Positions 1 through 64,000 of a stretch of 64,000 nucleotides of DNA are shown in pieces. A program made the translations under genes and the position numbers. This DNA is from Streptomyces turgidiscabies Car8. Lineage in GTDB: Bacteria > Actinomycetota > Actinomycetes > Streptomycetales > Streptomycetaceae. Under the pieces are notes generated by a model. It had not been told where the DNA came from and ran no database searches. It was given only the letters and a program-made list of their open reading frames with translations. The stretch is from positions 496,001-560,000 of the forward strand of contig NZ_AEJB01000361.1 in NCBI RefSeq assembly GCF_000331005.1, read 5' to 3'. The first letter of the stretch is position 1. Each line of letters begins with the position of its first letter.

Positions 1-466
1 GCATCCGACCCCACACACCGCCGACCAGGACACCGGAGACCGGCTCCCCGGCCTAACCAACATCAACGGCCCACCTGCCTCGCCCCTGCCAGCAGCGTCT
101 GCCAGAAACGTTCAGGGCCCTAACCTCGGATGGAGGGCAGGACCCTTGTGGGCTCGGCGGGAGCCCGGGAGAGTGGGTCAGACGAGGGGACACACCCAAG
201 GGCCCGCGGAATCCGCCAGGCCACCAGGCCCTTGCGCCCGGCATGGCGGATCGTCAGCCGACGCAGGAAATGGCCACGCTCCTGAGACAGAAGCATGGCC
301 ATCGGCGTGAGAAAGAGCAGAGAGCCGCAAGCCACAGCGTCGGCATATGACGAGCGTTCTGAAATCCCACAGTCAGCCTACGAGCCGACAGTGACACGGG
401 CACCTCGACGCCGCGTGCGAGCGGGGGCACGCTGGAAAGCCAACAGCTCAGCTCCGAGGGGTGCCG
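1..466. other. Left-edge region without a supportable gene
   Basis: Open frames exist in several phases because of the high GC content, but none has a ribosome-binding site, a recognisable motif or clearly biased codon use. A gene fragment running in from the left edge is possible, since one plus-strand frame is open from base 1 to about 300. I see no RNA gene or repeat here. Confidence 0.4.
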
Positions 467-928
467 ATGGAATGGGTCTCGCTGGCCAGCACCATCGTGG
501 GCGGAGGAATCGCTACTGCATCGGCCGGGATCCTGGATCAGCGCCGATGGAGACGAGAACGAGGCGACCAGAACACCGAAAGTCGCCGTTCGCTGTACGT
601 CTCCTACCTCGCTGCTCTCGCATCGGCTCGACACGCGTGCCGTGTGGCCGTTCGCGAGCCAGATCCCGACCCTCAGCAGCACAGGCGCGCGGTGTGGGAA
701 GCGCTCGAGGCCTGCACCAGCCTGCGATACGAGCTGTCGATCTGCGCGCCGCGCTACGTGGTCGAGAAGTCCGACGATTCGTTCCGGCGACTTCGAGACC
801 TGCGCGATGTGGTTACTGACGGATTCAGCCAGGACAGCAACGAATACGTCACCGGGCGGCGTCGCTACGACCGGGCATACCAGGATCTTAGGGATGCCAT
901 GCGTAAAGACCTCGGCGCCGATACCTAA
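467..928 (+). CDS. Small hypothetical protein with N-terminal membrane anchor
   Basis: A 153-residue protein of unknown function. Residues about 5-20 form a short Gly/Ala-rich hydrophobic stretch (ASTIVGGGIATASAG) that could anchor it. The rest is charged and probably helical, rich in Arg and Asp/Glu, ending DLRDAMRKDLGADT. I chose the ATG at 467 because GAGGGG lies at 457-462, about five bases upstream; a GTG at 461 is possible. Short anchored cytosolic-facing proteins of this shape are common hypothetical genes in Streptomyces. Its neighbours give no functional context: the next feature is a transposase remnant on the opposite strand. Confidence 0.6.
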   Translation: MEWVSLASTIVGGGIATASAGILDQRRWRRERGDQNTESRRSLYVSYLAALASARHACRVAVREPDPDPQQHRRAVWEALEACTSLRYELSICAPRYVVEKSDDSFRRLRDLRDVVTDGFSQDSNEYVTGRRRYDRAYQDLRDAMRKDLGADT

Positions 929-942
929 GGGCTTGCAGCTCA

Positions 943-1275
943 TTAACACGTTGTCTTGATCATGCTACTGGAGTCGCTGCTCAGGGCTCGAACCCGAGCC
1001 TGGAGGGCCGTGAGGGCAGAGGGCGGAGTGGCTGCCGACGGAATGACGATGCTGTGCGCTTTCAGCAGCGTCCTGATCTTCAGCAGGGTGCGGTGCATGG
1101 CGGTCCTACTGCTGTCGAACAGCACGGCGCGGGGTTCCGCGGCCAGGGCGACCCGCAGGTGAAGGACGGCTGCCAGGACCTGGTCGGGGAAGGCGAGCCG
1201 GGGCGGGCGGCCGCGCTTGACGTCGCTGTGGAGGTCCAAAGTGTCGGTGAGATCGCTCAGTTGCTGCCGGGACAT
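943..1275 (-). pseudogene. N-terminal remnant of an IS5-type transposase
   Basis: The minus-strand reading begins MSRQQLSDLTDTL and contains RPPRLAFPDQVLAAVLHLR followed by a helix-turn-helix-like segment (SRTAMHRTLLKIRTLL). This is the pattern of the N-terminal domain of Streptomyces IS5-family transposases (SRQ.L..L followed by the VLVTLIHLRLGL-type helix). Only about 110 residues remain and the DDE catalytic part is absent. The remnant abuts the 5' end of the protein kinase gene, so insertion and loss of an IS may have removed part of that gene's leader or promoter. Confidence 0.55.
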
Positions 1276-1329
1276 GCCGGCTCGATGAAACCCAGACCGC
1301 ACACCGCGGACGATCCGTACGCTGGGCAG

Positions 1330-2628
1330 ATGGCAAAGGGCAACAACTACGCAGCGGGCGTTACAGGTTGGCGAGACCTCGGTCCCCTGAACGCAGACCC
1401 GAAATCGAACAAGAAGTTCGTCCGGCGCGTTCAACGCCGGACAACCGGCGAAGAAGCGGTCCTCAAGCACCGGTCCGCCGCACCGGAAAGGGCCCGCGGA
1501 GCCCGGTTCCATGACGAAGCCACAATGATGCACCGGCTCACACGGGAAAGCGTCACCGGCGTCCTGCCCGTCCTCGACATCGACGCCGGCAGCCAGCCCG
1601 CCTGGTACGTCATGCCGAGGGCCCGCCTGCTCCAATCCGTCTTCACGGAGACGACGACACTCCAGGAAATCGTCGGCCACATCCACGCACTGACGAAGAC
1701 ACTGACTGAACTCGCAGCGCGAAAGTACTACCACCGGGACATCAAGCCTGACAACCTCTTCTGGCACGACGGCCGACCCGTCCTCGCCGATTTCGGCATC
1801 GCCTACTTCGGCAAGGCCAGCGTCACCGTCGAGGGGGAGAAACTGGGCCCCCTGTGGTTCATGGCCCCCGAGATGCGCAGCGTGACCCAGCAGGAACAGG
1901 GCAGCATGGCCGATGTCTACTCCCTGGCACAGACCCTCTCGGCGTTCATCCACCCCCTCGGCGAACTGCCACTCCCGGGAACCTTCCGGGCCGGCGCCAC
2001 GGACTACGACCTCCACAAAGGCTGGAAGGGAGACGTCGGCTTCGTCCTGGACGGCCTGGCCCACGTTCTCGAAGCAGCCACGAGGAACAACCCCTCCGAG
2101 CGCCTCAGCATCGACGGCCTGGAGGAGGAGCTGCGCCTGTGGCTCGCCTCCGCAACCACCTGGCCCCTGACCAGGAACACCGGCTTCCGTAGGGGCTGGG
2201 GCCCAGAAGACGACGCTATCCGGGACGAGGCGGCCGTCCGCGCCGCTATTCGCCGGACGATGGACATCCTGATCAATGATTTCGACTTCCACAGCGAATA
2301 CGAGGAGCATGCTTCCCAGGACGCGCACGCGCCGAACTCACTCGGAACGTATGGATGGGCGCCCAACTCGGACTACGGATTCAACCCCGATGGCACAGTG
2401 AAATTCTCGATCCCGTATCCCGATGGCGACCGCAGAATACTGCTCGGGGCGGTCATGCACGGCCGCGAAGTTTCCTTCATCGCCGAGATCCACAAAAAGG
2501 CAGACGACTACAGCTGGAACCTCGAACACAGCTGGCCCGAAACTGCCTGGGGCCGGATGCGGCTCCCCTCCGCCACACACGCCCTGCACGGACTCACGCA
2601 ACGGGTCCGCAGCAGGATCGAGTACTAG
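1330..2628 (+). CDS. Serine/threonine protein kinase, cytosolic
   Basis: A 432-residue protein whose first 260 residues are a Hanks-type kinase domain. The ATP-anchoring Lys is K46 (AVLKH), the catalytic loop is HRDIKPDN at residues 135-142, and the Mg-binding DFG starts at 154, followed by an APE-type motif (MAPEM). No transmembrane segment or PASTA domain follows. The C-terminal 150 residues are a soluble domain I do not recognise (YGWAPNSDYGFNPDGT). The start is uncertain: ATG 1330 and ATG 1285 are both possible and neither has a strong SD. Free-standing kinases of this type occur in accessory regions, sometimes in phage defence, but nothing here proves that role. The stop codon TAG overlaps the TA target of the following IS. 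Confidence 0.75.
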   Translation: MAKGNNYAAGVTGWRDLGPLNADPKSNKKFVRRVQRRTTGEEAVLKHRSAAPERARGARFHDEATMMHRLTRESVTGVLPVLDIDAGSQPAWYVMPRARLLQSVFTETTTLQEIVGHIHALTKTLTELAARKYYHRDIKPDNLFWHDGRPVLADFGIAYFGKASVTVEGEKLGPLWFMAPEMRSVTQQEQGSMADVYSLAQTLSAFIHPLGELPLPGTFRAGATDYDLHKGWKGDVGFVLDGLAHVLEAATRNNPSERLSIDGLEEELRLWLASATTWPLTRNTGFRRGWGPEDDAIRDEAAVRAAIRRTMDILINDFDFHSEYEEHASQDAHAPNSLGTYGWAPNSDYGFNPDGTVKFSIPYPDGDRRILLGAVMHGREVSFIAEIHKKADDYSWNLEHSWPETAWGRMRLPSATHALHGLTQRVRSRIEY

Positions 2629-2651
2629 GGCCTGTTCCAGGTTCGGATCAT
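2628..2651 (+). repeat. Left terminal inverted repeat of the IS
   Basis: It pairs with 3697-3720, 23 of 24 positions matching (C/T difference at position 12). The outermost G is the third base of the upstream kinase's TAG stop codon. Confidence 0.9.
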
Positions 2652-2693
2652 TGGTTTGGGGATTCGCCGGTGCCGGGTGGCTGGGCCTGGTAG

Positions 2694-3119
2694 TTGTCGA
2701 GGGTGGCGCGTGGTGATCTCTCTGATGCCGAGTGGAAGTTGGTCGAGCCGTTCTTGCCTGTGGGCGAGCGCGGCCCGGTCCCTGACCTGCGGAGGCTGTT
2801 CAACGCCGTGATGTGGCGGTTCAGGGCCGGGTGTCCCTGGCGGGACGTGCCTGAGGAGTACGGCTCCTGGTCGACCGTCTACGGCGCGTTCCAGCGCTGG
2901 GCGGTGGCCGGGACCTTCCGGACGCTGATGGAGGGGATGATCGCCGAGGCGGCGGCCCGCGGACAGGTCGATCTCGACCTGGTCAGCGTGGATTCCACGG
3001 TCGCCCGCGCTCATCATCACGCGGCGGGAATGGCCGTCGATCCCGAACTGCTGGACGAACTGGAGAAGGCCGTCACCGAGGAAAAGGGGCTTCTCGAAAG
3101 GGCCGAAGTACGTCGATAG
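2694..3119 (+). CDS. IS transposase, first frame (orfA)
   Basis: A 141-residue N-terminal half of an IS5-family DDE transposase. It has the DUF4096-type opening (DLSDAEWKLVEPFLP), then the insertion-type core FNAVMWRFRAGCPWRDVP, and the first catalytic Asp in SVDSTVARAHHHAAG near the C-terminus. The frame ends at TAG 3117-3119 and orfB continues in the -1 frame. The sequence GAA AAG GGG at 3081-3089 allows tandem -1 slippage (AAG GGG to AAA GGG) and the -1 frame is open from there, so it is the likely frameshift site. The GTG start is at 2694. Confidence 0.85.
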   Translation: MSRVARGDLSDAEWKLVEPFLPVGERGPVPDLRRLFNAVMWRFRAGCPWRDVPEEYGSWSTVYGAFQRWAVAGTFRTLMEGMIAEAAARGQVDLDLVSVDSTVARAHHHAAGMAVDPELLDELEKAVTEEKGLLERAEVRR

Positions 3120-3700
3120 TGCCGCTGGACGAGGACGGCGACGACGTGGCGCGCGAGGAGCGGCGGCGTTTGCGGCGACGGCGCAGAGCCCGGCTCCGCG
3201 CGGCTGAACTGGGCCGTTCCCGGGGCGGACTGACCACCAAGACCCACCTCGCGGCCGAACGCCGGTGCCGGCCGCTGTCGTTCATCGTCACACCGGGACA
3301 GGCCGCCGACAGCCCTCGCTTCGTCCCGGTACTGGAGGGCATCAAGGTGCGTGGCCCGGTCGGACGCCCGCGCACCCGGCCAGGCGCCGTCGCGGCGGAC
3401 AAGGCTTACTCCTCCCGCGCCAACCGCGCCTACCTGCGGCGACGCCGCATCCGCGGCGTCATCCCGGAGAAGACCGACCAGGCCGCCAACCGCAAGAAGA
3501 AGGGCTCGCGTGGCGGCCGCCCGGTCGGTCACGATCCGGATCTGTACAAGGACCGCAACACCGTCGAACGCTGCATCAACAAGATCAAGGAGTGGCGGGG
3601 CCTTGCCACCCGCTATGACAAGACCGCCACCAGCTACCTCGCTGGACTCCACTTACGCGGTGCCGTGATCTGGATCCGCAGCCTCCAACCCGCAACATGA
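3119..3700 (+). CDS. IS transposase, second frame (orfB)
   Basis: The C-terminal half of the transposase, with the second catalytic Asp in AVAADKAYSS and the catalytic Glu in NTVERCINKIKEWRG. An Arg-rich stretch (RRRLRRRRRARLR) precedes the conserved GRSRGGLTTKTHLA. It is probably made as a fusion with orfA by -1 frameshifting near 3083; the nominal GTG at 3119 overlaps the orfA stop by one base. The fused product is about 340 residues, slightly longer than typical IS427 transposases, through the charged linker at the junction. Confidence 0.85.
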   Translation: MPLDEDGDDVAREERRRLRRRRRARLRAAELGRSRGGLTTKTHLAAERRCRPLSFIVTPGQAADSPRFVPVLEGIKVRGPVGRPRTRPGAVAADKAYSSRANRAYLRRRRIRGVIPEKTDQAANRKKKGSRGGRPVGHDPDLYKDRNTVERCINKIKEWRGLATRYDKTATSYLAGLHLRGAVIWIRSLQPAT

Positions 3701-3720
3701 TCCGAACCTAGAACAGGCCC
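3697..3720 (-). repeat. Right terminal inverted repeat of the IS
   Basis: This is the partner of 2628-2651, followed directly by the TA target copy at 3721-3722. Confidence 0.9.
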
Positions 3721-3722
3721 TA

Positions 3723-4102
3723 GCCCGCTGGCGGCTGGTGCGGCCTGTGCTGCCGCAGCCGTCCACATCCGCCTACGCGCCGCTGCCACTGATCGCGGCC
3801 CGGCCGCCGCCGGAGCCCCGGACACCGCAGATCGTCGCTCTGGAGCGGGCCGAGATGACGGCCGCGCCGCCGACCCGGCTCCGGGTTCGGCCCTGCGGCT
3901 GACGATCTCTGAGAGGAGGGCCAAGCCCCCCTCCGCCCGCCGGGCCCGCGTCTCCGCAACTGGGGGCGAAGGCCAGACGATAGGATGATGTGGATCAAGA
4001 ACGTGCGGGTGTGGTTCAAGCATGATGTGGACGTTTATGCGGCCAGCCTCAAAGAATGGGCGCGGTAACCCGCAGCCCCACTCCGTCGATTTCCCCTATC
4101 CG
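3723..4102. other. Region downstream of the IS, probable gene remnants
   Basis: No complete gene is evident. A plus-strand frame from the IS edge reads LARWRLVRPVLPQPSTSAYA and stops near 3902, which may be the tail of a gene. A 27-codon frame from ATG 3985 to 4068 (ending AASLKEWAR) has ordinary coding character but no SD. Both could be degraded leftovers; I cannot assign either. Confidence 0.3.
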
Positions 4103-5305
4103 CTAGGAAGAGTCCTCGGGCCCTGACTGACTCCTAGTCGCGTGACGCAGGAAACTTGAGTCGACCACGAGGTCACCCGTCAGGTGCCATGCTCGCCGTT
4201 CGAAGCCCAGCATCCCAGTGACGGTGAACGGCAGCTTGCGCTGGTACGCGATGACGGCCCAATTGTGATCTTCGCCGGACAGGGTCATGTGGACCCTGCG
4301 CAGCTTGCCATGCACGTCGGCGGTCAGCACGACTGACGCAGTCTCTTCGTCATCAGTTGAGGCCTCATCGCGGCTCAGTGTCTTCACCAGCCCCACCAGG
4401 GTCCCTTGCCTGGGTGGCTCTTCCTGTCGGACGAGACGTTCCCGGACCCTGGGCAGTTCTGCCATGACGTCGCGATCAAGCACGATCGTGGCCAGCCCCA
4501 CATCAGGCCGTGGTACGGCGGCAGCCCACTCGAAAGAGAGGTCTACGGAACGGAGGTGCGGCGCAGCGATGTCTTCTAGCGATTCGATCAGACTGGCGCT
4601 TACTCCCTGGCTCCCGGGGGCGTCGATCACCCGCTCATCCCACTGTCGGCTTAGCCGTTCGGTGGTCTCTAGTCCACGGGCCAGCGTTTCCATGACTCGC
4701 CTAGGAAACCGCTGGAGGCTGTCCGCTGGCTCAACGCCGACCTCGGCGTTGGTCGAGGGAGGGGACTCACCCAATCGAGTGACGATCGTGAAAACGAAGC
4801 TTCCGCTCTTGGTGTGCCCAAGTCGCACGTCTTCGTCCAAGAAGTCCGAGACACCAGAGGGCAGTCGGCCACGGTGTGGATGCGAGGGGGATGCAGCGGT
4901 GGTCGCTGCCGCCCTCATCATCTTGTACAGCGCTTGGATGGTCTTCTCGGCCTGATGGAACGGGATCGTTCCATCCGTCATGGTTTGGTCAAGCCGGACG
5001 AAGAAGAGATCCGCATGAGTACCGATGATGTGCTCGTGAAGCTCTTGAGCGTCCCAGTTGTGGATGTACCCCAGCGACTCCAGGGTCTCCTCGAACCGCT
5101 GTTGGAAGTCTGTGTACGCGGTGGCGAGCGGGACCATGATGCGACCTTCGAGGGCGCCGCTACTGGAAGTGAGGCGCCAGATCTCGCGGATCTGTGCCTG
5201 CCGAGTCTCAAGTTCCCAGTCGTGGGCCGCCAGGAACTGAGACACCGCGCTAGGCGTAAGCGTCGAGGCGACCTCTCGGTAACTGCTGAGCTCGGTAACG
5301 CTCAC
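4103..5305 (-). CDS. Hypothetical 400-residue protein, partner of the DUF4365 gene
   Basis: A soluble protein without signal peptide or TM segment. The N-terminal half is helical (YTDFQQRFEETLESLGYIHN, then a segment on tolerated Leu/Asp spacing), and the C-terminal half is beta-rich (FEWAAAVPRPDVGLATIVLD; FTVTGMLGFERRAWHLTGD). I do not recognise the family. The GTG start overlaps the upstream DUF4365 stop (GTGA) and has GGGAGG six bases upstream, so the two are translationally coupled and probably act together. Codon use is less GC-biased than the surrounding backbone, which fits horizontal acquisition. A role as sensor or immunity partner of the nuclease-like protein is inference only. Confidence 0.75.
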   Translation of the reverse strand: MSVTELSSYREVASTLTPSAVSQFLAAHDWELETRQAQIREIWRLTSSSGALEGRIMVPLATAYTDFQQRFEETLESLGYIHNWDAQELHEHIIGTHADLFFVRLDQTMTDGTIPFHQAEKTIQALYKMMRAAATTAASPSHPHRGRLPSGVSDFLDEDVRLGHTKSGSFVFTIVTRLGESPPSTNAEVGVEPADSLQRFPRRVMETLARGLETTERLSRQWDERVIDAPGSQGVSASLIESLEDIAAPHLRSVDLSFEWAAAVPRPDVGLATIVLDRDVMAELPRVRERLVRQEEPPRQGTLVGLVKTLSRDEASTDDEETASVVLTADVHGKLRRVHMTLSGEDHNWAVIAYQRKLPFTVTGMLGFERRAWHLTGDLVVDSSFLRHATRSQSGPEDSS

Positions 5306-5913
5306 CTGGCACCTCCCTCGTTGTTCCCGATGTTCTCCATGATGCGGAGCAACTGCTCAACCGTGAACAGGTTACTTCTGGGGAGGTGGACTGTGTGGGT
5401 CGACTCCGACGTTGTCTCGCCCGGGAACTCTGACGCTGCCTGCCAGAACATGCGACTCTCGGTGATCAGACGGTTCTCATCGACGTCTACCCACCGAGTC
5501 GCGTCTTCTGGAAGTAGTAGCACTCCCAGATAGGCGGGGATGTGCCGTTTTCCGTCGTTCCCCCTCACGAGCTTGCGATAGGGCTTGACCTTCATTGGCC
5601 ATGCCAGGTGCTCATCCGTGAGGCGACCGTGCTGGATCGTGGCCTTCAGTTGCAGATCAAACTGTGGGCCAAGAATCCTCTTGTACTCCACGGACGACGT
5701 GATGGTGAGATCTACGCCCTCGTAGTCCGTGTCGTGCGTTTTGACGGCACAGCCAGCTGCGTACGTGATCATCCGAGTGAACGCGAGGCTGATCTGCTCT
5801 TCGCGCGCACTCATGGGCAGCTGCCCGTCTACCAAGTCTCGCGCATCGCTCTTTCGGGCGTCGAGGCGCGCGAGACCTTCTGGGGTCGACGGGTCATCGG
5901 CGTCGCCTGCCAT
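5302..5913 (-). CDS. DUF4365-type nuclease-like protein
   Basis: A 203-residue protein matching the DUF4365 pattern: an opening AREEQISLAFTRMITYAAGC, the acidic residue D68 in DYEGVDLTI, then FDLQLKAT with Q88-x-K90. This D...QxK spacing is the PD-(D/E)XK nuclease core as in Mrr-like and Holliday-type enzymes, so a DNA-directed nuclease is likely. It is the first gene of a two-gene operon, its stop overlapping the GTG of the 400-residue partner. The ATG at 5911-5913 has a G-rich SD (GGGGGGAAG). DUF4365 proteins are often found in defence-rich accessory regions; the activity here is inferred. Confidence 0.75.
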   Translation of the reverse strand: MAGDADDPSTPEGLARLDARKSDARDLVDGQLPMSAREEQISLAFTRMITYAAGCAVKTHDTDYEGVDLTITSSVEYKRILGPQFDLQLKATIQHGRLTDEHLAWPMKVKPYRKLVRGNDGKRHIPAYLGVLLLPEDATRWVDVDENRLITESRMFWQAASEFPGETTSESTHTVHLPRSNLFTVEQLLRIMENIGNNEGGAR

Positions 5914-6515
5914 CTTCCCCCCCTGCCCTGTGGGGATGAATGTAGCGGGACAGCTGACGTAGGAGGAAGCTACTGGATCGTGTCGGAACTCGGCCGGGCG
6001 GATGTAATGCGCGGCGGCCAGTCACCTGGCGTAACCCCGGGGGCTTGCCTGAACCAGCCACTACATGCCGAGGTCCTTCGCGCGCTCCGGCCAGGACGCC
6101 TGAGCCGACATCATCGTCTTCGACATCCGTTGCATCGTGCCTGCTGTAGGGATCTGAAGGCAAACCTGCACCGGCCGACCGCGGTCCTGACCACCACTCG
6201 GGTCCAGGCCCCCTACTCCAGGTGAGCATTGCATAGATGAACGCAAAGCAAGTGAGAAACCGTATAGAGAATATTCAGGAAGAAATACCCATCGGGGACT
6301 CCGCGCGACGGAATCGCGGAAGCACGGCAACACTCTCGGCACCACCGGCCCATCCATGGCCGACCCCGCAGACACGCTCCGGCCCTCAGCCCAGGGACGA
6401 CACACAGCGTTCGTCAGGACCGTTTCCCCTCCCGACCCTGCGACGCCTGCCGAGCGCCTGAGCAACTCACAGGCTGCAGCCGCGGCCGCTGTCGCCCTCC
6501 GTCCGATCCCCGCAA
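5914..6515. other. Intergenic region with a low-GC patch
   Basis: About 600 bases lack a convincing gene. The stretch 6225-6300 is notably AT-richer than its surroundings (GTATAGAGAATATTCAGGAA) and may be a promoter or foreign DNA. A short plus-strand frame starting at ATG 6237 looks coding only for its first 15 codons and then becomes noise. Confidence 0.35.
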
Positions 6516-6927
6516 CTGCGTGGACTGCGGCGAGCGGTGGCCGAGCCAGGCTTACAGTTCGAACAGAGCCATCGGCTCCTTCGCGTTGTAGAGCTGGCTG
6601 GCGATCGTGGACCGGGCCCGGTGGCTGGTGATGTTCCCACGCACATCGGCGGCGGGGGCGCCAGCCCTGCGGCAGAGCATGGGGATGACGGTGTTGTTGG
6701 TGTAGGCGGAGGAAAACCTTCCGGGCCCGGGTGGCGAACAGCAGGTCCACCAGCTCGCCGGTGCGGCGGTCGGTGAACTTCGGCTGCTCCGGACGGATCG
6801 CCTGCCACGCACCGAGGGCCTGACCGAGGATCGGATCGACCGGCTTGGTGAACGCGGTGCCGGTCTTGTGCATCGGCACGTCCAACAGGCAGACCGCGTC
6901 GCGGGCCAGGATCTGGCCAGGGGCACC
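6516..6927 (-). pseudogene. Tyrosine recombinase/integrase remnant (frameshift plus stop)
   Basis: The minus strand reads LARDAVCLLDVPMHKTGTAF and TDRRTGELVDLLFATRARKV in one frame, then switches frame to AYTNNTVIPMLCRRAG and ADVRGNITSHRARSTIASQL, the region with the catalytic R of tyrosine recombinases. A TAA at 6552-6554 interrupts FEL*AWLGHRSPQSTQ, where family members have a Gln before AWLGH. The frameshift maps to the AAAA run at 6713-6716. The last catalytic Tyr region is gone. This is the remains of a plasmid/phage-type integrase, suggesting past integration of an element here; about 135 codons survive. Confidence 0.85.
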
Positions 6928-6933
6928 GGAAGT

Positions 6934-6974
6934 CCCCCTGCGTCGCCAGATGGCGCAGGGGGGCTGCTATTTTT
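6934..6974 (+). terminator. Rho-independent terminator-like hairpin
   Basis: A 9-bp perfect stem, CCCCCTGCG at 6934-6942 with CGCAGGGGG at 6954-6962, is followed by CTGCTATTTTT. The T-run is on the plus strand, although no plus-strand gene now lies just upstream, so it may be a relic. Confidence 0.6.
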
Positions 6975-7007
6975 CCAGCTCACAGCCCTCTCCGCGAGGG
7001 TGATGCC

Positions 7008-7054
7008 AGGGAGTTCTCAGGGGGTGGGAGTCCGACGAGGGAGTTCTCAGGGGG
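7008..7054 (+). repeat. Pair of 17-base direct repeats
   Basis: AGGGAGTTCTCAGGGGG occurs at 7008-7024 and again at 7038-7054, exactly 30 bases apart. The spacing of nearly three helical turns is compatible with a protein-binding site; the function is unknown. Confidence 0.6.
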
Positions 7055-7163
7055 GTCCCGAGCGAAAGACACTGGAACATCGGGAAACACCAAGAAACAC
7101 GCTCTGGTCCTGTTCACAGCCCCATAAGAAGATCCCACCGCAGCTCAAGCCCGCTCCTTCAGT

Positions 7164-7310
7164 ATGTACAAGAAGTGCGTCGGGCTCTACACCCACGACC
7201 CCGCCGTCGTCGTCCAGTTCGTCGCCGTCGAGGACGACGGGACGCGCCGGATCATCCGCAAGTGGGTCGTCGACCGGGAGGTCGTCACCGAGGAGGGCGA
7301 TCCGCTGTAG
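7164..7310 (+). CDS. Small hypothetical protein (48 residues)
   Basis: A short but strongly codon-biased frame from ATG 7164 to TAG 7308-7310. The protein begins MYKKCVGLYTHDPAVVVQFV and continues with a charged, beta-like pattern (VEDDGTRRIIRKWVVDREVV). No SD is obvious. The near-exclusive G/C third positions support a real gene; I cannot name it. Confidence 0.5.
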   Translation: MYKKCVGLYTHDPAVVVQFVAVEDDGTRRIIRKWVVDREVVTEEGDPL

Positions 7311-7337
7311 AACCCCGCCCGGGCGCCGTCGCCGGGG

Positions 7338-7800
7338 TCAGCCCGTGAAGGCGAGGTAGGGGCCGACCGTGAGGCCGGAGAACGTCAGGAGCTGACGCGG
7401 CTTGAGGAGGGTGAACCCGGCGTGCAGGGTGATGCCTGCCGCGACGGCATACGGCGTGGTCCGCGGGATCAGCAGCACAATGGGCAGCACGATCTCGGCG
7501 GCGATGACGGTGACGGCGACCAGGCGCCACAGGCGGATGTCGCGGGGCGTGAGGTTGCCCGTGTGCCGGAGGACGACGCCGGGGATGGCGTTCTGGCGGC
7601 GGTACGGAAGCTGGTCCTTCAGCTGGGTGTAGGCATACATCCACTGGGCGAGGTAGAGGCCGGTGCGGAACTGGACGGAGCGGATCTTCTGCACGGCGCT
7701 GTTCCAGTAGAGGTCGGCGGTCACGAGCGCGAGAAGGATTTGGGCCGCCGGGATCGGTCGGGCTGCGGAAGCCGGACGCGAGGGCGTCAAAGAACCACAC
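7338..7800 (-). pseudogene. Polytopic membrane protein, frameshifted
   Basis: The GTG at 7798-7800 starts VWFFDALASGFRSPTDP, then a single extra C near 7751 shifts the frame. The natural continuation AAQILLALVTADLYWNSAVQ is found in the neighbouring frame and runs to TGA at 7338. The C-terminal part has two or three hydrophobic helices (LVAVTVIAAEIVLPIVLLIP and YAVAAGITLHAGFTLL). The size and pattern loosely resemble HTTM/DoxX-like membrane proteins, but I am unsure of the family. The start overlaps the preceding gene's stop by 14 bases, so they formed an operon. Confidence 0.6.
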
Positions 7801-8141
7801 GGCTGTCCCTCACCTCGATGGGCTGCTCGCCGTTGACGGACAGGACCCGGCCGTCTCCCTCGATCCGGTCGTAGCGGCCGGTGCGCATCAGGTGGTCGAT
7901 GACCGTCTGGAGCTGGGGCGGGGGCAGCAGGAACGGTCCCTGGTGAGAGGAACGCGTACGGATTGACGGACTCGGTCCGGTCGCCCTTGGTACCAGTGAG
8001 CGTGACGATCACGAACGTGGCCCGGGAGAACAGCGGGTAGCGCATCCAGCGGCCGGGCCTGCGGGTGAAGCCGGTAGCCATCCCAGCCACCACGGCTGCG
8101 GTGACGGCGAGTTGGGCAGCGGACAGTACGTCTGCGGGCAT
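7787..8141 (-). pseudogene. Small membrane-associated protein, frameshifted
   Basis: The ATG at 8139-8141 has an excellent SD (GGAGG nine bases upstream). It encodes MPADVLSAAQLAVTAAVVAG, one hydrophobic helix, then GRWMRYPLFSRATFVIVTLT. After about 66 codons the coding pattern moves to another frame at about 7940: FLLPPPQLQTVIDHLMRTGR, ending VRDSRVVL at TGA 7787-7789. Removing one base at the CTCTCACCAGGG site would give a continuous protein of about 118 residues. The function is unknown; it is the first gene of the pair with 7338-7800. Confidence 0.6.
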
Positions 8142-8186
8142 GACAGGGAAACCTCCGGGCGGGAGGGACAAGGTGGTGGCGGGCCG

Positions 8187-9194
8187 CTACTCGGGCTTGG
8201 GGGGCCGCTGCATCAGTGCGGCGGCGGCCTCGCCAAGCGTGGCCTTGCCGTGCAGGACGGCGGTGACCACGGTCGTGATCGGCATGTCGACGCCGTGGGC
8301 GCGGGCAAGCTCGAGGATCGCCTCAGCGCTCTTGACGCCCTCGGTGGTCTGCCTGGTCGCGTTGGCGGCCTCGGCGAGGCTCAGGCCGTTGCCGAGGTGG
8401 GTGCCGAAGGTGCGGTTGCGGGAGAGCGGTGAGGAGCAGGTGGCCACCAGGTCGCCCATGCCGGACAGCCCGGCGAGGGTGGTGGGCTGCGCGCCCATCG
8501 CGGCGGCCAGACGCATGCTCTCCGCGAGCCCCCTGGTCATGATCAGGGCGGTGGCGTTGTGGCCCAGGCCCATGCCGGTGGCGATGCCGACGGCGAGCGC
8601 GATGACGTTCTTCAGCGCGCCGCCCATCTCGCAGCCGATCACGTCGGTGGAGGTGTAGGGCCGGAAGTAGGGGGTGTGGCAGGCCGTCTGGAAACGCTGA
8701 GCGGCGTCTTCGTCGGAGCAGGCGATGGTGGCGGCCGCGGGCTGTCGGGCCATGATCTCCCGGGCCAGGTTCGGGCCGGACAGCACCACGACCCGCTCGG
8801 CGGGCACGCCGGTCACCTCGCGGATGATCTCGCTGGCCCGTAGGTGGGTGTGTGTCTCGATGCCCTTCATCAGCGAGACGATCACCGTCTGGGACTGAAG
8901 GTGCGGCGTCCACGTCGCCAGGCACTGGCGCAGGGACTGCGCGGGCACGGACAGCACGAGGAAGTCCGCGCCGTCCAGCGCGGCGGCCGGGTCGGTCGTG
9001 GCGGTGAGCGAGGCGGGCAGCTCGATGTCCGGGAAGTAGTCCGGGTTGCGGTGGCCACCGGTGATCGCTGCGGCGATCTCGGCGCGGCGGGCGTGCAGGA
9101 CGGTGCTGGTGCCGGCGTCGGCGAGGATCGTCGCCGCGGCGGTGCCCCAGGAACCGGCGGAGAACACCGCTGCTCGGGCGGGGTACTGGCTCAC
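8187..9194 (-). CDS. gpsA: NAD(P)+-dependent glycerol-3-phosphate dehydrogenase
   Basis: A 335-residue cytosolic enzyme reducing dihydroxyacetone phosphate to sn-glycerol 3-phosphate for lipid synthesis. It shows the N-terminal Rossmann motif (AVFSAGSWGTAAA), the conserved SGPNLAREI loop, the catalytic-Lys segment GGALKNVIALAVGIATGMGL, then GMGDLVATCSSPLSRNRTFG. The length equals the normal family size. The first Gly of the usual GxGxxG is Ser here. The GTG start at 9192-9194 has GAGGA upstream and overlaps the stop of the upstream decayed gene (GTGA). Streptomycetes normally have a chromosomal gpsA elsewhere, so this is probably an extra accessory copy, perhaps serving a specialised glycerol-phosphate pathway. 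Confidence 0.9.
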   Translation of the reverse strand: MSQYPARAAVFSAGSWGTAAATILADAGTSTVLHARRAEIAAAITGGHRNPDYFPDIELPASLTATTDPAAALDGADFLVLSVPAQSLRQCLATWTPHLQSQTVIVSLMKGIETHTHLRASEIIREVTGVPAERVVVLSGPNLAREIMARQPAAATIACSDEDAAQRFQTACHTPYFRPYTSTDVIGCEMGGALKNVIALAVGIATGMGLGHNATALIMTRGLAESMRLAAAMGAQPTTLAGLSGMGDLVATCSSPLSRNRTFGTHLGNGLSLAEAANATRQTTEGVKSAEAILELARAHGVDMPITTVVTAVLHGKATLGEAAAALMQRPPKPE

Positions 9195-9902
9195 GGCTCG
9201 GTCCTCTCGTCCATGGCGTGGCCGCCGTTCTGATGGCCGGGCCCGGTCATCGTATCGACGCCGGGCCGTGGTGAACGCTCTTCGGCGGGGCGGCGCAGCG
9301 TCAGCAGGACCGCGCGCCGTCCAGGCAGCAGGGGAAGGCTGCGGTGGGCCGTGGCCAGCATGTTCTGTGCCTCGGTGTCGCCGAGCTCGCGGACGAGGGT
9401 GGCCGCGTGGCGGATCCACAGCCGGAACACCCGCTCCCAGGTGGCGGGTTCGTCCGGGCGTTCGTCGACGTGTTCCAGGACGAGTCCGGCGGCCCGGGCA
9501 AGCCGCTTGTAAGCGGCGTTCTTCTCGTCGGTGAACTGAGAGCGGGACAGCCCATGTGGTCCAGCGTGATCCGGATGTGAGGGCGCATTTCAGCCGGGCG
9601 AATATTGTGCCGCCCGCCGCCGGGCGTGACGTAGCGGCCGGGCGTCACCGGGGCGTACGGATGGATCAGCGGTAGATCCTGATCCACCACGTGCAGGGCG
9701 GGCAGTCCGCCGTACTCGATGGGTAGGGGCCTGCGATGCCGTTGTGCTCGATTGCCAGGAAATGCGAGTGGGCGACGGCGCGGCGATACGTCGCGGTGAA
9801 TCCGGTGCGTCTTCGCTCTGTACGTACGTGGGACGGCTCGATGGTGGAGGTCGCTGAGCTGGCCCCGGCGGACGTGCGGACGATGCCGCTGCCAGCGGGC
9901 AA
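9191..9902 (-). pseudogene. Unknown gene upstream of gpsA, multiple frameshifts
   Basis: Three minus-strand frames each carry coding-like segments that join end to end: TGFTATYRRAVAHSHFLAIE, then IEYGGLPALHVVDQDLPLIH and PAEMRPHIRITLDHMG, then LSRSQFTDEKNAAYKRLARA and VFRLWIRHAATLVRELGD, ending at TGA 9191-9193 over the gpsA GTG. Switch points lie near 9723 (CCCC run) and 9555 (GGG run), each explained by one lost base. I do not recognise the product (about 230 residues). The tight overlap with gpsA suggests it once worked in the same pathway. Confidence 0.55.
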
Positions 9903-10552
9903 CCGTTGTTAGTCGGTGCTGCAACGTCCATAGAAGCAGCGATCCAGTCCCCTGTGCGGGCGACGCTAACGATCAGCGCCATGTCCTCGGCGTCTCGCCA
10001 TTCGCCGATCACTCTCCACCCAGCATCGCTCAGAAGCCGCTCAGCCTCGCGCCTGCCGTCCTCAGGGTCTCCGCCTTTGGCGGCGATCGTGGTGCGCTCG
10101 CTGAACGCAGCAGGCGTGTCATAGTCGGGCGACCATGCCCGCTCGTCCCCCGGGTGCTCGCCGGTCAGCTTGTCCTGCCATACCGAAACATCCATGTGTG
10201 GCTGAGAGAGGTGACCGGTGCCGTAGGTCATCCAGGCACTGAAGTGTGGGCGGCTCGACCATTCGGCCTCACGCTCGTTCTCCAGGTCCCAACGCTTGAA
10301 CAGCTCGCCGAGCTGAGCGTAGATATGACGGGCCTGCGTCTCGCTCAGAGTGAGTGTGCCGCCCCGGAGACTGCCGTCTTCGGTGGGGGCAATCGGTGCG
10401 TAGTACTCAATGCCTGCGCGGTACCGGGTGATGTCGCCGATGATCAGCTCATGGCGACCATGCAGCGACTGCTCCACCGGCAGCAGATGGTTGAGGTCGG
10501 CCTTGTAGTAAGGCGGAAGCTTGCGGACTTCGATGATGTCGCGTTCGGACAT
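9590..10552 (-). CDS. Hypothetical protein, C-terminus probably read-through
   Basis: The ATG at 10550-10552 follows GAGGAA and begins MSERDIIEVRKLPPYYKADL. About the first 215 residues look coding, with moderate GC and mixed alpha/beta character (ELIIGDITRYRAGIEYYAP; HPSLQ-type pattern around ARHIYAQLGELFKRWDLENE). After about position 9910 the frame becomes Pro/Arg/Ala-rich noise that overlaps the decayed gene downstream, so the original stop was probably near TAA 9913-9916 in a neighbouring frame and was lost by an indel. The family is unknown. The AT-richer 220 bases upstream probably contain its promoter. Confidence 0.55.
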   Translation of the reverse strand: MSERDIIEVRKLPPYYKADLNHLLPVEQSLHGRHELIIGDITRYRAGIEYYAPIAPTEDGSLRGGTLTLSETQARHIYAQLGELFKRWDLENEREAEWSSRPHFSAWMTYGTGHLSQPHMDVSVWQDKLTGEHPGDERAWSPDYDTPAAFSERTTIAAKGGDPEDGRREAERLLSDAGWRVIGEWRDAEDMALIVSVARTGDWIAASMDVAAPTNNGCPLAAASSARPPGPAQRPPPSSRPTYVQSEDAPDSPRRIAAPSPTRISWQSSTTASQAPTHRVRRTARPARGGSGSTADPSVRPGDARPLRHARRRAAQYSPG

Positions 10553-10798
10553 AAGGTTCCTCTTTCCTTTTGAGGTACTTTTCAGGTCATGCCTTCTTGT
10601 GCCGTGCCTGAGAGCACTTAGGCCAACCCCGGTAATGTCGTGCCATTCGGCGATGGACCGGGTCATTCCGAATGCGGTGAAGACTTCCGAGGGCTTCCTG
10701 GTATATATGCTGGGCCCTTCGACTAAATCGGGGGATTGAGTTCCCAAGCCCGACTCGCGCCGGGCTAGGAGACCTTGATGCCCCTCCAGGGCTGCTGG

Positions 10799-11398
10799 TT
10801 AGCGCGGCGCTTCGAACCGCAGCGTTAGTGTGGACGCTCGACCGCCGGTGTACGCATGGTCAGCCTTGTACTCGGTGATGGCAGTACCCCCGATGGTGAA
10901 ATCATCACCTTCCAGCGGCCATGTGTACCGGCTCGGTGCTGCCTTGGTCGGATTCATCCTCACTTCTGATACACCGACTTCAGCAACGCTCAGTTGCCCC
11001 CGGAACTCGTTGGCCTCGTGACTGGTCCAGTGCACGGTCCAGCCCGATTGGACAAGCCCGATCAGTTTTTGGAGCCTTTCCATGTTTCCGGGGAAGATGA
11101 CGTTTGCACCGGAGACCCTGGCGGATGTCTCTTTGACTCCCGGCTCAGCAAACAGCGGGCGATAGGACACACGACGATCCGGAAATTCCACGCCAGGCGG
11201 AATCTGATCGGCGTTCAGTCCCGGTTCGGCATCCCCGAACGGAACCAGAATCGGGGGAGCTGAGACACGCTCCACCTCGTAATGGCCAGCGTGCTTGTGG
11301 CCATCTCTGTAGCTGACCCTGGCGAGCCCATACACGGTCTCACCCTTCAAATGGACTCGTACGCGGAGACCCGTGAGAGGCCGCTTTTCGGTTGACAT
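10799..11398 (-). CDS. Hypothetical protein (199 residues)
   Basis: The protein starts MSTEKRPLTGLRVRVHLKGE at ATG 11396-11398 with GGAAAGGGGAA upstream, an SD very like that of the following gene at 10552. It is beta-rich, without TM segments, and contains YRDGHKHAGHYEVERV, VSYRPLFAEPGVKETSARVS and a final GGRASTLTLRFEAPR. I do not recognise a domain. Lower GC than the backbone suggests the 10552 and 11398 genes arrived together. Confidence 0.65.
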   Translation of the reverse strand: MSTEKRPLTGLRVRVHLKGETVYGLARVSYRDGHKHAGHYEVERVSAPPILVPFGDAEPGLNADQIPPGVEFPDRRVSYRPLFAEPGVKETSARVSGANVIFPGNMERLQKLIGLVQSGWTVHWTSHEANEFRGQLSVAEVGVSEVRMNPTKAAPSRYTWPLEGDDFTIGGTAITEYKADHAYTGGRASTLTLRFEAPR

Positions 11399-11475
11399 AA
11401 CAGTTCCCCTTTCCAGATCCTTGCGGTTCAGCGCCCCATAAGGGGATCGAACGGTGTCGCAGATGCCGATGGATG

Positions 11476-11925
11476 TCAGCCGCAAGCCAGCTCTGTGGCT
11501 CGTGACCAACTGCCCATGCGGAAGCGGATGGTGGTGGCCGGCGGAACATCAGACTTCGGATTCGCCGGATCCGTGCGCCAGACCTCGTAGGCCGCCAGCG
11601 TCGTGGATCCTGTTTCCAGCAGACACCGACGGATCGCGGCGATCAGCTGCTCCTGGGTCCACTTCGTCGTCGCATCCCGCAGCTGTTCGGGCTGTGCGAC
11701 CGCGTCGAGGCCCGCGAGCTCCAGCGCGCGGTTCCAGCTGCCGAAGCGGCGCTCGTAGAGCGGAGCCGACGGGTCGGCATCTCTGCGGCGCTGCTCGAAC
11801 GTGCGACGTCCGAGGGTGCTCTCCCCCTGCGCCAGGCGGATGAGCACGCATAAGAGCTGCCGGTCGGTGTAGACGACCGGACCTGGCTTCATGGGCGCGG
11901 GGACGTGCGCAGCATGCATTGTCAT
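11476..11925 (-). CDS. Homing-endonuclease-associated (HNH-repeat) protein
   Basis: A 149-residue protein with two copies of the HNH-associated helical repeat. Copy 1 covers residues about 19-70 (YTDRQLLCVLIRLAQGES ... FGSWNRALELAG) and copy 2 about residues 89-148 (WTQEQLIAAIRRCLLETG ... FRMGSWSRATELACG). Each ends in the signature GSW.RA.ELA. These repeats are thought to be DNA-binding accessory modules of homing endonucleases; no HNH catalytic domain is present, so it may be only a DNA-binding protein. It is followed closely by the 11398 gene on the same strand. Confidence 0.7.
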   Translation of the reverse strand: MTMHAAHVPAPMKPGPVVYTDRQLLCVLIRLAQGESTLGRRTFEQRRRDADPSAPLYERRFGSWNRALELAGLDAVAQPEQLRDATTKWTQEQLIAAIRRCLLETGSTTLAAYEVWRTDPANPKSDVPPATTIRFRMGSWSRATELACG

Positions 11926-11958
11926 GGCCGGTGCTCTCCTTCTGGAAGCGGGCGCGCG

Positions 11959-12236
11959 TCAGAGCGTGTGCACCTGCAGGAGCTGCTGGTCGCGGGTGAT
12001 GGACGCGAACACCGCGTTGAAGGTCCGAGGGAACTGGCCGCAGCAGGTCGAGTCGTCCATCTCGACGGCGAGGTACGGCCGTTCCTTGAGCCAGGCTGCG
12101 GCCTGCTGGTCGACGTAGACCGGGTTCTCGCCCTCGAAGACGATCGGTACCAGGTCTTCTGGTCGTCACTCACGTGCAGCGTGAGCGTCAACAGGTCGAC
12201 GTCAGTGGTGGTCCGAGCAGAAGCAAGAGCAGTCAT
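11959..12236 (-). pseudogene. Small hypothetical protein with one frameshift
   Basis: The ATG at 12234-12236 encodes MTALASARTTTDVDLLTLTL. After DDQK the coding pattern moves to another frame: DLVPIVFEGENPVYVDQQ, AAAWLKERPYLAVEMDDS, ending FASITRDQQLLQVHTL at TGA 11959-11961. The span of 278 bases is not a multiple of three; one base removed at AGAAGACC (about 12160) restores a protein of about 92 residues. The function is unknown. It lies directly upstream of the HNH-repeat gene on the same strand. Confidence 0.55.
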
Positions 12237-12432
12237 GGCGAGCAGTCCTTCGTGGGGGGAGATGAGAAGCCCACGAACAGCCGCCCGGCAGGGGGCCACC
12301 CGCAGCTGACACGCGCACGACGTGTCACAGAGCCCTCCGGATCAACTCCGTTGATCGCCAAGCGCCAAACAGACCCGCAGGCACTCTGCGCGCCCGAGCC
12401 CCGCTCTGCCCATCCTCTGCATCCTCTGTCTC

Positions 12433-12487
12433 ATGGCATTCCGACTCACCACAGGATGCCATTCAATAGGTATTCGAATAGGATGCC
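12433..12487 (+). promoter_or_regulatory. Low-GC promoter/operator region with repeated GGATGCC boxes
   Basis: ATGGCATTCC (12433-12442), GGATGCCATT (12454-12463) and AATAGGATGCC (12477-12487) lie within 55 bases. The TAGGAT of the last copy fits a Streptomyces -10 hexamer for the gene starting at 12548. The 15-mer ATGCCATTCAATAGG (12456-12470) recurs inverted at 35574-35588, and related boxes precede other backbone operons. Confidence 0.5.
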
Positions 12488-12547
12488 CTCAGAGACCAGT
12501 CGGTGCAATCGGACCGGTCGGCAACAGGAGATGCGAGGTGAGAAGCG

Positions 12548-13381
12548 ATGAAGACCTGGAGGACGAGGAAGGCTGCACCCGCGGCCGCAGCACTCGCTGT
12601 GGCGGCGGGCGTTCTGCTCGCCGGATACTCCAGTGGCGACGGCACCACAACGCAGGCGCCGTCTGCGCCGAGTCCGACCACGAGCACCGCCAAGGTCACC
12701 GACAAGGCCCTCGACGAGGCGCTGAACAAGCTCGCCTTCCAGGGCACCGGGAGTTCCAGAGAGGACGGCGGGGCTTGCCTAGCCAGCGCAGCGCGGAAGG
12801 CGGGAATGCCGGAGGAGTCGCTGGACTACGTCGTCAAGGTCGACAGCGACGACATGGGTGCAGTCATCGACGGACTGAACAAGGTGAGCGAGGACGACGC
12901 TGCGCTCCTGGCGTCGCGGTCGCTGCGCGAGGACTTCGACGCGTGCATCGACAAGGCTGTACTTCCGAACGGCAGCAGCCTCAAGACCCAGAGCTACGTG
13001 CCGCCAAAGGGAGCCGCGAAGCCTGTAGCCGGTCAGCCGAACCTGGAGCCGGCTTACCCGGTCCGCGCGAATCAGCCGGTCAACTCGTCCATCGAGCTCA
13101 GCAAGGGCCTGGTCTCCATGTTCTCCTCCTACGCCCGGGACGAGGGCCAGAGGAAGACCTACGCGGCGGCCGGCCAGTGCCTGTCGACCTTGGTGTACAA
13201 CGCGGGCTTCAGCCAGGAGGTGCTGCACTTCTTCGCCGGCGGAGCGCCCCTCGGCACCGGGTCGATCGTCGAACACCTGCCGAACGACAAGGACAAGGCG
13301 ATCTGGCAGTCGCCGAGGTTCACCCAGGGACTCGTCGACTGCACGACGAATGCGACGCCGACTCCCATGCCCGGCCCCTGA
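12548..13381 (+). CDS. Exported protein with a defective lipobox
   Basis: A 277-residue protein with a signal peptide (MKTWRTRKAAPAAAALAVAA then GVLLAGYSSG). The position where lipoproteins have the acylated Cys is Tyr: LLAG-Y instead of LLAG-C, a TGC-to-TAC change, so it would be secreted or stay signal-anchored rather than lipidated. After a Ser/Thr/Pro linker come two similar helical regions, each with a paired Cys (GACLASAARKAGM... DFDACIDKAV; AAGQCLSTLVYNAGF ... GLVDCTT), suggesting a duplicated disulfide-bonded domain. The ATG follows GAGGTGAGAAGCG. As first gene of the conjugation-like backbone it may act at the cell surface. Confidence 0.7.
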   Translation: MKTWRTRKAAPAAAALAVAAGVLLAGYSSGDGTTTQAPSAPSPTTSTAKVTDKALDEALNKLAFQGTGSSREDGGACLASAARKAGMPEESLDYVVKVDSDDMGAVIDGLNKVSEDDAALLASRSLREDFDACIDKAVLPNGSSLKTQSYVPPKGAAKPVAGQPNLEPAYPVRANQPVNSSIELSKGLVSMFSSYARDEGQRKTYAAAGQCLSTLVYNAGFSQEVLHFFAGGAPLGTGSIVEHLPNDKDKAIWQSPRFTQGLVDCTTNATPTPMPGP

Positions 13382-13403
13382 GCGGGAGTCCATCAGGCAG
13401 ACG

Positions 13404-13440
13404 AAGGGCCCGGTGCGATGTGTCGCACTGGCCCTTTTCT
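13404..13440 (+). terminator. Terminator after the exported-protein gene
   Basis: The stem AAGGGCC..GTGCGA (13404-13418) pairs with TCGCAC.GGCCCTT (13423-13436), followed by TTCTCTTTT. It ends the 12548-13381 transcript. Confidence 0.75.
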
Positions 13441-13575
13441 CTTTTCGCCGCCACACGAAGGTGGGTGCGGTCCGCAGCAGGTGGCTCCGTCCGAGAGGAA
13501 AGGAATCGAGCAGGGCCACCTGCTGCGGCGATGCGCCGCCAGGGGGGGACTGACTGGGCGCGGCTGCGACTCTAC

Positions 13576-13668
13576 TGGCATTCGCGCCGAAACACAAAGA
13601 TCGCAGATGGCTTATAGCTTGGCATTGATAAGATGGCTTGATAGATCAGTCGAACAAATCAAGGAGAA
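13576..13668 (+). promoter_or_regulatory. Low-GC promoter region of the relaxosome-type operon
   Basis: It contains TGGCATTCG (13576-13584), TTGGCATT (13619-13626) and two AGATGGCTT copies (13605-13613 and 13631-13639), then the SD AAGGAG at 13661. TAAGAT within GATAAGATGG is a possible -10. The boxes resemble those at 12.4 and 35.6 kb. Confidence 0.4.
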
Positions 13669-13675
13669 GCCGCGC

Positions 13676-14083
13676 ATGACCGTCGCACAGGAGTTGGAGA
13701 AGACGACGCAGCCCGTGCGCGGCACGAAGAAGAAGCCGCCGGGCGCGACGCAGAGCAGCAGTAGTGGCCGCCAGGGCATGTTCGTCCGGCTGGATCCGGA
13801 CGACAAGCAGCGCGCGGAGTACTGGGCTGACAAGCGCGGGTTCTCCTCGGTGAACGAGTACGTGGCCGAGGCGGTGGTCGAGAAGATCCGGCGCGAGAAC
13901 CTCGACTACGACCTGCCGACCCTGGAGATCGCGCGACTCAACGAGCTTGTCGACCAGGTCGCGGCGCTGGCGAAGAACTCGGCGAACCTCGAACGCGTCG
14001 TCACCACAGGCTTCGACTCCCTAATCGGGCTCACCCGCGGCGACAACTACCTCCTGGATGACGAGGACGGTGAGCTCGGATGA
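13676..14083 (+). CDS. Ribbon-helix-helix DNA-binding protein, relaxosome-accessory type
   Basis: A 135-residue protein. After a basic, disordered N-terminus (RGTKKKPPGATQSSSSG) residues about 37-70 form a MobC/CopG-like ribbon-helix-helix unit: MFVRLDPDDKQRAEYWADKR, then FSSVNEYVAEAVVEKI. The C-terminal half is an amphipathic helix with regular Leu/Val spacing (LNELVDQVAALAKNSANLER), likely for oligomerisation. Such proteins bind oriT and help relaxases; no relaxase is in the window, so this role is inference. The ATG at 13676 has AAGGAG upstream; its stop overlaps the next start (ATGA). Confidence 0.65.
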   Translation: MTVAQELEKTTQPVRGTKKKPPGATQSSSSGRQGMFVRLDPDDKQRAEYWADKRGFSSVNEYVAEAVVEKIRRENLDYDLPTLEIARLNELVDQVAALAKNSANLERVVTTGFDSLIGLTRGDNYLLDDEDGELG

Positions 14084-15237
14084 GCCGGGACTTCGCAGAG
14101 ATGCTGGAAGCGGCCACACCCACCGCCGAGGTGATGGAGGTGGACACGTCCTTCCTGGACGCCTACCGACGCGGCGGGAGCGAGGAGCTCAAGCGCGTCC
14201 AGGCCCAGGCGGCACAGTCTGAGCCTGGGGTGGCAACGCCCGAGCCGGAGGCGCAGCTTGATGAGGCCGGCGACGCCGACTCTCAACCCGAGGTTGAAGG
14301 TCTGCAGGCTGATCTCGATGAGGACGTCGAAGAGGATCGCCTGGACCTGGAGCCGGACTACGAGCCCGGCGCCGGCGACTCCGAGCGGGCCAGCGGATCC
14401 AACCTGCGTGGTGGTGGTGACGGTGGTGGACAGGGAGGAACTGCCGGGGTGCTCCCGGGCGGTGCGGCCGATGCTGTTCCGGCTCCCGGGGCACAGCCGG
14501 ACGTCGAGGACGCTGCCGCGGCGGAAGTCACTTCTCACGACGTTGTCGCCACACCGGATGAATCCGGGCATGTAACGCCCAGCTCGCTCCAGCTCACCGA
14601 CCATCAGGACGCCGTGCAGAGTGCGGCATCGAAGGGTGGATCGGGCAGCACAGCCGAGACCGCCACGCTCCCCCAGTCGGGCTTCCGGCTCGCCGGCGTG
14701 CAGAGCCAGCCGCACATCAAGGCGCTGCCCGAGAGCATCATGAACGCACTGCGGGAGCAGCTGCGAGCAGCCGCAGTCCGTGAGCTGGGCGTGAGCGACG
14801 GCGCTGCTCGGGAGTTCAGCCAGCGGCTGAGCCAGGGCACGCTGGTGACGGCGTTTCTGCTGGCGCAGCTCGACTTGCGCCTTGATGCCGACCCGGCCAC
14901 CGAGCGCGCCGTCGAGCTGTTCCGCTCCCGCGACCCGCTGCTGGGCAGCGTGGTGGCACGCCTGGCGAACATCGAGACCGCTGAACGCGAGCGGGACGGG
15001 TTACTGCGCAAGCTGCGCGACGAGTTGGGCGAGGTGCGCCAGACCAGCGCGGTGGTCGAGCAGGCGCTGGCGTACTCCATCGCCGATCGTACGGAGAACT
15101 TCCTGCGGGGCTCGCACAACCTCCACGACGCGCCGATCACGCACAAGGAGGCGATCTACCTCCGGGACATGGCCCGCGAGGCGACCAGGAAGCAGCTGAG
15201 GCTCGAACGCGAGCGGGAAGGACGGCCGATTCGATGA
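14080..15237 (+). CDS. Hypothetical accessory protein with disordered middle
   Basis: A 385-residue protein: a short folded N-terminus (MSRDFAEMLEAATPTAEVME), an acidic and Gly/Ala/Pro-rich low-complexity stretch from about 45 to 205, and a helical C-terminal domain (LPESIMNALREQLRAAAVRE to the Arg/Glu-rich end). The C-terminal part includes a probable coiled coil (ETAERERDGLLRKLRDELGE). It is coupled at both ends by ATGA overlaps to the ribbon-helix-helix gene and the Zn/HTH gene, so the three are one operon, probably DNA-processing or partner proteins of the transfer apparatus. No family was recognised. Confidence 0.7.
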   Translation: MSRDFAEMLEAATPTAEVMEVDTSFLDAYRRGGSEELKRVQAQAAQSEPGVATPEPEAQLDEAGDADSQPEVEGLQADLDEDVEEDRLDLEPDYEPGAGDSERASGSNLRGGGDGGGQGGTAGVLPGGAADAVPAPGAQPDVEDAAAAEVTSHDVVATPDESGHVTPSSLQLTDHQDAVQSAASKGGSGSTAETATLPQSGFRLAGVQSQPHIKALPESIMNALREQLRAAAVRELGVSDGAAREFSQRLSQGTLVTAFLLAQLDLRLDADPATERAVELFRSRDPLLGSVVARLANIETAERERDGLLRKLRDELGEVRQTSAVVEQALAYSIADRTENFLRGSHNLHDAPITHKEAIYLRDMAREATRKQLRLEREREGRPIR

Positions 15238-15788
15238 CCACGACGAGCAAGGAGAAGCTCTTCCCCGCCCGGCAGCGCTGCAAGACGTGCGGCAAGGGTC
15301 TGGGCCTCCACGCCCAGGACCCGGTGTACCTCGGCCTGTACTGCACTCCGCGGTGTGCGGGTATGGCCGCGCCGGCCTCGCGCCCCGAGGACGCTCCGCG
15401 CGGATGCCGGACGCAGCGCGAAGGGACGTGGGCCTTCAAGCGCCGCTACCGGAGTGAGCAGGAGATCCCCGCGAAGCTCCGGGAAGATGCGTCGACGAGC
15501 TGGTATTGGTGCGAAGAGAGTTGTGGCGCGATCCATGTCGGCCACACGCGCATGGGCGAGCGGGAGAAGTTCCGGATGTTCGAGGACCTGACCGCGGACC
15601 TGCCGGATCTACTGATCAAGCTTAGGGGTGAGGCCACACGCAAGCAGGTCGCCGAGGTGGCCGGCGTGCGGCCCGTCCGACTGAAAGAGCTGGAGGAAGG
15701 CCTGAAGCACCCTGAGGGTCTCGAGACGCTCGGCAAGGTGCTGCGGGTGTACCGCGTCCGGCTCGGAGTGGCGATGCCGACTCGGTAG
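15234..15788 (+). CDS. Zinc-ribbon plus helix-turn-helix protein
   Basis: A 184-residue protein. Residues about 16-43 carry paired cysteines (RCKTCGKGLG ... YCTPRCAG) and a second Cys/His cluster follows (WYWCEESCGAIHVGHTR), so one or two zinc sites are likely. The C-terminus (RGEATRKQVAEVAGVRPVRL, then KELEEGLKHPEG) has the shape of an XRE-type HTH. It is probably a DNA-binding regulator of this operon or element. It is the last gene of the three-gene operon; a strong terminator follows 20 bases after the stop. Confidence 0.65.
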   Translation: MTTTSKEKLFPARQRCKTCGKGLGLHAQDPVYLGLYCTPRCAGMAAPASRPEDAPRGCRTQREGTWAFKRRYRSEQEIPAKLREDASTSWYWCEESCGAIHVGHTRMGEREKFRMFEDLTADLPDLLIKLRGEATRKQVAEVAGVRPVRLKELEEGLKHPEGLETLGKVLRVYRVRLGVAMPTR

Positions 15789-15808
15789 GAGCGCTCGACA
15801 GACGACGG

Positions 15809-15847
15809 CCCCGAGAAGCACAGCTTCTCGGGGTCTTCTCTTTTTTT
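15809..15847 (+). terminator. Strong intrinsic terminator
   Basis: A 10-bp perfect stem, CCCCGAGAAG (15809-15818) with CTTCTCGGGG (15824-15833), is followed by TCTTCTC and seven T residues. Confidence 0.9.
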
Positions 15848-15941
15848 CACAAGCGGTGATTGCTCGAGCAGCGTGCCGGAGCTGCCTTTCGCTGCATGAC
15901 GCTCACGCCATTCAAAGCCTTTTAGTGCCCCTTTTGACTCC

Positions 15942-15966
15942 CATTCGGTATGCCCTTTCAAGTAGG
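15942..15966 (+). promoter_or_regulatory. Probable promoter of the topoisomerase gene
   Basis: CATTCGGTATGCC followed by TTTCAAGTAGGCT: the first part matches the backbone box (GG-ATGCC core) and TAGGCT is a plausible -10, about 40 bases before the ATG at 16006. The region is AT-richer than its surroundings. Confidence 0.45.
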
Positions 15967-16005
15967 CTCGTACTCGTTTCTGAGTCATGATGAGAAGGAG
16001 TCGAC

Positions 16006-18381
16006 ATGGTCGCGATCGTGGTCGCAGAGAAGCCGAGCGCAGCGAGGAACATGGCCAGCGCCCTCGGCGGGACGAAGGGCAGCTACAAGGGCACGGCCTA
16101 CGAGGTGGCGAGCCTCAGGGGTCATCTCTACGAGTTCGCCCAACCGCACGCGATGGTGGACTCCTCGCTCGCGGACGCCTATCTGAAGTGGGACCTGAGC
16201 AATCTGCCCTGGGATCCGGATGACCTGACGTGGAAGCGAGAGCCGCAGAAGAACGTCGCGGACGTCATCAAGACTCTGCGTTCTGCGCTCAGCCGCGGCG
16301 ACGAAATCGTCATCGCCACGGATCTGGATCCGTCCGGTGAGGGTGATCTGCTCTTCTGGGAGGCGATCGACGAACTCGGCTTCCACGGCAAGCGGTTCAG
16401 CCGCATGGAGTTCACCGACGAGTCGAAGGCCTCGATCCAGAAGGCGTTCGAACAGCGCCGGCCGGTGAAGTCCATGCAGAACGAGGGCGACTACCGCAAG
16501 GCGATGTACCGCTCCCAGTGGGACTTCCTGTCCATGCAGTTCACGCGTATCGCCACGGCGATGGGACGCCAGTCCGGCCAGGACCTCGTGCTGCGCCAGG
16601 GCCGGCTGAAGTCGGCGATGGTCTCTCTCGTCGGCGACCAGCAGAAGGCTTATGACGCGTACGTCAAGAAGCCGTTCTTCCAGAACCGCTTCCGCGACGA
16701 GAACGACGTCATGTACACGAACCCTGATGAACCGCGGTTCGACCAGAAGGGCCAGGTGCCGCAGCAGTACGGCCCCTCCCCTGTCGTCCTGGACAGCAAG
16801 GCGGGCAAGAAGACCGCGCCGCCGAAGCTGCTCGACCTCGCTTCCTTGTCCTCGATGCTCGTCGGCAAGGGTGTGAAGGCGAACCTGACGCTCTCGACCT
16901 ACCAGAAGATGTACGAGGACCAGGTCGTTTCCTACCCGCGCACGGAGGACAAGACGATCACGCCCGAGCAGTTCAAGGACCTCGCGCCGCTGATCGACAA
17001 GATCGCCGCCGTGGTCGGCGTCGACGCTGGGCTTCTGACGCATCGCCAGCCCCGGTCCACACACGTGAAGCCCGAGGGCGCGCACGGCGCGAATCGTCCG
17101 GGGCCGAAGGTGCCCTTCTCGCTGGACGAGGTCGAGCACAAGTACGGCAAGGCCGGACGGCTCATCTACGAGATGCTCGCGAAGAACTACCTGGCCATGC
17201 TCGCCGAGGACTACCTCTACGAGCAGCAGAAGGGCCACGTGGAGAAGTACCCGGACTTCGTCGGCATCGCCAATGTGCCCAAGAGCCCCGGCTGGCGGGC
17301 CGTGTTCGATCCGGACGCCGGCGACGACACGGCCGAAGGCGACGAGAACGAGTCCGGCAAGGGCCTGGGCCAGACCGCGGAGCCGTTCATCTTCGAGGGC
17401 GCGAACAAGCGCCCCGAGCATCCGACGATGAAATGGCTGATGAAGCAGCTGGAGAAGCGCGACGTGGGCACGGGCGCGACCCGCACCTCGACGTATTCCG
17501 AGGTCACCAACGGCAAGGCGAAGTACCCGCTGCTGACGGAGAAGGGCCGGAAACTCAGGCTGGCGCAGGCCGGCGAGATGAGCTGGCGGCTCCTGCCGGG
17601 CACACGCATCGGCGACCTCGGGCTCACCGAGAAGGTCTACGCCGACATGCGCGACATCGCCGCCGGGACGGCGACGGCCGAGGAGCGCCTGGCCGTCGTC
17701 GCCGACTGGGTGCGCGAGGACATCGCCACGATGACGAAGAACGCCACCTCTATGCGCGCCGAGCTGGGCCTGAAGAAGCAGGTGGTCGCCGCCCGCGCCG
17801 AGGGTGTGTGGCAGGCCGCTCCGGGTGGGCCGAAGAAGGTCGCCTTGAAGAAGATCTGGTCGGGCCACGAGTTCAGTGACGACGAGGTGGCGAAGCTGCT
17901 GGCGGGCGAGACGATCTCGTTCGAGGCCACGAACAAGGCGGGCAAGCCCTACACGGCCACCGGAGCGCTCGGCGTCGGCGACTTCAAGGGCCGCAAGTTC
18001 GTCGGGTTCCAGCTGGAGGTGCCGGACAAGCCGACGAAGTGGTCCGGCCGGACGTTCACGCCTGCGGAGGTCACGGCACTCTTGGCGGGCCAGGCGCTGG
18101 AGATCGACGACTTCGTCAGCGCGAGGACCGGTAAGACCTTCGGCTGCAAGGTCAGCTGGGACGCGAAGGCCAAGAAGATCGTCCCCGACTTCGGCTCCGG
18201 CGACGAGCCGCCGCGGTCCTGGTGTCAGGTGACCTTCACCGACGCGCAGCGCAAGGACCTGGCAGCCGGCAAGACCATCCAGGGCACGGGGTTCGTCTCG
18301 TCGAAGGGCAAGACCTTTGACGCGAAGGTCGCCTGGAAGGAAGAGGGCGGCAAGAAGAAGATCGTGCCGTTGTTCGGCTGA
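16006..18381 (+). CDS. Type IA DNA topoisomerase (topoisomerase III-like)
   Basis: A 791-residue enzyme that would relax or decatenate DNA through a transient 5'-phosphotyrosine bond. The Toprim domain starts VAIVVAEKPSAARNMASALG and contains the acidic motif TDLDPSGEG (D106, D108, E112). The catalytic Tyr is Y310 in SYPRTED. Instead of C-terminal zinc fingers it ends with three repeats of about 55 residues (from about 612, 668 and 735), each with F(S/T).(D/A)...LLAG-type helices and a K-(P/T)-(Y/F) strand, like topoisomerase C-terminal repeat modules in ICE and plasmid proteins. GAAGGAG precedes the ATG. Element-borne topoisomerases accompany conjugative systems and probably assist transfer or plasmid resolution. 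A terminator follows. Confidence 0.85.
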   Translation: MVAIVVAEKPSAARNMASALGGTKGSYKGTAYEVASLRGHLYEFAQPHAMVDSSLADAYLKWDLSNLPWDPDDLTWKREPQKNVADVIKTLRSALSRGDEIVIATDLDPSGEGDLLFWEAIDELGFHGKRFSRMEFTDESKASIQKAFEQRRPVKSMQNEGDYRKAMYRSQWDFLSMQFTRIATAMGRQSGQDLVLRQGRLKSAMVSLVGDQQKAYDAYVKKPFFQNRFRDENDVMYTNPDEPRFDQKGQVPQQYGPSPVVLDSKAGKKTAPPKLLDLASLSSMLVGKGVKANLTLSTYQKMYEDQVVSYPRTEDKTITPEQFKDLAPLIDKIAAVVGVDAGLLTHRQPRSTHVKPEGAHGANRPGPKVPFSLDEVEHKYGKAGRLIYEMLAKNYLAMLAEDYLYEQQKGHVEKYPDFVGIANVPKSPGWRAVFDPDAGDDTAEGDENESGKGLGQTAEPFIFEGANKRPEHPTMKWLMKQLEKRDVGTGATRTSTYSEVTNGKAKYPLLTEKGRKLRLAQAGEMSWRLLPGTRIGDLGLTEKVYADMRDIAAGTATAEERLAVVADWVREDIATMTKNATSMRAELGLKKQVVAARAEGVWQAAPGGPKKVALKKIWSGHEFSDDEVAKLLAGETISFEATNKAGKPYTATGALGVGDFKGRKFVGFQLEVPDKPTKWSGRTFTPAEVTALLAGQALEIDDFVSARTGKTFGCKVSWDAKAKKIVPDFGSGDEPPRSWCQVTFTDAQRKDLAAGKTIQGTGFVSSKGKTFDAKVAWKEEGGKKKIVPLFG

Positions 18382-18402
18382 TGCCCGGACAGGCGCTGAC
18401 GA

Positions 18403-18444
18403 GCAGCAGCGGGTCCCGGACCTCGGGACCCGCTGCTGCCTTTT
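18403..18444 (+). terminator. Strong intrinsic terminator after the topoisomerase
   Basis: A 16-bp perfect stem, GCAGCAGCGGGTCCCG (18403-18418) with CGGGACCCGCTGCTGC (18424-18439), has a five-base loop and a following CTTTT. Confidence 0.9.
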
Positions 18445-18470
18445 CACGACAGCGACAACAGAAGGATGTG

Positions 18471-18614
18471 ATGAGGACGATGAACGACATCGTGCAGCTG
18501 GGAGATCAGGTGGGCCTGATCGGCGATGTCCAGGGCGACACCAGGTCCCTGTACGACGTTTGGTTGCGATCGCATCTGTCGCTCTTTTCCCGAGTGCCCG
18601 CAGAGCCGTCGTAA
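18471..18614 (+). CDS. Small hypothetical protein (47 residues)
   Basis: The ATG at 18471 (or 18480) follows GAAGGA. The peptide begins MRTMNDIVQLGDQVGLIGDV and ends LFSRVPAEPS. A clear SD and its position right after a terminator suggest a separate small gene, perhaps truncated where the cargo block begins at about 18.6 kb. No family recognised. Confidence 0.4.
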   Translation: MRTMNDIVQLGDQVGLIGDVQGDTRSLYDVWLRSHLSLFSRVPAEPS

Positions 18615-18625
18615 AGGCTGTGAGA

Positions 18626-19522
18626 TCAGCCCTTGGGGAGCATGGGGCCACGCGTCATGTGGCTGTGCACGGCGGCTGCCACCGGCTGCTGTTCCAGGTA
18701 GCGCCCTGCCGCATGCGGGTCGTCTTGATTGTCCACGGCCACGTCGGTCACGCCTGGTGCGATTGCGGAGAGTCCCACACCGGCGGTGACGGGATCGTTG
18801 GGGTCGAAGACGTTCAACCAGCGCACGTTTGAGGGTAGTTGAAGCTCGTCAGATGCGCGTACCCCGAGTTTGCGCCGCAATGGAAGCCATGCCAGGGGCG
18901 ATCCGCAGGTGATGAGCATGCTCACGCCGCCATCAACGTCCGAGGGAATCCGGCCCCGTTGGAACATGTCGTACACGATGACGCTGCCCAGGGAGTGAGC
19001 GATGATCAGGCTGGCGCCGCTCTGTTCCACCGCCTCGCGCACGCGGTCGCGGACGGTGTCCGCCATGCCTTCGTACTTGGATTTGGCGCTGAAGTAGCCG
19101 TACACCTCACTGACCCTGCTGAGCAGCGCCTTCCCCACTCCAGGGCCGCATCTGCGGTCGATACGCGCGAGCGCCGCCGTGATGCGGGGCGAGACAGGCG
19201 GAGGTGCGCCCAAAGTGCCGGCCGCCGGCCGCTCTCCCAGCACGGGTGGCGTGTGGGCCTCCAAGGCCTGCGCCAGCAGTTCCAGCTGTTCCTCGTCGGT
19301 TTCGGCCAACCACTCGGACGGGTCGTCGTCGCCGAGCTGGAAGCGCCCTTTGGGGAAGACGTCGCCGTAGTACGGGGTGATGACCGACGGTGTGGGGGAC
19401 GTGGGGCCGCAGTGCAGGGATATGCCTTCCGCCAGAGCCAGGTTCCAGTCCTCGGCCAGCTTGAGGGAGTTGGTGTCGCGCTGGCGGATTCCGTGGACTC
19501 CCACCACATGCAGATCGCTCAC
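18626..19522 (-). CDS. Alpha/beta hydrolase, lipase/esterase-like
   Basis: A 298-residue soluble protein with the alpha/beta-hydrolase fold: oxyanion-side HVVGVHGIRQR at residues 5-15, nucleophile elbow AHSLGSV with Ser177, a late acidic residue in NVFDPNDPVT and a His near the end (VAAAVHSHMT). No signal peptide, so it acts in the cytosol, unlike typical secreted lipases. It is transcribed divergently from the caspase-NTPase-WD40 gene with 134 bases between starts. Cytosolic hydrolases beside STAND-like NTPases are candidate effectors against membranes or metabolites; that link is inference from context. Confidence 0.75.
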   Translation of the reverse strand: MSDLHVVGVHGIRQRDTNSLKLAEDWNLALAEGISLHCGPTSPTPSVITPYYGDVFPKGRFQLGDDDPSEWLAETDEEQLELLAQALEAHTPPVLGERPAAGTLGAPPPVSPRITAALARIDRRCGPGVGKALLSRVSEVYGYFSAKSKYEGMADTVRDRVREAVEQSGASLIIAHSLGSVIVYDMFQRGRIPSDVDGGVSMLITCGSPLAWLPLRRKLGVRASDELQLPSNVRWLNVFDPNDPVTAGVGLSAIAPGVTDVAVDNQDDPHAAGRYLEQQPVAAAVHSHMTRGPMLPKG

Positions 19523-19656
19523 TGGACCGGCCCCCTCTCTCCTCCGCCTCCCCTGGCGGCACGCCGATGATGCTACCGGTGGCCCGCCGCGCCGCGCCGT
19601 ACGAGCGCGAAGGCGATCGTTCCCGGCGGTAGAGTGCCGCTTTCGAGCCGTAGGAC

Positions 19657-22600
19657 ATGGGCAAGCTGGGGGGCTTGATGAGCGGGGTGGCGCGTGCGTC
19701 CCGTCGGCTGATCGTCATCGCGGTGGACGACTACGCGGACGGCAACGCCGAGTTCACCAAGGGAATCAACGAGCAAGTGGGCGTCGTCACGGGCTGGTTG
19801 GCCGACTCCGCGCTGGGACCGGAGCGGCAGTTCTCGCTCCGGAGACCGGACGTGACGCTGCACTCGGTGCAGCAGGTACACCGGTTCCTGAACGTCCAGG
19901 ACATCGCCGGTGCCAGGCGCAGGGAAGCGATCGTCATCTACATCACCGGTCACGGTCAGCGGGGACCGTCCTCGGGCCGGCACTACCTGCGCTTCGCCCG
20001 CACCGACGACGGCCGGCTTCCGGGCACCGCGCTGACCACCAGCGAGGTCATCAGCGCCGCGCTGGGCAGCTCGGCCGAGCATGTGCTGGTCCTTGTGGAC
20101 TCCTGCTTCGCTGGGGCACTCGCCAACGATGTCCAGCCCGTACTGCGCGATCTGACATCCCGTCGCAAGCTGGCCTCGCTCGCCGTGGTCACGTCGGGCG
20201 ACTTCGACGAACAGCCTCTTGTCGGGTCGTTCACCGAACTCCTCAGGCGCACCCTGGAGAAGATCGGAGCCGAGGAGACCGGGTTCGCGAAGCCATATCT
20301 GTCGCTTCGTGAGTGGCGGGAGGCCCTGGAGTCCGTACAGCGCGAGGACCACGGGCTGGTCGAAGCCAGGTGGGTGTGGCCGGAGCAGCAGCTCTCCGAC
20401 GAGGCGAGCCTGTGCCTGCCGAACCCACGTTTCGAGGCTCCGCAGGATCTGGGGACCGCGGTGCGTGAACTGCCCGACGCCGCCGGGCTGTTCGACGGCT
20501 ACTGGCGTGATCGCGCCTCGGGCCGGATCCACTCGGAGGACATGGGCTGGTACTTCAGCGGGCGCCATCACGAAATGCGCACGCTGACTGAGTTCGTCAC
20601 CCGCGGCAGTGGTGTGCTCGTGGTGACGGGAGCGGCGGGCTCGGGGAAGTCCGCCCTGCTGGCCCGCCTGGTGACGCTCACTGATCCGGTTTTCCTCGAC
20701 CAGCCCGACCTGTCCCGAGTGGCGGCGGCGGTCCCCGCGGACGAACGTCCTGCTGCCGGTTCGGTGGACGCCGCCGTCCTGGCGCGGAACAAGACCTCGC
20801 TGGGCCTGATCGAGGATCTCCTGCGGGTGCTGGAGGCAGAGGCCGCCCCCGACGGGACAGCGCCCCTCCAGGCTCTGCTGGAGTGCCTCACCGCGCGTGC
20901 CCGCGAGAACCGGGTGCCGACCCTCGTCATCGACGCGCTGGACGAGGCCCAGGACAGCCTCGCCTGCCTCAACGACGTCGTCCTGCCGATCGCACGGTTG
21001 CGGGTGGAGCGTCATAAGCCGTTGGTGCGGATGGTGGTGGGGGTGCGCAGCTCTCCTCACGACTCGCCCGACGTCGCGGAGCACCTCGTGGACGCGGACG
21101 CCGACGAGCTGCTGCATCGGCTGTGCTGGGCATTGGAGGGCGATCGTCTGCCGGTCCCGGTCACCGTGCAGCGCACGGACGGTCCCGGCGTCGCCGACGA
21201 CATCGCCGCCTACGTCGAGGCCCTGCTCGCCGGAGACGAGGCCGGGCCCTACGCCGACAGGCGCGAGCAGGCCGGGATCGCTGCGCGTGCCGTGGCGCGT
21301 GCGGTGGCGCCGTCATTCCTGGACGGGCGGTTGGCCGCGGACCAGTTGCGGACCGCCCAGCATGTTCAGGAGGTGACCGCGCGGACTTGGCAGGAGCGTC
21401 TGAGCCGGGGCACGGTGGCGTTGCTCCACGAGGACCTCCACGAAGTGGCCCGTCAGCAGGGTCTGCCGGTGACCGTGCTGGTCAGAGTCCTGCGTGCCAC
21501 GGCGTTCGGGGCCGGTTCCGGACTGCCCTGGGCGGAGGTCTGGCCCGGTGTCGCCCACGCGCTCGTAGCTCCTGGTGACAGCGGGGCGTCGGTGGAGGAA
21601 CTTGCCGCCGCCATCCGCACCGTGCAGACGACTCGACTGACCGGCTATCTCGCCAGGAGCGAGGAGGATGGGCGCCTCACGTACCGGCCGGTGCACCAGC
21701 AGGTCGCCAAGGTTCTCCTGGAACAGCCCTCCTCTCTCGCCGGTACCTCACCCGTCGCACCCGGCGGTGATGAGGTGCCCCCGCCGCTCGCGGAGGAGCA
21801 CGCCCGCATCACCCGTGAGCTGGCGCTTCTCCTCCCCGCGGAGCGCGCCACCGCGCACCCCTACGTCCGGCGGCATCTCGTGGCACACGCCACCGCCGGA
21901 CACGTCCTGGACGACGAACACGTTCCCCTGCGACTGCTGTCCCAGGAGACCTCGCACACCCTGCGCGAACGACTGGGCCTACCGCTGCCCGAGGACCCGG
22001 AGGAGACCCACCGGACCCACGTCGCCGCGGCGGCACTGATCGAGCCCTATCTCACGGACGCCGTCGACCCGGCCTCCCGGCACAGCAGCATCGCTCTGCA
22101 CGCACTGGCACTCCGGCACCGCGAGGAACCGCAGGAGCCGGGCGCCACGGTCTTGAGCCCGCGCATGGTGTGGTGGCGGTCCGCCACCAACGTCCTGGCC
22201 ACCCCGGGACAGTATGTGCGCGCTCTCCTCACGATCGACGTGTCAACGGGACGCACCCTCGTCGTTGCCGGAACCAAGCAAGGGGCCCACGTCTGGGACG
22301 CGGCCGACGGCCAGCACCTGGCGGATCTCCCTGCCGGTCTCGTCGACGACCTGTGCGTCGTACGCGGGAACAGCAGAGCCTTCCTCGCCACCGCCGGACC
22401 TCGGGGTGTCGCGATCTGGGACCCGCTGTCCGGACTGCGGATCCACCACTCCAGTACGCCCGCCAGTGCGGTTCACGTCGTCACTGACGGTGAAGACCGG
22501 TGGCAGCTTCTCTCACGCTACGGCCACGGCCTCACCCGCTGGAAACCGGACCAGAACCGTTCCGAGACAGTGCCGTTCCCCACGGACGAAGCAGGTGGCC

Positions 22601-24090
22601 AGCGCCGTCCCGCGCACACCGTAATCCGCGACCGGAGAGGGCGACCGCTGCTCGTGTCGGCGGTCTCGGACGGACTGGTCCTGCAAAGTCTCGACGACGA
22701 CGCGATCCACTCACGCGCGCGCATCGCTTGCCGTGACGTGCGCAGACTCCTGTGCCTGCGGCGCCCGGGGCGTACGGACATGGTGCTGGTGGCAAGTACC
22801 GGCCGCGTCCTGAGCTGGGATCCCGACACGGGGCAGGTGCTGCCGGTGGGCAAGGGGCCTGCCGCGTTTCCCGCACAGTTCGATCTCCCGGACGGCCGCG
22901 TGGTCATCGCTCTGGAGAGACGTCGACACCGGAGCGTGGAGGTGTGGGAACTCGGCGAGGGCGGCTGGGACTTGGTCGCCGACGTCACCGTGGGAGAGAT
23001 CACCGGGCTGACGACGCTGCCGGCGGCGGACCGATGGCTCGTGGCCACGTCCGGCGAGGAAGGTCTGCGCCTGTGGCAGCCAAAACCGGCCACCCCCCGT
23101 ACGCCGCCCGGAATGTCGGTGGGACCGGTCACCGCGCTGACGGCGCTTCGGATGCCTGCGGCGGACGGCCGGGGCCACCACCGATGGATCGTCGGCAACC
23201 TCGCCGGCGCCGTAGCCATGGATCTGGACGGCGGCAACAGCACCGATCTGGCCGTCGGCATGGTCGACGCGCTCCATCCGGTTTCTCCGGGGCGCGTGGC
23301 CGTCCGGGCCGGCACCGGCACCGGCACACGGATCTGGCAGCCTTGGACAGCGGGAGACCAGCAGGGTCCGCGGCCCGCCCCGGGAGGAAGCCACCTCGCG
23401 GTCTTCCAGCGACGCGAAAGCTCTTCGGACTCGTGTGTCGTCAACTGGCCACCAGGCTCGACCCACTTGGCCCGCGCAAGCTACAGCGGCATTTTTCTGG
23501 AGGATGTCGAGGGCGGACCAAGCGAGCTCATCACCAGTGTGGCCTTCCCAAGGTCCCGCGCGGTCGTGGCCCTGCCTGCGAGCGACGGAGTCACTCCGTG
23601 GCTTGCGATCGGCACGGACCGTGGTGTCAGCATCTGGGATCTGGAAGGCGCGAGAGAAGTCGTACATCTGCGGGTACGGGGGAGGCGACGCTCGGACACC
23701 TTGGCGCTGGCGGTCCTTCGATCGGCCGGCTCCGTTCTCCTGGCCGCGGCCGACCGCGAGGGCATTCACACGTGGGACACGGCCGACTGGGAACCGCGGG
23801 CGCGGATCACGACCCCCTGGACCAAGTCGCTGGCTTCCGTCACGCTCTCCCCCACCCGCGATGTACTCGCCAGCGGGAGTGGTCACGCCCTTCACCTGTG
23901 GGACCCGGTTTCCGGCGAGCTGTTGCACAGTCTGATCACCGCCGCGCCCGTCGACTCCATCGCCTCGGTGTACGAGGACGGCCAGGTCTCCCTCGCGATC
24001 GGCGGACCCGCGGGCCTGGCCGCTTTCCGCGTGAACCTGCCGTCTCCTGAGCCGTGGGCTCGGCGCGAAACAGGGGGAAGCGGAGGGTAG
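19657..24090 (+). CDS. Caspase-like / NTPase / WD40 repeat protein
   Basis: A 1477-residue three-part protein. Residues about 15-210 are a caspase-like protease with the catalytic dyad His99 (YITGHGQ) and Cys150 (LVDSCFAG). Residues about 300-560 are a P-loop NTPase: Walker A GAAGSGKS at 325-332 and Walker B TLVIDALDE at 422-430. A helical linker follows, and from about 845 to the end there is a WD40-type propeller with repeated WD/W-(D/E)-P units (GAHVWDAADG; VAIWDPLSG; VSIWDLEGA; LHLWDPVSG). This sensor-switch-protease order is that of STAND signalling proteins, several of which kill infected cells. ATG 19657 or ATG 19678 may start it; the second has GGGGGG closer. It is the core of the 18.6-25.4 kb cargo block. 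Confidence 0.85.
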   Translation: MGKLGGLMSGVARASRRLIVIAVDDYADGNAEFTKGINEQVGVVTGWLADSALGPERQFSLRRPDVTLHSVQQVHRFLNVQDIAGARRREAIVIYITGHGQRGPSSGRHYLRFARTDDGRLPGTALTTSEVISAALGSSAEHVLVLVDSCFAGALANDVQPVLRDLTSRRKLASLAVVTSGDFDEQPLVGSFTELLRRTLEKIGAEETGFAKPYLSLREWREALESVQREDHGLVEARWVWPEQQLSDEASLCLPNPRFEAPQDLGTAVRELPDAAGLFDGYWRDRASGRIHSEDMGWYFSGRHHEMRTLTEFVTRGSGVLVVTGAAGSGKSALLARLVTLTDPVFLDQPDLSRVAAAVPADERPAAGSVDAAVLARNKTSLGLIEDLLRVLEAEAAPDGTAPLQALLECLTARARENRVPTLVIDALDEAQDSLACLNDVVLPIARLRVERHKPLVRMVVGVRSSPHDSPDVAEHLVDADADELLHRLCWALEGDRLPVPVTVQRTDGPGVADDIAAYVEALLAGDEAGPYADRREQAGIAARAVARAVAPSFLDGRLAADQLRTAQHVQEVTARTWQERLSRGTVALLHEDLHEVARQQGLPVTVLVRVLRATAFGAGSGLPWAEVWPGVAHALVAPGDSGASVEELAAAIRTVQTTRLTGYLARSEEDGRLTYRPVHQQVAKVLLEQPSSLAGTSPVAPGGDEVPPPLAEEHARITRELALLLPAERATAHPYVRRHLVAHATAGHVLDDEHVPLRLLSQETSHTLRERLGLPLPEDPEETHRTHVAAAALIEPYLTDAVDPASRHSSIALHALALRHREEPQEPGATVLSPRMVWWRSATNVLATPGQYVRALLTIDVSTGRTLVVAGTKQGAHVWDAADGQHLADLPAGLVDDLCVVRGNSRAFLATAGPRGVAIWDPLSGLRIHHSSTPASAVHVVTDGEDRWQLLSRYGHGLTRWKPDQNRSETVPFPTDEAGGQRRPAHTVIRDRRGRPLLVSAVSDGLVLQSLDDDAIHSRARIACRDVRRLLCLRRPGRTDMVLVASTGRVLSWDPDTGQVLPVGKGPAAFPAQFDLPDGRVVIALERRRHRSVEVWELGEGGWDLVADVTVGEITGLTTLPAADRWLVATSGEEGLRLWQPKPATPRTPPGMSVGPVTALTALRMPAADGRGHHRWIVGNLAGAVAMDLDGGNSTDLAVGMVDALHPVSPGRVAVRAGTGTGTRIWQPWTAGDQQGPRPAPGGSHLAVFQRRESSSDSCVVNWPPGSTHLARASYSGIFLEDVEGGPSELITSVAFPRSRAVVALPASDGVTPWLAIGTDRGVSIWDLEGAREVVHLRVRGRRRSDTLALAVLRSAGSVLLAAADREGIHTWDTADWEPRARITTPWTKSLASVTLSPTRDVLASGSGHALHLWDPVSGELLHSLITAAPVDSIASVYEDGQVSLAIGGPAGLAAFRVNLPSPEPWARRETGGSGG

Positions 24091-24352
24091 GTGCTCAGGC
24101 CCGGCCGGTGGCGCCGGTGTCCGGGTGATGAGTAAGAGGTGTGTGGGTTTCCAGGCTGCTGCGGGCCGGTACAGGGTGCGGTCCGAGGCTGTCGCCCGAC
24201 TGCAGGGCCACCGGACCATCGGGCACAAGAGCAGCCATCTATTCTTGGTGACCTCACATCAGGAGGCGGCGGCATCGCCTGGCAAGTAGGGTCCGTCGGC
24301 GTAGTGACTCGTGGGTGGGTAGGCCGAGTCGGGCCCACTGCGAGGCGATCCC

Positions 24353-25453
24353 TCAGATGCGCGCGACGGAATTGACAGACGGTACCGACCTGGCGAAGGA
24401 CTCCGAGCCGGTGACAGTCGGCCAGGAACATCCGCGGCTGCCAGTGCAGCCTCCCGCCGCCATGAGACAGAGCGTGACGGTGTAGCGAGGCCATGAGTAG
24501 GGGATGACGGCGAGTACCACGCCGAAGGCGCAGACGCTCCGGGGGTGGTCGTCGAAGCTCCCCAGGAACGTTGTCGCCGCGCTGGACTCTTGATGTTCGA
24601 CGACATCCAGGGCTGTGCGGGACCGGAGGAACAGGAGGGAGCCGATGACGCAGCTGATCACCTTGACGAGCCGATCGCCGCAAACAAGCTTGGCCTGGGT
24701 GCTCAGGTCGTCCCTGGAGTCCGCGGCGTTCACCCATCGCAGTGTCGACTGGCCCAGCACCAGCACGGTGCCGATGAAGATGCCGTAGAGCCAGATCCTC
24801 GGTGGCGTGTGCCCGTCCACCATGAACGAGAACGTGGACGGGCCACAGCCGCCCAGAACCGCGGCGACAGCCACCGTAGTCGCCGTACGGCGCAGCCTGC
24901 AGCCCAGGTTGGCCAGGATGAGGGTTTCACGGCTCGGTGTTCGGGGCGAGGCAGGCAGTCCCGTGCGGAGGAGCACCATGAGCGACGTGAATCCGAGCCA
25001 GACGAGCGCGGAGAAGAAGACGTCCCACCTGAGCAGGTCGGGAAAGAGCGCCCACACGGACCCCGCGACTCCCACCAGCCCGCCGCAGGTACGCGCGACC
25101 GCCGCCGCAAGGACAGCGTGCTCCCTACACCACGTCCTGGCGCCGAGCCAGGCCGCGGCAAGGTGCATGACGATCAGAGCCACCACCCAGGGAAAGTCGA
25201 ACCACAGGAACGCATTGGCGTAGGCCCGCAGGGGGACGCCGGAGGTGACCGCCCACGGTGCGCCGCCGAGGACGTAGAGCAGGCACGCGACGGTTCCCCA
25301 CAGCAGGGACCCTGCCCACGGACGGGCGAGCGGCTGACACCAGCGGCAGAGCTGCCACCAGGCGAGATCATGCGTGCCCAGGCGGCGCAGGTCGCAGGCG
25401 AGGTGTGTGAGGCACCGGTGGGCGTCGTCCGGATCCAGCGGCCCGCGGACGGA
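24353..25453 (-). CDS. Polytopic membrane protein without visible start, probably 5' truncated
   Basis: The frame is open for 366 codons from a TGA at 25454-25456 to the stop at 24353, yet no ATG or GTG occurs in the first 80 codons although these look coding (LDPDDAHRCLTHLACDLR, DLAWWQLCRWCQPLARPW). Six or more hydrophobic helices follow (e.g. SLLWGTVACLLYVLGG, WVVALIVMHLAAAWLG, IWLYGIFIGTVLVLGQ, VISCVIGSLLFL). The last 30 residues are less hydrophobic and may be out of frame. Either the 5' end was cut off where the cargo block meets the conjugation genes, or an indel hides the start. It is convergent to the caspase gene; a functional link is possible but unproven. Confidence 0.5.
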   Translation of the reverse strand, partial: SVRGPLDPDDAHRCLTHLACDLRRLGTHDLAWWQLCRWCQPLARPWAGSLLWGTVACLLYVLGGAPWAVTSGVPLRAYANAFLWFDFPWVVALIVMHLAAAWLGARTWCREHAVLAAAVARTCGGLVGVAGSVWALFPDLLRWDVFFSALVWLGFTSLMVLLRTGLPASPRTPSRETLILANLGCRLRRTATTVAVAAVLGGCGPSTFSFMVDGHTPPRIWLYGIFIGTVLVLGQSTLRWVNAADSRDDLSTQAKLVCGDRLVKVISCVIGSLLFLRSRTALDVVEHQESSAATTFLGSFDDHPRSVCAFGVVLAVIPYSWPRYTVTLCLMAAGGCTGSRGCSWPTVTGSESFARSVPSVNSVARI

Positions 25454-25534
25454 TCATGCCAGCCGCTCAGACGACACCCGATAACCCGGACTCGCCAGTC
25501 CGAGCCATCGAACGTCTCCATTCAAGCCCCTTTC

Positions 25535-25600
25535 ATTCTCGATTCAAATGACCTATCTGAGATAGGATGCCATCTACACACCTCACGTATGAGGACTTTT
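25535..25600 (+). promoter_or_regulatory. Probable promoter of the transfer operon
   Basis: An AT-rich stretch containing GATAGGATGCCAT (25561-25573), the same TAGGAT-GCC box as at 12476-12487. TAGGAT fits a -10 hexamer. A palindrome-like CACCTCACGTATGAGGA lies just downstream. It precedes the operon beginning at 25652. Confidence 0.5.
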
Positions 25601-25651
25601 CGATAGAACGAGCAATGGCCATTAAGGCTGCAGGGGGGAGATGAGAGATTC

Positions 25652-26551
25652 ATGGCGAAACTGTCCTATAAGGTGCCGAGTTCGCTGAACAGGAGCTTCC
25701 TCGACCACGAGATCACGCTGAGCAAGGGAGGGTGGGCGGCCAAGCCCTCCCCGATCAAGCAACTGCTCTTCTTCGGCGGCGGCATCCTCGCCCTGCTGTG
25801 GTTCAGCACGTCGACGTTCGTCGCGAGCTCGGGCCCAGTCGCCATCACGTTCTTCGTCCTCTGGGGACTGGCGGCGATCGCCTACTTCGGCGGGCTGATG
25901 AAGACGAAGGAGCTGCGCATCATGCGCGTACCAGCCTTCCTGGCTTACCTGCCGCTGAAGGCCCGCCATGTCTTCACCCGTCGCGGCTCGAACCCCACGG
26001 ACTTCTACTCGATCGTCGGCATCGACGGGATCGACGAGGACGGGCTGATCCACTTCTCCGACGGCGGCGAAGGTCGGGTCTACCTGGTCGTCGGCTCGGC
26101 TAGCTACCTGCTCTTCGACGAGGACCGGGTCGGGATCCTCGATCGGGTCGACTCCTTCTGGCGCAAGGTCGAGACGGCCTGCGAGCACAGCTTCATCACG
26201 ACAAAGGAGCCGCAGCGGGTCTACCACCAGGTGGCGAACCTGGAACGGCGCAACCAGGCCCTGCAGGTCCGCGATCCCGATCTGATCGAGCTGCAGAACG
26301 AGCAATACGACATTCTCACGCAGCACGTGGGCGGGAAGTTCACCTCGATCCACCAGTACCTGCTGCTCAAGGGCAAGAACACCGACGCACTGCGCAAGGG
26401 GCACCAGGTCCTCCAGGCCGAGGTCGGCGGCTCGACTCTGATGATCAAGGAAGCCACGATGCTCGACCGCGAGGAGGCCCTGCCGATGCTCCGGGTCTTC
26501 TACCAGGGCATCGACGACGAACTGCTCGATCTCAAGGCGTCGCTGAACTGA
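25652..26551 (+). CDS. Membrane protein of the conjugation-like apparatus (VirB3/PrgI-like, tentative)
   Basis: A 299-residue protein with two adjacent TM helices near the N-terminus (residues about 37-56, QLLFFGGGILALLWF; and 62-82, VAITFFVLWGLAAIAYFGG), then a cytosolic domain of mixed alpha/beta structure (DFYSIVGIDGIDEDGLIHFS; VYLVVGSASYLLFDEDRVG). A short two-TM unit directly upstream of a VirB4-like gene is the arrangement of PrgI/VirB3-type components in Gram-positive type IV secretion, often with an extended cytosolic part. The G-rich SD is at 25632-25639. The function is assigned by position and topology only. Confidence 0.6.
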   Translation: MAKLSYKVPSSLNRSFLDHEITLSKGGWAAKPSPIKQLLFFGGGILALLWFSTSTFVASSGPVAITFFVLWGLAAIAYFGGLMKTKELRIMRVPAFLAYLPLKARHVFTRRGSNPTDFYSIVGIDGIDEDGLIHFSDGGEGRVYLVVGSASYLLFDEDRVGILDRVDSFWRKVETACEHSFITTKEPQRVYHQVANLERRNQALQVRDPDLIELQNEQYDILTQHVGGKFTSIHQYLLLKGKNTDALRKGHQVLQAEVGGSTLMIKEATMLDREEALPMLRVFYQGIDDELLDLKASLN

Positions 26552-26597
26552 CCAGCGCCAGGCCAGCCACCACGACGAGGAACGAACGAAGGACACC

Positions 26598-28901
26598 ATG
26601 GCGCTGATGACGAAAGTCCGGGCACAGCTCGGCATTCCGGGAAAGAAGCCTGACGAGACGAATGAGACCGCGGAGCTTGTGGTCGATGATCTGCGCGCGG
26701 ACGGTGCTGCTCAGGCTGAGGGCGTGCAGGACGCTGCGCCGGCGGACGGCGCAGCCGATGAGGCCGCCGAGCCGAAGAAGAACTGGTGGCAGCGCCGCCG
26801 GGAGGTGAAGCACCTCCAGGGTACGTTCGACGCCTACCCTCACCTGCTCGCGCTGAAGCCGAAGGAGAAGTACCTCTTCCGCTCCGACTACTTCGAGGTC
26901 GACGGCTCGGTCGCCTGCATCCTGGCGTACTTCCACGACGACGCCGCGCACGACAACTTCGCCGCCTTCTGGGGTATCGACCGGATCCCGGACGGCCTGG
27001 ACGAGCGGGTCACCGCCGTCGTGCTTGAGCAGGTCAAGCGGATGGATGAGAAGTGGATCGACTCGTACACCAAGCAGTCGGAGAAGCTGGACCGGCTGGA
27101 TGCGAACGAGCAGGAGGAGACGGGCACGACCTCCTCCAAGCGCAAGGCCGCGAAGATCTCCGGTGACCTCGGGATCACGATCGGCGAGATCCAGGACGGT
27201 GCGAGCTACCTCTCGGTGCACAACCGGCTCTTCCTCAAGGCCCCCGATCTGGCGACCCTGGACGACACGATCGACCGGGTCACGCGTCTGTACATCGACC
27301 GATTCGGCACGCTGAAGGCTGCGCCCTACGCCGGCGAGCAGCGTCAGGAGCTCTCGGGCCTTTGGAAGAACAACGAGAAGAAGAAGGGCAAGGGCTTCCA
27401 CTTCACCTCGACCGAGCTGGCCGGCTCGTACTCGCTGGTGACCAACGGCCTGAACGACAAGGGCGGCGAGTACGTCGGCTACATGGTCGGCGACGTCAAC
27501 AACAGCGCCGTGCTCATGGACGTCAACGCCTACGACCACCACGCGATCGTCGCCGATGCCACGCTCAGCGAGTACCTCGACCGCCAGCGGGTGGCCAATA
27601 TGTGGTGCTCGAAGATCTCTCAGGCGGCGCTGCTGAACAACGGCCAGGTCGTCCACCTCATCCTCGACGGGGCGAACCTCGACAAGCTCGGCCCGAAGTT
27701 CGAGCGGCTCACCTCGCGCGTGGACCTGAATCAGGGTGATGTGAACATGTTCGAGATGTTCGGCGAGGAGGAGGACGAGCTCATGGTCTTCTCCGCCCAG
27801 ATGGAGAAGCTCAAGCTGATGTTCGAGCAGCTCTACGAGACCAGCGACGGAGCGATCGGTTCGATCATCCGCAGCGCCCTCGAAGACACCGCGACCGACT
27901 TCTACATCGAGCAGGGCATGTGGCGGCACAACGCCAAGGAGCAGCGTTACCGCCTGCGCGTGGTGAACATCCCGCACACCCAGGTGCCGCGTCTTCAGAT
28001 GTTCGTCTCCTACTTGGCAACCGCGCACAAGGCACTGCTGAACTCCAGCAAGACCGACCCGGACCAGCTGCGCGCCTACAACGTGCTCAGGGGCATCGCC
28101 AACGCGATGCTGAGCACCAACGGCGACCTGTTCAACAACCACACGGCCTCGGCCGTGGACGGGGTCCGGGATTCGCGGCGCGTGGTCTACGACTTCTCGC
28201 GGCTCATGCGCCGCGGCAAGGGCGTGGCGATGGCGCAACTGGTGAACATCGTCGGCTTCGCCGTTGGCAAGCTGGGGCTCGGCGACACGGTGATCATCCA
28301 CGGCACCGAGCACATCGACGACCGGGTGAAGAAGTACATCAAGGACCAGTTCGACCATATGTACGAGCGTGGCGGCCGGGTGGTCTACAGCTACAACGAC
28401 GTCGACACGATGCTGGCCGACAGCGACTTCAACAAGTTCGACGCCGCGGACTACACGCTCTTCGGCCCGATGCGCGACGGCACGGTGGCGGAGTACCAGA
28501 AGCAGCTGCACCAGCGGATTCCACCGGATCTCGCCCAGCTCATCACGACCAAGGGCGAGAACCTCACGTATCTGCGCCGGGGCGTCTCCAACGTGGTCTT
28601 CCACCTGGACCTGGCACTGGGGATCAACCCTTACCGCGAGGCCCAGCGCAGGCAGGTCCGCCTGGAGGCGGCAAGGACCGAAGAGGCGGCGCGGATGGAC
28701 GCGATCATGCACGACAAGCCTGCACCGGGCGCGAACCTCACCAGCATCCGGAAGCACAGCGAGGGCGGCGACGGCGAGCCTGACGCGGGCCAGAGCGACG
28801 GGGGCAAGCGCCGCGACGGCAAGAAGAGCCTGCAGGAGCCTGAGGGCGGCGCAAGGCGGCCAGCGAGGAAGCCAAAGCCCAAGAAGCTGGTCAAGGCATG
28901 A
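26598..28901 (+). CDS. VirB4-like conjugation protein with degenerate ATPase core
   Basis: A 767-residue protein resembling VirB4/TraC-type transfer ATPases in size, order and features: an N-terminal domain (SVACILAYFHDD), the central GASYLSVHNRLFLKAP, and a C-terminal RecA-like part with VVYDFSRLMRRG in the Walker B place and VSYLATAHKALLNS. Where VirB4 proteins have GxxGxGKS after the strand, this one reads MDVNAYDHHAIVADATLSEY, with no P-loop. It may be a structural or pseudo-ATPase subunit, with an active VirB4/VirD4 encoded elsewhere. The last 80 residues are Lys/Gly-rich and disordered. It lies between the two-TM protein and the VirB6-like protein. Confidence 0.65.
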   Translation: MALMTKVRAQLGIPGKKPDETNETAELVVDDLRADGAAQAEGVQDAAPADGAADEAAEPKKNWWQRRREVKHLQGTFDAYPHLLALKPKEKYLFRSDYFEVDGSVACILAYFHDDAAHDNFAAFWGIDRIPDGLDERVTAVVLEQVKRMDEKWIDSYTKQSEKLDRLDANEQEETGTTSSKRKAAKISGDLGITIGEIQDGASYLSVHNRLFLKAPDLATLDDTIDRVTRLYIDRFGTLKAAPYAGEQRQELSGLWKNNEKKKGKGFHFTSTELAGSYSLVTNGLNDKGGEYVGYMVGDVNNSAVLMDVNAYDHHAIVADATLSEYLDRQRVANMWCSKISQAALLNNGQVVHLILDGANLDKLGPKFERLTSRVDLNQGDVNMFEMFGEEEDELMVFSAQMEKLKLMFEQLYETSDGAIGSIIRSALEDTATDFYIEQGMWRHNAKEQRYRLRVVNIPHTQVPRLQMFVSYLATAHKALLNSSKTDPDQLRAYNVLRGIANAMLSTNGDLFNNHTASAVDGVRDSRRVVYDFSRLMRRGKGVAMAQLVNIVGFAVGKLGLGDTVIIHGTEHIDDRVKKYIKDQFDHMYERGGRVVYSYNDVDTMLADSDFNKFDAADYTLFGPMRDGTVAEYQKQLHQRIPPDLAQLITTKGENLTYLRRGVSNVVFHLDLALGINPYREAQRRQVRLEAARTEEAARMDAIMHDKPAPGANLTSIRKHSEGGDGEPDAGQSDGGKRRDGKKSLQEPEGGARRPARKPKPKKLVKA

Positions 28902-28945
28902 ACGAGGTCAGCGCTGATACGAAGGCGAGGAGCAGGGGAGAGACG

Positions 28946-31900
28946 ATGAACGGGACGATCACGGCGGTGGCGCGGATGCGTGCCTGGGCCGGCCCCGGCG
29001 GTGGCGGAGCCCGCCAGGGCAGGCTCGCGCGCGGGCTCGCCCTCGTGCTCCTGGCCGCGCTGTTCGTGCCGGTCCTCATGATGGCTGCCTCTTCGCCAGC
29101 GTCCGCGGACGACCAGAAGGAGCGCGACAACTACAGCCTCTACCAGCTGGCTTCGAATGCGAGCTCGTACTTCAGCGAGGAGAACTCGCCGTCGAACGAC
29201 AAGGGCATGCACGACAAGTGGAAGCCGGTCGTCGGCAGTCCGGCCTCGGGCGGCTCCATGCTCGGCTACGCCGACCCGGATTTCAGCTTGGGCAACATCG
29301 TGGGCTGGTTCTTCGCCGAGGTCTCGGGGTCCTCCCAGACCGTCACGTACGAGACTCTGGCCGCGAAAGACGACAAGGGCAACGCGAAGTACTCGGGCAT
29401 GCTCGACTACGCGCACTTCGGGGCCGCGAACAACGACCTCGGCCTGGACACGATGTCCTCGGGCATCGGCGGCCAGATCGTCAGCGTGATCGGAGGCTCC
29501 ATCATCTGGGTCCTCTACGCCCTGGCGCTGGCGGTCGGCACGCTGTTCTACGTCGTCCTCCAGTTCCTGAAGCTCATCAACCCCTTCATGTGGTTCTACG
29601 AGGCGGTCAGGGCGGTCAATCCGACCTTCGCCGACGGGATGACGGGAGGTGACACCGGAGGCGGCGCGCTCTCGGGCCTCCAGCACTGGATCAGTGGCTG
29701 GTATGGCCTGCTTGTCGATATCTCGTGGCAAGTGCTGGTGCCGATCTTCATCGGCTTCCTGCTCCTCGGCCTGGTCATGTTCAAGAAGATGGACCGGGGT
29801 TCGGCGATCAAGAAGCTCATCGTGCGCGTCGTCTTCATCGGCGTCGGTCTGCCGCTCATCGGTTCGATGTACACCAGCGTGCTCGACAAGTTCGACAACT
29901 CGGTTCTCGGCCAGCATGCCGGTCCGACGCGCGTCGTGCTGAGCACATACGTCGACTTCGAGGCGTGGATGATGAACGACCGCCTCGGGATCCCGGACCA
30001 GGCCACTGTCTCCTGGAACGGCGACCAAGCGAGCTCTGACGCGATGATGTCGGTGCGCACGAGCGCGCTGGCGATCAACAAGCAGTCCCACGGAGCGACG
30101 TTCAACGGCATCAGCATCGGCACGAAGGCCAACGACGCCGAGTCGGCCTGGAAGGACGGCACGGTCTCCGTCGGCACCGGTGCGTCGGACGACTTCAAGG
30201 CGGTGTTCTCGACCTTCGGGATCATCGGCAAGTACATCGGCAGCAACGAGATCGCAGCTTCCGACTTCGAGTCGGGGATCAAGAGCTCGATCACGCAGCT
30301 GGACGAGAGCGCGGATGTCAAGAAGAGCTGGTTCGTCGACAAGGACAGCTACGGCGACGTGGAGGATTTCGGTGAGGAGAAGGGGCCGAAGCCGGTGGAT
30401 CACCCGGTGATCTCGACTGACGGCACGGGCCTGACCTCCTCTCGTCCCGGCAAGGACTCGACGGTCTTCACGACGACGGGGACCAAGGCCGGCTGCGGCT
30501 TCACGGTGGGCAAGACGCCCTCCTCGTGCAACCTGTCTCCCCTGGCGGCGTACAACTACCTCAACACCGGGTTCAGCCCCAGCTCGCTGAACATGTACAG
30601 CTCGAACAACGCCACGTCCGGCTTCACCCGCGAGAACCACATGGCCGTCAGCCAGGTGGGCACGGGGCCGGCGAAGTTCATGTACTGGTCCAACGCAGCC
30701 ACGGTCCTGGGCTCCATCGTCCTGCTCGGCTTCTGGTACGCCATCGGCATGCTGGCCGGCTCGGTCAAGCGGATTTTCGGCCTCGTAGCGGCCGTGCCGT
30801 TCGCGACGCTGGGCGCGATGGCCGCGATCGCCAAGGTAATCGTCTACTCCATGGCGCTGATCCTGGAGGTCCTCGTCACGCTGTTCATCTACCAGTTCGT
30901 CTCGGAGTTCCTGATCTCGGTCCCGGACATCATGGCCGGGCCCGTGTCGAGCTTCATGAGCCCGGCCGGCCTGTGGGGCAGCGCTGCGCTCGGCGGGACC
31001 ATCGTGGTGATCCTGACACTCATCTCCTCGCTGATGATCATGGGCATCACCTTCGCTCTGCTGCGGGTCCGCAAGACGGTGCTGCAGGCGATGGACGAGG
31101 TGGTCACCAAGCTCGTGGACAAGTTCCTGGAGACCAACTCCGCGCCGAAGCCGGACAAGGGTGGGCTGATGCCTGCTCTGGCCACAGGTGCAGGGGCCGG
31201 CGCGGGTATGGCCATGGGCAACAAGCTCGCCAACGGGTTCAACAGCAAGACCAGCGGCCCGGCGTCTCCGAGCACGGGCAAGTCCGCGGGCAAGACGGCG
31301 TCGACGAACGCCGGAGGTACGAACGGCGACCCGACGGCGCTGACCGCGGGCAACCAGGCGCTGGCCCTGGAGGGCGGCGGCGAGGGTGGCCCGGGCGATC
31401 CGAACAGCCCGGCACTGGACGGTGGTCCTGGCAGCGGTGGCGGCGGCGGTGACGCCAAGGCTCTGCCGGGCGGCAGCGGTCCTGCTGGTGCCCTGGGCGC
31501 GTCCGGCCAGAGTGACGGCCCCGACGACAAGGGTGGCCCGCTGCAGCTGACGAGTGGTGGAGCGGGCAGCTCGCACTCTGACAAGCAGACGGCGCTGGGC
31601 CTGAGCAACCAGGGCGGCCTGTCGAACCTCGGGTACACCTCGGACGGCAACAAGGTCATCCCCGGCGAGGTTCTGGCCTCGTCGACGGAGCCGTCGAGCT
31701 CTCGCGGTGGTGCTCAGGGGCAGAGAAGCGCTGGTTCTATTCCAACCAGCGGAGGCCGTAGGACCGTCGCTGGTCAGACGGGCCCGGCGCAGTTCGGCAT
31801 GGGTGCCCAGGGTGCGCAGAGGCAGCAGGGCAGCAACCAGCAGGCTGCACCGCAGCGCTTCAGCGGCGGAGCTACTCCTGGTCTTGTGCCTGTCCCTGCT

Positions 31901-32317
31901 TCCGAGCAGCCAGCCTCGCCGAGCACGCGTCCGACGCGCTCCGCTCAGGGCACCCCGGCTCCGAGGCAGCTGGGAGCCGGAACGTCGGCTCCTCGTCCCG
32001 TGGCCGCTCCGGTTTCGGGTCAGACTCCGGCTGCGCCTGGTGCGCGGACTCCGGCTCGGACGCAGGCAGCGCGTCAGCCGGGTGCGATCCAGGCGGCGAC
32101 GCCGACGCCGCGCCAGGCGCCCGCCCCGCGGGCTCAGACTCCGCGGACGTCGGCTCCTGCACCGGCTTCTTCGCCACGGCAGGCTCCGGTTCCGCGCCCT
32201 CGTCCCCGTCCGCGCCGGGTTGCCGATCCGGCTCCTCAGAGCGTGGAGACTCCGGAGCCGCAGCAGCGGCCGGCTGGTGGTCTTCGCCGGGGCCGACGCG
32301 AGAAGCCGCAGGACTGA
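28946..32317 (+). CDS. Large VirB6-like polytopic membrane protein with disordered tail
   Basis: About 1120 residues. An Arg/Gly-rich n-region and signal-like helix (LARGLALVLLAALFVPVLMM, then ASSPASADDQ) are followed by an exposed domain, a helix pair near 195-240 (GSIIWVLYALALAVGTLFYV), further TM helices around 265-310, an extracellular region of about 250 residues with Cys pairs, and a second block of five TM helices (about 590-720, e.g. ATVLGSIVLLGFWYAIGMLA). The final 340 residues are Gly/Pro/Ala/Ser-rich and disordered. This is the pattern of VirB6/TrbL-like channel proteins. I chose ATG 28946 because GGGGAGAG precedes it; ATG 28898, overlapping the upstream stop, is also possible. An intrinsic terminator follows. 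Confidence 0.75.
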   Translation: MNGTITAVARMRAWAGPGGGGARQGRLARGLALVLLAALFVPVLMMAASSPASADDQKERDNYSLYQLASNASSYFSEENSPSNDKGMHDKWKPVVGSPASGGSMLGYADPDFSLGNIVGWFFAEVSGSSQTVTYETLAAKDDKGNAKYSGMLDYAHFGAANNDLGLDTMSSGIGGQIVSVIGGSIIWVLYALALAVGTLFYVVLQFLKLINPFMWFYEAVRAVNPTFADGMTGGDTGGGALSGLQHWISGWYGLLVDISWQVLVPIFIGFLLLGLVMFKKMDRGSAIKKLIVRVVFIGVGLPLIGSMYTSVLDKFDNSVLGQHAGPTRVVLSTYVDFEAWMMNDRLGIPDQATVSWNGDQASSDAMMSVRTSALAINKQSHGATFNGISIGTKANDAESAWKDGTVSVGTGASDDFKAVFSTFGIIGKYIGSNEIAASDFESGIKSSITQLDESADVKKSWFVDKDSYGDVEDFGEEKGPKPVDHPVISTDGTGLTSSRPGKDSTVFTTTGTKAGCGFTVGKTPSSCNLSPLAAYNYLNTGFSPSSLNMYSSNNATSGFTRENHMAVSQVGTGPAKFMYWSNAATVLGSIVLLGFWYAIGMLAGSVKRIFGLVAAVPFATLGAMAAIAKVIVYSMALILEVLVTLFIYQFVSEFLISVPDIMAGPVSSFMSPAGLWGSAALGGTIVVILTLISSLMIMGITFALLRVRKTVLQAMDEVVTKLVDKFLETNSAPKPDKGGLMPALATGAGAGAGMAMGNKLANGFNSKTSGPASPSTGKSAGKTASTNAGGTNGDPTALTAGNQALALEGGGEGGPGDPNSPALDGGPGSGGGGGDAKALPGGSGPAGALGASGQSDGPDDKGGPLQLTSGGAGSSHSDKQTALGLSNQGGLSNLGYTSDGNKVIPGEVLASSTEPSSSRGGAQGQRSAGSIPTSGGRRTVAGQTGPAQFGMGAQGAQRQQGSNQQAAPQRFSGGATPGLVPVPASEQPASPSTRPTRSAQGTPAPRQLGAGTSAPRPVAAPVSGQTPAAPGARTPARTQAARQPGAIQAATPTPRQAPAPRAQTPRTSAPAPASSPRQAPVPRPRPRPRRVADPAPQSVETPEPQQRPAGGLRRGRREKPQD

Positions 32318-32337
32318 TCGGGCGAGCGTGGAGGGCT

Positions 32338-32390
32338 GACGCACCCGGTGAGGATGATCGCAATGGTCGTCCTCACCGGGTGCGTCGTCT
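32338..32390 (+). terminator. Long hairpin terminator after the VirB6-like gene
   Basis: A 17-bp perfect stem, GACGCACCCGGTGAGGA (32338-32354) with its complement at 32370-32386, is followed by GTCTTT. It separates the transfer operon from the small membrane gene at 32420. Confidence 0.8.
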
Positions 32391-32419
32391 TTGCGCGGCA
32401 GGAGGAGAAGGGGAAGAGC

Positions 32420-32899
32420 ATGAGGCTGGGATCGAGGCTTCGCGGCGTTTTCCCGCGCGGCTGGTGTCGCTCGGCGCGATGGTGGATCACCGGGATCCGC
32501 GAACTGGCATTGAGCACTGCGGCGGCTGTGGCCACCGTGGTGTTCGTCGGCGAGATGATGCGCGCTGTGCGGCATCGCGACGAGCCGCGGACTCTGGCGC
32601 ACCTGTCCGGCACGTTCGAGGGGTACGTGGCCAGCCTCTTGGGCAACAGCGCAGGCTTGGTCGTTCTGGTCACCATGGCGATCGAGGACGGTCTGCCTGT
32701 GGTGCTGACGGCGTTGCTGGCTGGGTGGTGTCTGCTCAACATCGCCATCAGTGCCACGGTGTTCGTCGTGGTCGCCCGGTCGAGGATCCGGCAGTCGGCA
32801 GCGTGGGCTGAGCTGGATTTCGCCGAGCAGCACGCGCCGAAGTACGGCCGGCCACCGGAGACGATTGAGGAGTACCGGGCGCAGCAGCTCCAGAAGTAG
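32420..32899 (+). CDS. Small membrane protein
   Basis: A 159-residue protein with three hydrophobic helices (LALSTAAAVATVVFVGEMM; LLGNSAGLVVLVTMAI; VLTALLAGWCLLNIAIS running into ATVFVVVA) and a charged C-terminus (WAELDFAEQHAPKYGRPPET). I chose ATG 32420, which follows GGAGGAGAAGGGGAAG; an upstream in-frame ATG lies inside the terminator hairpin. No family recognised. Its place after the VirB6-like gene suggests a conjugation-associated role. Confidence 0.65.
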   Translation: MRLGSRLRGVFPRGWCRSARWWITGIRELALSTAAAVATVVFVGEMMRAVRHRDEPRTLAHLSGTFEGYVASLLGNSAGLVVLVTMAIEDGLPVVLTALLAGWCLLNIAISATVFVVVARSRIRQSAAWAELDFAEQHAPKYGRPPETIEEYRAQQLQK

Positions 32900-32913
32900 G
32901 TGTCAGAGAAAAG

Positions 32914-32950
32914 ACAGAACCCCGTGGACGTGATGTCCAGGGGGTTCTGT
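32914..32950. terminator. Bidirectional hairpin terminator between convergent genes
   Basis: ACAGAACCCCgTGGAC (32914-32929) pairs with GTCCAgGGGGTTCTGT (32935-32950), 15 of 16 pairs. It lies between convergent genes ending at 32899 (+) and 32973 (-). Confidence 0.75.
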
Positions 32951-32972
32951 GCTGCCTGGGGTGGTGCGGCAA

Positions 32973-33542
32973 TCAGCTGTGCTGGTTGCAGTCCTTGGCC
33001 ATCAAGGCCTTCGCCTGGTCGCTGTCGGCGGGGATGAGCTGGACCTGGTCGATCGAGTAGGCGAAGGTGTACCCGAGCGTGATCATGCTGTTCGACATCG
33101 AGATCGAGCCGGATCCCGGGTCAGTGCCTGTCTGGTCGGAGCCGTTGTCGTCGTCCCAGAGCACACTGGTCCGGCTGTCGTTGATCGTGCCGGTTGAGAG
33201 AACCTGGTACTGACCCTTGTCGGTCTTGCCGTCCTTGACGATCGAGCCGTGCTTGACGTCGTCGAGGGCCTTCGTGGTCAGCTGGCACTGCTGGTCGCCA
33301 GCGGTGACGTTGATGTACGTGATCTTGTGGCCGTCGATTGCGGCGATGCCGCCGCGCGCCCCGTCGGTGATGGAGATGTAGGCACCGTCGAAGCTGGAGG
33401 CCTGGCTGCTGCTGGGGCTCTGCGAGGAAGCAGCATTGCTGCTCCCGCTGCAGGCGGTGAGCATGAGAGCACCCGCGGCCAGGGCCGCGGCGGACACGGC
33501 GATCCTGGTCCGCGTCGCACGTGCGGTCCTGGTGGAGTTCAT
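32973..33542 (-). CDS. Lipoprotein of unknown function
   Basis: A 189-residue protein with a signal peptide and a good lipobox (SAAALAAGALMLTAC), so it should be lipidated at Cys31 and face outside. After a Ser-rich linker there is a beta-rich domain (FDGAYISITDGARGGIAAID; HKITYINVTAGDQQCQL) and a second Cys close to the C-terminus (AKDCNQHS). I do not recognise the fold. It lies downstream of and on the same strand as the 34428 gene, probably as one operon. Confidence 0.75.
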   Translation of the reverse strand: MNSTRTARATRTRIAVSAAALAAGALMLTACSGSSNAASSQSPSSSQASSFDGAYISITDGARGGIAAIDGHKITYINVTAGDQQCQLTTKALDDVKHGSIVKDGKTDKGQYQVLSTGTINDSRTSVLWDDDNGSDQTGTDPGSGSISMSNSMITLGYTFAYSIDQVQLIPADSDQAKALMAKDCNQHS

Positions 33543-33581
33543 GGGGTTCTTCCTTCATTCGTTCTGGACAGTCGGTTTGGT

Positions 33582-34428
33582 TCAGCTCTGCGGAGGTTGG
33601 ACCGGCGGCATGCTCGGCATCGGCGGAACCGCAGAGGCCTGACGCGGCGACAGCAGGATGAGGACTGCAGCAGCCAGCATCACGACCGACAGCAGCGCCA
33701 GGAGCACCACGCCCGCTCCGACGGAGGCGTAGCGGGTGCCGCTGACGGAGCCCATGGTCCCGAAGCCGTCGATCATGCCGATCAGGCCGGCGACGATGGA
33801 CTCCGGCGGTGACGCGGGACCAGTTCGTCTTGCGGATGACTGCCACGACAGAGGCGGCGATGGCCACGAGCATGGTGAAGAGCAGGAAGCCGCCCTCGCC
33901 GCCGGCCTCGTCGCTGAAGTAGTTGACCGAGAAGCCCATGGCTGAAGCGACCGGCATGAACAGCGAGATGATCGCCAGGAACGCCGCGGCGGGAAGGACG
34001 AAGGTGGCCAGCCCTCTCAGCTTGGCCAGTCCGGGACGCGAGGTGCTCTGCTGCATCGAGCGCGCGGCGCTTTGCGCGGCGGGGGCAACGCGGTTGCTGA
34101 GGAACTCCTTGGCTCCAGAGTTCTCGACGGCCGGCGCGACCTTGGTGTTGAAGAAGTCCCGGGCACCGTTGACGACCTGCTTGGCTCCGTTGGTCATCTG
34201 CTGCATCGACGGATCACGGGGCCGGTGCTCGGGAGCGATCAGTCCAGCCTGAACGGCGGCCTGGTACTCGGGCATCGTCGGCTCGCGGAGATGCGTCTGC
34301 CGGAACCCGGCGGCCCACTGCTCGGCCGTGACAACTGGCGGAACCTGCGGTCGCGGCGGCACGGCCTGTGATGCTGTTGCGTGGCCCTGTGTCGGCTGCT
34401 CGGGTAACTGAGGCTGATCCTCAGTCAT
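33582..34428 (-). pseudogene. Membrane protein of the element, one frameshift
   Basis: The ATG at 34426-34428 starts MTEDQPQLPEQPTQGHATAS, a Pro/Gln-rich region followed by a unit seen in short-C-terminal/DUF-type proteins (TAEQWAAGFRQTHLREPTMP), a helical stretch, and TM helices (ATFVLPAAAFLAIISLFMPV; FLLFTMLVAIAASVVAVI). After RKTNW the frame breaks in a CCC run near 33815. The sensible continuation SIVAGLIGMIDGFGTMG with another TM helix (AGVVLLALLSVVMLAAAVLI) is in the next frame, ending at 33582. One extra C explains the break, so it may be an assembly error and the gene intact (about 281 residues). Confidence 0.65.
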
Positions 34429-34746
34429 AATCGCCCCCGTTTTCTCTCGTTCAGTTCTGCGTGTCCAGGCGGTGCCATCTTCACAGGGACCAGCGTCTCG
34501 GCTCCGCAGTTCCACACTGCATCCCCGAGACCCCGATCCCGACCACGCCCGGGAGTCGAAGCTGGCCCCCTTGAGGACCACCCGACCGATTTCCGAGCTT
34601 TCTTCTCGTACATGAGCACTTGCGAAGGCATTCACAAGCGCACTGTCAGTATTGCAGATTGATGTACCAGATGTACCACCTAACGACAGACAGCCAGTCA
34701 AAGTCGCCTATAGATAGGTGACTTTGACTGGCCAGGACTTAGGCTG
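34429..34746. promoter_or_regulatory. Regulatory intergenic region with direct and inverted repeats
   Basis: It contains two abutting GATGTACCA copies (34661-34669 and 34670-34678) and an inverted repeat, CCAGTCAAAGTC (34694-34705) with GACTTTGACTGG (34720-34731), whose loop itself pairs CCTA/TAGG. No T-run follows on either strand, so the repeat is either a weak terminator of the XRE gene or an operator for the 34428 gene. Confidence 0.5.
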
Positions 34747-35340
34747 TCAGGCGCCTTCTCGGAGGTTGTCGAGTCGATGCTCAGTCAGCGCCAGTGCGAC
34801 TTCGGACTGGTTGAGCGCGTGCTCGCCGTCCTGGATGCGCCACCGAAGACGCTGCACAGGCGGGGCGTCAGCTTCCTGGAGCGCCAGGTCACCGAGCTCG
34901 CGCAGCTCCGCGTACGCGCCCTGCAGCTGCTCCTCGTGGTGCGCCGACCGGACCCTGAGGCGGGCGACCCGCTCTTTCCACCAGCCCACCCGCGACTCGC
35001 GGTCGAGCGAGGTCTTCCCCTCGAGCCAGGCACGGAGCTCGGTCTGGTCGACGTCGCTCGGGAGCCCGGTAGCGAGGGGCCCTTCGGGTTCCGGCATGTC
35101 GATGGGGATGTGCGACAGCAGCACCGCGGGGGTCGTGTCGAGAGCGTAGGCGATCGCGACGAGGTCGTCGACGGTCACGGGGCGAGCACATCGCTCCATC
35201 TCCGCGAGGGCATCGGCTGAGATCGGGTGATCGAGCATCCGGAGCACATAGGCCAGCTCGTCGACGGTCAGCTCGCGCAGCTGGCGGTAGTGGGTGATGG
35301 CGTCGGACACAGCAAGGGACGTGGGAAGGGACGACGGCAT
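34747..35340 (-). CDS. XRE-family transcriptional regulator
   Basis: A 197-residue protein. Residues about 15-75 form an XRE-type helix-turn-helix: HYRQLRELTVDELAYVLRML, then ISADALAEMERCARPVTVDD and LVAIAYALDTTPAVLL, the usual spacing of five helices. The C-terminal half is a long helical/coiled region (VGWWKERVARLRVRSAHHEE). No SD is evident at ATG 35338-35340. Set between the transfer genes and repeat-rich control regions, it is a candidate master regulator of the element, possibly acting at the shared GGCATTC boxes; that is inference. Confidence 0.75.
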   Translation of the reverse strand: MPSSLPTSLAVSDAITHYRQLRELTVDELAYVLRMLDHPISADALAEMERCARPVTVDDLVAIAYALDTTPAVLLSHIPIDMPEPEGPLATGLPSDVDQTELRAWLEGKTSLDRESRVGWWKERVARLRVRSAHHEEQLQGAYAELRELGDLALQEADAPPVQRLRWRIQDGEHALNQSEVALALTEHRLDNLREGA

Positions 35341-35573
35341 GCACCGATCATAGGCACGCTCGGCGCGGTCCCCAGGTGGGTTGTCACATTACTCCCGGGC
35401 GTCGTCACACAGACCCGTAACCGGTCCCGAGAGAGGTGTTATCCGCGCCCCCTCGGGCCGAGGGCAGGCGCCAGAAGAGGCGCACCTGGCGAAGAAGTTC
35501 AGGTCGGTCTTGTCGTCGCAGCCAGTACTGCAGATGTCCCGCGCAGTGGCGCTCATCGAGTCGCAGTCGATCG

Positions 35574-35591
35574 CCTATTGAATGGCATTCC
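35574..35591 (-). promoter_or_regulatory. Inverted copy of the 12.4 kb box
   Basis: The minus strand reads GGAATGCCATTCAATAGG; 15 consecutive bases are identical to 12456-12470. It lies 235 bases upstream of the XRE regulator on the matching strand, in an AT-rich stretch. Confidence 0.5.
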
Positions 35592-35650
35592 AAGTCGTGT
35601 TTCAATAGAGCGCAATAGGCACTCGGTCCACTCTATACAAGGCGGGCAAC

Positions 35651-35878
35651 ATGTTCGGGCGCGACTCTTCCGCTGATTGCGGTGTGGTTGCGACCGTGCG
35701 TGCCTCCTCGGCGAGTCGAGTGCGAGTCTCCACTGCCGCGTCTCGCGCAGTCTCGCTTCGCCCGATTCCCATGGAGGCCATTCAGGTCGGAGTCACTGCC
35801 GCTGCATCCATTGCCTTGCGGCGCGATGCCATGACGACAACTCAGGCCTCGGTCGCGCGCCGGAGGAAGGCCGCATAG
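35651..35878 (+). CDS. Possible small protein (75 residues)
   Basis: The ATG at 35651 follows AAGGCGGG. The frame encodes a Ser/Ala/Arg-rich peptide (MFGRDSSADCGVVATVRASS ... RRRKAA) with only moderate codon bias. It lies in the 650-base stretch between the XRE gene and the SH3b genes, downstream of the AT-rich box. It may be noise; I see nothing else in that stretch except the low-GC segment at 35560-35640. Confidence 0.25.
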   Translation: MFGRDSSADCGVVATVRASSASRVRVSTAASRAVSLRPIPMEAIQVGVTAAASIALRRDAMTTTQASVARRRKAA

Positions 35879-35993
35879 AACCGCCGGCGCCTCGGACAGC
35901 CATGCCCACCGTCCATGCACTGACAGCGGCCCGTGCGGCCGGTGGGGCGTCTCGCCCCATCACCCATGTCACCCCATGAATTGAAGGGATCCC

Positions 35994-36347
35994 ATGCGAC
36001 TTCGTGCTCCCGCTCGAATTGCCGCCACGGCCATGCTTGCCCTGTCGGTGACCGCCGGCCTGGCCGCGACCACCGCCCCGGCCGCCACTGCGGCCGAGAT
36101 GCCGTGCAAGCCGCGCGTCTACTACGAGATCAACACCAACGCGGTGAACTTCAGGACGGGGCCGTCGACCGCCTACAAGTCCAAGGGCCTGCTCTACAAG
36201 GGCGACTGGGGCAAGAAGGTCGCCACCAAGGGCTCCTGGATCAAGCTCAAGCTCGGCCAGAAGTCCAGGACCGGGCTGGCCAAGAACACCACCGGCTGGG
36301 TCGCCAAGAAGTACGCCTACGACTGCGTCCCCATGCAGCTCGACTGA
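35994..36347 (+). CDS. Small secreted SH3b-like protein
   Basis: A 117-residue preprotein. A Sec signal peptide with Ala-rich core ends near ATTAPAATAA-EMPCK. The mature part is a single bacterial-SH3-like unit: NAVNFRTGPSTAYKSKGLLY, KGDWGKKVATKGSWIKL, closing with TTGWVAKKYAYDC. Two Cys (near mature N-terminus and near the end) may form a disulfide. SH3b modules bind cell-wall peptides or polymers, so an extracellular role is likely. A paralogue lies at 36599-36955. Confidence 0.75.
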   Translation: MRLRAPARIAATAMLALSVTAGLAATTAPAATAAEMPCKPRVYYEINTNAVNFRTGPSTAYKSKGLLYKGDWGKKVATKGSWIKLKLGQKSRTGLAKNTTGWVAKKYAYDCVPMQLD

Positions 36348-36598
36348 GCCGGCCGCGGCTCGCCGATCCACGCCGGGCAACTCAAGGCGTCATCAGGCAG
36401 ACATACGCCCCGCATCACTCACCAACGCACCACTCCGCACCCCCACACAGCGCCCAGCACCGGACGCGCCTCTTCCCATGCCCGACAGGGCGGCCTCACG
36501 CCGCACTTCTGACGCAGGGGCCCCGAGCAGTGGCTACGCCCTGGCCGGGGACGGGGCGACGCCGTGCCCCCTCCTCCCTTTCGGAAGGTTGTTTCCCG

Positions 36599-36955
36599 AT
36601 GATCCGCAATCTCGCCCTCCGGTCGGTTGCGCCCGCCGCCCTCGCACTCGCGGCCGCTGCCACCCTGACCGTGGCCTCCGCTCCCGCCGCGCACGCCGTC
36701 GGTGAGAACAGCAAGTGCACCGTCAACTGGCCGAACTACGGCGCCACCGTGGCCAAGGCCGGCTGGAACTACCGCACAGGCCCATCCACCGCTTACGCCA
36801 GCCGCGGCCTCCTGTACCGGGGCGACAAGTTGACCGTGCTGTGCAGCCGCGGCAACTGGGACTACAGCCAGCTCACCCAGCGCTCCAAGTCCGGCATCCC
36901 CAAGGGGACCCGAGGCTGGGTGCGCGACGACGGCCTCTACCAGCTGGCCGGCTGA
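36599..36955 (+). CDS. Small secreted SH3b-like protein, second copy
   Basis: A 118-residue preprotein with a signal peptide (ALRSVAPAALALAAAATLTV, cleavage after ASAPAAHA) and an SH3b-like mature domain (AGWNYRTGPSTAYASRGLLY, then RGDKLTVLCSRGNWDYSQLT and GTRGWVRDDGLYQL). It shares the RTGPSTAY.S.GLLY.GD core with the preceding gene, so the pair arose by duplication, but signal and flanks differ. GGAAGG lies about 12 bases before the ATG. The two Cys are conserved relative to the paralogue. Confidence 0.75.
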   Translation: MIRNLALRSVAPAALALAAAATLTVASAPAAHAVGENSKCTVNWPNYGATVAKAGWNYRTGPSTAYASRGLLYRGDKLTVLCSRGNWDYSQLTQRSKSGIPKGTRGWVRDDGLYQLAG

Positions 36956-37155
36956 CCGGCCCGGCCCCTCGCTTCCATCCCCTGGGGCGACATCCCCGCG
37001 TCCTTCCGGCGCGGGCGCTGGCCCGGCTGCTCAGTGGGGGCGTCGTCCGCCCACGGCGACGCCCCCACGCGCCGCCCTTCCCGTCCGGCGCCCGAACCAG
37101 CTGACGCCGGCCGCCCCACCAGGAACGTCTCGCCCCTGCTTTCCCCGGAGCGTCC

Positions 37156-38436
37156 GTGTCAGCCACCACCATGCCCGTCTCCTCCGCCAAGGACGCCGAA
37201 CCGTCCCGACCGCGGCCCTGGCCGCCGACGATCTGGGCACTGCTCGTCATCACCCTGGTGGCGCGCGGCTTCGGCTTCGCCTATCCCTTCCTCAGCTATC
37301 ACCTCAAGGACCTGGGCTACACCACCGCCGCTGTCGGCCAGGCCCTCGCGGTCTTCGGCATCGGATGGCTCGTCGGCCAGCTGCTCACCGGCTGGGCCGC
37401 CGACCGGCTCGGCCGGCGCCGCACCCTCGTGGCCGCCATGCTCACAGCCGCCGTCTGCCTGCCCGTGATGTCCCAGGCACACGCGTTCGCCGCCGTGTGC
37501 ACCGGAGCCCTGATCGCGGGCATCGTATACGACGCGCCGAGGCCGGTTGTCTCCGCGGCCATCGCCGACCTCATCGCCGACGACGGACAGCGCGCCGCCG
37601 TCAACGGCTGGCGCCACGGGGCCGTGAACATCGGCGCGGCGATCACGGGCGCGGTAGGCGGCCTGCTGGCCGGACAGCTTGGCTTCCCGGTGCTGTTCTG
37701 GTTCAACGCCGCCGCCTGCGCGGCCTGTGCCCTGCTCGCCCACCGCTACCTCGACGACGACACCCCGGCCGCCTCCGCCCGCCCCAGCGAGCCCGCCGCG
37801 CGCACCCCGCTGCGCTCGGCCGTGCGCGACGCCCGCCTGTGGCTGCTGTGGATGGCCAGTGTGGCCGCCCTGACCTGCGCTGCCGGCATGTTCACCGTGC
37901 TGCCGCTGCTGATGGAGGACGACGGGCTCGCCGCCGACGCCTACGGATGGACACAGGTCGCCAACGCCGGCGCCGTCGTCGTGCTCACCCCGCTGCTCAA
38001 CCCGTGGCTGCGGCGCCGCTGCGACGGGTCCCAGCCAGTCACCGGCCTGCTCGCCGTCGGATCGCTCCTGCTTGGCGCGGGCATGGGCAGCGCAGGCCTC
38101 GCCGACACCACGGCGGGCTACAGCCTCGCCGTGGCGGCGGCCGTCCCCGGGGAGATCGTCTTCTTCATCGCCGCCAACGACATCGTCACCAAGATCTCGC
38201 CCGTACACGCCCGTGGTCTGTACGCCGGGATCTGGGGTTCAACCCTCGCCGTCGCCGTGATCATCGCCCCGGTTCTCGCGGCCGTGTCCCTGACCTCGGG
38301 CGGTGGGGTTCTCGCCGCGCTTACCACCCTTGCCGCCGGTGCCATGGGCGCAGCCCTGTGCCTGCCGCTCGCGGGCCTCACCCAGCGCCGCACCGCCTCC
38401 CGTGTGACCGCCGTCCCTGTCCCCGCCGCTACCTGA
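37156..38436 (+). CDS. MFS transporter (1 of 4)
   Basis: A 426-residue major facilitator protein with about 12 TM helices. After a short cytosolic N-terminus comes helix 1 (TIWALLVITLVARGFGFAYP), and the loop 2-3 signature is AADRLGRRRTL. Helices continue to GAMGAALCLPLAGL. The GTG start at 37156 is the only reasonable one. Proton-driven efflux or uptake of a small molecule is expected; the substrate is unknown. It heads a co-directional run of cluster genes and differs in sequence from the paired MFS genes at 43523 and 46066. Confidence 0.8.
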   Translation: MSATTMPVSSAKDAEPSRPRPWPPTIWALLVITLVARGFGFAYPFLSYHLKDLGYTTAAVGQALAVFGIGWLVGQLLTGWAADRLGRRRTLVAAMLTAAVCLPVMSQAHAFAAVCTGALIAGIVYDAPRPVVSAAIADLIADDGQRAAVNGWRHGAVNIGAAITGAVGGLLAGQLGFPVLFWFNAAACAACALLAHRYLDDDTPAASARPSEPAARTPLRSAVRDARLWLLWMASVAALTCAAGMFTVLPLLMEDDGLAADAYGWTQVANAGAVVVLTPLLNPWLRRRCDGSQPVTGLLAVGSLLLGAGMGSAGLADTTAGYSLAVAAAVPGEIVFFIAANDIVTKISPVHARGLYAGIWGSTLAVAVIIAPVLAAVSLTSGGGVLAALTTLAAGAMGAALCLPLAGLTQRRTASRVTAVPVPAAT

Positions 38437-38458
38437 CCGCCGAACCGGAGAACCGGAC

Positions 38459-38561
38459 CATGAGACACAGCACCACATGCCCGAACTCGTGGGCAGCACT
38501 GCACAGATGGCCTCCTGTTTCGACAACCCGGCCCACGCCCGCGCCGGGGGCAGGCCGATGA
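38459..38561 (+). CDS. Small ORF coupled to the second MFS gene
   Basis: A 33-residue frame begins MRHSTTCPNSWAALHRWPPV and ends APGAGR at TGA 38559-38561, whose bases overlap the MFS ATG at 38558 (ATGA). Its ATG has a good SD context (CCGGAGAACCGGACC) very like that of the ATP-grasp gene at 40487. It could be a translational leader for the transporter or a small peptide product. Chance cannot be excluded in DNA this rich in GC. Confidence 0.35.
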
Positions 38562-39727
38562 CTGCGATCGCTCCGGCCGAGCAGTCCGCACCGCCGAGGG
38601 GCGACCGACGGCTGCTGCTCGGTGTCTTCGCCGTGATGGGCCTCGTCATGGCGGTCTGGGGCACGAGGATGCCCTCAGTGCAGAGGGTGGCCAACCTTGG
38701 GACGGGCCATCTGTCACTCGTTCTTCTCGGCGCCGCAGCCGGCATGGTCGCCGGGCTCCAGCTCGGCGGGCGCCTGGCCGACCGGCACGGTCCCTCCCGA
38801 CTGCTGGTCGTCCCCGCCGTCGTCTTCGGCCTCGCCCTGGCTCTCCTCGGCCAGTGCCGCACGCTGCCGACCCTGATCGCGGCTGCCGTCGTCTTCGGCT
38901 TCGCACACGGGCTGCTTGACGTCGGCTGCAACGTATCTGCCGTTCACTGCGAGATCGCCTTCCAGCGGTCGATCATGTCCGGGCTGCACGCCGCCTACTC
39001 GATCGGTGCTCTGTGCGGGGCCGCGCTCGCAGCCGTGACCACCTGGATGTCCCACGAGGTGCTGTTCGCGATGGTCGGTGCCTTCACGGTGCTCGCCGCT
39101 GCCACCGCCGTTCCGGCCGTACGAACGGCCACCTCCCTCGACCACGCACCCGAGCGTCCCGAAGCGGTTCCGGACGAGGCAAAGCCGGCGCAGACCTCCC
39201 ACACCAAGGTGTGGCTGCTCGGTGCCCTGGCCGCTGCGTGCCTGCTAGCCGAGGGCGCCGCCGCCGACTGGTCGGCAGTGCACCTGCACTCCCTCAACAG
39301 CTCCGAGGCAACAGCGGCGGCCGCCTACGCCCTCTACAGCGCCGCCATGGCCGTAGGCCGGCTCGCGGGCGACCGGCTGACCGGCCGCTACGGAGCACCC
39401 GCCCTGGTATGCGCCGGCGCCACCCTCGCCGCCGCCGGACTCGGCGCTGCACTGATCGCCGGCAGCGCCCCGGCCGCCCTGCTCGGCTGGATGGCCCTCG
39501 GAGCCGGCCTGTCCACGGCCATGCCGGCCCTCATCACAGCCGCCGGACGGGGAGGACCACGCGCCGTGGGCACCGTCGCCACCATCGGCTACCTCGGCCT
39601 GCTCGCCGGACCGGCCGCCATCGGGGCGATCGCCTCGTTCACCAGCCTGACCACCGCGCTGGCCCTGCTCGTCGTTCTGACCGCGACCGTCGCTGTCGTC
39701 TCCCACCGAGCCCTGGAGTCCCGTTGA
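38558..39727 (+). CDS. MFS transporter (2 of 4)
   Basis: A 389-residue (from 38558) MFS protein of about 12 TM helices: first helix LLLGVFAVMGLVMAVWG, then the N-domain signature GGRLADRHGPSRLLVVPA and VVFGFAHGLLDVGCNVSAVH, a pattern like fucose/DHA1-type permeases that lack a long central loop. I prefer ATG 38558 because of the overlap with the small ORF; an in-frame ATG at 38477 has no SD. The stop overlaps the TTG of the HAD gene, so the two are coupled. The substrate is unknown. Confidence 0.8.
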   Translation: MTAIAPAEQSAPPRGDRRLLLGVFAVMGLVMAVWGTRMPSVQRVANLGTGHLSLVLLGAAAGMVAGLQLGGRLADRHGPSRLLVVPAVVFGLALALLGQCRTLPTLIAAAVVFGFAHGLLDVGCNVSAVHCEIAFQRSIMSGLHAAYSIGALCGAALAAVTTWMSHEVLFAMVGAFTVLAAATAVPAVRTATSLDHAPERPEAVPDEAKPAQTSHTKVWLLGALAAACLLAEGAAADWSAVHLHSLNSSEATAAAAYALYSAAMAVGRLAGDRLTGRYGAPALVCAGATLAAAGLGAALIAGSAPAALLGWMALGAGLSTAMPALITAAGRGGPRAVGTVATIGYLGLLAGPAAIGAIASFTSLTTALALLVVLTATVAVVSHRALESR

Positions 39728-40416
39728 CCTCTTCCCAGCCCACCACCCCCAGCGGCGCCGGCCTCGAGGCCGTGATCCTCGACTACAACGGGGTCATCGG
39801 CCGCCAGCCCGGCCCGCCCCAGTGGGCCCGGCTCGCCGAACTCGCGGGCTGGCACCCCCAGGAGACCCACGCCTTCCAACAGTCCTTCTGGCAGCGGCGG
39901 GAGCCCTACGACCAGGGCACCGCCACCACCCACACGTTCTGGAGCGGACTGCTGCGCAACGGGTGCACCGCGCCTGCGGGCAGCACCCTCCTGGCCGCCC
40001 TCGCAAGCGCCGACCTCGGCATGTGGACCGCCACGGACCCCGCCGTGCTGGACCTCCTGCACACAGCCCACGCCACCGGGCTGCGCCTCGTACTCCTGTC
40101 CAACGCGCCCAAGCCGCTGGCAAACGCCCTCGACGACGCCGAATGGTGCGCCACCTTGTTCAGCCGGACCGTCTACTCCGCCCGCATCGGAGTGAACAAG
40201 CCCCACAAACGGGCCTACGAGGCCGCGCTCGAGGCCGCCGGAAGGCCCCACCCCGCAAAGACCCTGTTCGTCGACGACCGGCTGGACAACGTCGAAGCCG
40301 CCGAGCAGCTCGGCCTGCAGGGCCTGCACTACACCGGCGACCCGGCCGCACTCGCCCGCCGGCTTCCCCGGCCGCCCGCCGTCACACGCCCGGGCGTCCT
40401 CGCTACGAGCGCATGA
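39724..40416 (+). CDS. HAD-superfamily hydrolase
   Basis: A 230-residue cytosolic phosphatase-like enzyme. Motif I is VILDYNGVIG (nucleophile Asp; the general-acid position is Asn as in DxGNV-type HAD phosphatases), motif II LVLLSNAPK, motif III Lys in RIGVNKPHKRAYEAAL, motif IV LFVDDRLDNVEAA. A helical cap lies between motifs I and II. The TTG start overlaps the MFS stop (TTGA). In this cluster it would be suited to dephosphorylating a biosynthetic intermediate. Confidence 0.8.
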   Translation: MTSSQPTTPSGAGLEAVILDYNGVIGRQPGPPQWARLAELAGWHPQETHAFQQSFWQRREPYDQGTATTHTFWSGLLRNGCTAPAGSTLLAALASADLGMWTATDPAVLDLLHTAHATGLRLVLLSNAPKPLANALDDAEWCATLFSRTVYSARIGVNKPHKRAYEAALEAAGRPHPAKTLFVDDRLDNVEAAEQLGLQGLHYTGDPAALARRLPRPPAVTRPGVLATSA

Positions 40417-40486
40417 CCGCCCTCGCGACGCCGTCTCACCGGACCGGCACCCGCCGCATCCCGATCACCGAACCGGAGATCCGACC

Positions 40487-41794
40487 ATGAGTCTGACCGC
40501 CCTGCGCCCCAACTCCCGTGCCGTGACAAGCACATGGCACTCCTCGGGATCACCGCTGCTCGTCCTCATCGGCGCTGGAAGCCGCATCTGGCGCGGATAC
40601 GGACTGCAGCACATCGCCGCCCGCCACCGCGTCGCCCTCCTCGACGAGCAACCTCCCGCCTGGGCCAACGACCACGCGGCTGTCTCCATGGCCGTCGACC
40701 TGGCGGACACCGAGGCCGTCGCCCAGGCCGTTGCCGCGCTGGCCGCTGACCAGGGCGTTTCCGGGGTGCTCACCTACATGGAGCAGCACGTGGCCCTCAC
40801 CGCCCGGATCGCGGAGCGGTTCATGCTGCCCGGCAACACCCCCAGCGCCGTCGAGGCTTGCCGGGACAAGTACCTCAGCCGCTCCCTGCTCGCCGCGGCC
40901 AACGTGCCCTCGGCCCGCTCCTACCTCGTCCCGGACGCCGAGACCGCCGTCGAGTACGCGGTTCTCCTGGGCGGCCCTGTCGTCCTCAAGCCGCGGTCGA
41001 TGGGCGGCAGCGCCGGCGTGCGCCGCGCCGACACGGCCGATCAAGTCCGCGACGCCTACCAGGCGGCCCGCGGCGCGACCCTCTTCGGGCTGGAGAACAC
41101 CGGGACCGGGGGCGTGCTGATCGAGGAGTACCTCGATGGTCCGGAGATCAGCGTGGAGTGCGTCGTCCTGGGCCACGAGACCGTCCACATCGCCGCGATC
41201 ACCCGCAAGTATCTCGGCGACGAACCGGACTTCCAGGAGACCGGCCACCTCGTCGACACCACCGACCCTCTCCTGGCCGACCCCCGCATCCACGAGGTGG
41301 CCCTCGCTGCCCTGAACACGGTCGGCATCACGTGCGGTGTCATGCACGTCGAGATGCGCCTGACCCAGCAGGGCCCGCGCATCGTCGAGATCAATGCCCG
41401 GCTCGGCGGAGACCTCATCCCGCACTTGGTCCACCTGGCCACCGGCCTCAATCTGCCGCAGATCGCGGCCGACCTCGCCGTCGGCGCCGACCCCGAGCTG
41501 GTCCCCAGCTGGCACCAGAGCGCCGCCGTCCGCTTCCTCTACCCGCCCGTCACCGGTCACGTCACGGCACGGCACACCGGCGTGTTCGCCGCCTGGCTCG
41601 ACCGTTTCGAGTGGATCGCCGCACCCCGCAGCCACGTCAACGCTCCGCCCCGCGCCACGCTGCTGGACCGTCTGGCACTGGCCGTGGTCACCGGGCCCGA
41701 CCCCGACACCTGCCACCGGCGACTGCAGCTGGTCGAAGAACGCAGCGGCATCCACATCCAGCCCGACAACGCCACCACCGCCTGCGTCGCCTGA
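40487..41794 (+). CDS. ATP-grasp ligase, intact active site
   Basis: A 435-residue ATP-grasp enzyme of the carboxylate-amine ligase type, activating a carboxylate as acyl phosphate and joining it to an amine. It has an N-terminal Rossmann-like domain (PLLVLIGAGSRIWRGYGLQH), the ATP-binding lysines in GGPVVLKPRSMGGSAGVRR, the central VLIEEYLDGPEISVECVVLG, and the Mg-binding end VEINARLGGDLIPHLVHLAT. It resembles L-amino-acid/dipeptide ligases and phosphoribosylglycinamide-synthetase relatives. The SD GGAGATCC precedes ATG 40487. It is a central enzyme for assembly of the cluster product. Confidence 0.85.
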   Translation: MSLTALRPNSRAVTSTWHSSGSPLLVLIGAGSRIWRGYGLQHIAARHRVALLDEQPPAWANDHAAVSMAVDLADTEAVAQAVAALAADQGVSGVLTYMEQHVALTARIAERFMLPGNTPSAVEACRDKYLSRSLLAAANVPSARSYLVPDAETAVEYAVLLGGPVVLKPRSMGGSAGVRRADTADQVRDAYQAARGATLFGLENTGTGGVLIEEYLDGPEISVECVVLGHETVHIAAITRKYLGDEPDFQETGHLVDTTDPLLADPRIHEVALAALNTVGITCGVMHVEMRLTQQGPRIVEINARLGGDLIPHLVHLATGLNLPQIAADLAVGADPELVPSWHQSAAVRFLYPPVTGHVTARHTGVFAAWLDRFEWIAAPRSHVNAPPRATLLDRLALAVVTGPDPDTCHRRLQLVEERSGIHIQPDNATTACVA

Positions 41795-41829
41795 CCCGCA
41801 CGGCACCGATACACACAGGAGACCCGACC

Positions 41830-43077
41830 ATGGCCCTCGCCGCACCCCTCCACGCGGCGGCCGCGCCCGCGTACCGCACCGGCACCGCCGCCGTCATCGC
41901 TCCCGCTGATGCCGGCGACCGGTACGTGCCCGCGCTGGCCCGGCACGGCTGGAACTCCGTCGCGGTCACCGAACCCGCTCACCATCCGGACGACAACACC
42001 GGCTACTTCCGGCACGTCACCCACCGCACGAGCCTGCGCCGCACCGCCGCCCACCTCGACCGCCTCGGAGTCCAAGCCGTCCTCGCCGGCTCACCAGCCG
42101 GTACCGAACTCGCCGACCTGCTCGCCGCCCGACTCCACCTGCCTGGCAACGCCCTCGACACCGCGGACATCCGCCGCGATGCCGGTCTCACCAGCGCAGC
42201 GCTACTCGACGCGGGTATCACCGCGCCCCGCAGCATCCGCACGGCCCGCCTCTCCAACGCCCTCGAATGGGCCACCTACACGCAGAAAGCCGAACTCGTC
42301 CTCCAGCACCCCGACCCCACCCACCCCCACCCTTCCTCCGTCTGCCGCACCGAAGACGACATCCGCTTCGCCTGGCACCGCCTCCACCACTCCAGCACCC
42401 AGCCGCTGGTCCTGCGCGAGCACCTCGCCGGCACCCACTACCGCATCCACACCCTCACTAGCCCTGGCCCCGACGGATCCACCGACCACAGCATTACCGC
42501 GATCTGGTCCGAGACCCGCACTGCCGACCAACAGGTATGCCGCGCCGACCTCCTGAGCCGCCACGGGCTCCTGGCCCGCGCCCTGGCCCTCTACACGATG
42601 CGCGCGCTCACTGCCCTCGGCGTCCGCTACGGCCCCGCCCACGCCACGGTCACCTTCATCCCCGACCGTGGACCCGCCCTGCTGTCCCTGCGTACCGACC
42701 CCTACGCAGACTTCGCCACCGACGTGCTGCGCCAGGCCACCGGCCACGACCCCATCCGTGACACCGCGCTGCTGCTCACCACCGGCAGCCGCCCCGCGGC
42801 CCGCCACCGACCCCACGCCCACGTCACGAAGATCGCCCTGCTGCCGCGGCACGACGGCGCACTGGATCACGCTCTGCTGCGCACCATCACCGCGCTGCCC
42901 ACCGTCGCCGCCACCACCGAGCTCACCGCCGACACCCCGGTGCGAGCCGACGAGACCACGGGATGGCTCCTCCTTGTCGCGGACGACAGCCGCGCTATCA
43001 ACCAAGACCACCAGGTCATCCGAGCCGCCGAGAACCTCGGCCTGTACGGGAGGCCGGTATGCACTCGCCCCTCATGA
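41830..43077 (+). CDS. ATP-grasp-like protein, degenerate active site
   Basis: A 415-residue protein with the layout of an ATP-grasp ligase: N-terminal alpha/beta part (YRTGTAAVIAPADAGDRYVP), a middle segment LPGNALDTADIRRDAGLTSA like the substrate loop of the family, VLREHLAGTHYRIHTLTS in the place of the EEY...E strand, and FIPDRGPALLSLRTDPYADF where active members have an E-x-(N/G)-x-R Mg site. The acidic ligands are missing, so it may be a non-catalytic partner or use a different chemistry. ATG 41830 follows CAGGAGACC. The stop overlaps the next gene. Confidence 0.65.
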   Translation: MALAAPLHAAAAPAYRTGTAAVIAPADAGDRYVPALARHGWNSVAVTEPAHHPDDNTGYFRHVTHRTSLRRTAAHLDRLGVQAVLAGSPAGTELADLLAARLHLPGNALDTADIRRDAGLTSAALLDAGITAPRSIRTARLSNALEWATYTQKAELVLQHPDPTHPHPSSVCRTEDDIRFAWHRLHHSSTQPLVLREHLAGTHYRIHTLTSPGPDGSTDHSITAIWSETRTADQQVCRADLLSRHGLLARALALYTMRALTALGVRYGPAHATVTFIPDRGPALLSLRTDPYADFATDVLRQATGHDPIRDTALLLTTGSRPAARHRPHAHVTKIALLPRHDGALDHALLRTITALPTVAATTELTADTPVRADETTGWLLLVADDSRAINQDHQVIRAAENLGLYGRPVCTRPS

Positions 43078-43421
43078 CCGTCCCGCCTTCGGCCTCGCGG
43101 GTCCAGGCCGCTTGCCAGGGCCTCCCCAATCTGTTCGCGGTGGTGGTTGTCGACCCCCTGCCCCTGTGGAGCGCACCGCAGGCGGGGCGGACTCTGCCCG
43201 AACGCAACCGCGAAGGCCATGACTTGCTGGTCCTGCGCTGGCACGGCCCCCCGGACATCGACGCCGAGGTCCTCACCGCCCTCGAATCGGCCGCCGACCG
43301 GGCACCGACCCCGCCCGTGAGCACCGCCGAACTCGCCCACTACCAGGACTCTCTCCCCGACCACCTGCACCTGGTGGCCGTTCCGGCCAGCAGCGTCCTC
43401 GGCCCCTGGTCCCACAGCTGA
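43059..43421 (+). CDS. Hypothetical protein in the ATP-grasp operon
   Basis: A 120-residue soluble protein. ATG 43059 has an ideal SD (GGGAGG five bases upstream) and lies inside the end of the ATP-grasp-like gene; ATG 43074 overlapping its stop (ATGA) is the alternative. It contains LPNLFAVVVVDPLPLWS, DLLVLRWHGPPDIDAEVLTA and ends HLHLVAVPASSVLGPW. No domain recognised. Tight coupling implies it works with the degenerate ATP-grasp protein. Confidence 0.6.
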   Translation: MHSPLMTVPPSASRVQAACQGLPNLFAVVVVDPLPLWSAPQAGRTLPERNREGHDLLVLRWHGPPDIDAEVLTALESAADRAPTPPVSTAELAHYQDSLPDHLHLVAVPASSVLGPWSHS

Positions 43422-43522
43422 CAAGCCAGTCAGCCCCCCGGCGCCGGGCCGAAGGAGCCCGTCCGCCCCCCACCTGGATCCCTTCCTTCCCGGTGCCATC
43501 CCATCAGTCCTCAGGAGACCCT

Positions 43523-44749
43523 GTGCAGACCGCCCCCGCCAAGGCCGACAGGCCACTGCGCGCTGTCACCTATCGCAGCGTGCTGCGGGTGCCCCATGCC
43601 GCCCGGCTGCTGATCGGCACGCTTATAGGACGCCTGCCATCGGGAATGGCGCCCCTCGCCATCGTCCTGATCGGCACCGAGAACGGCGGGTTGCAGACGG
43701 GGAGCGGACTGGCTGCCGTGTACTTGCTGGCCAACGCCGTGGGCGGGCCCTTGCTCGGCCGCCTGGTCGACCGGCACGGGCAGACAGGAGTGCTGACGAC
43801 GAGCGCGGCCACCGCGGCCGCCGGACTCCTTCTGCTCACGGCGGACGGCGCCTCATGGGGGGTCGTGCTTACAGCGGTGGCCCTGGCCGGACTGGCCAAG
43901 CCCCCGCTCGACGCGACGTTGCGTGCCTTGTGGAGCCCACTGATGCCGGACCGCGAGCACGAGCGGGTCGCTGTCTCTTTGGACGCCGCCGTGCAAGAGT
44001 TGATCTTCATCGTCGGGCCCTTGCTGGTGGCCGCCCTGGCCTACACGTCGTCGGCTCGCTGGGCCGTGGTGGCGACGGCAGCTGTCGGGTTGGCGGGCAC
44101 GCTCCTAGTCGTCACCGCACCCCCGTCGCGGTCGTGGACGGCGCAGCCTCGCGAAGTGGACTGGCTGGGCCCGCTGCGGTCTCAGCAACTGCGCGTTCTC
44201 TACACGGCCATGCTGTTCATCGGCGTACCCATGGGGGCCCTCACTCCGCTCGCGGTCACCTTCGCCGACCAGTTCCAGTACGCCGGTCTATCGGGCGCAC
44301 TGCCCGCCGCCGTCTCCGCCGGTGCCCTGGTCGGCGGGCTCCTGTACGGGGCACGCTCGTGGCCCGGCCCGACGGCAGTGCATCTGGTGGTCCTCTGCGC
44401 TGGCTTCGCGACGGGCTGGATCCCCCTGTTGGCGGCTGGGAACTCCCTTCTCGCGGTCGCGGCGTGCTTGCTCCCGGGCCTCGTCATGGCCCCGTTGCTC
44501 AGCGCGGCCTATCTCCTCACCGTCCGCTTGGCGCCGGCCGGCACGGTCACCGAGGCAAGCGCCGTGCTGGTTGCGGCTCTCGACCTCGGATGCGCCGTGG
44601 GCACCGGGGCCGCAGGACTCTCCTTCGCCCGCGTGCTCCTGCCGGCTGGCGGGGCCGCGGCCCTCGTCGTGCTCTGGGCCGCCCGCGGACTGAGACGTCC
44701 TCGGGTCCTTCCCCCCGCCGTCGCCGAACCCCAGCACGTGACCACGTGA
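43523..44749 (+). CDS. MFS transporter (3 of 4)
   Basis: A 408-residue MFS protein. It opens YRSVLRVPHAARLLIGTLIG and has GPLLGRLVDRHGQTGVL as loop 2-3 signature, in close parallel with the transporter at 46066 (LRLPYAARLLTATLVSRLP; QPLLGRLVDRRGQTRTL), so these two are paralogues. GTG 43523 has CAGGAGACCCT upstream. About 12 hydrophobic helices. It lies just before the methyltransferase gene; the substrate is probably an intermediate or product of the cluster. Confidence 0.8.
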   Translation: MQTAPAKADRPLRAVTYRSVLRVPHAARLLIGTLIGRLPSGMAPLAIVLIGTENGGLQTGSGLAAVYLLANAVGGPLLGRLVDRHGQTGVLTTSAATAAAGLLLLTADGASWGVVLTAVALAGLAKPPLDATLRALWSPLMPDREHERVAVSLDAAVQELIFIVGPLLVAALAYTSSARWAVVATAAVGLAGTLLVVTAPPSRSWTAQPREVDWLGPLRSQQLRVLYTAMLFIGVPMGALTPLAVTFADQFQYAGLSGALPAAVSAGALVGGLLYGARSWPGPTAVHLVVLCAGFATGWIPLLAAGNSLLAVAACLLPGLVMAPLLSAAYLLTVRLAPAGTVTEASAVLVAALDLGCAVGTGAAGLSFARVLLPAGGAAALVVLWAARGLRRPRVLPPAVAEPQHVTT

Positions 44750-44795
44750 ACACCGTCCCCATCCGCGCCACCTCACTTGTTTAAAGGACTTCGCG

Positions 44796-45788
44796 ATGAC
44801 CGCACCCGCTCTGCCCGCCGTGACCTCGCCCGCACCGGATCACCTTGCTGAACTGCGCACAGACGTCGTACGGGGGTTCGCCGCGTCCCCGAAACAGCTC
44901 TCGCCGAAGTGGCTGTATGACGCGGACGGGACCCGGCTGTTCGACGAGATCACCCGGCTGCCGGAGTACTACCCGTTCAGGACGGAGCAGGCGATCATCG
45001 CCGACTCCTGCACCACCATCGCCTGGCTCACCTGCGCCAGAACCTTGATCGAGCTGGGTTCCGGTTCGTGCTCGGCCAAGACACGTCTGCTGCTCGATGC
45101 CCTGAGCGGCCCGCTCACCACCTACGTGCCGGTCGACGTGAGCTCCAGCGCCCTGGCCCAGGCCTCAGCCTCCATCGCGGCGGAGTACCCCGGCCTGACG
45201 GTGAAACCCCTCCTTGCCGACTTCACGGCCGCGGTCGACCTTCCGCCCACCGACGGGCCCCGCCTGTTCGCCTTCCTCGGCGGGACCTTCGGCAACTTCC
45301 TTCCCCCCGAGCAAGCGGCATTCCTGGCCACCCTCACCTCCCGCCTGGCCCCCGGCGACCGCCTGCTCCTCGGCGTGGACCTGGTCAAGGACCCAGCCGT
45401 CATCATTCGCGCCTACAACGACGCTGCAGGCGTGACCGCCCGGTTCAATCTCGGCCTGCTGCATCGCCTCAATCGGGAACTGGACGCCGACTTCGACGTG
45501 GCCGCCTTCGAGCACGTGGCCGTCTGGGACGCGGACCACAAGTGGATCGAGATGCGTCTGCGGTCCCGCCGGGACCAGACCGTCACCCTGCGCGGTGTCG
45601 ACCTGGTCGTGCCCTTCGCCGCGGGAGAGGAACTGCGCACCGAGGTCAGCGCAAAGTTCCATCCTCACGGCCTTGCCGCGCAGCTCAACGCCGCTGGCCT
45701 GGAGCTGAGCCACTGGTGGACCGACCCCGCCCGCCTCTACGGACTGGCCATGATCGCACGCGCCGACGACATCACCCCGGCGGCCTGA
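44796..45788 (+). CDS. egtD: EgtD-type L-histidine N-alpha-methyltransferase
   Basis: A 330-residue SAM-dependent methyltransferase of the EgtD family, which makes hercynine (trimethylhistidine) in ergothioneine synthesis. Key features: LSPKWLYDADGTRLFDEITR, LPEYYPFR (substrate Tyr), SAM motif LIELGSGSCSAKTRLLLDAL, GGTFGNFLP (substrate Asn), RAYNDAAGVTARFN (Tyr), WIEMRLR and LRTEVSAKFHP. The Glu-x-Ser and Met positions known to select histidine in the mycobacterial enzyme are all kept, so histidine is the likely substrate. No EgtB, EgtC or EgtA is nearby, so this may be a second copy dedicated to the cluster product. AAAGGACTTCGCG precedes the ATG. Confidence 0.85.
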   Translation: MTAPALPAVTSPAPDHLAELRTDVVRGFAASPKQLSPKWLYDADGTRLFDEITRLPEYYPFRTEQAIIADSCTTIAWLTCARTLIELGSGSCSAKTRLLLDALSGPLTTYVPVDVSSSALAQASASIAAEYPGLTVKPLLADFTAAVDLPPTDGPRLFAFLGGTFGNFLPPEQAAFLATLTSRLAPGDRLLLGVDLVKDPAVIIRAYNDAAGVTARFNLGLLHRLNRELDADFDVAAFEHVAVWDADHKWIEMRLRSRRDQTVTLRGVDLVVPFAAGEELRTEVSAKFHPHGLAAQLNAAGLELSHWWTDPARLYGLAMIARADDITPAA

Positions 45789-45856
45789 TGCCCGTCTCCG
45801 CCGATCCCTCGCACACATCCACCCGGCGTCGGGCTTTCCATGTCAACCGAAGGACG

Positions 45857-46069
45857 ATGATGCGCCCCACCGACGGCTCAGCGCACGCTGCATGCGCCCT
45901 CGCGTGCCCGGGCGCGCACGCCCTTCCGTCCCTCGGCCACCCGACGCAGGCCCACGTGCCTGTTCGTCGGCCCGCGCCCATCGGCGATGAGTCACGGACC
46001 GCCGAGGCGAATGACCACGGCAGCCGGACCCGGCGGCACACGAGTCTGCACCGCGGAGCGCACACATGA
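45857..46069 (+). CDS. Small ORF coupled to the fourth MFS gene
   Basis: A 70-residue frame from ATG 45857 (or 45860), with GAAGGACG just upstream, to TGA 46067-46069, which overlaps the MFS ATG at 46066. The peptide begins MMRPTDGSAHAACALACPGA and is rich in His, Ala, Pro and Arg. Like the 38459 ORF it sits directly before a transporter with ATGA coupling. No domain recognised; it may be a leader for coupled translation or a genuine small product. Confidence 0.35.
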   Translation: MMRPTDGSAHAACALACPGAHALPSLGHPTQAHVPVRRPAPIGDESRTAEANDHGSRTRRHTSLHRGAHT

Positions 46070-47334
46070 GCGCGGTCGACACACCCCCCGCCCCCATCGT
46101 CCGCGCCGCGCCGACGCACCACACCCAGCAGCGCCCCGTGCACTGGGGCACCGTGCTGCGGCTGCCGTACGCAGCGCGCCTGTTGACCGCCACGCTCGTG
46201 AGCCGGTTGCCGCTGGGCATGACGCCTGTCGCGCTGCTGATCGCTGCGCGGGCGAACGGCCACGGATACGGCGTTGGGGCTGCGCTCGCCTCCCTGTACG
46301 GGCTCGCGGTAGCGGTCGGGCAGCCGCTGCTCGGCCGCCTGGTCGACCGGCGGGGACAGACCCGCACACTCATGGCCGGCGCGATCACGTCGGCGGCCGC
46401 ACTCCTCATCCTTGCGGCCGCCGAAACGCTCAACCTGCTGATTGCAGCCGCCGCCGTCGCCGTCGCGGGAGCAACAGCCCCGCCGATGGAGGGGGTCCTG
46501 AGGGCACTGTGGCCCGCGATCACCCCCACGCGGCGGCATTTGCGTGCGGCGCTGGCCCTCGACAGCGGAAGCCAGGAACTTGTCTACGCCGCCGGTCCTC
46601 TCACCGCTGTCGCCGCTGCAGCGGTGGCACCGCCCGGCCTCACCTTCGCCGTGGCCGCCGGCCTCGGGCTGGGAGGGGCTCTCGCCGTCGCGGCATCGGC
46701 TCCTTCCCGCAGGTGGCGACCCGCGCAAGTGCGAAGCGGAGCCCTCGGTGCCCTGCGCTCGGTCGGCATGCGATGGATGCTGCTCGTCCTCACCGTGGTC
46801 GGCGGGACACTCGGCGCGCTGTCGGTGGCCGCCCTGACCGCGAGCGAACGGCATTCCGCTCAGTGGCTGGCAGGCGTCCTGCCCGCCGGGGTGTCGATCG
46901 GTGCGCTCCTGGGGACCGCCGCCTGGACCGCGCTGCCGCTGCCCGCTTCCCTCAGCAGGCAACTCGCGTTGACCGCCGCAGTATTCGCGGCCGTCTGGGT
47001 GCCGCTGAGCCTCGACCCGCCACCGTTCGCCGCCCTCGCGCTGACGGTGCCGCCCGGCATGGCCTTCGGAGCGCTGCTGACGTGCGCGTATCAGGTGGTC
47101 GCAGAGCTTGCCCCGCCCGGCACGCTCATCGAGGCGTACGGCTGGCTCATCGCAGCCTTCGGGCTGGGCCAGTCCCTGGGGACAGCGGCCGCCGGCGTGC
47201 TCGAGGGCCCCTGGGCCCTCCCGGCAGGCACGGCCACGCTCGCCCTCGTCCTCTCCGCCCCAGTCTGCCGGCGCCTCGCGGTGCGCACGGCAGCCGCCCC
47301 TTCCCCTTGCCCGTCGCCCGAGAGGCCGTCATGA
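46066..47334 (+). CDS. MFS transporter (4 of 4)
   Basis: A 422-residue MFS protein, paralogous to the one at 43523. TM helices include TPVALLIAARANG, ALASLYGLAVAVG, AALLILAAAETLNLLIAAAA and FGALLTCAYQVVAELAPPG; the late segment LIEAYGWLIAAFGLGQSLGT resembles the corresponding T/EA...LVAALDLG part of its sister. The stop overlaps the trpA-like ATG (ATGA), coupling transport and the lyase. The substrate is unknown. Confidence 0.8.
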   Translation: MSAVDTPPAPIVRAAPTHHTQQRPVHWGTVLRLPYAARLLTATLVSRLPLGMTPVALLIAARANGHGYGVGAALASLYGLAVAVGQPLLGRLVDRRGQTRTLMAGAITSAAALLILAAAETLNLLIAAAAVAVAGATAPPMEGVLRALWPAITPTRRHLRAALALDSGSQELVYAAGPLTAVAAAAVAPPGLTFAVAAGLGLGGALAVAASAPSRRWRPAQVRSGALGALRSVGMRWMLLVLTVVGGTLGALSVAALTASERHSAQWLAGVLPAGVSIGALLGTAAWTALPLPASLSRQLALTAAVFAAVWVPLSLDPPPFAALALTVPPGMAFGALLTCAYQVVAELAPPGTLIEAYGWLIAAFGLGQSLGTAAAGVLEGPWALPAGTATLALVLSAPVCRRLAVRTAAAPSPCPSPERPS

Positions 47335-48170
47335 ACAACTCCACGTCGCCGTCCTGGCCGCCCGCCGACCGCCTCGACCGGGCCCTTGCCGTCAGCCACG
47401 CGAAGGGGCGGGCCGCGCTCGGCCTCTACCTGCCACTCGGCTACCCCACCCCCACAGCCAGCCTGGACGCGCTGCATTCGATGGCCCAGTCCGCCGACGT
47501 GCTGGAGATCGGCGTCCCGCACCACGACCCGGTCATGGACGGCCCCCTGATCCGGGAAGCCTCCGCCCAGGCACTGGCCGCTGGCTTCCAGATGCACGAT
47601 GTCTTCACGGCCACATCCGAACTGACTGCGTCCACACCTGCCGCGCTGCTGGTCATGTCGTACTGGGCCCCGATCGCGCAGTACGGCATCGAGCCCTTTG
47701 CGCGTCGGCTGGCCGCTGCGGGCGGCGCGGGGGTACTCATCCCTGACCTTCCCCCGCCAGCGGCGGAGGCATGGAGAGCAGCAGCAGCCTCGGCCGGCCT
47801 GCACACCATCCCCCTCATCCAGTCCCGCGCCTCCACGGCACAACTGGCGGCGATCGGCGCTTCCCACAGCGGCATGGTCTACGCCCCCGCGACCCCCGGC
47901 CTCACGGGCTCCCAACACCCGCTCAGCCCCGACCTGCCGAGGCTGGTCCACCGCCTGCGCACCACAACCCACCTGCCGGTCGCGGTCGGCATCGGCATCA
48001 GCACACCGGGCCAGGCCGCACAGGCGTCCGCGTACGCGGACGCCGTCGTGGTCGGCTCGGCTGTCATCCGGCGCATGCGAGACGAGCCCAACACGCCCGC
48101 CACCGCCGCCGACGAGATCGCTCGCGACTTCGCCGCCGGAGTCCGCCGCGCCCGGCGCTCCGCAGCCTGA
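47331..48170 (+). CDS. trpA: Tryptophan synthase alpha-type lyase
   Basis: A 279-residue TIM-barrel protein of the TrpA family, cleaving indole-3-glycerol phosphate to indole and glyceraldehyde 3-phosphate. Both catalytic acids are present: Glu in DVLEIGVPHHDP and Asp in VMDGPLIRE. The phosphate-binding parts VAVGIGISTPGQAAQ and VVVGSAVIRRM are intact. There is no trpB or other trp gene here, so it may act alone as an indole-releasing lyase for secondary metabolism, as known for plant BX1/IGL, or be an extra copy of the primary gene. ATGA overlap with the MFS gene. The normal length is 265-280 residues. Confidence 0.85.
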   Translation: MNNSTSPSWPPADRLDRALAVSHAKGRAALGLYLPLGYPTPTASLDALHSMAQSADVLEIGVPHHDPVMDGPLIREASAQALAAGFQMHDVFTATSELTASTPAALLVMSYWAPIAQYGIEPFARRLAAAGGAGVLIPDLPPPAAEAWRAAAASAGLHTIPLIQSRASTAQLAAIGASHSGMVYAPATPGLTGSQHPLSPDLPRLVHRLRTTTHLPVAVGIGISTPGQAAQASAYADAVVVGSAVIRRMRDEPNTPATAADEIARDFAAGVRRARRSAA

Positions 48171-48201
48171 CCCGTCCCCAGTTCCTGAAGGAGGAACCAC
48201 C

Positions 48202-48828
48202 ATGCCCCATTCCTCGACCTCGATCCCGCGCCCGCGCCCGCGCCACCTGACCGTGCTCGCCGTCGGCGTCGCCACGGCCCTCACCCTCACCGCCTGCGGC
48301 GCACACTCGGACACCGGCGCGACCAGGGAGAAATCTGCCTCGACGACCAGCGCGGGCAAAGAGAAGACGACGTTCAAGCTGGGTGAGGCCAGCCCGGTCC
48401 AAGAGAGCCAGATGCAGCGCTCCCGAGGGGCCACCCACACGATCACGCCCACCAAGGTGGTCGTCGGCAGCAAGGCCGACATGGACAACTCCGGGCTTGA
48501 GCAGGACAAGGAAGACGGCCCCCAGGTGCCCGTGTACGTCTGGTCGACGCTCACCCACAAGAGCGGCAAGCCGATGGCGCTGGGCGACATGGATGACGAT
48601 CTGGTTGTCAGAACGGATACAGGCCAGCGCACCCGCGCCCTCATCGTGCTGCTCGGCCAGGCGCAGTGGCCCAACTGCCCGGCGTTCGACTCCGACAAGA
48701 AGCTCGTCGCAGGCCAGTCGCAGCGCATTTGCACCGCCTTCCTCATCCCACAGGGCCAGAAGGCCGCCGCAGTCCAGCTCAGCCAGGGCTTCTACAGCAA
48801 GCCCCTGGAGTGGCCCGTGAAGAGCTGA
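48202..48828 (+). CDS. Lipoprotein
   Basis: A 208-residue precursor with Arg/Pro-rich n-region, hydrophobic core (HLTVLAVGVATALTLTAC) and a lipobox LTAC at the cleavage site, so it is tethered outside the membrane. The mature part after a Ser/Thr linker is a beta-sandwich-like domain (VPVYVWSTLTHKSGKPMALG; TRALIVLLGQAQWPNCPAF; QRICTAFLIPQGQKAA), similar in style to DUF4352-type exported proteins. GGAGGAACCACC precedes the ATG. It is followed by another lipoprotein gene whose N-terminus is similar (TACGPGSDTG against TACGAHSDTG). Confidence 0.75.
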   Translation: MPHSSTSIPRPRPRHLTVLAVGVATALTLTACGAHSDTGATREKSASTTSAGKEKTTFKLGEASPVQESQMQRSRGATHTITPTKVVVGSKADMDNSGLEQDKEDGPQVPVYVWSTLTHKSGKPMALGDMDDDLVVRTDTGQRTRALIVLLGQAQWPNCPAFDSDKKLVAGQSQRICTAFLIPQGQKAAAVQLSQGFYSKPLEWPVKS

Positions 48829-48963
48829 CCGGACGCCGCTCCAACCACCCTCACCGCGAGAGCGGACGCGGGGACCGTCCGACCGCCGCCCCCACAGCAC
48901 TGATACCCGCCCGCCGGAGCGGAGCACCCCTTCCCTCGCTCGATTCCACCAGGAGTGATCCAG

Positions 48964-49962
48964 ATGCCCTCCCCCCAACAGCACCCGTCCCCACCCCGTA
49001 TGCGTGCCGGTGCCGCAGCCCTGGGCGCAGCGGCGGCGCTGTGTCTCACCGCCTGTGGACCAGGCTCGGACACCGGCTCGGCCCCCACCTCGAGCGCGAG
49101 CCCCGCTCCGAAGGGGGTCGTCGACCACAAGACTGCCGGGTCCATCCTCGACCACTACCAGGAGATCAACAACAAGGCGAACAAGACGCGCGACGCGAGC
49201 CTCCTCTCCACCGTGGAAGCCGGCCAGCTCTACGCCCGCAGCAAGGCCGACTATGAGCAGTTCGACACCCTGAGCGCGAAGGAGAAGAAGGACTACGGCA
49301 CCCCGTTCTACTTCACCCGGCGCTCCTTCTACATCCCGCCCACCGGCAACTGGTTCGCGGCCGAGGCCTCCACCAACGGCACGAACCACACATTCATGAT
49401 CTTCGAGAAGTCCGCCGACACCGGCGGCACCTGGAAGAAGGTCATCTCCCTGTTCCCGCAGCAACCGCTCCCGACCCCCCGGACCAAGCGCGGCCTGGCC
49501 GTCCCCGCCGACGCGGACACCCCGGTCGGCAGCCTCGCACCCAGCGGCGTCACCATCGCCGTCGAAGACCTCTTCGCCAGCGGCGGCACCAAGGACGGCA
49601 GCAAACTCTCCCACGCCAACGACAACGCCAAGGCCATCCTCAAGACCTACAAGGAACGCGGCGACCACCTCGGGTCCCAAGCCACGGTGAACTTCTTCCC
49701 GATCACGCCGACCCACGACAAGACCTACACCCTGACCACCTCCTCCGGCGTCCTGGCGATCACCTCTCTCGCCCACAAGGCAGAGACCCTCGTCACCAAC
49801 GCCGGCCTGCAGATCACCCCCGGCAAGACCGAGTCGGTCTACAACAAGACGCCACGTGCCGTGGTGGTGAACAGCTTCCAGGGCGAGGCCGTCGTCCACC
49901 TGCCCCGCCACGGCAAGCCCGAGATCCTCGACTACCGCTACGCCCTGGTCGACTCCCGCTGA
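48964..49962 (+). CDS. Lipoprotein
   Basis: A 332-residue precursor: signal peptide with lipobox (ALGAAAALCLTAC), Ser/Pro linker, and an exported domain of about 290 residues (VVDHKTAGSILDHYQEINNK ... FYFTRRSFYIPPTGNWF). The text contains TFMIFEKSADTGGTWKKV, a pattern found in Streptomyces lipoproteins of unknown role that look like extended NTF2/DUF8094-type folds. I prefer ATG 48964 with CAGGAG upstream over GTG 48955. Probable function at the cell surface; related to its neighbour only in the signal region. Confidence 0.75.
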   Translation: MPSPQQHPSPPRMRAGAAALGAAAALCLTACGPGSDTGSAPTSSASPAPKGVVDHKTAGSILDHYQEINNKANKTRDASLLSTVEAGQLYARSKADYEQFDTLSAKEKKDYGTPFYFTRRSFYIPPTGNWFAAEASTNGTNHTFMIFEKSADTGGTWKKVISLFPQQPLPTPRTKRGLAVPADADTPVGSLAPSGVTIAVEDLFASGGTKDGSKLSHANDNAKAILKTYKERGDHLGSQATVNFFPITPTHDKTYTLTTSSGVLAITSLAHKAETLVTNAGLQITPGKTESVYNKTPRAVVVNSFQGEAVVHLPRHGKPEILDYRYALVDSR

Positions 49963-50005
49963 CGGCCCACCCCACCCCATCCAGCCACGACCGAGGAAGA
50001 CCACC

Positions 50006-50731
50006 ATGCCCCTGGGCCCGTCACTCACCGCCGACATCCACGAGACGATCATCGTCCTTCCCGGCGGCGGCATCCACGCCCAGGGGCTGCGGCAAGACGG
50101 CCACCCCGACCAGGCCGAGGCCCTCATCGAGCGCGTCCGCGGCCCCCTGCGCGCCGCGGCCCAGCGACACGGCCGACCGATCCTGCTGTCCATCGGCCAC
50201 CCCTACGGGCACATCGACCAGCAGCAGATCGCCGCCGACGGCACGGTTCACCTCGGCCAGGACCCGCCCGCCAACACCCAGCCCGTCGACCCGATATGGA
50301 ACCAGGGCATCCCCGAGGACACCGGCCTGCTCGAGACCCCGCGCGCAGCTCAGCGCGCGGGGCACTGGCGTGCCGCACAACAGGCCGCCCACCGCGCCAC
50401 CCAGCACCTCATCGCCCGCCACGGCCACGACCACCCGTACGCAGCGATGGGCACCGAACTCCAGGCGTACTTCGCCGTGATGGCCCAGGACCGCGCCGCC
50501 GCTGCCTCTCTCTACACCGAGGCCGCCGTCGCGATACACCGGCTCGGCGGCCCGCCAGAACAAAGCCGCCGCACCCTGGTGAACGCCATCGCCGCCTGGC
50601 TCCACTCCGACCGCGACACCAGCCCCGGCGGAGCAGGCTTCGCCGCCGCCCACGCACTGATCCGCATCACCCCCTACGACCACACCACCCTCGCAGCCCT
50701 GCTGCACCGACTGACCAGGGACCGCGCATGA
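50006..50731 (+). CDS. Hypothetical protein
   Basis: A 241-residue soluble protein, beginning MPLGPSLTADIHETIIVLPG with an alpha/beta N-terminal half (GRPILLSIGHPYGHIDQQQI). The C-terminal half is a helical, TPR-like array (HWRAAQQAAHRATQHLIARH; FAVMAQDRAAAASLYTEAAV). GAGGAAGACCACC precedes the ATG. The TPR-like half suggests partner binding, as in the accessory genes of Streptomyces regulators. Its stop overlaps the next ATG (ATGA). Confidence 0.65.
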   Translation: MPLGPSLTADIHETIIVLPGGGIHAQGLRQDGHPDQAEALIERVRGPLRAAAQRHGRPILLSIGHPYGHIDQQQIAADGTVHLGQDPPANTQPVDPIWNQGIPEDTGLLETPRAAQRAGHWRAAQQAAHRATQHLIARHGHDHPYAAMGTELQAYFAVMAQDRAAAASLYTEAAVAIHRLGGPPEQSRRTLVNAIAAWLHSDRDTSPGGAGFAAAHALIRITPYDHTTLAALLHRLTRDRA

Positions 50732-51039
50732 CAACCCTCTCCCCGCCGCGCCCCGCCACCCACCCGCACGACCGCAATCTCACCGGCCGCGGACGGGCGT
50801 ACCGGGCACGGCCCGTCCGCCAGGCCCCGCGCACACCGCCGGACGCCCTGAAGCCGCGTTTCTCGCACGCCGCCGCGCTGCCGCCCCGCCTCGTGCTGCG
50901 GGCTCCGCGGCCCACTTCCACCCCGTTCACCGAGCCCGCCCACGAGCCGGTCACGGCTCCTGTCACCGCCGCTGCGAGGCCGGCGGGCAGTGACTGGCTC
51001 AGCAGCTCCTTCAGCACAGCGCGGCGGCGATCTTCTTGA
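50728..51039 (+). CDS. Hypothetical protein (103 residues)
   Basis: The ATG overlaps the previous stop. The protein starts MTTLSPPRPATHPHDRNLTG and is Arg/Pro/Ala-rich with no hydrophobic core, ending SSFSTARRRSS. The last part runs over a minus-strand stretch that also looks coding (ending TFKKIAAALC), so the 3' end may be a junction. It is probably expressed because of the coupling, but the product could be disordered or truncated. Confidence 0.4.
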   Translation: MTTLSPPRPATHPHDRNLTGRGRAYRARPVRQAPRTPPDALKPRFSHAAALPPRLVLRAPRPTSTPFTEPAHEPVTAPVTAAARPAGSDWLSSSFSTARRRSS

Positions 51040-51211
51040 ACGTCAGCAGGGGCTTGCCGCTGCGGGTGCTGGTGGAGCGGGCGGCCAGCAGCAGGGCGGC
51101 CTCCGGGGCTCCTAGCTGCTTCGGTTTTCGTCATCGGGCTTCATTGTTTCTCAACTCCCCTCCCTTGCCGCTGCGTTGTCGGTGATGGCTGCCGAATCGC
51201 GTGTTGGCTGC

Positions 51212-52147
51212 TCAGTGGTTCATACGGAAGGGAGTCCACGGGGCCTCGGCGCCTTCGCGAAGGCCGTGCAGGCGGAGGCGGACCTGTTCTGCGAGACCGG
51301 GGCTACTGTCGAGGACCGGCAGGACAGCAGTGAGGACCTTGAGTTCCCTCAGCCGGCGGAGAACGGGCCAGCCAGACCAGGTCCGCATGTCGGCACCGTA
51401 GAGCTGGCACAGGAGGTCGTAGTCGGCTATGGGGCGTCGGTACCGGATGCAGGCCACCAACTCCGGGATGAGATCCCACTCGGCGGGGCCGCGGCACAAG
51501 GAGTCCAGGTCGCACAACACAGGTTCGCCATGGGGGCCACGGAGCAGGTTTCCGATGTAGGCGTCACCGTGGATGACACCACCCCGGTGCGGGAGTAGGT
51601 AGGTGAGATCCCGGAGCTGCTCGTCGAGTTCTTGGACGCTGTCGCCGAGCCACGCCTGGTCCCCGGGAGGGAGGATCGACGAATCGGCCAGACGTTCGCG
51701 CATCTCTTGGATGGGCTCCCACTGGGGAAGGCCGAACTCCAGCGTGGGCAGGGCGTGCAACTGGAGCAGTGGGCCAGCGAGTTCGTAGGCACGCGGCGTC
51801 GGGCGGCCGTCTTGCGGCAGGTAGAGCCAGAACGTGACGATGTGGTCGGTTTCGTTGATGAGTAGCGGCTGAGGGATCTCGGGCAGCAGACGGACGGCGG
51901 GGAAGTCGACGGCTTCGAGCCAGCGCGCGACCTGAACGAGACGTTCGGTGTCCACCAGGAGAGTGGCAGACGGGGCGATACGGACGATGACCGGATCGCC
52001 GGGGATCTTGAAGAGCGCGTTCATCGTGACATGTATCAACTCCGGTTTATTTGTCTGCGGCAATCCGGCGTGCTGGCACGCGAGTTGGACCGTGCGGTTG
52101 AGTCGGTGTTGGGCGAAGGGGCCACGAGACGTCGCCAAGGGAGCCAC
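51212..52147 (-). CDS. Aminoglycoside-phosphotransferase-fold protein
   Basis: A 311-residue APH/choline-kinase-type enzyme. It has the Brenner motif HGDAYIGNLL (catalytic Asp and Mg-binding Asn) and the downstream DLDSLCRGPAEWDL. The N-lobe (FKIPGDPVIVRIAPSATLLV) lacks an obvious VAIK Lys but has the R-x-A-P-S pattern of this family. It probably phosphorylates a small hydroxyl compound; a resistance role cannot be claimed. A GTG start at 52145-52147 gives the full length. It stands alone, opposite in direction to the biosynthetic-type cluster. Confidence 0.75.
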   Translation of the reverse strand: MAPLATSRGPFAQHRLNRTVQLACQHAGLPQTNKPELIHVTMNALFKIPGDPVIVRIAPSATLLVDTERLVQVARWLEAVDFPAVRLLPEIPQPLLINETDHIVTFWLYLPQDGRPTPRAYELAGPLLQLHALPTLEFGLPQWEPIQEMRERLADSSILPPGDQAWLGDSVQELDEQLRDLTYLLPHRGGVIHGDAYIGNLLRGPHGEPVLCDLDSLCRGPAEWDLIPELVACIRYRRPIADYDLLCQLYGADMRTWSGWPVLRRLRELKVLTAVLPVLDSSPGLAEQVRLRLHGLREGAEAPWTPFRMNH

Positions 52148-52655
52148 CCGCCCATTTCACCGGCCGGTCGCGCGGGGCAGCAAGATGCCCTCTCTATAAG
52201 CGGTCACCTCATCGATGGCCGCCCGTCCGATGGGGGCCTCGCCGAACCGCCCGCGCAAAAGGTTAAGGACCCGAGCGCAGCGGACGTTGACGCTTGCGAC
52301 GCGCAGGTGAGGTGGCAGCCCATCATTGCCGCTGGCACTGACAGCGCCTATTTCCGGTCGGGATCTATCCCGGTGGCCGGTTTGTGGTGCATGGTGTGCG
52401 GACGGCCCCTCACCCCCAGGTGGAGGCCCCTCGGGCCCTGCCGCTTCCCCCCGTGGCGGCGGGGCCCGCCGCGCCTCCCGGCTCCCCACGGGAGGCCTCG
52501 CGGCTGCCCGCGCGCGTCGGCTTCTCGCGGGTACGGGGCCACGGCGTCACAGGTCGCCGGTATCCAGCCCGAGGTCGGTCATGGGCTGGGTGGTGGTGAC
52601 GACGTCGACAGGGTGGGTGCGGGAGTAGGCAGTGAGCGCCAGGGACAGCTTCGGT
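52148..52655. other. Gene-free region with tandem GC-rich hairpins
   Basis: No convincing gene. It contains two back-to-back perfect hairpins: GCGGCGGG (52456-52463) with CCCGCCGC (52465-52472), and GCCTCCCG (52473-52480) with CGGGAGGC (52489-52496), preceded by further GGCCC/GGGCC-type repeats from about 52400. A low-GC patch (CTCTCTATAAGCGGTCACC) at about 52190 may be a promoter. The structure could be a terminator array, non-coding RNA or replication/transfer site; nothing decides between them. Confidence 0.4.
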
Positions 52656-52901
52656 TCACTCGCGGAACGCGCGCGAACGACGACGCGATCCCGACGGGGC
52701 CCGGGTCAGGACGATAGCTGGCGACCGAGGCAGGAGCCCGGGCACCGTGTCGGCCGCGAAGAACAGGTTCGTCTCCTTCGCCAGGTGCCGGTCGGGTCCG
52801 TGCAGGTCGCGCAGCGCACACACCAGCTGGTGCCAGCCCAGCCCGGCCTCGTGCAGGATCGGCGGGAACTGCTGCCGGAAGGGCTCGCATAGTTCGTCCC
52901 C
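52656..52901 (-). pseudogene. Gene fragment, unknown family
   Basis: An open minus-strand frame of 81 codons without start codon, bounded upstream by TGA (52902-52904). Coding-like content: ELCEPFRQQFPPILHEAGLG, WHQLVCALRDLHGPDRHLAK, ETNLFFAADTVPGLLP, after which it becomes Ser/Arg-rich. It lies directly downstream of the 52906-53463 gene on the same strand and may be the remains of the next gene of that operon. Confidence 0.5.
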
Positions 52902-52905
52902 TCAT

Positions 52906-53463
52906 TCATCCGTGTTTGCCGAGAGTGGGCAGTCCACCCGAGATCGTTCGGACGCTGCGTCCGCGCCGGGAGGATCGTTTGGCCAGCAGCAGTTGGCGGG
53001 CCATCGTGCCCCACTGTGCGGCGTCGTCTTGGTTCCCCGCGGCTCTCTGCTCACGGCCGGCCGCGAGCATGGCGGCTCGGGTCTTCCCGTACAGCGGCTC
53101 AGCGATCGAGGACACGGCTCCGCTGATTCCGACCGCACCTTCCCAACCCCGCTGGCAGAGCACCAGACGGTGGTCCGCGCCGTCCTCCGCTAGGCGCACG
53201 GCGTACATGCCGGCACGGCTGTTGCCGAGCGAGATCTTCCCGAGCTGTATCAGGAGTTCCGGAGAGCACGGCAGCAGGACTTGATCCGTTGTGGTGCCGC
53301 GTGCGGGCGCTAGCGACACGAGGTCGAGACGCTCGCCTTCCCATCGAACCCACATGCCGAGCGTGGGCCAGGCGATGGCAGGGTCGAGCGCGGGGTGTGG
53401 CGCCCTCGCGTCCATGCGAGGGTCTCCCGGTCCTTGAGCTCTGTCTCGCGGCTGATCGGTCAT
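52906..53463 (-). CDS. Hypothetical protein
   Basis: A 185-residue soluble protein. It begins MTDQPRDRAQGPGDPRMDAR and contains WPTLGMWVRWEGERLDLVSL, QVLLPCSPELLIQLGKISLG and a helical C-terminus (AMLAAGREQRAAGNQDDAAQ). No motif recognised. The ATG overlaps the upstream gene's stop (ATGA at 53460-53463), making an operon with the 54185 gene. Confidence 0.6.
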   Translation of the reverse strand: MTDQPRDRAQGPGDPRMDARAPHPALDPAIAWPTLGMWVRWEGERLDLVSLAPARGTTTDQVLLPCSPELLIQLGKISLGNSRAGMYAVRLAEDGADHRLVLCQRGWEGAVGISGAVSSIAEPLYGKTRAAMLAAGREQRAAGNQDDAAQWGTMARQLLLAKRSSRRGRSVRTISGGLPTLGKHG

Positions 53464-54185
53464 GACGCGTTCGGTCGCTGGCCGAGCCAGAAGGCGGCGA
53501 CGGAGGGCTGGTCGATACCGGCGGTCGAGCCGTCGTGAGCAAGGAACTCGGTCGGAGCGATGTAGCCGTCGCCCGGATCGAGGCGGATGCGCAGGCAGCG
53601 CAGCGGGTGTCCTGCGGTGACGTACCGGCGGATGTCCTCGGTGTGGGGGTGGTGCCGGTCCGGGTCGGCGTGGAGCGTGCGGCAGATCTGCTGAATGTCG
53701 TGGTCGCCGATGAGCAGGTAGCGCGGGCCAGGGCCGAGATTGAGGCAGAGCCGTCGGCGACCCTGGTGGCGTCGGGCGTACGGCAGTCGGTCGAAGTTGT
53801 CGACGTGCAGTCCGATCCGGCGACCGGTGGTGGAGTCCTCTGTGGTGGTGGTCCAGTGGCCGGGGCTGGCGGCGCAGCCCCGGAGGGTGGTGGGCCAGAG
53901 GCCGTTGAGGGGGTCGAGGCGGGCGGCGGTTTCGAGGCGGCCGGCCAAGTCGTCGGAATCGAGGTCCGGCAGCGGTCGGTGTACGAGTTCGATCCGGATG
54001 CTGTCCGGCACCGAGTCATCGGCACGATGCTGCTCGGCGTCGGCCGCGGTGATCGATTTCCAGTTCTCGTCGGGGACGATAGCGCCGTCGTCGTAATCGG
54101 ACTCGCTGGTGGTCTGCCGGACCGGTGCGGTGTCGCACCGGCCGCGTAGGTCGTCGAAGGAGTGGAATACGAGCTGTGGGCCCAT
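53460..54185 (-). CDS. Hypothetical protein
   Basis: A 241-residue soluble protein: MGPQLVFHSFDDLRGRCDTA at the start, then RRIGLHVDNFDRLPYARRHQ and RRLCLNLGPGPRYLLIGDHD, followed by IQQICRTLHADPDRHHPHT. The last part (RCLRIRLDPGDGYIAPTEFL) resembles the iron/cupin-like beta pattern seen in some Streptomyces 2-oxoglutarate-type small proteins, but I am not confident. A clean coupled neighbour (53463) follows; 29 bases upstream lies the end of the broken pentapeptide gene. Confidence 0.6.
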   Translation of the reverse strand: MGPQLVFHSFDDLRGRCDTAPVRQTTSESDYDDGAIVPDENWKSITAADAEQHRADDSVPDSIRIELVHRPLPDLDSDDLAGRLETAARLDPLNGLWPTTLRGCAASPGHWTTTTEDSTTGRRIGLHVDNFDRLPYARRHQGRRRLCLNLGPGPRYLLIGDHDIQQICRTLHADPDRHHPHTEDIRRYVTAGHPLRCLRIRLDPGDGYIAPTEFLAHDGSTAGIDQPSVAAFWLGQRPNAS

Positions 54186-54214
54186 GGCCGTGCCTCCCCA
54201 GGGCAGGTGCGGGG

Positions 54215-54547
54215 CTACTTGTCGTCGAGGTCTTCACCGAAGGTGACGTCCAGCTCGACGGCGAGGGCCTCAGCGAGCTGGAGTGTCTGGGCGTGGTCGA
54301 TGACGATCTGCTTGAGCGAGGCCAGGCCGCGGAGCTGGGAGAGGTCGTTACCCCGGAGGTCCAGGCCGCGGTTCTTCCCGCCGTCGAACTCGGTCAGCCG
54401 TAGATCGCAGCCATCGATCAGGGCGGCGCCGAGGTCAGCGGCGGCGAAGGTGGTCTCGCGTAGAGAGCACTTGGCGAAGATCACCGGGCCGGTGGCCCGG
54501 ACGCGGGTGAGGGTGCTGTAGTCGAACTTGCAGTTCTCGAACAGGAC
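54215..54547 (-). pseudogene. Pentapeptide-repeat protein, 5' end lost
   Basis: An open frame of 110 codons running into the IS21 junction at about 54548. It reads LFENCKFDYSTLTRVRATG, PVIFAKCSLRETTFAAADLG and CDLRLTEFDGGKNRGLDLRG, typical A(D/N)Lxx pentapeptide coils, then a helical C-terminal tail (LASLKQIVIDHAQTLQLAEA). Pentapeptide proteins form a right-handed beta helix and often mimic DNA. The start and promoter were removed by the IS21 copy, so the operon behind it (54185 and 53463) may also be silenced. Confidence 0.75.
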
Positions 54548-54549
54548 TG

Positions 54550-55046
54550 CTGGAGACCACGACGGTCACCACGATCCATCAACGGCTGCGGGACGAGGGC
54601 AAGTTGAAGGTGTCCTTGTCAACGTTCCGCCGCTGGGTGCACGAGAACCTGCCCGACGAGGCGGCCCGCTCGAAGGTCACGGTGCTGCGTGACGAGGTCG
54701 AGCCGGGCTCGGAAGCCCAGATCGACTACGGCTTCCTGGGACAGTGGATCAACCCGACTACCGGGAAACGGCACCGGATCTGGGCGTTCGTGATGGTGCT
54801 TCCCGCCTCGCGGCACATGTTCGTCCGCCCCGTGGTGCACATGGACCAGCACGCCTGGACGCTCGCGCATGCGGAAGCCTTCCGCTTCTTCGGCGGTGTC
54901 CCGCGGCGCCTGGTCCCGGACAACCTGAAGACCGGGGTGGACAAGCCGGACCTCTACGACCCGCAGATCAACAAGTCGTACGCCGAACTCGCCTCCTACT
55001 ACGGGTCGTTGGTGGATCCTGCCCGCGCGTCGAAGCCGAAGGACAA
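54550..55046 (+). pseudogene. istA: istA transposase, left part
   Basis: About 165 codons of the IS21 transposase: LETTTVTTIHQRLRDEGKL at the cut 5' end, the first catalytic Asp in EAQIDYGFLGQW, RIWAFVMVLPASRHMF, and the second Asp in RRLVPDNLKTGV. The frame reaches KPKD at 55044 and is broken by the inserted element. The third catalytic residue (Glu of VERP) lies in the right part at 58463. Confidence 0.85.
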
Positions 55047-55068
55047 ACCTGTGTCATCACACTGCACC

Positions 55069-57141
55069 TCATCGGGTCGTTGCGGAGTGTTCGGGGTCCA
55101 GGACGTGTCGGCGTGGCCGGCCGATGACGGGCCGGACCAGGTTGGGGCCGGGCAGGGGGTAGAGGTACTCGCCCTTGTCGTTGGCCAGGACGCCGGTGAT
55201 GATGCCGTCGCGGCGCCAGTGCTTGACGGTCTGGAAGTGGACGCCGAGGTGGCGGGCGAGTTCGGAGACGGTCAGCATCCCGGCGTCGAGCAGGCGTTGG
55301 CGGTGGCTGCGTAGCTGGTAGGCGTTGCGCAGGTGGACGATCATGCCGCGGGTGAAGGGTCGGCCCATGCCGCTGGGCAGGCCGCGCTCGTTGAGGATGT
55401 CGGCGCTCTGGGCGTCGGTGTGCTCTTCGAGGAGTTCGTCGAGGGCTGTGACGACAGTGGGGTCGGTCTGGCGAAGTTCCCAGGCGGTCAGCGGGCGGGG
55501 CAGGGTGAGCTGGTGGCTCTGGCCGCCGCGCAGGACGACACCGACGGTGATGTGGTCGGTCTTGGTGAGGGTGACGTCGGTGACCAGGAGCCGGAGCATG
55601 CGCTTGCGTTCCCGCATCGGGGTGGCCGGGTCGTTCCAGAGCCGGGGGAAGTCGGCGGCCAGCGCGGTGATCTTTGCGCGGGTCTCGGGCGAGAGCGGGC
55701 CAATGGCGGTGTTCTTCGCGTGCTCGTACTCGTCGGTGGCATCGGCGAGTTCGCGTAAGGCGTCGTTCCAGTCGGCTTCGAGTGTGTCGGCGACCAGCCG
55801 GTTGGCGGGATCGACGGCCAGGTAGCGGCGCCTGGCGAGGTCGGCGCGGTAGCGGGCGCGTTCGACGCAGGATGCGCGGAGCCGGTCGGCTTCCTCGGCG
55901 CGGGCGGCCAGCTCATCACTCACCCGCAGGGCGACTTCGAGGGTGAGCGGGGTGAGGGTGGTCAGCAGCAGCTCGCCGACGGCGGCGTCGATCTGGTCGC
56001 CGACCATGGTCTGGCAGATCGGGGCCGCGTTGCGGATCCCTTCGAACTGGCAGAGGTAGATCGGTTTTCCGGTGCCTTTGTAGTGCTGGTAGCGCACGGT
56101 CATCCGGCGGCCGCACTTGCCGCAGGAGACCATGCCCTGCAGCAGCGCGGTGCCTTCCCGCGGTGGGGAGGCTTTGCGGTCGGTGCCGTGGGCGGCGGCG
56201 AGTTCCGCGAGCCGGGTCTGGTTGGCCTCGAACTCCGGCCAGGTCAGGTAGCCCGGATGGGCATCGGTGATCAGCACCGTCCACTCCTCGCGCGGCAGGA
56301 CGTGGCTGATGGTCTTGCCGCCCGGACCGCGGCGTTGATGTCGGCGTCCGTAGAAGAACGCGCCGGCATAGCGCGGGTTGTGCAGGATCTGCAGGACCCG
56401 GTGGTGCTGCAGGATGCCCCAGGTCAGCTCGTCCTTGTTCGGGCCGGTGCGGATCCGGCGGGGGAACTTCAGGCCCTCGTCGGCGAACGTCTTGACGACG
56501 GCATAGGCGGAGCCGGTCGCGGCGAACGTGGCCAGCAGATGCCGGATGGCCTGCTGGATGGAGGCGTCCGGGTCCAGCACCACCCGCTCGGCGTGGTCAT
56601 AGACGAGGCCAACGGGCAGCGGCTGGACCAGCTCTCCGCGCCTCGCTTTGGACAGTACTCCGCCTCGAAGGCGGGCCTTGAGCAGGTGCAACTCCGCTTC
56701 TGACATGGTCCCCTTGAGGCCGAGGAGCAACCTGTCGTTGAAGTTCCCGGGGTCATAGAGGCCGTCTTCGTCCAGGATCAGCGTGCCGGCCAGCGCGCAG
56801 ATCTCCAGCAACCGGTGCCAGTCGGTGTTGTTGCGGGCGAGGCGGGACACTTCCAGGCCGAGGACGATCCCGGCGTGTCCCATGCCGACCTCGGCGACCA
56901 GCCGCTGAAAGCCGTCCCGGCCCTCGGCGGAAGCGCCGGACTGTCCCTGGTCAGTGTCGATCACGACGATCTGGGAATGTTCCCAGCCCAGCGCGACGGC
57001 CCGGCCCCGCAGGGCGTACTGCCGCTGGGTGGACTCGGTGTTGTTGATTACCTGTTTGAGGGTGGACTGCCGGATATAGAGGTAGGCGTCACGCTGCAGA
57101 TGTTCGCGGGTCACCTTGCCCGCCGCGGCCGTCGCGTCCAT
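55069..57141 (-). CDS. Large serine recombinase
   Basis: A 690-residue site-specific recombinase. The catalytic Ser26 is in AYLYIRQST; the resolvase domain continues with GQSGASAEGRDGFQRLVAEV, ISRLARNNTDWH-type motif (VSRLARNNTDW) and GLYDPGNFNDRLLLGLKGTM. The recombinase DNA-binding domain follows (residues about 190-280, ILQHHRVLQILHNPRYAGAF), then a zinc ribbon (SCGKCGRRM ... YLCQFEGIRNAAPICQT) and a coiled coil. A C-terminal HTH (LTVSELARHLGVHFQTVKHW) extends it beyond standard integrases. It probably catalysed insertion of the element into istA; its 3' end lies only 22 bases from the left junction. Confidence 0.9.
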   Translation of the reverse strand: MDATAAAGKVTREHLQRDAYLYIRQSTLKQVINNTESTQRQYALRGRAVALGWEHSQIVVIDTDQGQSGASAEGRDGFQRLVAEVGMGHAGIVLGLEVSRLARNNTDWHRLLEICALAGTLILDEDGLYDPGNFNDRLLLGLKGTMSEAELHLLKARLRGGVLSKARRGELVQPLPVGLVYDHAERVVLDPDASIQQAIRHLLATFAATGSAYAVVKTFADEGLKFPRRIRTGPNKDELTWGILQHHRVLQILHNPRYAGAFFYGRRHQRRGPGGKTISHVLPREEWTVLITDAHPGYLTWPEFEANQTRLAELAAAHGTDRKASPPREGTALLQGMVSCGKCGRRMTVRYQHYKGTGKPIYLCQFEGIRNAAPICQTMVGDQIDAAVGELLLTTLTPLTLEVALRVSDELAARAEEADRLRASCVERARYRADLARRRYLAVDPANRLVADTLEADWNDALRELADATDEYEHAKNTAIGPLSPETRAKITALAADFPRLWNDPATPMRERKRMLRLLVTDVTLTKTDHITVGVVLRGGQSHQLTLPRPLTAWELRQTDPTVVTALDELLEEHTDAQSADILNERGLPSGMGRPFTRGMIVHLRNAYQLRSHRQRLLDAGMLTVSELARHLGVHFQTVKHWRRDGIITGVLANDKGEYLYPLPGPNLVRPVIGRPRRHVLDPEHSATTR

Positions 57142-57556
57142 GGATGCCGTCCGCTCCTCGTGCTTCTCGTGTCGTTCGTTGCGTGCGTTCTTCGGGCGGG
57201 TGGAGATGTGCCAGGGCCATCGCGGCCAGGACCCGGACGAGTTCGTCGCCGTCGCGGGCCAAGCCGGCCGGCGCCTGCCTCTCGTGGCCGGGTCGGCCCC
57301 GAGGCTCGGGCAGGGACCGCCAGGCCGCGGCCCAGGCGGCCATGCCCTTGCCGACGAGCACGCCCCAGCCCAGCCGCCAGCCGCCGCCCGTGCCGTCGGC
57401 CGCCGCGGTCCGCAGTTCCTCATAACGGGCTGTGGCCGCTGCGGCGTCCGCGGGTCCCGTAGTCGCAGGGCTGTCAGCTGCAGCTTTTGGAGGACTCCTG
57501 AGTGCGTGCGGCCGCGCGTCGGGCCAGGGCCCGCTCGATGGAGCGCGGGTGGACAC
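57089..57556 (-). CDS. Short protein between HTH and recombinase genes
   Basis: A frame with good coding character in its C-terminal 110 residues (ARYEELRTAAADGTGGGWRL, GWGVLVGKGMAAWAAAWRSL, DELVRVLAAMALAHLHPPEE), overlapping the recombinase start by about 50 bases. No start codon occurs between the HTH gene's end and the coding-like part; only GTG 57554-57556, inside the HTH gene, is available, so the true start is unclear. Similar small genes accompany recombinases of this type; its function is unknown. Confidence 0.45.
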   Translation of the reverse strand: MSTRAPSSGPWPDARPHALRSPPKAAADSPATTGPADAAAATARYEELRTAAADGTGGGWRLGWGVLVGKGMAAWAAAWRSLPEPRGRPGHERQAPAGLARDGDELVRVLAAMALAHLHPPEERTQRTTREARGADGIHGRDGRGGQGDPRTSAA

Positions 57557-57965
57557 TCAGGCCGTACTCGCCGGCGACGGCGACGGCCAGGTCCCCCGAG
57601 CGCAGAGACGGCTCGGCGGCCAGCCGTGTTTCGACGTACTCCATCACTTCGTCGGTGAGTTTGCGCGGCCCCTTCGGGCCGGGCTTGCCCGGCACCAGCG
57701 CGGCCGGACCGCCCGCGTCGAGTGCGGCCACGGCGTCGTAGTAGACCTGCCGGGAGAACCCGAACTCCCGCACCGCCCGGGCCGCAGGCACCTTGTCCAC
57801 CCGCACCCGGCGCACCATCTCGTACTTCACCTGCACCAGATCCCGCGGATCGCAGAACGGCGAGGCGGTGAACACCACATCGACCACGGCCTCCGGCCGC
57901 GGGTTCAGCGTCCGCGTCGCCCTCAGCGCGTCCTCTTTCGGATCGCTCGTCGCGTTGCCGGCCAT
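57474..57965 (-). CDS. Helix-turn-helix protein of the recombinase element
   Basis: A 163-residue DNA-binding protein: CDPRDLVQVKYEMVRRVRVD, then KVPAARAVREFGFSRQVYYD, a homeodomain-like HTH as in transposase-type N-terminal domains, followed by a basic GKPGPKGPRKLTDEV linker and a second HTH-like part (SGDLAVAVAGEYGLSVHPRS). ATG 57963-57965 has GGGAGG upstream. In this element it probably assists or regulates the serine recombinase, perhaps as a directionality or DNA-binding factor; this is inference. Confidence 0.75.
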   Translation of the reverse strand: MAGNATSDPKEDALRATRTLNPRPEAVVDVVFTASPFCDPRDLVQVKYEMVRRVRVDKVPAARAVREFGFSRQVYYDAVAALDAGGPAALVPGKPGPKGPRKLTDEVMEYVETRLAAEPSLRSGDLAVAVAGEYGLSVHPRSIERALARRAAARTQESSKSCS

Positions 57966-58139
57966 GCCGCCTCCCTTGCTCGCCTGCTGCCTCAAGAATT
58001 GCGTCGCGGCCGACCACAGCCAAGAGCGCACAGAGGCACCGGATCACGTATCTGTGCAGGCCAGTTGGTATGGCGTGCGCTGTCTCGCTCACCGTGCGCC
58101 GGACACGCCCCCACCACTGCGGCGTGAATCCCAAGGCAG

Positions 58140-58415
58140 TCACGGCGTCATCTCCTGGGCACTCGCACCGCGGCCGTCGAGATGGTCGATCAGGTCGGAC
58201 AGGGCAAGAAGATCCTCGGTGCGGAACGGGCTGCGGCCCGCCGCGAGGACGACGAAGGGGTCCTCGCCGCCCGCATCGGTCCACGCCGTCGGCGCGGACA
58301 GCACCTCTCCCGCCTCGTCGCGGAAGTACACGCGGTCCTCGCCCCAGTTCTTGCGCCGCACGACGAACGCGTACGACCGGCCGTGCCACGGATGGAACGG
58401 GTGCGTGACCGTCAC
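58140..58415 (-). CDS. DUF5372 family protein
   Basis: A 91-residue protein matching the DUF5372 pattern: VTHPFHPWHGRSYAFVVRRK, NWGEDRVYFRDEAGEVLSAP, AWTDAGGEDPFVVLAAGRSP, then FRTEDLLALSDLIDHL. Members of this family accompany serine recombinases and IS-like elements in actinobacteria and have no known activity. It is the first gene of the element, 48 bases inside the right junction. Confidence 0.8.
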   Translation of the reverse strand: MTVTHPFHPWHGRSYAFVVRRKNWGEDRVYFRDEAGEVLSAPTAWTDAGGEDPFVVLAAGRSPFRTEDLLALSDLIDHLDGRGASAQEMTP

Positions 58416-58462
58416 AAGTCGCTCCGCACCATGCGGATCAGGAGCATTTGACGGTTCGGGAT

Positions 58463-59293
58463 AAGCCCAGAGTGGAGCGGCCCATGCCCTATGTCCGCGA
58501 CTCGTTCTGGAGCGGACGGACGTTCACCTCACTGGAGCACATGCAGGCCGAGGCCCTGCTCTGGGCGACGAATGTCGCAGGCCAGCGGCAGTGCCGGCCG
58601 CTGGGCGGCGCGAAGCCGCTGTCGGTGTTCGAGGCGGTGGAGGCCGAGGCCCTCCTGCCCCTGCCCGAGACGCCGTTCGTGCTGGCGAGATGGTCAACTG
58701 CCCTGGTGGGGCCGGACATTCACGTCAAGGTCGGCCGCACGCTCTACTCGGTGCCCTGGAAACTCATTGGCCGCCGGGTCGATGTCCGCTCCACCGCCAC
58801 CATGGTCCAGATCTTCCACGAGGGCACGCTGGTCAAGACCCACGCCGCCCTGGAGCAGGGCAAACGCACCGACAAGAACGACTACCCGCCCGAGAAGATC
58901 GCCTTCCAGATGCGGACGCCGATCTGGTGCCGCGGCCAAGCCTCGCAGGTCGGCGATGCCTGCCGGGAGGTCATCGACCAACTGCTGGAGGTCAACGCTC
59001 TCTACCGGCTCCGCGCGGCCCAGGGAGTACTCGGACTGCGCAAGAAGTACGGCGACGCCCGGCTGGAAGCCGCATGCAGAAAGGCGATCACGGTCGGCGA
59101 CCCGTCCTACCGCACCGTCAAGGGGATCCTGGTCGCCGGCACCGAGACCGATCCGGAACCGGAGACCGGCGACGCCGGCGCCGCGGCCTTCCTGCACGGC
59201 CCCGAGGGCCTGTTCGCCGCCGTCCCCACTCAGATGCCCGGCGACGTCCACGACGACCAGGACCGCGGTGACGCCGAGGAGGCCGAACGATGA
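58463..59293 (+). pseudogene. istA: istA transposase, right part
   Basis: About 277 codons with the third catalytic residue (Glu of RVERPMPYVRDSFW) and the C-terminal domain (KVGRTLYSVPWKLIGRRVDV; YPPEKIAFQMRTPIWCRGQA). The frame is intact after the junction and in phase with the left part if the inserted element is removed. It now lacks its own start; a GTG/ATG at 58448 or 58484 could give a short, inactive product. It ends with ATGA into istB. Confidence 0.8.
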
Positions 59294-60054
59294 GTGTGAT
59301 GACCACCGCCCTGCGTGACTCGCTCAAAACCCTGCGGCTTTCGGGGATGCTGGAAACGCTCGACGCCCGACTCACCCAGGCCCAGAAGGGCGAACTCGGC
59401 CACCTCGACTTCCTCCAGGTCCTCTGCCAGGACGAGATCACCCGCCGTGAGTCCGTCGCCCTCGAACGGCGCCTGCGCAGAGCGAAGTTCGAGCAACAGG
59501 CCACCTTGGAGGGCTTCGACTTCAACGCCTCCCCGAAGCTGCCCGCCGCCCAGATCCGTGATCTCGCGGCCCTGCGCTGGCTCCACTCCGGCGAGTCCGT
59601 CATTCTGTTCGGACCCGTCGGGGTCGGGAAGACACACGTCGCCCAGGCCCTCGGCCACCAGGCCGTCCGCCAGGGCGCCAACGCCCGCTTCGCCAAGACC
59701 AGCCGCATCCTGGCCGAGCTCGCCGGCGGCCACGCGGACCGCACCTGGGACAAGCGCATGCGCGAACTCATCCGCCCCGACGTGCTCATCCTCGACGACT
59801 TCGCGATGCGTCAGCTGTCCCCGTCCCAGGCCGATGACCTCTACGAACTCGTCTCCGAGCGGCAAGGTCGGTCCTTGATCATCACCAGCAACCGGGCGCC
59901 CAGCGACTGGTATCCGCTCTTCCCCAACCCGGTCGTCGCCGAGTCGCTCCTGGACCGACTCATCAACGCCAGCCACCAAGTCATCATGAACGGTCCCAGC
60001 TACCGCCCCAACAAACGACCGAAGGGACCCACCGACAAGCCGTCGGCCACCTGA
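59290..60054 (+). CDS. istB: IS21 helper ATPase IstB
   Basis: A 254-residue AAA+ ATPase that assembles on target DNA and stimulates IstA. It shows the IstB N-terminal helical part (LRLSGMLETLDARLTQAQKG), Walker A GPVGVGKTH, Walker B VLILDDFAM and sensor region SLIITSNRAPSDWYPLF. Full length for the family (about 250-260). Intact by sequence, so it could serve another IS21 copy even though the local istA is split. The ATG overlaps the istA stop. Confidence 0.9.
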   Translation: MSVMTTALRDSLKTLRLSGMLETLDARLTQAQKGELGHLDFLQVLCQDEITRRESVALERRLRRAKFEQQATLEGFDFNASPKLPAAQIRDLAALRWLHSGESVILFGPVGVGKTHVAQALGHQAVRQGANARFAKTSRILAELAGGHADRTWDKRMRELIRPDVLILDDFAMRQLSPSQADDLYELVSERQGRSLIITSNRAPSDWYPLFPNPVVAESLLDRLINASHQVIMNGPSYRPNKRPKGPTDKPSAT

Positions 60055-60189
60055 CGCCCCGCCCAGTTGTCCGCGTTCCCTCCTGCGGCACAAACTCCCT
60101 CCCCCGCACCGGGGTTGACGTGCTAGCAGGAGGGGTGACGGCCGAGGGCTACCTCCTGGGTGGGCACGGCTGACCAGGCCAGCCCGGGT

Positions 60190-60540
60190 TCACAGCCACC
60201 GCTTGGCTGCTTCGACACTGTCGCCACCGCTGGTGTTGAACGCGATCGCAGCCTTCCGCGCATGCCGTCGGACCAGGTTCACGACCTGCTCGAAGAGCGG
60301 CAGAAGAGGTTCCGGCTTGCGGATCCCGCCACCGATGACGACGACGTCCCAATCACGCTCGGACAGTGCCGCGATCATCGCGGGCTCTGCTGACTCGTCC
60401 AGCGCAATCAGCGTCATGGATGCATCGATGGCATAGTCACCGAAACGTGCCAGTTCCTGGTCGAGAGCAGCGCGGATCACGTCCCCGTCCATGCCAGGCA
60501 CTGTGTTCGGATCGACTCCAAGAATGAGAACGGAAGGCAT
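60190..60540 (-). CDS. Conserved hypothetical protein
   Basis: A 116-residue protein of a type widespread in Streptomyces: PSVLILGVDPNTVPGMDGD, ALDQELARFGDYAIDASMTL, WDVVVIGGGIRKPEPLLPLF, EQVVNLVRRHARKAAIAFN. The alternating strand-helix pattern suggests a small Rossmann-like fold. The ATG at 60538-60540 follows a weak GGA-type SD. No function known to me; no link to the neighbouring IS21 genes is evident. Confidence 0.75.
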   Translation of the reverse strand: MPSVLILGVDPNTVPGMDGDVIRAALDQELARFGDYAIDASMTLIALDESAEPAMIAALSERDWDVVVIGGGIRKPEPLLPLFEQVVNLVRRHARKAAIAFNTSGGDSVEAAKRWL

Positions 60541-60629
60541 GTCCGGGAAGACGATCAGCCGCCTTCGCTGGTTCCCGAGGCGCAACACTGCCGTCTGAGC
60601 ACCGAGGCCGCTGCGAGGGCGGACGGCCG

Positions 60630-60670
60630 CCTGGGGAATTACGTGAAGTTAGCCCTGGGGAATTACGTGA
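60630..60670 (+). repeat. Two 17-base direct repeats
   Basis: CCTGGGGAATTACGTGA occurs at 60630-60646 and 60654-60670, a 24-base period. The second copy forms the 3' end of the truncated P-loop kinase gene, so the repeat marks a rearrangement point, perhaps an IS end or a replication slip. Confidence 0.7.
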
Positions 60671-61035
60671 TCGTCCACAACGAGGAAGTACAGCAGCCGC
60701 GGGCTTCCGCCGGCCTCCTCGACGAGCTTCTTCCACTCGTCGCGGGCGGCACGCGTCCACAGTCCGTGGTCCAGCACCACGTCCTGCCCGGTGGCGACCC
60801 GCTCGACCAGCTCCTCGCGGACCTCGGCGACCACCGGGGTCTCCAGGGCGAAGTAGTCCCGCTCCGGGTAGTCCACGCCGTAGCGGCCGTGCCGGGCGTG
60901 CACCCGCTCGTCCACGGACAGCCGCACCGCCCCGGACGGCTCCAGCCGCCGCCTGGTGTACGTGGTCTTGCCCGACCCGGTCAGCCCGACCAGCAGATAC
61001 ACCACCGGCCCGCTCTGGCGGCCTGCCGCCTTCAC
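60649..61035 (-). pseudogene. P-loop kinase (AAA_33 type), 3' truncated
   Basis: A 128-residue frame beginning MKAAGRQSGPVVYLLVGLTG with Walker A GLTGSGKTT, then VRLSVDERVHARHGRYGVDY and DVVLDHGLWTRAARDEWKKL. This is the front of a polynucleotide-kinase-like/AAA_33 small-molecule kinase (normally 150-180 residues). After LLYFLVVDD the frame enters the 60654-60670 repeat and stops, losing the lid and final helices. The nucleotide-binding core is intact but the protein is probably not functional. Confidence 0.65.
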
Positions 61036-61152
61036 CCCTGCTCCTCCTCACCCGCTGGGACTCCCTCCGCCCAGCCTGCCACCCTCCGCCCCGCCGCGCG
61101 GCCGATCCGGCCGCACCTTCACCCGGGAGGTCAGCCGTGATCCCCTGGGTCC

Positions 61153-62127
61153 TCAGACCTGTCGGTGCTCAGCCTTGCCGAGCGCCGACAGCACGCGCGT
61201 TGGATTCCCGATCAGGTCGAGCAGGGCGCTGGTCCGACGCGCCCACCGAGCTGGATCGTCGCCCTCGGCGAACGCTGCGGTCGACTTGAATTGATCCCGG
61301 AGGTTGACCGGCAGACGGCCAGCCAGCGCCGCCGCGAGCTCACGGCCCAGGACAGCTCGCGGCGAGGCCGGCCGTATGAAGCGGGCCAGCTTGCCGGTCG
61401 CCGAGACGGGGGCGTCGGAAGCGGTCTCGAGGGCCGCGACGGCCTCTCTCACCCAGTCGGCGTCCCAGGCATCCGGGAGCGGAACTGTGACCTGCTGAAC
61501 GCTGGCGATCGCTTCCCGCCCCAGCGCCAGGGAGAGCCCGCCGGGGTCCTCGTGGTAGTTGAGGTAGCGGGCAACGTCGACGCCTGGAGGGCAGACCTGG
61601 TCGAGGACGACGTCGCCGACGAAGTCGCTGGGATCGATGAGCCAGCCCTCGCGAACCACGACGGACGGATTCAGATGGATTCGGTACAGGTAAAATTGGT
61701 TGCCCCGGTCGGCCTGGTCGCGGATCCGCCTGAGCATGTTGTGGACCGCGGCCTCGTACGTGCCGATGTGGAGCGCCTTCGCCCGCTGGCGTGCGGCCCA
61801 GGCGGCCACAGGCTCGTCGCCGCCCATCATCCTGCGGGTCTCGGGCGCGAGGACGGCGGCCGGATCGAAGTCCCTCGTCGGCCAGTCCGGCTGCGTGCTC
61901 GTGTGGTACCAGGAGACGGTCGCAACCCGGTCGTCGTCGAGCGCCGGGTCGTCGGGATCGACCGTCACCCGGGGCGCGTCCTCGTGCTCGCACGTCAGGC
62001 CGCAGCCGGGGCACTTCTCTCCGCCCTGCTCCCATCGGTCGATCCAGTCCAGATCGACGACGAGGCGACGGTCGCAGCCGCCGCACAGCATCAGCCGGTC
62101 GCGCGAGAAGTCGATCAGTCGTTCCAT
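61153..62127 (-). CDS. Conserved hypothetical protein with zinc-ribbon N-terminus
   Basis: A 324-residue protein. ATG 62125-62127 starts MERLIDFSRDRLMLCGGCDR; the paired cysteines CGGC and CPGCGLTC make a zinc ribbon. Further on come VATVSWYHTSTQPDWPTRDF, EAAVHNMLRRIRDQADRGNQ, FYLYRIHLNPSVVVREGWL and a helical C-terminus. The HT.T.P.WP segment and the RIHL strand are typical of an uncharacterised Streptomyces family, possibly ADP-ribosyl-transferase-like; I cannot confirm that. Transcribed alone. Confidence 0.65.
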   Translation of the reverse strand: MERLIDFSRDRLMLCGGCDRRLVVDLDWIDRWEQGGEKCPGCGLTCEHEDAPRVTVDPDDPALDDDRVATVSWYHTSTQPDWPTRDFDPAAVLAPETRRMMGGDEPVAAWAARQRAKALHIGTYEAAVHNMLRRIRDQADRGNQFYLYRIHLNPSVVVREGWLIDPSDFVGDVVLDQVCPPGVDVARYLNYHEDPGGLSLALGREAIASVQQVTVPLPDAWDADWVREAVAALETASDAPVSATGKLARFIRPASPRAVLGRELAAALAGRLPVNLRDQFKSTAAFAEGDDPARWARRTSALLDLIGNPTRVLSALGKAEHRQV

Positions 62128-62512
62128 GGCTCCATTCTCCGGGAGCGCTCCGCGGGCCGGCCAGACCCGGCACATGTCGAGCGGACGACCTGTCGTCGTT
62201 GGTGCTCGCGCTGCTCACCCGCCGCGTCGCCGCAGCACACCCCACGCCGACAAGTACAAGGCCCCATCATCTCCAGGCGCGCTTTCCGACGACGCCTCCT
62301 CTGCCATACGAGAGGCTGAACAGCACGTCCGCCACTGCTGGCAGCAGCTCCAATCACGGGTCGACCCGCCCGAGTGACCTGAGTGAGACAAAGAGGTAGC
62401 CAGCGTGGCGATCTGACCAGACCTGACGGGGTACCCCGCGGAGTCGTCCGGACGGATCTCCGAGAACGTCAACGTCCCGTTTGCCCGCCCTGTTAAGGGG
62501 GTGGGTCTGGGG
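62128..62512. other. Intergenic region, no gene seen
   Basis: About 385 bases between two minus-strand genes. No coding frame with an SD, no strong hairpin with T-run and no repeat was found. It probably contains the promoter of the 62127 gene near 62140-62200. Confidence 0.4.
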
Positions 62513-63238
62513 TCACTGGGTCGTGCTCGGGATGCCCAAGACGTCGTACAGGTGCTGGCCGTGGGCCCACTTCTTCAGTTCGGGACGGCCCATGAGGATG
62601 AGGTCGTGGTGCGCGGCGAAGTCGATCGCAGGCTGGGTGAAGCCGTTGAGTCCGATCATGATCGGCACATCGGCTCCATGATGAAGGCGGGCCGTTCCGT
62701 TGAATTTCTGCACGTGCCCCGAGCCGACCGGCGCCGCGTACTGCTTGCATTGCAAGATCAGGAGCCGGTCGTCGTGGTCCCGGGCGCTGACGTCCACCCC
62801 GAGGTCGCCGGCTCCTCCCACCCGCCGTGTGCTGCGGAACCCGTCACGGGCCAGAAGATCGGCGCACGCCTGCTCGAAGCCCGCCGCGCTCATCGCGGCC
62901 AGCTGCTTCATCTTGAAGGTCAGCACATCCGGATCTACCGCCTCCCTCGGCGGAGGGCTGGAGGCGTAGTCCTCGTCCTGATCGACGTAGGCGTACGTGT
63001 CGGCGCTGAACAGGAACGAGAGCAGCTTCGCGAGGAGGATGAGCGAGGCTAGTGCGCCGACGACGATGAAGCCGGTCCACCAGGGATGATCGGCGATCAG
63101 CCCCCACAGATCCACGGTGATCCACCGGCTGACGTCTTCCGTGAGCCACTCCCACAGCATCTTGCCGATCGCCAGCGCGAGGACGGCGTACAGCAGGAAC
63201 TTCAGCAGCGGGTCGAGGGACCCGTCTTCGTCGAACAC
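62513..63238 (-). CDS. Membrane-anchored Mrr-type restriction endonuclease
   Basis: A 241-residue protein. Two TM helices (about 10-30, LLKFLLYAVLALAIGKMLWE; and 54-77, WTGFIVVGALASLILLAKLL) are followed by an Mrr catalytic domain: FEQACADLLARDGFRSTRRV, then GGAGDLGVDVSARD with Asp149 and LLILQCKQY with Gln163-x-Lys165, the PD-(D/E)XK variant of Mrr. It would cleave DNA, probably modified or foreign, from the inner membrane face. Such two-TM Mrr proteins are known in actinobacteria, with an assumed defence role. The ATG at 63236-63238 follows GGAGGT. Confidence 0.8.
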   Translation of the reverse strand: MFDEDGSLDPLLKFLLYAVLALAIGKMLWEWLTEDVSRWITVDLWGLIADHPWWTGFIVVGALASLILLAKLLSFLFSADTYAYVDQDEDYASSPPPREAVDPDVLTFKMKQLAAMSAAGFEQACADLLARDGFRSTRRVGGAGDLGVDVSARDHDDRLLILQCKQYAAPVGSGHVQKFNGTARLHHGADVPIMIGLNGFTQPAIDFAAHHDLILMGRPELKKWAHGQHLYDVLGIPSTTQ

Positions 63239-63274
63239 CGCACCTCCAGAACGTCGATGATGGGGAAGTGCCTG

Positions 63275-63601
63275 TCAGGCAGCACGCTTGAGCCGGCCGC
63301 GACGGGCGGGTGCCGGGAGCCCGATTAGCTCGTGCAGCGCCGTACCGGTCTCCGCCCAGCGCCGAAGCTTGTCCCGGTCGACCCAGTGGACGCTGTGCCG
63401 GTGGCCCCAGGCCATGACGTCTCGGGTGAAGGCGCCGTTGGTGACGACGACAGCGTGATCGGCTCGGTGGGCCGGTCCCGCCGTCCCCTTCACCGCGTAC
63501 ATGACCGAGGGCCCCACTTTCCCGCCTACGTGTGTGTGCGGGGGCTGCATCCGTCGGGCCGGGCGCGGCGGCCAGCGCGTGACGGAGAGGGATGCGCTCA
63601 T
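63275..63601 (-). pseudogene. Fragment of a second Mrr-like nuclease gene
   Basis: The C-terminal 65 residues (HAVVVTNGAFTRDVMAWGHR, HSVHWVDRDKLRRWAETG, ALHELIGLPAP) match the last part of Mrr/restriction-endonuclease-like domains (VVTNG.FT...A..H.V..VDR..L..W). The catalytic GD..VD and QCK motifs are missing and the first 35 residues look unrelated and Arg/Pro-rich, so it is probably 5' truncated. The ATG at 63599-63601 overlaps the stop of the upstream TPR gene. Confidence 0.55.
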
Positions 63602-64000
63602 CCTCGGGCGGTGATGCGCTCGCCGAGTTCGGCAGCGGCCGGGCTGTCGGGAAGGCCGGGCAGACGGGCGGCGATGTTGGTCAGTCCGTCGTTGATGCGG
63701 ACGGACTGTACGCCGTCGGCGCAGTCGAAGAACTCGCTCCAGGTCGCCAGAGCCTGGGCAATGTTGCCGCGCTTGAGCTGGACGTGGCCGAGGTCAGCGA
63801 GCACGATCGCCCGGGTGCGTTTGCGGTCGAGGCCGTGGATGTCGAGCGCCAGGTGCAGGTGTTCCTCAGCGGCGGCGAGGCTACCCATCTGCGCATGGAT
63901 CATGCCGGCCTCATGGGCCCACCGGCCGTGGCTGTAGTGGCTGGCCCACGACTGGCCCGGCTGGGTGGGGGCGCGCTCGATTGCGGTCTGGGCGAAGGTC
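63598..64000 (-). CDS. TPR-containing protein, C-terminal part
   Basis: An open frame from the right edge to the stop at 63598. It reads SHYSHGRWAHEAGMIHAQMG, then two TPR-type helix pairs (SLAAAEEHLHLALDIHGLDR; AIVLADLGHVQLKRGNIAQA) and a C-terminal helix. It looks like the end of a Streptomyces XRE-TPR regulator (about 400 residues in full), whose N-terminus lies outside the window. The stop overlaps the Mrr-fragment start (ATGA). Confidence 0.7.
   Translation of the reverse strand, partial: TFAQTAIERAPTQPGQSWASHYSHGRWAHEAGMIHAQMGSLAAAEEHLHLALDIHGLDRKRTRAIVLADLGHVQLKRGNIAQALATWSEFFDCADGVQSVRINDGLTNIAARLPGLPDSPAAAELGERITARG

Follow-up and report, generated by a model that had tools for sequence, protein, structure and literature searches.

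The gene run at positions 37156-48170 of the window (the whole stretch of DNA analysed, 64,000 nucleotides from Streptomyces turgidiscabies Car8) can tentatively be read, with somewhat less than even confidence, as an island of small-molecule enzyme-plus-transporter modules, probably plasmid-borne and subject to recombination, that would release hercynine, indole and the product of a ligase, probably a dipeptide. On other plasmids, related loci combine these genes differently and exchange them, so that the set looks like an exchangeable kit for several small molecules, and not like an assembly line for one product. The region itself probably lies on a large Streptomyces plasmid.

The four MFS genes and the genes of a HAD hydrolase, an ATP-grasp protein, EgtD and TrpA, which an earlier note had reported here, are all present, belong to the families assigned to them and lie on the plus strand. 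The description of these genes as mostly coupled by overlapping stop and start codons was overstated: there are overlaps at three of the nine gene junctions (MFS2/HAD, 4 bp; ORF 41830/ORF 43059, 19 bp; MFS4/TrpA, 4 bp) and gaps of about 35-280 bp at the remaining six. Two genes had gone unnamed, another one of the ATP-grasp fold (41830-43077) and a small conserved ORF (43059-43421), and the syntenic unit extends beyond 37156-48170, to SH3 secreted-protein genes (36033, 36599) on one side and lipoprotein-like genes (48202, 48964) and ORF 50006 on the other. The features are as follows.

36033..36347, plus strand: small secreted protein, weak bacterial SH3 domain (SH3_3, 26.2 bits, just under the cut-off of 27)
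36599..36955, plus strand: small secreted protein, bacterial SH3 domain (29.9 bits, cut-off 27)
37156..38436, plus strand: MFS transporter 1, MFS1 (MFS_1, 146 bits)
38558..39727, plus strand: MFS transporter 2, MFS2; its stop overlaps the HAD start by 4 bp; longest ORF from 38477
39724..40416, plus strand: HAD-IA hydrolase; TTG start; motif I DYNGV
40487..41794, plus strand: ATP-grasp ligase GR1; catalytic residues intact
41830..43077, plus strand: GR2, pseudo-ATP-grasp protein (ATP-grasp fold); ATP lysine and metal ligands missing
43059..43421, plus strand: conserved small ORF, 120 aa; 19-bp overlap with GR2; no family match
43493..44749, plus strand: MFS transporter 3, MFS3, directly upstream of EgtD
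44796..45788, plus strand: EgtD-type histidine N-alpha-methyltransferase (TIGR03438, 352.3 bits, cut-off 290.9); full histidine pocket
46066..47334, plus strand: MFS transporter 4, MFS4; its stop overlaps the TrpA start by 4 bp
47331..48170, plus strand: TrpA-like indole-3-glycerol-phosphate lyase; keeps Glu49 and Asp60, has Ala in place of Asn104
48202..48828, plus strand: putative lipoprotein, judged from the protein start; no family match; syntenic in L038 and L047
48964..49962, plus strand: SCO2278-like lipoprotein (weak match, 33.7 bits, far under the cut-off of 210)
50006..50731, plus strand: ORF without assigned function; syntenic in L038, L039 and L047
41000..47330, no strand: central block from the second half of GR1 to the end of MFS4; 73-95% identity to L067/L068 in 500-bp bins, flanks 95-100%

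Genes similar to the SH3-type gene 36033..36347 adjoin many relatives, and the SCO2278-like gene 48964..49962 adjoins the cluster in several of them.

The gene set is conserved in other Streptomyces, with a near-complete syntenic copy on a named plasmid of Streptomyces sp. NBC_00582. Against this copy dN/dS is 0.17 for EgtD, 0.23 for TrpA and 0.25 for the ATP-grasp gene, and thus the set is more than a chance grouping. Likeness to G131/L066 was set aside as proof of conservation, since sequences 96-100% identical in bins say little; the informative relatives are L047, L069 and L039. In the comparison with L047, dN/dS is 0.17-0.33 for nine genes of the stretch and 0.56 for the tenth, HAD, so that most of them are under purifying selection. 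As the earlier note had supposed, no description of the set was found in the literature, among the matches listed.

The same genome carries a canonical egt locus (L045, contig C369), a canonical trp locus (L046, contig C610) and a second, diverged copy of the gene set. The note had named absence of conservation, or EgtD and TrpA being the only copies and serving primary metabolism, as grounds for dropping its proposal; neither holds, given the separate canonical loci and the second copy. A role in primary metabolism was rejected in view of the canonical loci elsewhere, and the island EgtD and TrpA are supported as accessory paralogues outside it.

Adjacency of enzyme and transporter genes was scored with gene tables made by tblastn with a fixed query set, because the gene caller had overlooked some genes in relatives and also MFS4 in the window; "directly upstream" here means that, within 400 bp on the same strand, no other family of the query set lies closer. 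MFS2 is directly upstream of HAD in all matches (20/20), and an MFS gene precedes non-canonical EgtD in 16/18 (that is, 17/21 matches without L073, a duplicate of L042, and the egtB-linked L147 and L149; L038, a duplicate of L066, is omitted). An EgtD-led plasmid search gave 10 places in nine of the 10 Streptomyces records examined and yielded eight non-canonical EgtD loci, with MFS directly upstream in six and no GR1/GR2-type gene within 7 kb in three. The coupling is found in only 10 of 30 matches for TrpA and in only 8 of 29 for GR1 (a count that leaves out L081-L145).

EgtD of the window exceeds the curated whole-protein cut-off and, as claimed, keeps its histidine-selecting residues: 10/10 match M. 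smegmatis EgtD at the positions that we take to form the pocket (Y39, F47, Y56, G161, T163, N166, Y206, M252, E282, S284), and position 207, next to Y206, is Asn instead of Asp. The pocket is complete in 15 of 18 sequences. The reported lack of egt partners also stands, as the EgtB query has no match beside EgtD (among the tabulated loci it matches only L045, L147 and L149) and EgtA and EgtC are absent among the genes called. Thus, the protein shares its pocket with the EgtD of the egtABCD ergothioneine pathway, but differs in lying behind an MFS gene, without adjoining EgtB, and outside the clade formed by six egtB-linked or chromosomal sequences (support 0.96). The MFS3-EgtD module would convert histidine to hercynine.

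TrpA retains both catalytic acids, Glu49 and Asp60, and lacks a neighbouring TrpB, both as the note had stated; the TrpB query had no match in 115 island and relative loci, the window included. Asn104, presumably a contact to TrpB, is missing from 22 of 24 intact plasmid-type copies (kept in two) and from none of 29 copies beside TrpB, while these plasmid-type copies keep Asp60 in 24/24 and Glu49 in 22/24 (lost in L079 and L152). Stand-alone indole-3-glycerol-phosphate lyases, namely maize BX1/IGL and C. glutamicum TrpA alone, which yields indole without TrpB according to PMC9100643, likewise have the TrpA fold, both acids and no adjoining TrpB. The island type differs in comprising plasmid-type actinobacterial copies with changes at position 104, and by sequence it is closer to mycobacterial TrpA than to BX1. 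The MFS4-TrpA module is a candidate that would turn indole-3-glycerol phosphate into indole without TrpB. The gene is broken or cut in L037, L049, L066 and L068; the indels in L066 and L068 may be sequencing errors, both being drafts, and the cut copy in L037 and the split one in L049, whose plasmid record is marked complete, are harder to dismiss as mere noise.

The HAD protein passes both family cut-offs (Pfam Hydrolase, 44.9 bits against 26.4; TIGR01509, 51.4 against 29.4). Its motif I keeps the first Asp and has Asn at the second position, hence lacking the second Asp of DxD; some HAD enzymes vary at this position, and DYNGV recurs in L128 and L135. Together with MFS2 it would form a module acting on some phosphorylated substrate.

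GR1 keeps 6/6 checked positions (the ATP lysine and metal-binding residues), and its best solved match by sequence is BL00235 (3vot), BacD being weaker. In GR2 the catalytic positions are changed (Lys to Gln, Glu to Thr, Glu to Ser), the predicted structure (mean pLDDT 85.5) has the L-amino acid ligase 3vot as the top PDB fold match and BacD as the fourth, and the family match is to PRK07206/DdaF-like ligases (dapdiamide synthase, 30vh L-amino acid ligase; 124.7 bits, under the cut-off of 302). Unlike those ligases, most GR2 copies lack the ATP lysine: it is lost in 18/21 distinct sequences compared, the window's included, and kept in L054, L037 and L130. GR1, with the catalytically dead GR2 as a presumed partner and with ORF 43059 (broken in L068), might join amino acids or similar units, and we take MFS1, three genes upstream in the window, as its putative transporter.

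Bacilysin synthesis, with the L-amino acid ligase BacD and the MFS protein BacE, and the BL00235-type ligases likewise combine an ATP-grasp ligase and MFS genes in one gene run. The island differs in its plasmid setting, in having no anticapsin-type gene among the identified genes and in adding a pseudo-ATP-grasp protein, EgtD, TrpA, HAD and further MFS. BacE is a presumed exporter, and by analogy the island MFS proteins would export the module products. Indole passes membranes unaided and hence requires no exporter, which counts against export for the TrpA module.

If the genes formed a single pathway, they should be inherited together. Genes do separate in relatives: MFS-EgtD pairs occur without a GR1/GR2-type gene within 7 kb (L150, L151), EgtD occurs alone (L148), and the stretches examined include EgtD without TrpA (L040, L041, L042, L059, L146) and TrpA without EgtD (L039, L048, L050, L053, L062, L063). 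Yet EgtD co-diverges not only with its own MFS (Spearman 0.60, 15 loci), but also with GR1 (0.65, 12 loci) and TrpA (0.81, eight loci). The divergence of TrpA is correlated more strongly with its own MFS (0.71) than with GR1 (0.46), GR2 (0.23) or MFS1 (0.11), and that of HAD with MFS2 (0.94) and GR1 (0.79, six loci); as 6-15 related loci were used, the permutation values are non-independent tests, and the EgtD-GR1, EgtD-TrpA and HAD-GR1 correlations also fit joint inheritance.

These observations bear on the proposal of a single product with a hercynine and/or indole unit joined through an amide bond, in which a histidine-derived unit, hercynine or another, would be ligated by the ATP-grasp enzyme to a second amino acid and then exported, TrpA giving indole or a side product. 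The co-divergence speaks for it, as do GR1 or GR2 at 15/18 non-canonical EgtD loci, many of which were found using GR1/GR2 queries, and a histidine theme suggested by histidine decarboxylase in islands of this type (L048, L062, L063, L067). The separation of the genes does not bear it out, including L150 and L151 and the occurrence of EgtD and TrpA without each other, nor does broken TrpA next to intact EgtD and GR1 in the drafts L066 and L068; moreover, hercynine could serve as the carboxyl partner only, as its trimethylated amine is not open to acylation. The single product has partial support at most, and we regard a single pathway as unlikely, though an EgtD-to-ligase step in this cluster is conceivable. 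Of much the same low likelihood is a plasmid-borne recombining kit for chemical communication, in which one-enzyme/one-exporter modules would make signal-like hercynine, indole and, in sister islands, histamine or cytokinin-type prenylated adenine, with the dead ATP-grasp protein as a partner of the active ligase.

The ligase product could instead be a small antibiotic or antimetabolite serving plasmid maintenance or competition, with GR2 and MFS for self-protection and the other genes adjusting the product. BacD is among the solved relatives, the island centre is swapped between near-identical haplotypes as in arms-race loci, and among the best 80 of 541 loci kept from a genome-wide search with the GR1 alignment, an MFS family lies near GR1 in 55, and 16 have a TraG/T4SS-type coupling protein there. 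No gene for toxicity, a target or immunity was identified, and we consider this reading improbable. Still less credence goes to two other readings. MFS-enzyme coupling would equally suit uptake of neighbours' small molecules followed by modification or detoxification, and the four MFS proteins differ, none matching a curated NCBIfam transporter family over its cut-off among the matches listed; import is needless, however, for EgtD, which uses histidine, and for TrpA, whose substrate is an internal phosphorylated intermediate. Equally remote is dosage, with extra EgtD and TrpA raising chromosomal ergothioneine and tryptophan output: the pocket is full and the canonical loci could use the products, but TrpA has lost the Asn104 present in all 29 TrpB-linked copies, EgtD falls outside the canonical clade, and the MFS coupling would be left unexplained.

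If the modular island is the correct reading, it would add bacterial stand-alone indole-3-glycerol-phosphate lyases that form a group borne on plasmids, a setting where hercynine is an end product and not an ergothioneine intermediate, and a clear example of small-molecule genes traded piecewise among near-identical haplotypes. It also cautions against a natural misreading, as neighbouring genes on a plasmid may make separate products.

In the window and L047, no regulatory word common to the regions before the module starts rose above random segments of the same loci, and a repeat search gave two- and three-copy families only. The near-identical haplotypes of the window and L067/L068 are distinguished by a replaced block of ~6.3 kb; in the flanking genes MFS2, HAD and TrpA, dN/dS against L067 and L068 is 0.6-2.5, mostly with too few changes to mean much. 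In the comparison with L047, the first ~20 codons of GR1 correspond to the beginning of a GNAT gene, which the window lacks.

Every gene of the island lies on the + strand, in the order MFS1, MFS2, HAD hydrolase, GR1, GR2, a 120-aa ORF, MFS3, EgtD, MFS4 and a TrpA-like gene (MFS1-MFS4, MFS transporter genes). An earlier note was right about the genes it named and about their common direction, but missed GR2, a second ATP-grasp-fold protein; it also described the genes as mostly coupled by overlapping stop and start codons, while such overlap occurs at only three of the nine junctions (MFS2/HAD, GR2/ORF 43059 and MFS4/TrpA).

37156-48170, + strand, the island
40487-41794, + strand, GR1, ATP-grasp ligase
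41830-43077, + strand, GR2, ATP-grasp-fold protein
43059-43421, + strand, ORF 43059
16006-18381, bacterial topoisomerase gene, flanking the island at a distance
55069-57141, large serine recombinase gene, flanking the island at a distance
8187-9194, - strand, matches genes annotated as glycerol-3-phosphate dehydrogenase in at least 13 Streptomyces/Embleya plasmid records (77-86% DNA identity), another housekeeping-like enzyme on plasmids

The same note proposed a single product with a hercynine and/or indole unit joined by an ATP-grasp amide bond. Enzyme-plus-transporter modules fit the data better, as HAD, EgtD and often TrpA adjoin an MFS gene of their own, genes have been gained and lost separately, and Asn104 of TrpA has been lost. 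For each match, we scored the nearest upstream gene of a query-set family on the same strand within 400 bp. MFS2 directly precedes HAD in all 20 matches, overlapping it in each by the estimate used. An MFS gene stands directly before EgtD in 17 of 21 matches, or in 16 of 18 after a duplicate contig (L073) and two egtB-linked matches (L147, L149) are dropped; the exceptions are L056, where an isopentenyl transferase gene precedes EgtD, and L148. The upstream neighbour of TrpA (n = 30) is an MFS gene in ten matches, GR1 or GR2 in six and an SH3 gene in four; the remaining matches comprise three second fragments of a broken TrpA and seven with no query-set family within 400 bp upstream. GR1 is preceded by MFS in 8 of 29 matches (L081-L145 left out) and by HAD in the window. 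Among the further GR1 relatives (L081-L145, 65 loci from the best 80 of 541 GR1 matches), GR1-type genes often adjoin an MFS gene, some loci lie near a TraG/T4SS coupling protein, and the MFS2-HAD pair occurs in 12.

As many loci had been collected via GR1 or GR2 queries, plasmids were also searched with EgtD alone (52 records, ten of them Streptomyces, nine of these examined, the second NBC_01237 copy being left out). This yielded ten places, two of them egtB-linked; six of the other eight have MFS directly upstream, and at three of the eight (L148, L150, L151) there is no GR1/GR2-type gene within 7 kb. Thus, the MFS-EgtD pair exists without a ligase. Export would be the simpler direction of transport, since EgtD and TrpA act on internal substrates.

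The correlations of divergence count against the module reading. For EgtD they are 0.81 with TrpA (8 loci), 0.65 with GR1 (12 loci) and 0.60 with its own MFS (15 loci), and weaker with MFS1 (0.49, 13 loci) and GR2 (0.35, 14 loci). The MFS is not singled out as the partner of EgtD, hence ligation of hercynine within this cluster is possible. TrpA correlates with its own MFS at 0.71 (10 loci), with GR1 at 0.46, GR2 at 0.23 and MFS1 at 0.11; HAD, with MFS2 at 0.94 (8 loci) and with GR1 at 0.79 (6 loci). In the literature searched, no description of this gene combination was found by titles or abstract openings among the matches listed.

All ten histidine-pocket residues checked are kept in the EgtD of the window, and the pocket is complete in 15 of 18 non-canonical EgtD copies, the exceptions being L047 (F47Y), L077 (E282G) and L148 (Y206F, E282K). 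The last of these, a second plasmid EgtD of NBC_00445 (L148, 6947-7984), may accept another amino acid. The ATP lysine and metal ligands are intact in the GR1 of the window and gone in its GR2. The GR2 lysine is missing in 18 of 21 distinct sequences from two alignments (A1 and A3) and kept in L037, L054 and L130; isolated other ligands persist in some loci (L049, L057). The predicted GR2 structure has the ATP-grasp fold (mean pLDDT 85.5), with the L-amino acid ligase 3vot as the top match. Motif I of HAD reads DYNGV, which makes a phosphatase role uncertain.

Intact copies of the plasmid-type TrpA keep Asp60 (24/24) and mostly Glu49 (22/24), and only two of the 24 have Asn104, which we take to be a contact site for TrpB; Asn104 is present in 29 of 29 TrpA copies with an adjacent TrpB. 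The set of 24 excludes cut or broken copies (L037, L038/L066, L049, L068) and matches shorter than 600 bp, among which we count that of L129. In L066 (16844-17681) and L068 (17076-17914), both draft sequences, TrpA has differing small frame-breaking gaps, due to either decay or sequencing error. A term search of one review (PMC9512447) gave no mention of Asn104 as a TrpB contact. C. glutamicum TrpA yields indole without TrpB (PMC9100643), which by analogy makes a stand-alone TrpA lyase in the island credible, without being proof for the TrpA of the window. In L051, L060, L061 and L064 the plasmid TrpA follows a small SH3-type gene, with MFS, ATP-grasp and EgtD genes not directly adjoining; in the first three, a DNA ligase gene is nearby and a GNAT gene is next downstream.

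In L047 an intact GNAT gene separates HAD from GR1, and its start is matched by the first ~20 codons of the window GR1, as would be expected if a deletion had fused the two genes; the fused start is also seen in L066, L067 and L068. Compared with L067 and L068 (500-bp bins; 100-bp bins were also run), identity is 95-100% in the window flanks and 73-95% in the block between the middle of GR1 and the end of MFS4 (~41.0-47.3 kb); by this identity profile, the central block is a replacement. Genes for histidine decarboxylase and a DUF6875 protein lie in the L067 block and are lacking from the window and L068; sister islands carry an isopentenyl transferase (L056) or PLP enzymes (L049, L055). In L056 (1083-3646, NBC_00445 plasmid) the isopentenyl transferase is of the cytokinin type (PF01745), and both it and a fusion of a PLP decarboxylase with DUF6875 adjoin EgtD.

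Substitutions relative to L047 indicate purifying selection on most island genes, dN/dS being 0.17 for EgtD, 0.19 for MFS3, 0.23 for MFS1 and TrpA, 0.25 for GR1, 0.27 for MFS2, 0.28 for GR2, 0.31 for ORF 43059, 0.33 for MFS4 and 0.56 for HAD. Relative to L067/L068, flanking genes give 0.2-2.6 from very few changes, and TrpA relative to L068 gives 0.63 from a partial alignment.

Streptomyces sp. NBC_00582 carries a near-complete syntenic copy (L047) on a linear plasmid of 353 kb, and more relatives are found on Streptomyces plasmids. In close relatives synteny extends beyond the island, upstream to genes for secreted SH3-domain proteins and downstream to lipoprotein-like genes. The window's contig (C359) is itself probably a plasmid: Streptomyces sp. 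NBC_01454 has a 639-kb plasmid that 43% of window bases 8000-32900 match with 94% identity. The island is accessory: a GR2 relative (E<=0.001) occurs in at least 93 of 295 Streptomyces genomes, a lower bound as six candidates were scored for each genome, and relatives more than 70% identical occur in only four of the 295, the window's own included. Multiple TrpA rows were seen in 10 of 101 genomes and multiple EgtD rows in five; of these five, one (G010) has a single EgtD gene split in two, and another (G011) has a partial second row.

The genome of the window has a canonical egt locus on contig C369 (L045) with EgtB and EgtD matched, where two neighbours are putatively EgtA and EgtC by position and sequence; for trp, the canonical locus is on contig C610 (L046) and includes both TrpA and TrpB. 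The set occurs once more, in diverged form, ~217 kb away on the window's own contig (L037), with identities of 78% for MFS1, 93% for MFS2, 89% for HAD, 56% for MFS3, 57% for EgtD and 41% for GR2; in this copy TrpA is reduced to a fragment, and GR1 is absent. The set is thus conserved elsewhere and its EgtD and TrpA are not the sole copies and stand outside primary metabolism, so neither of the two outcomes that the earlier note held against its own proposal applies.
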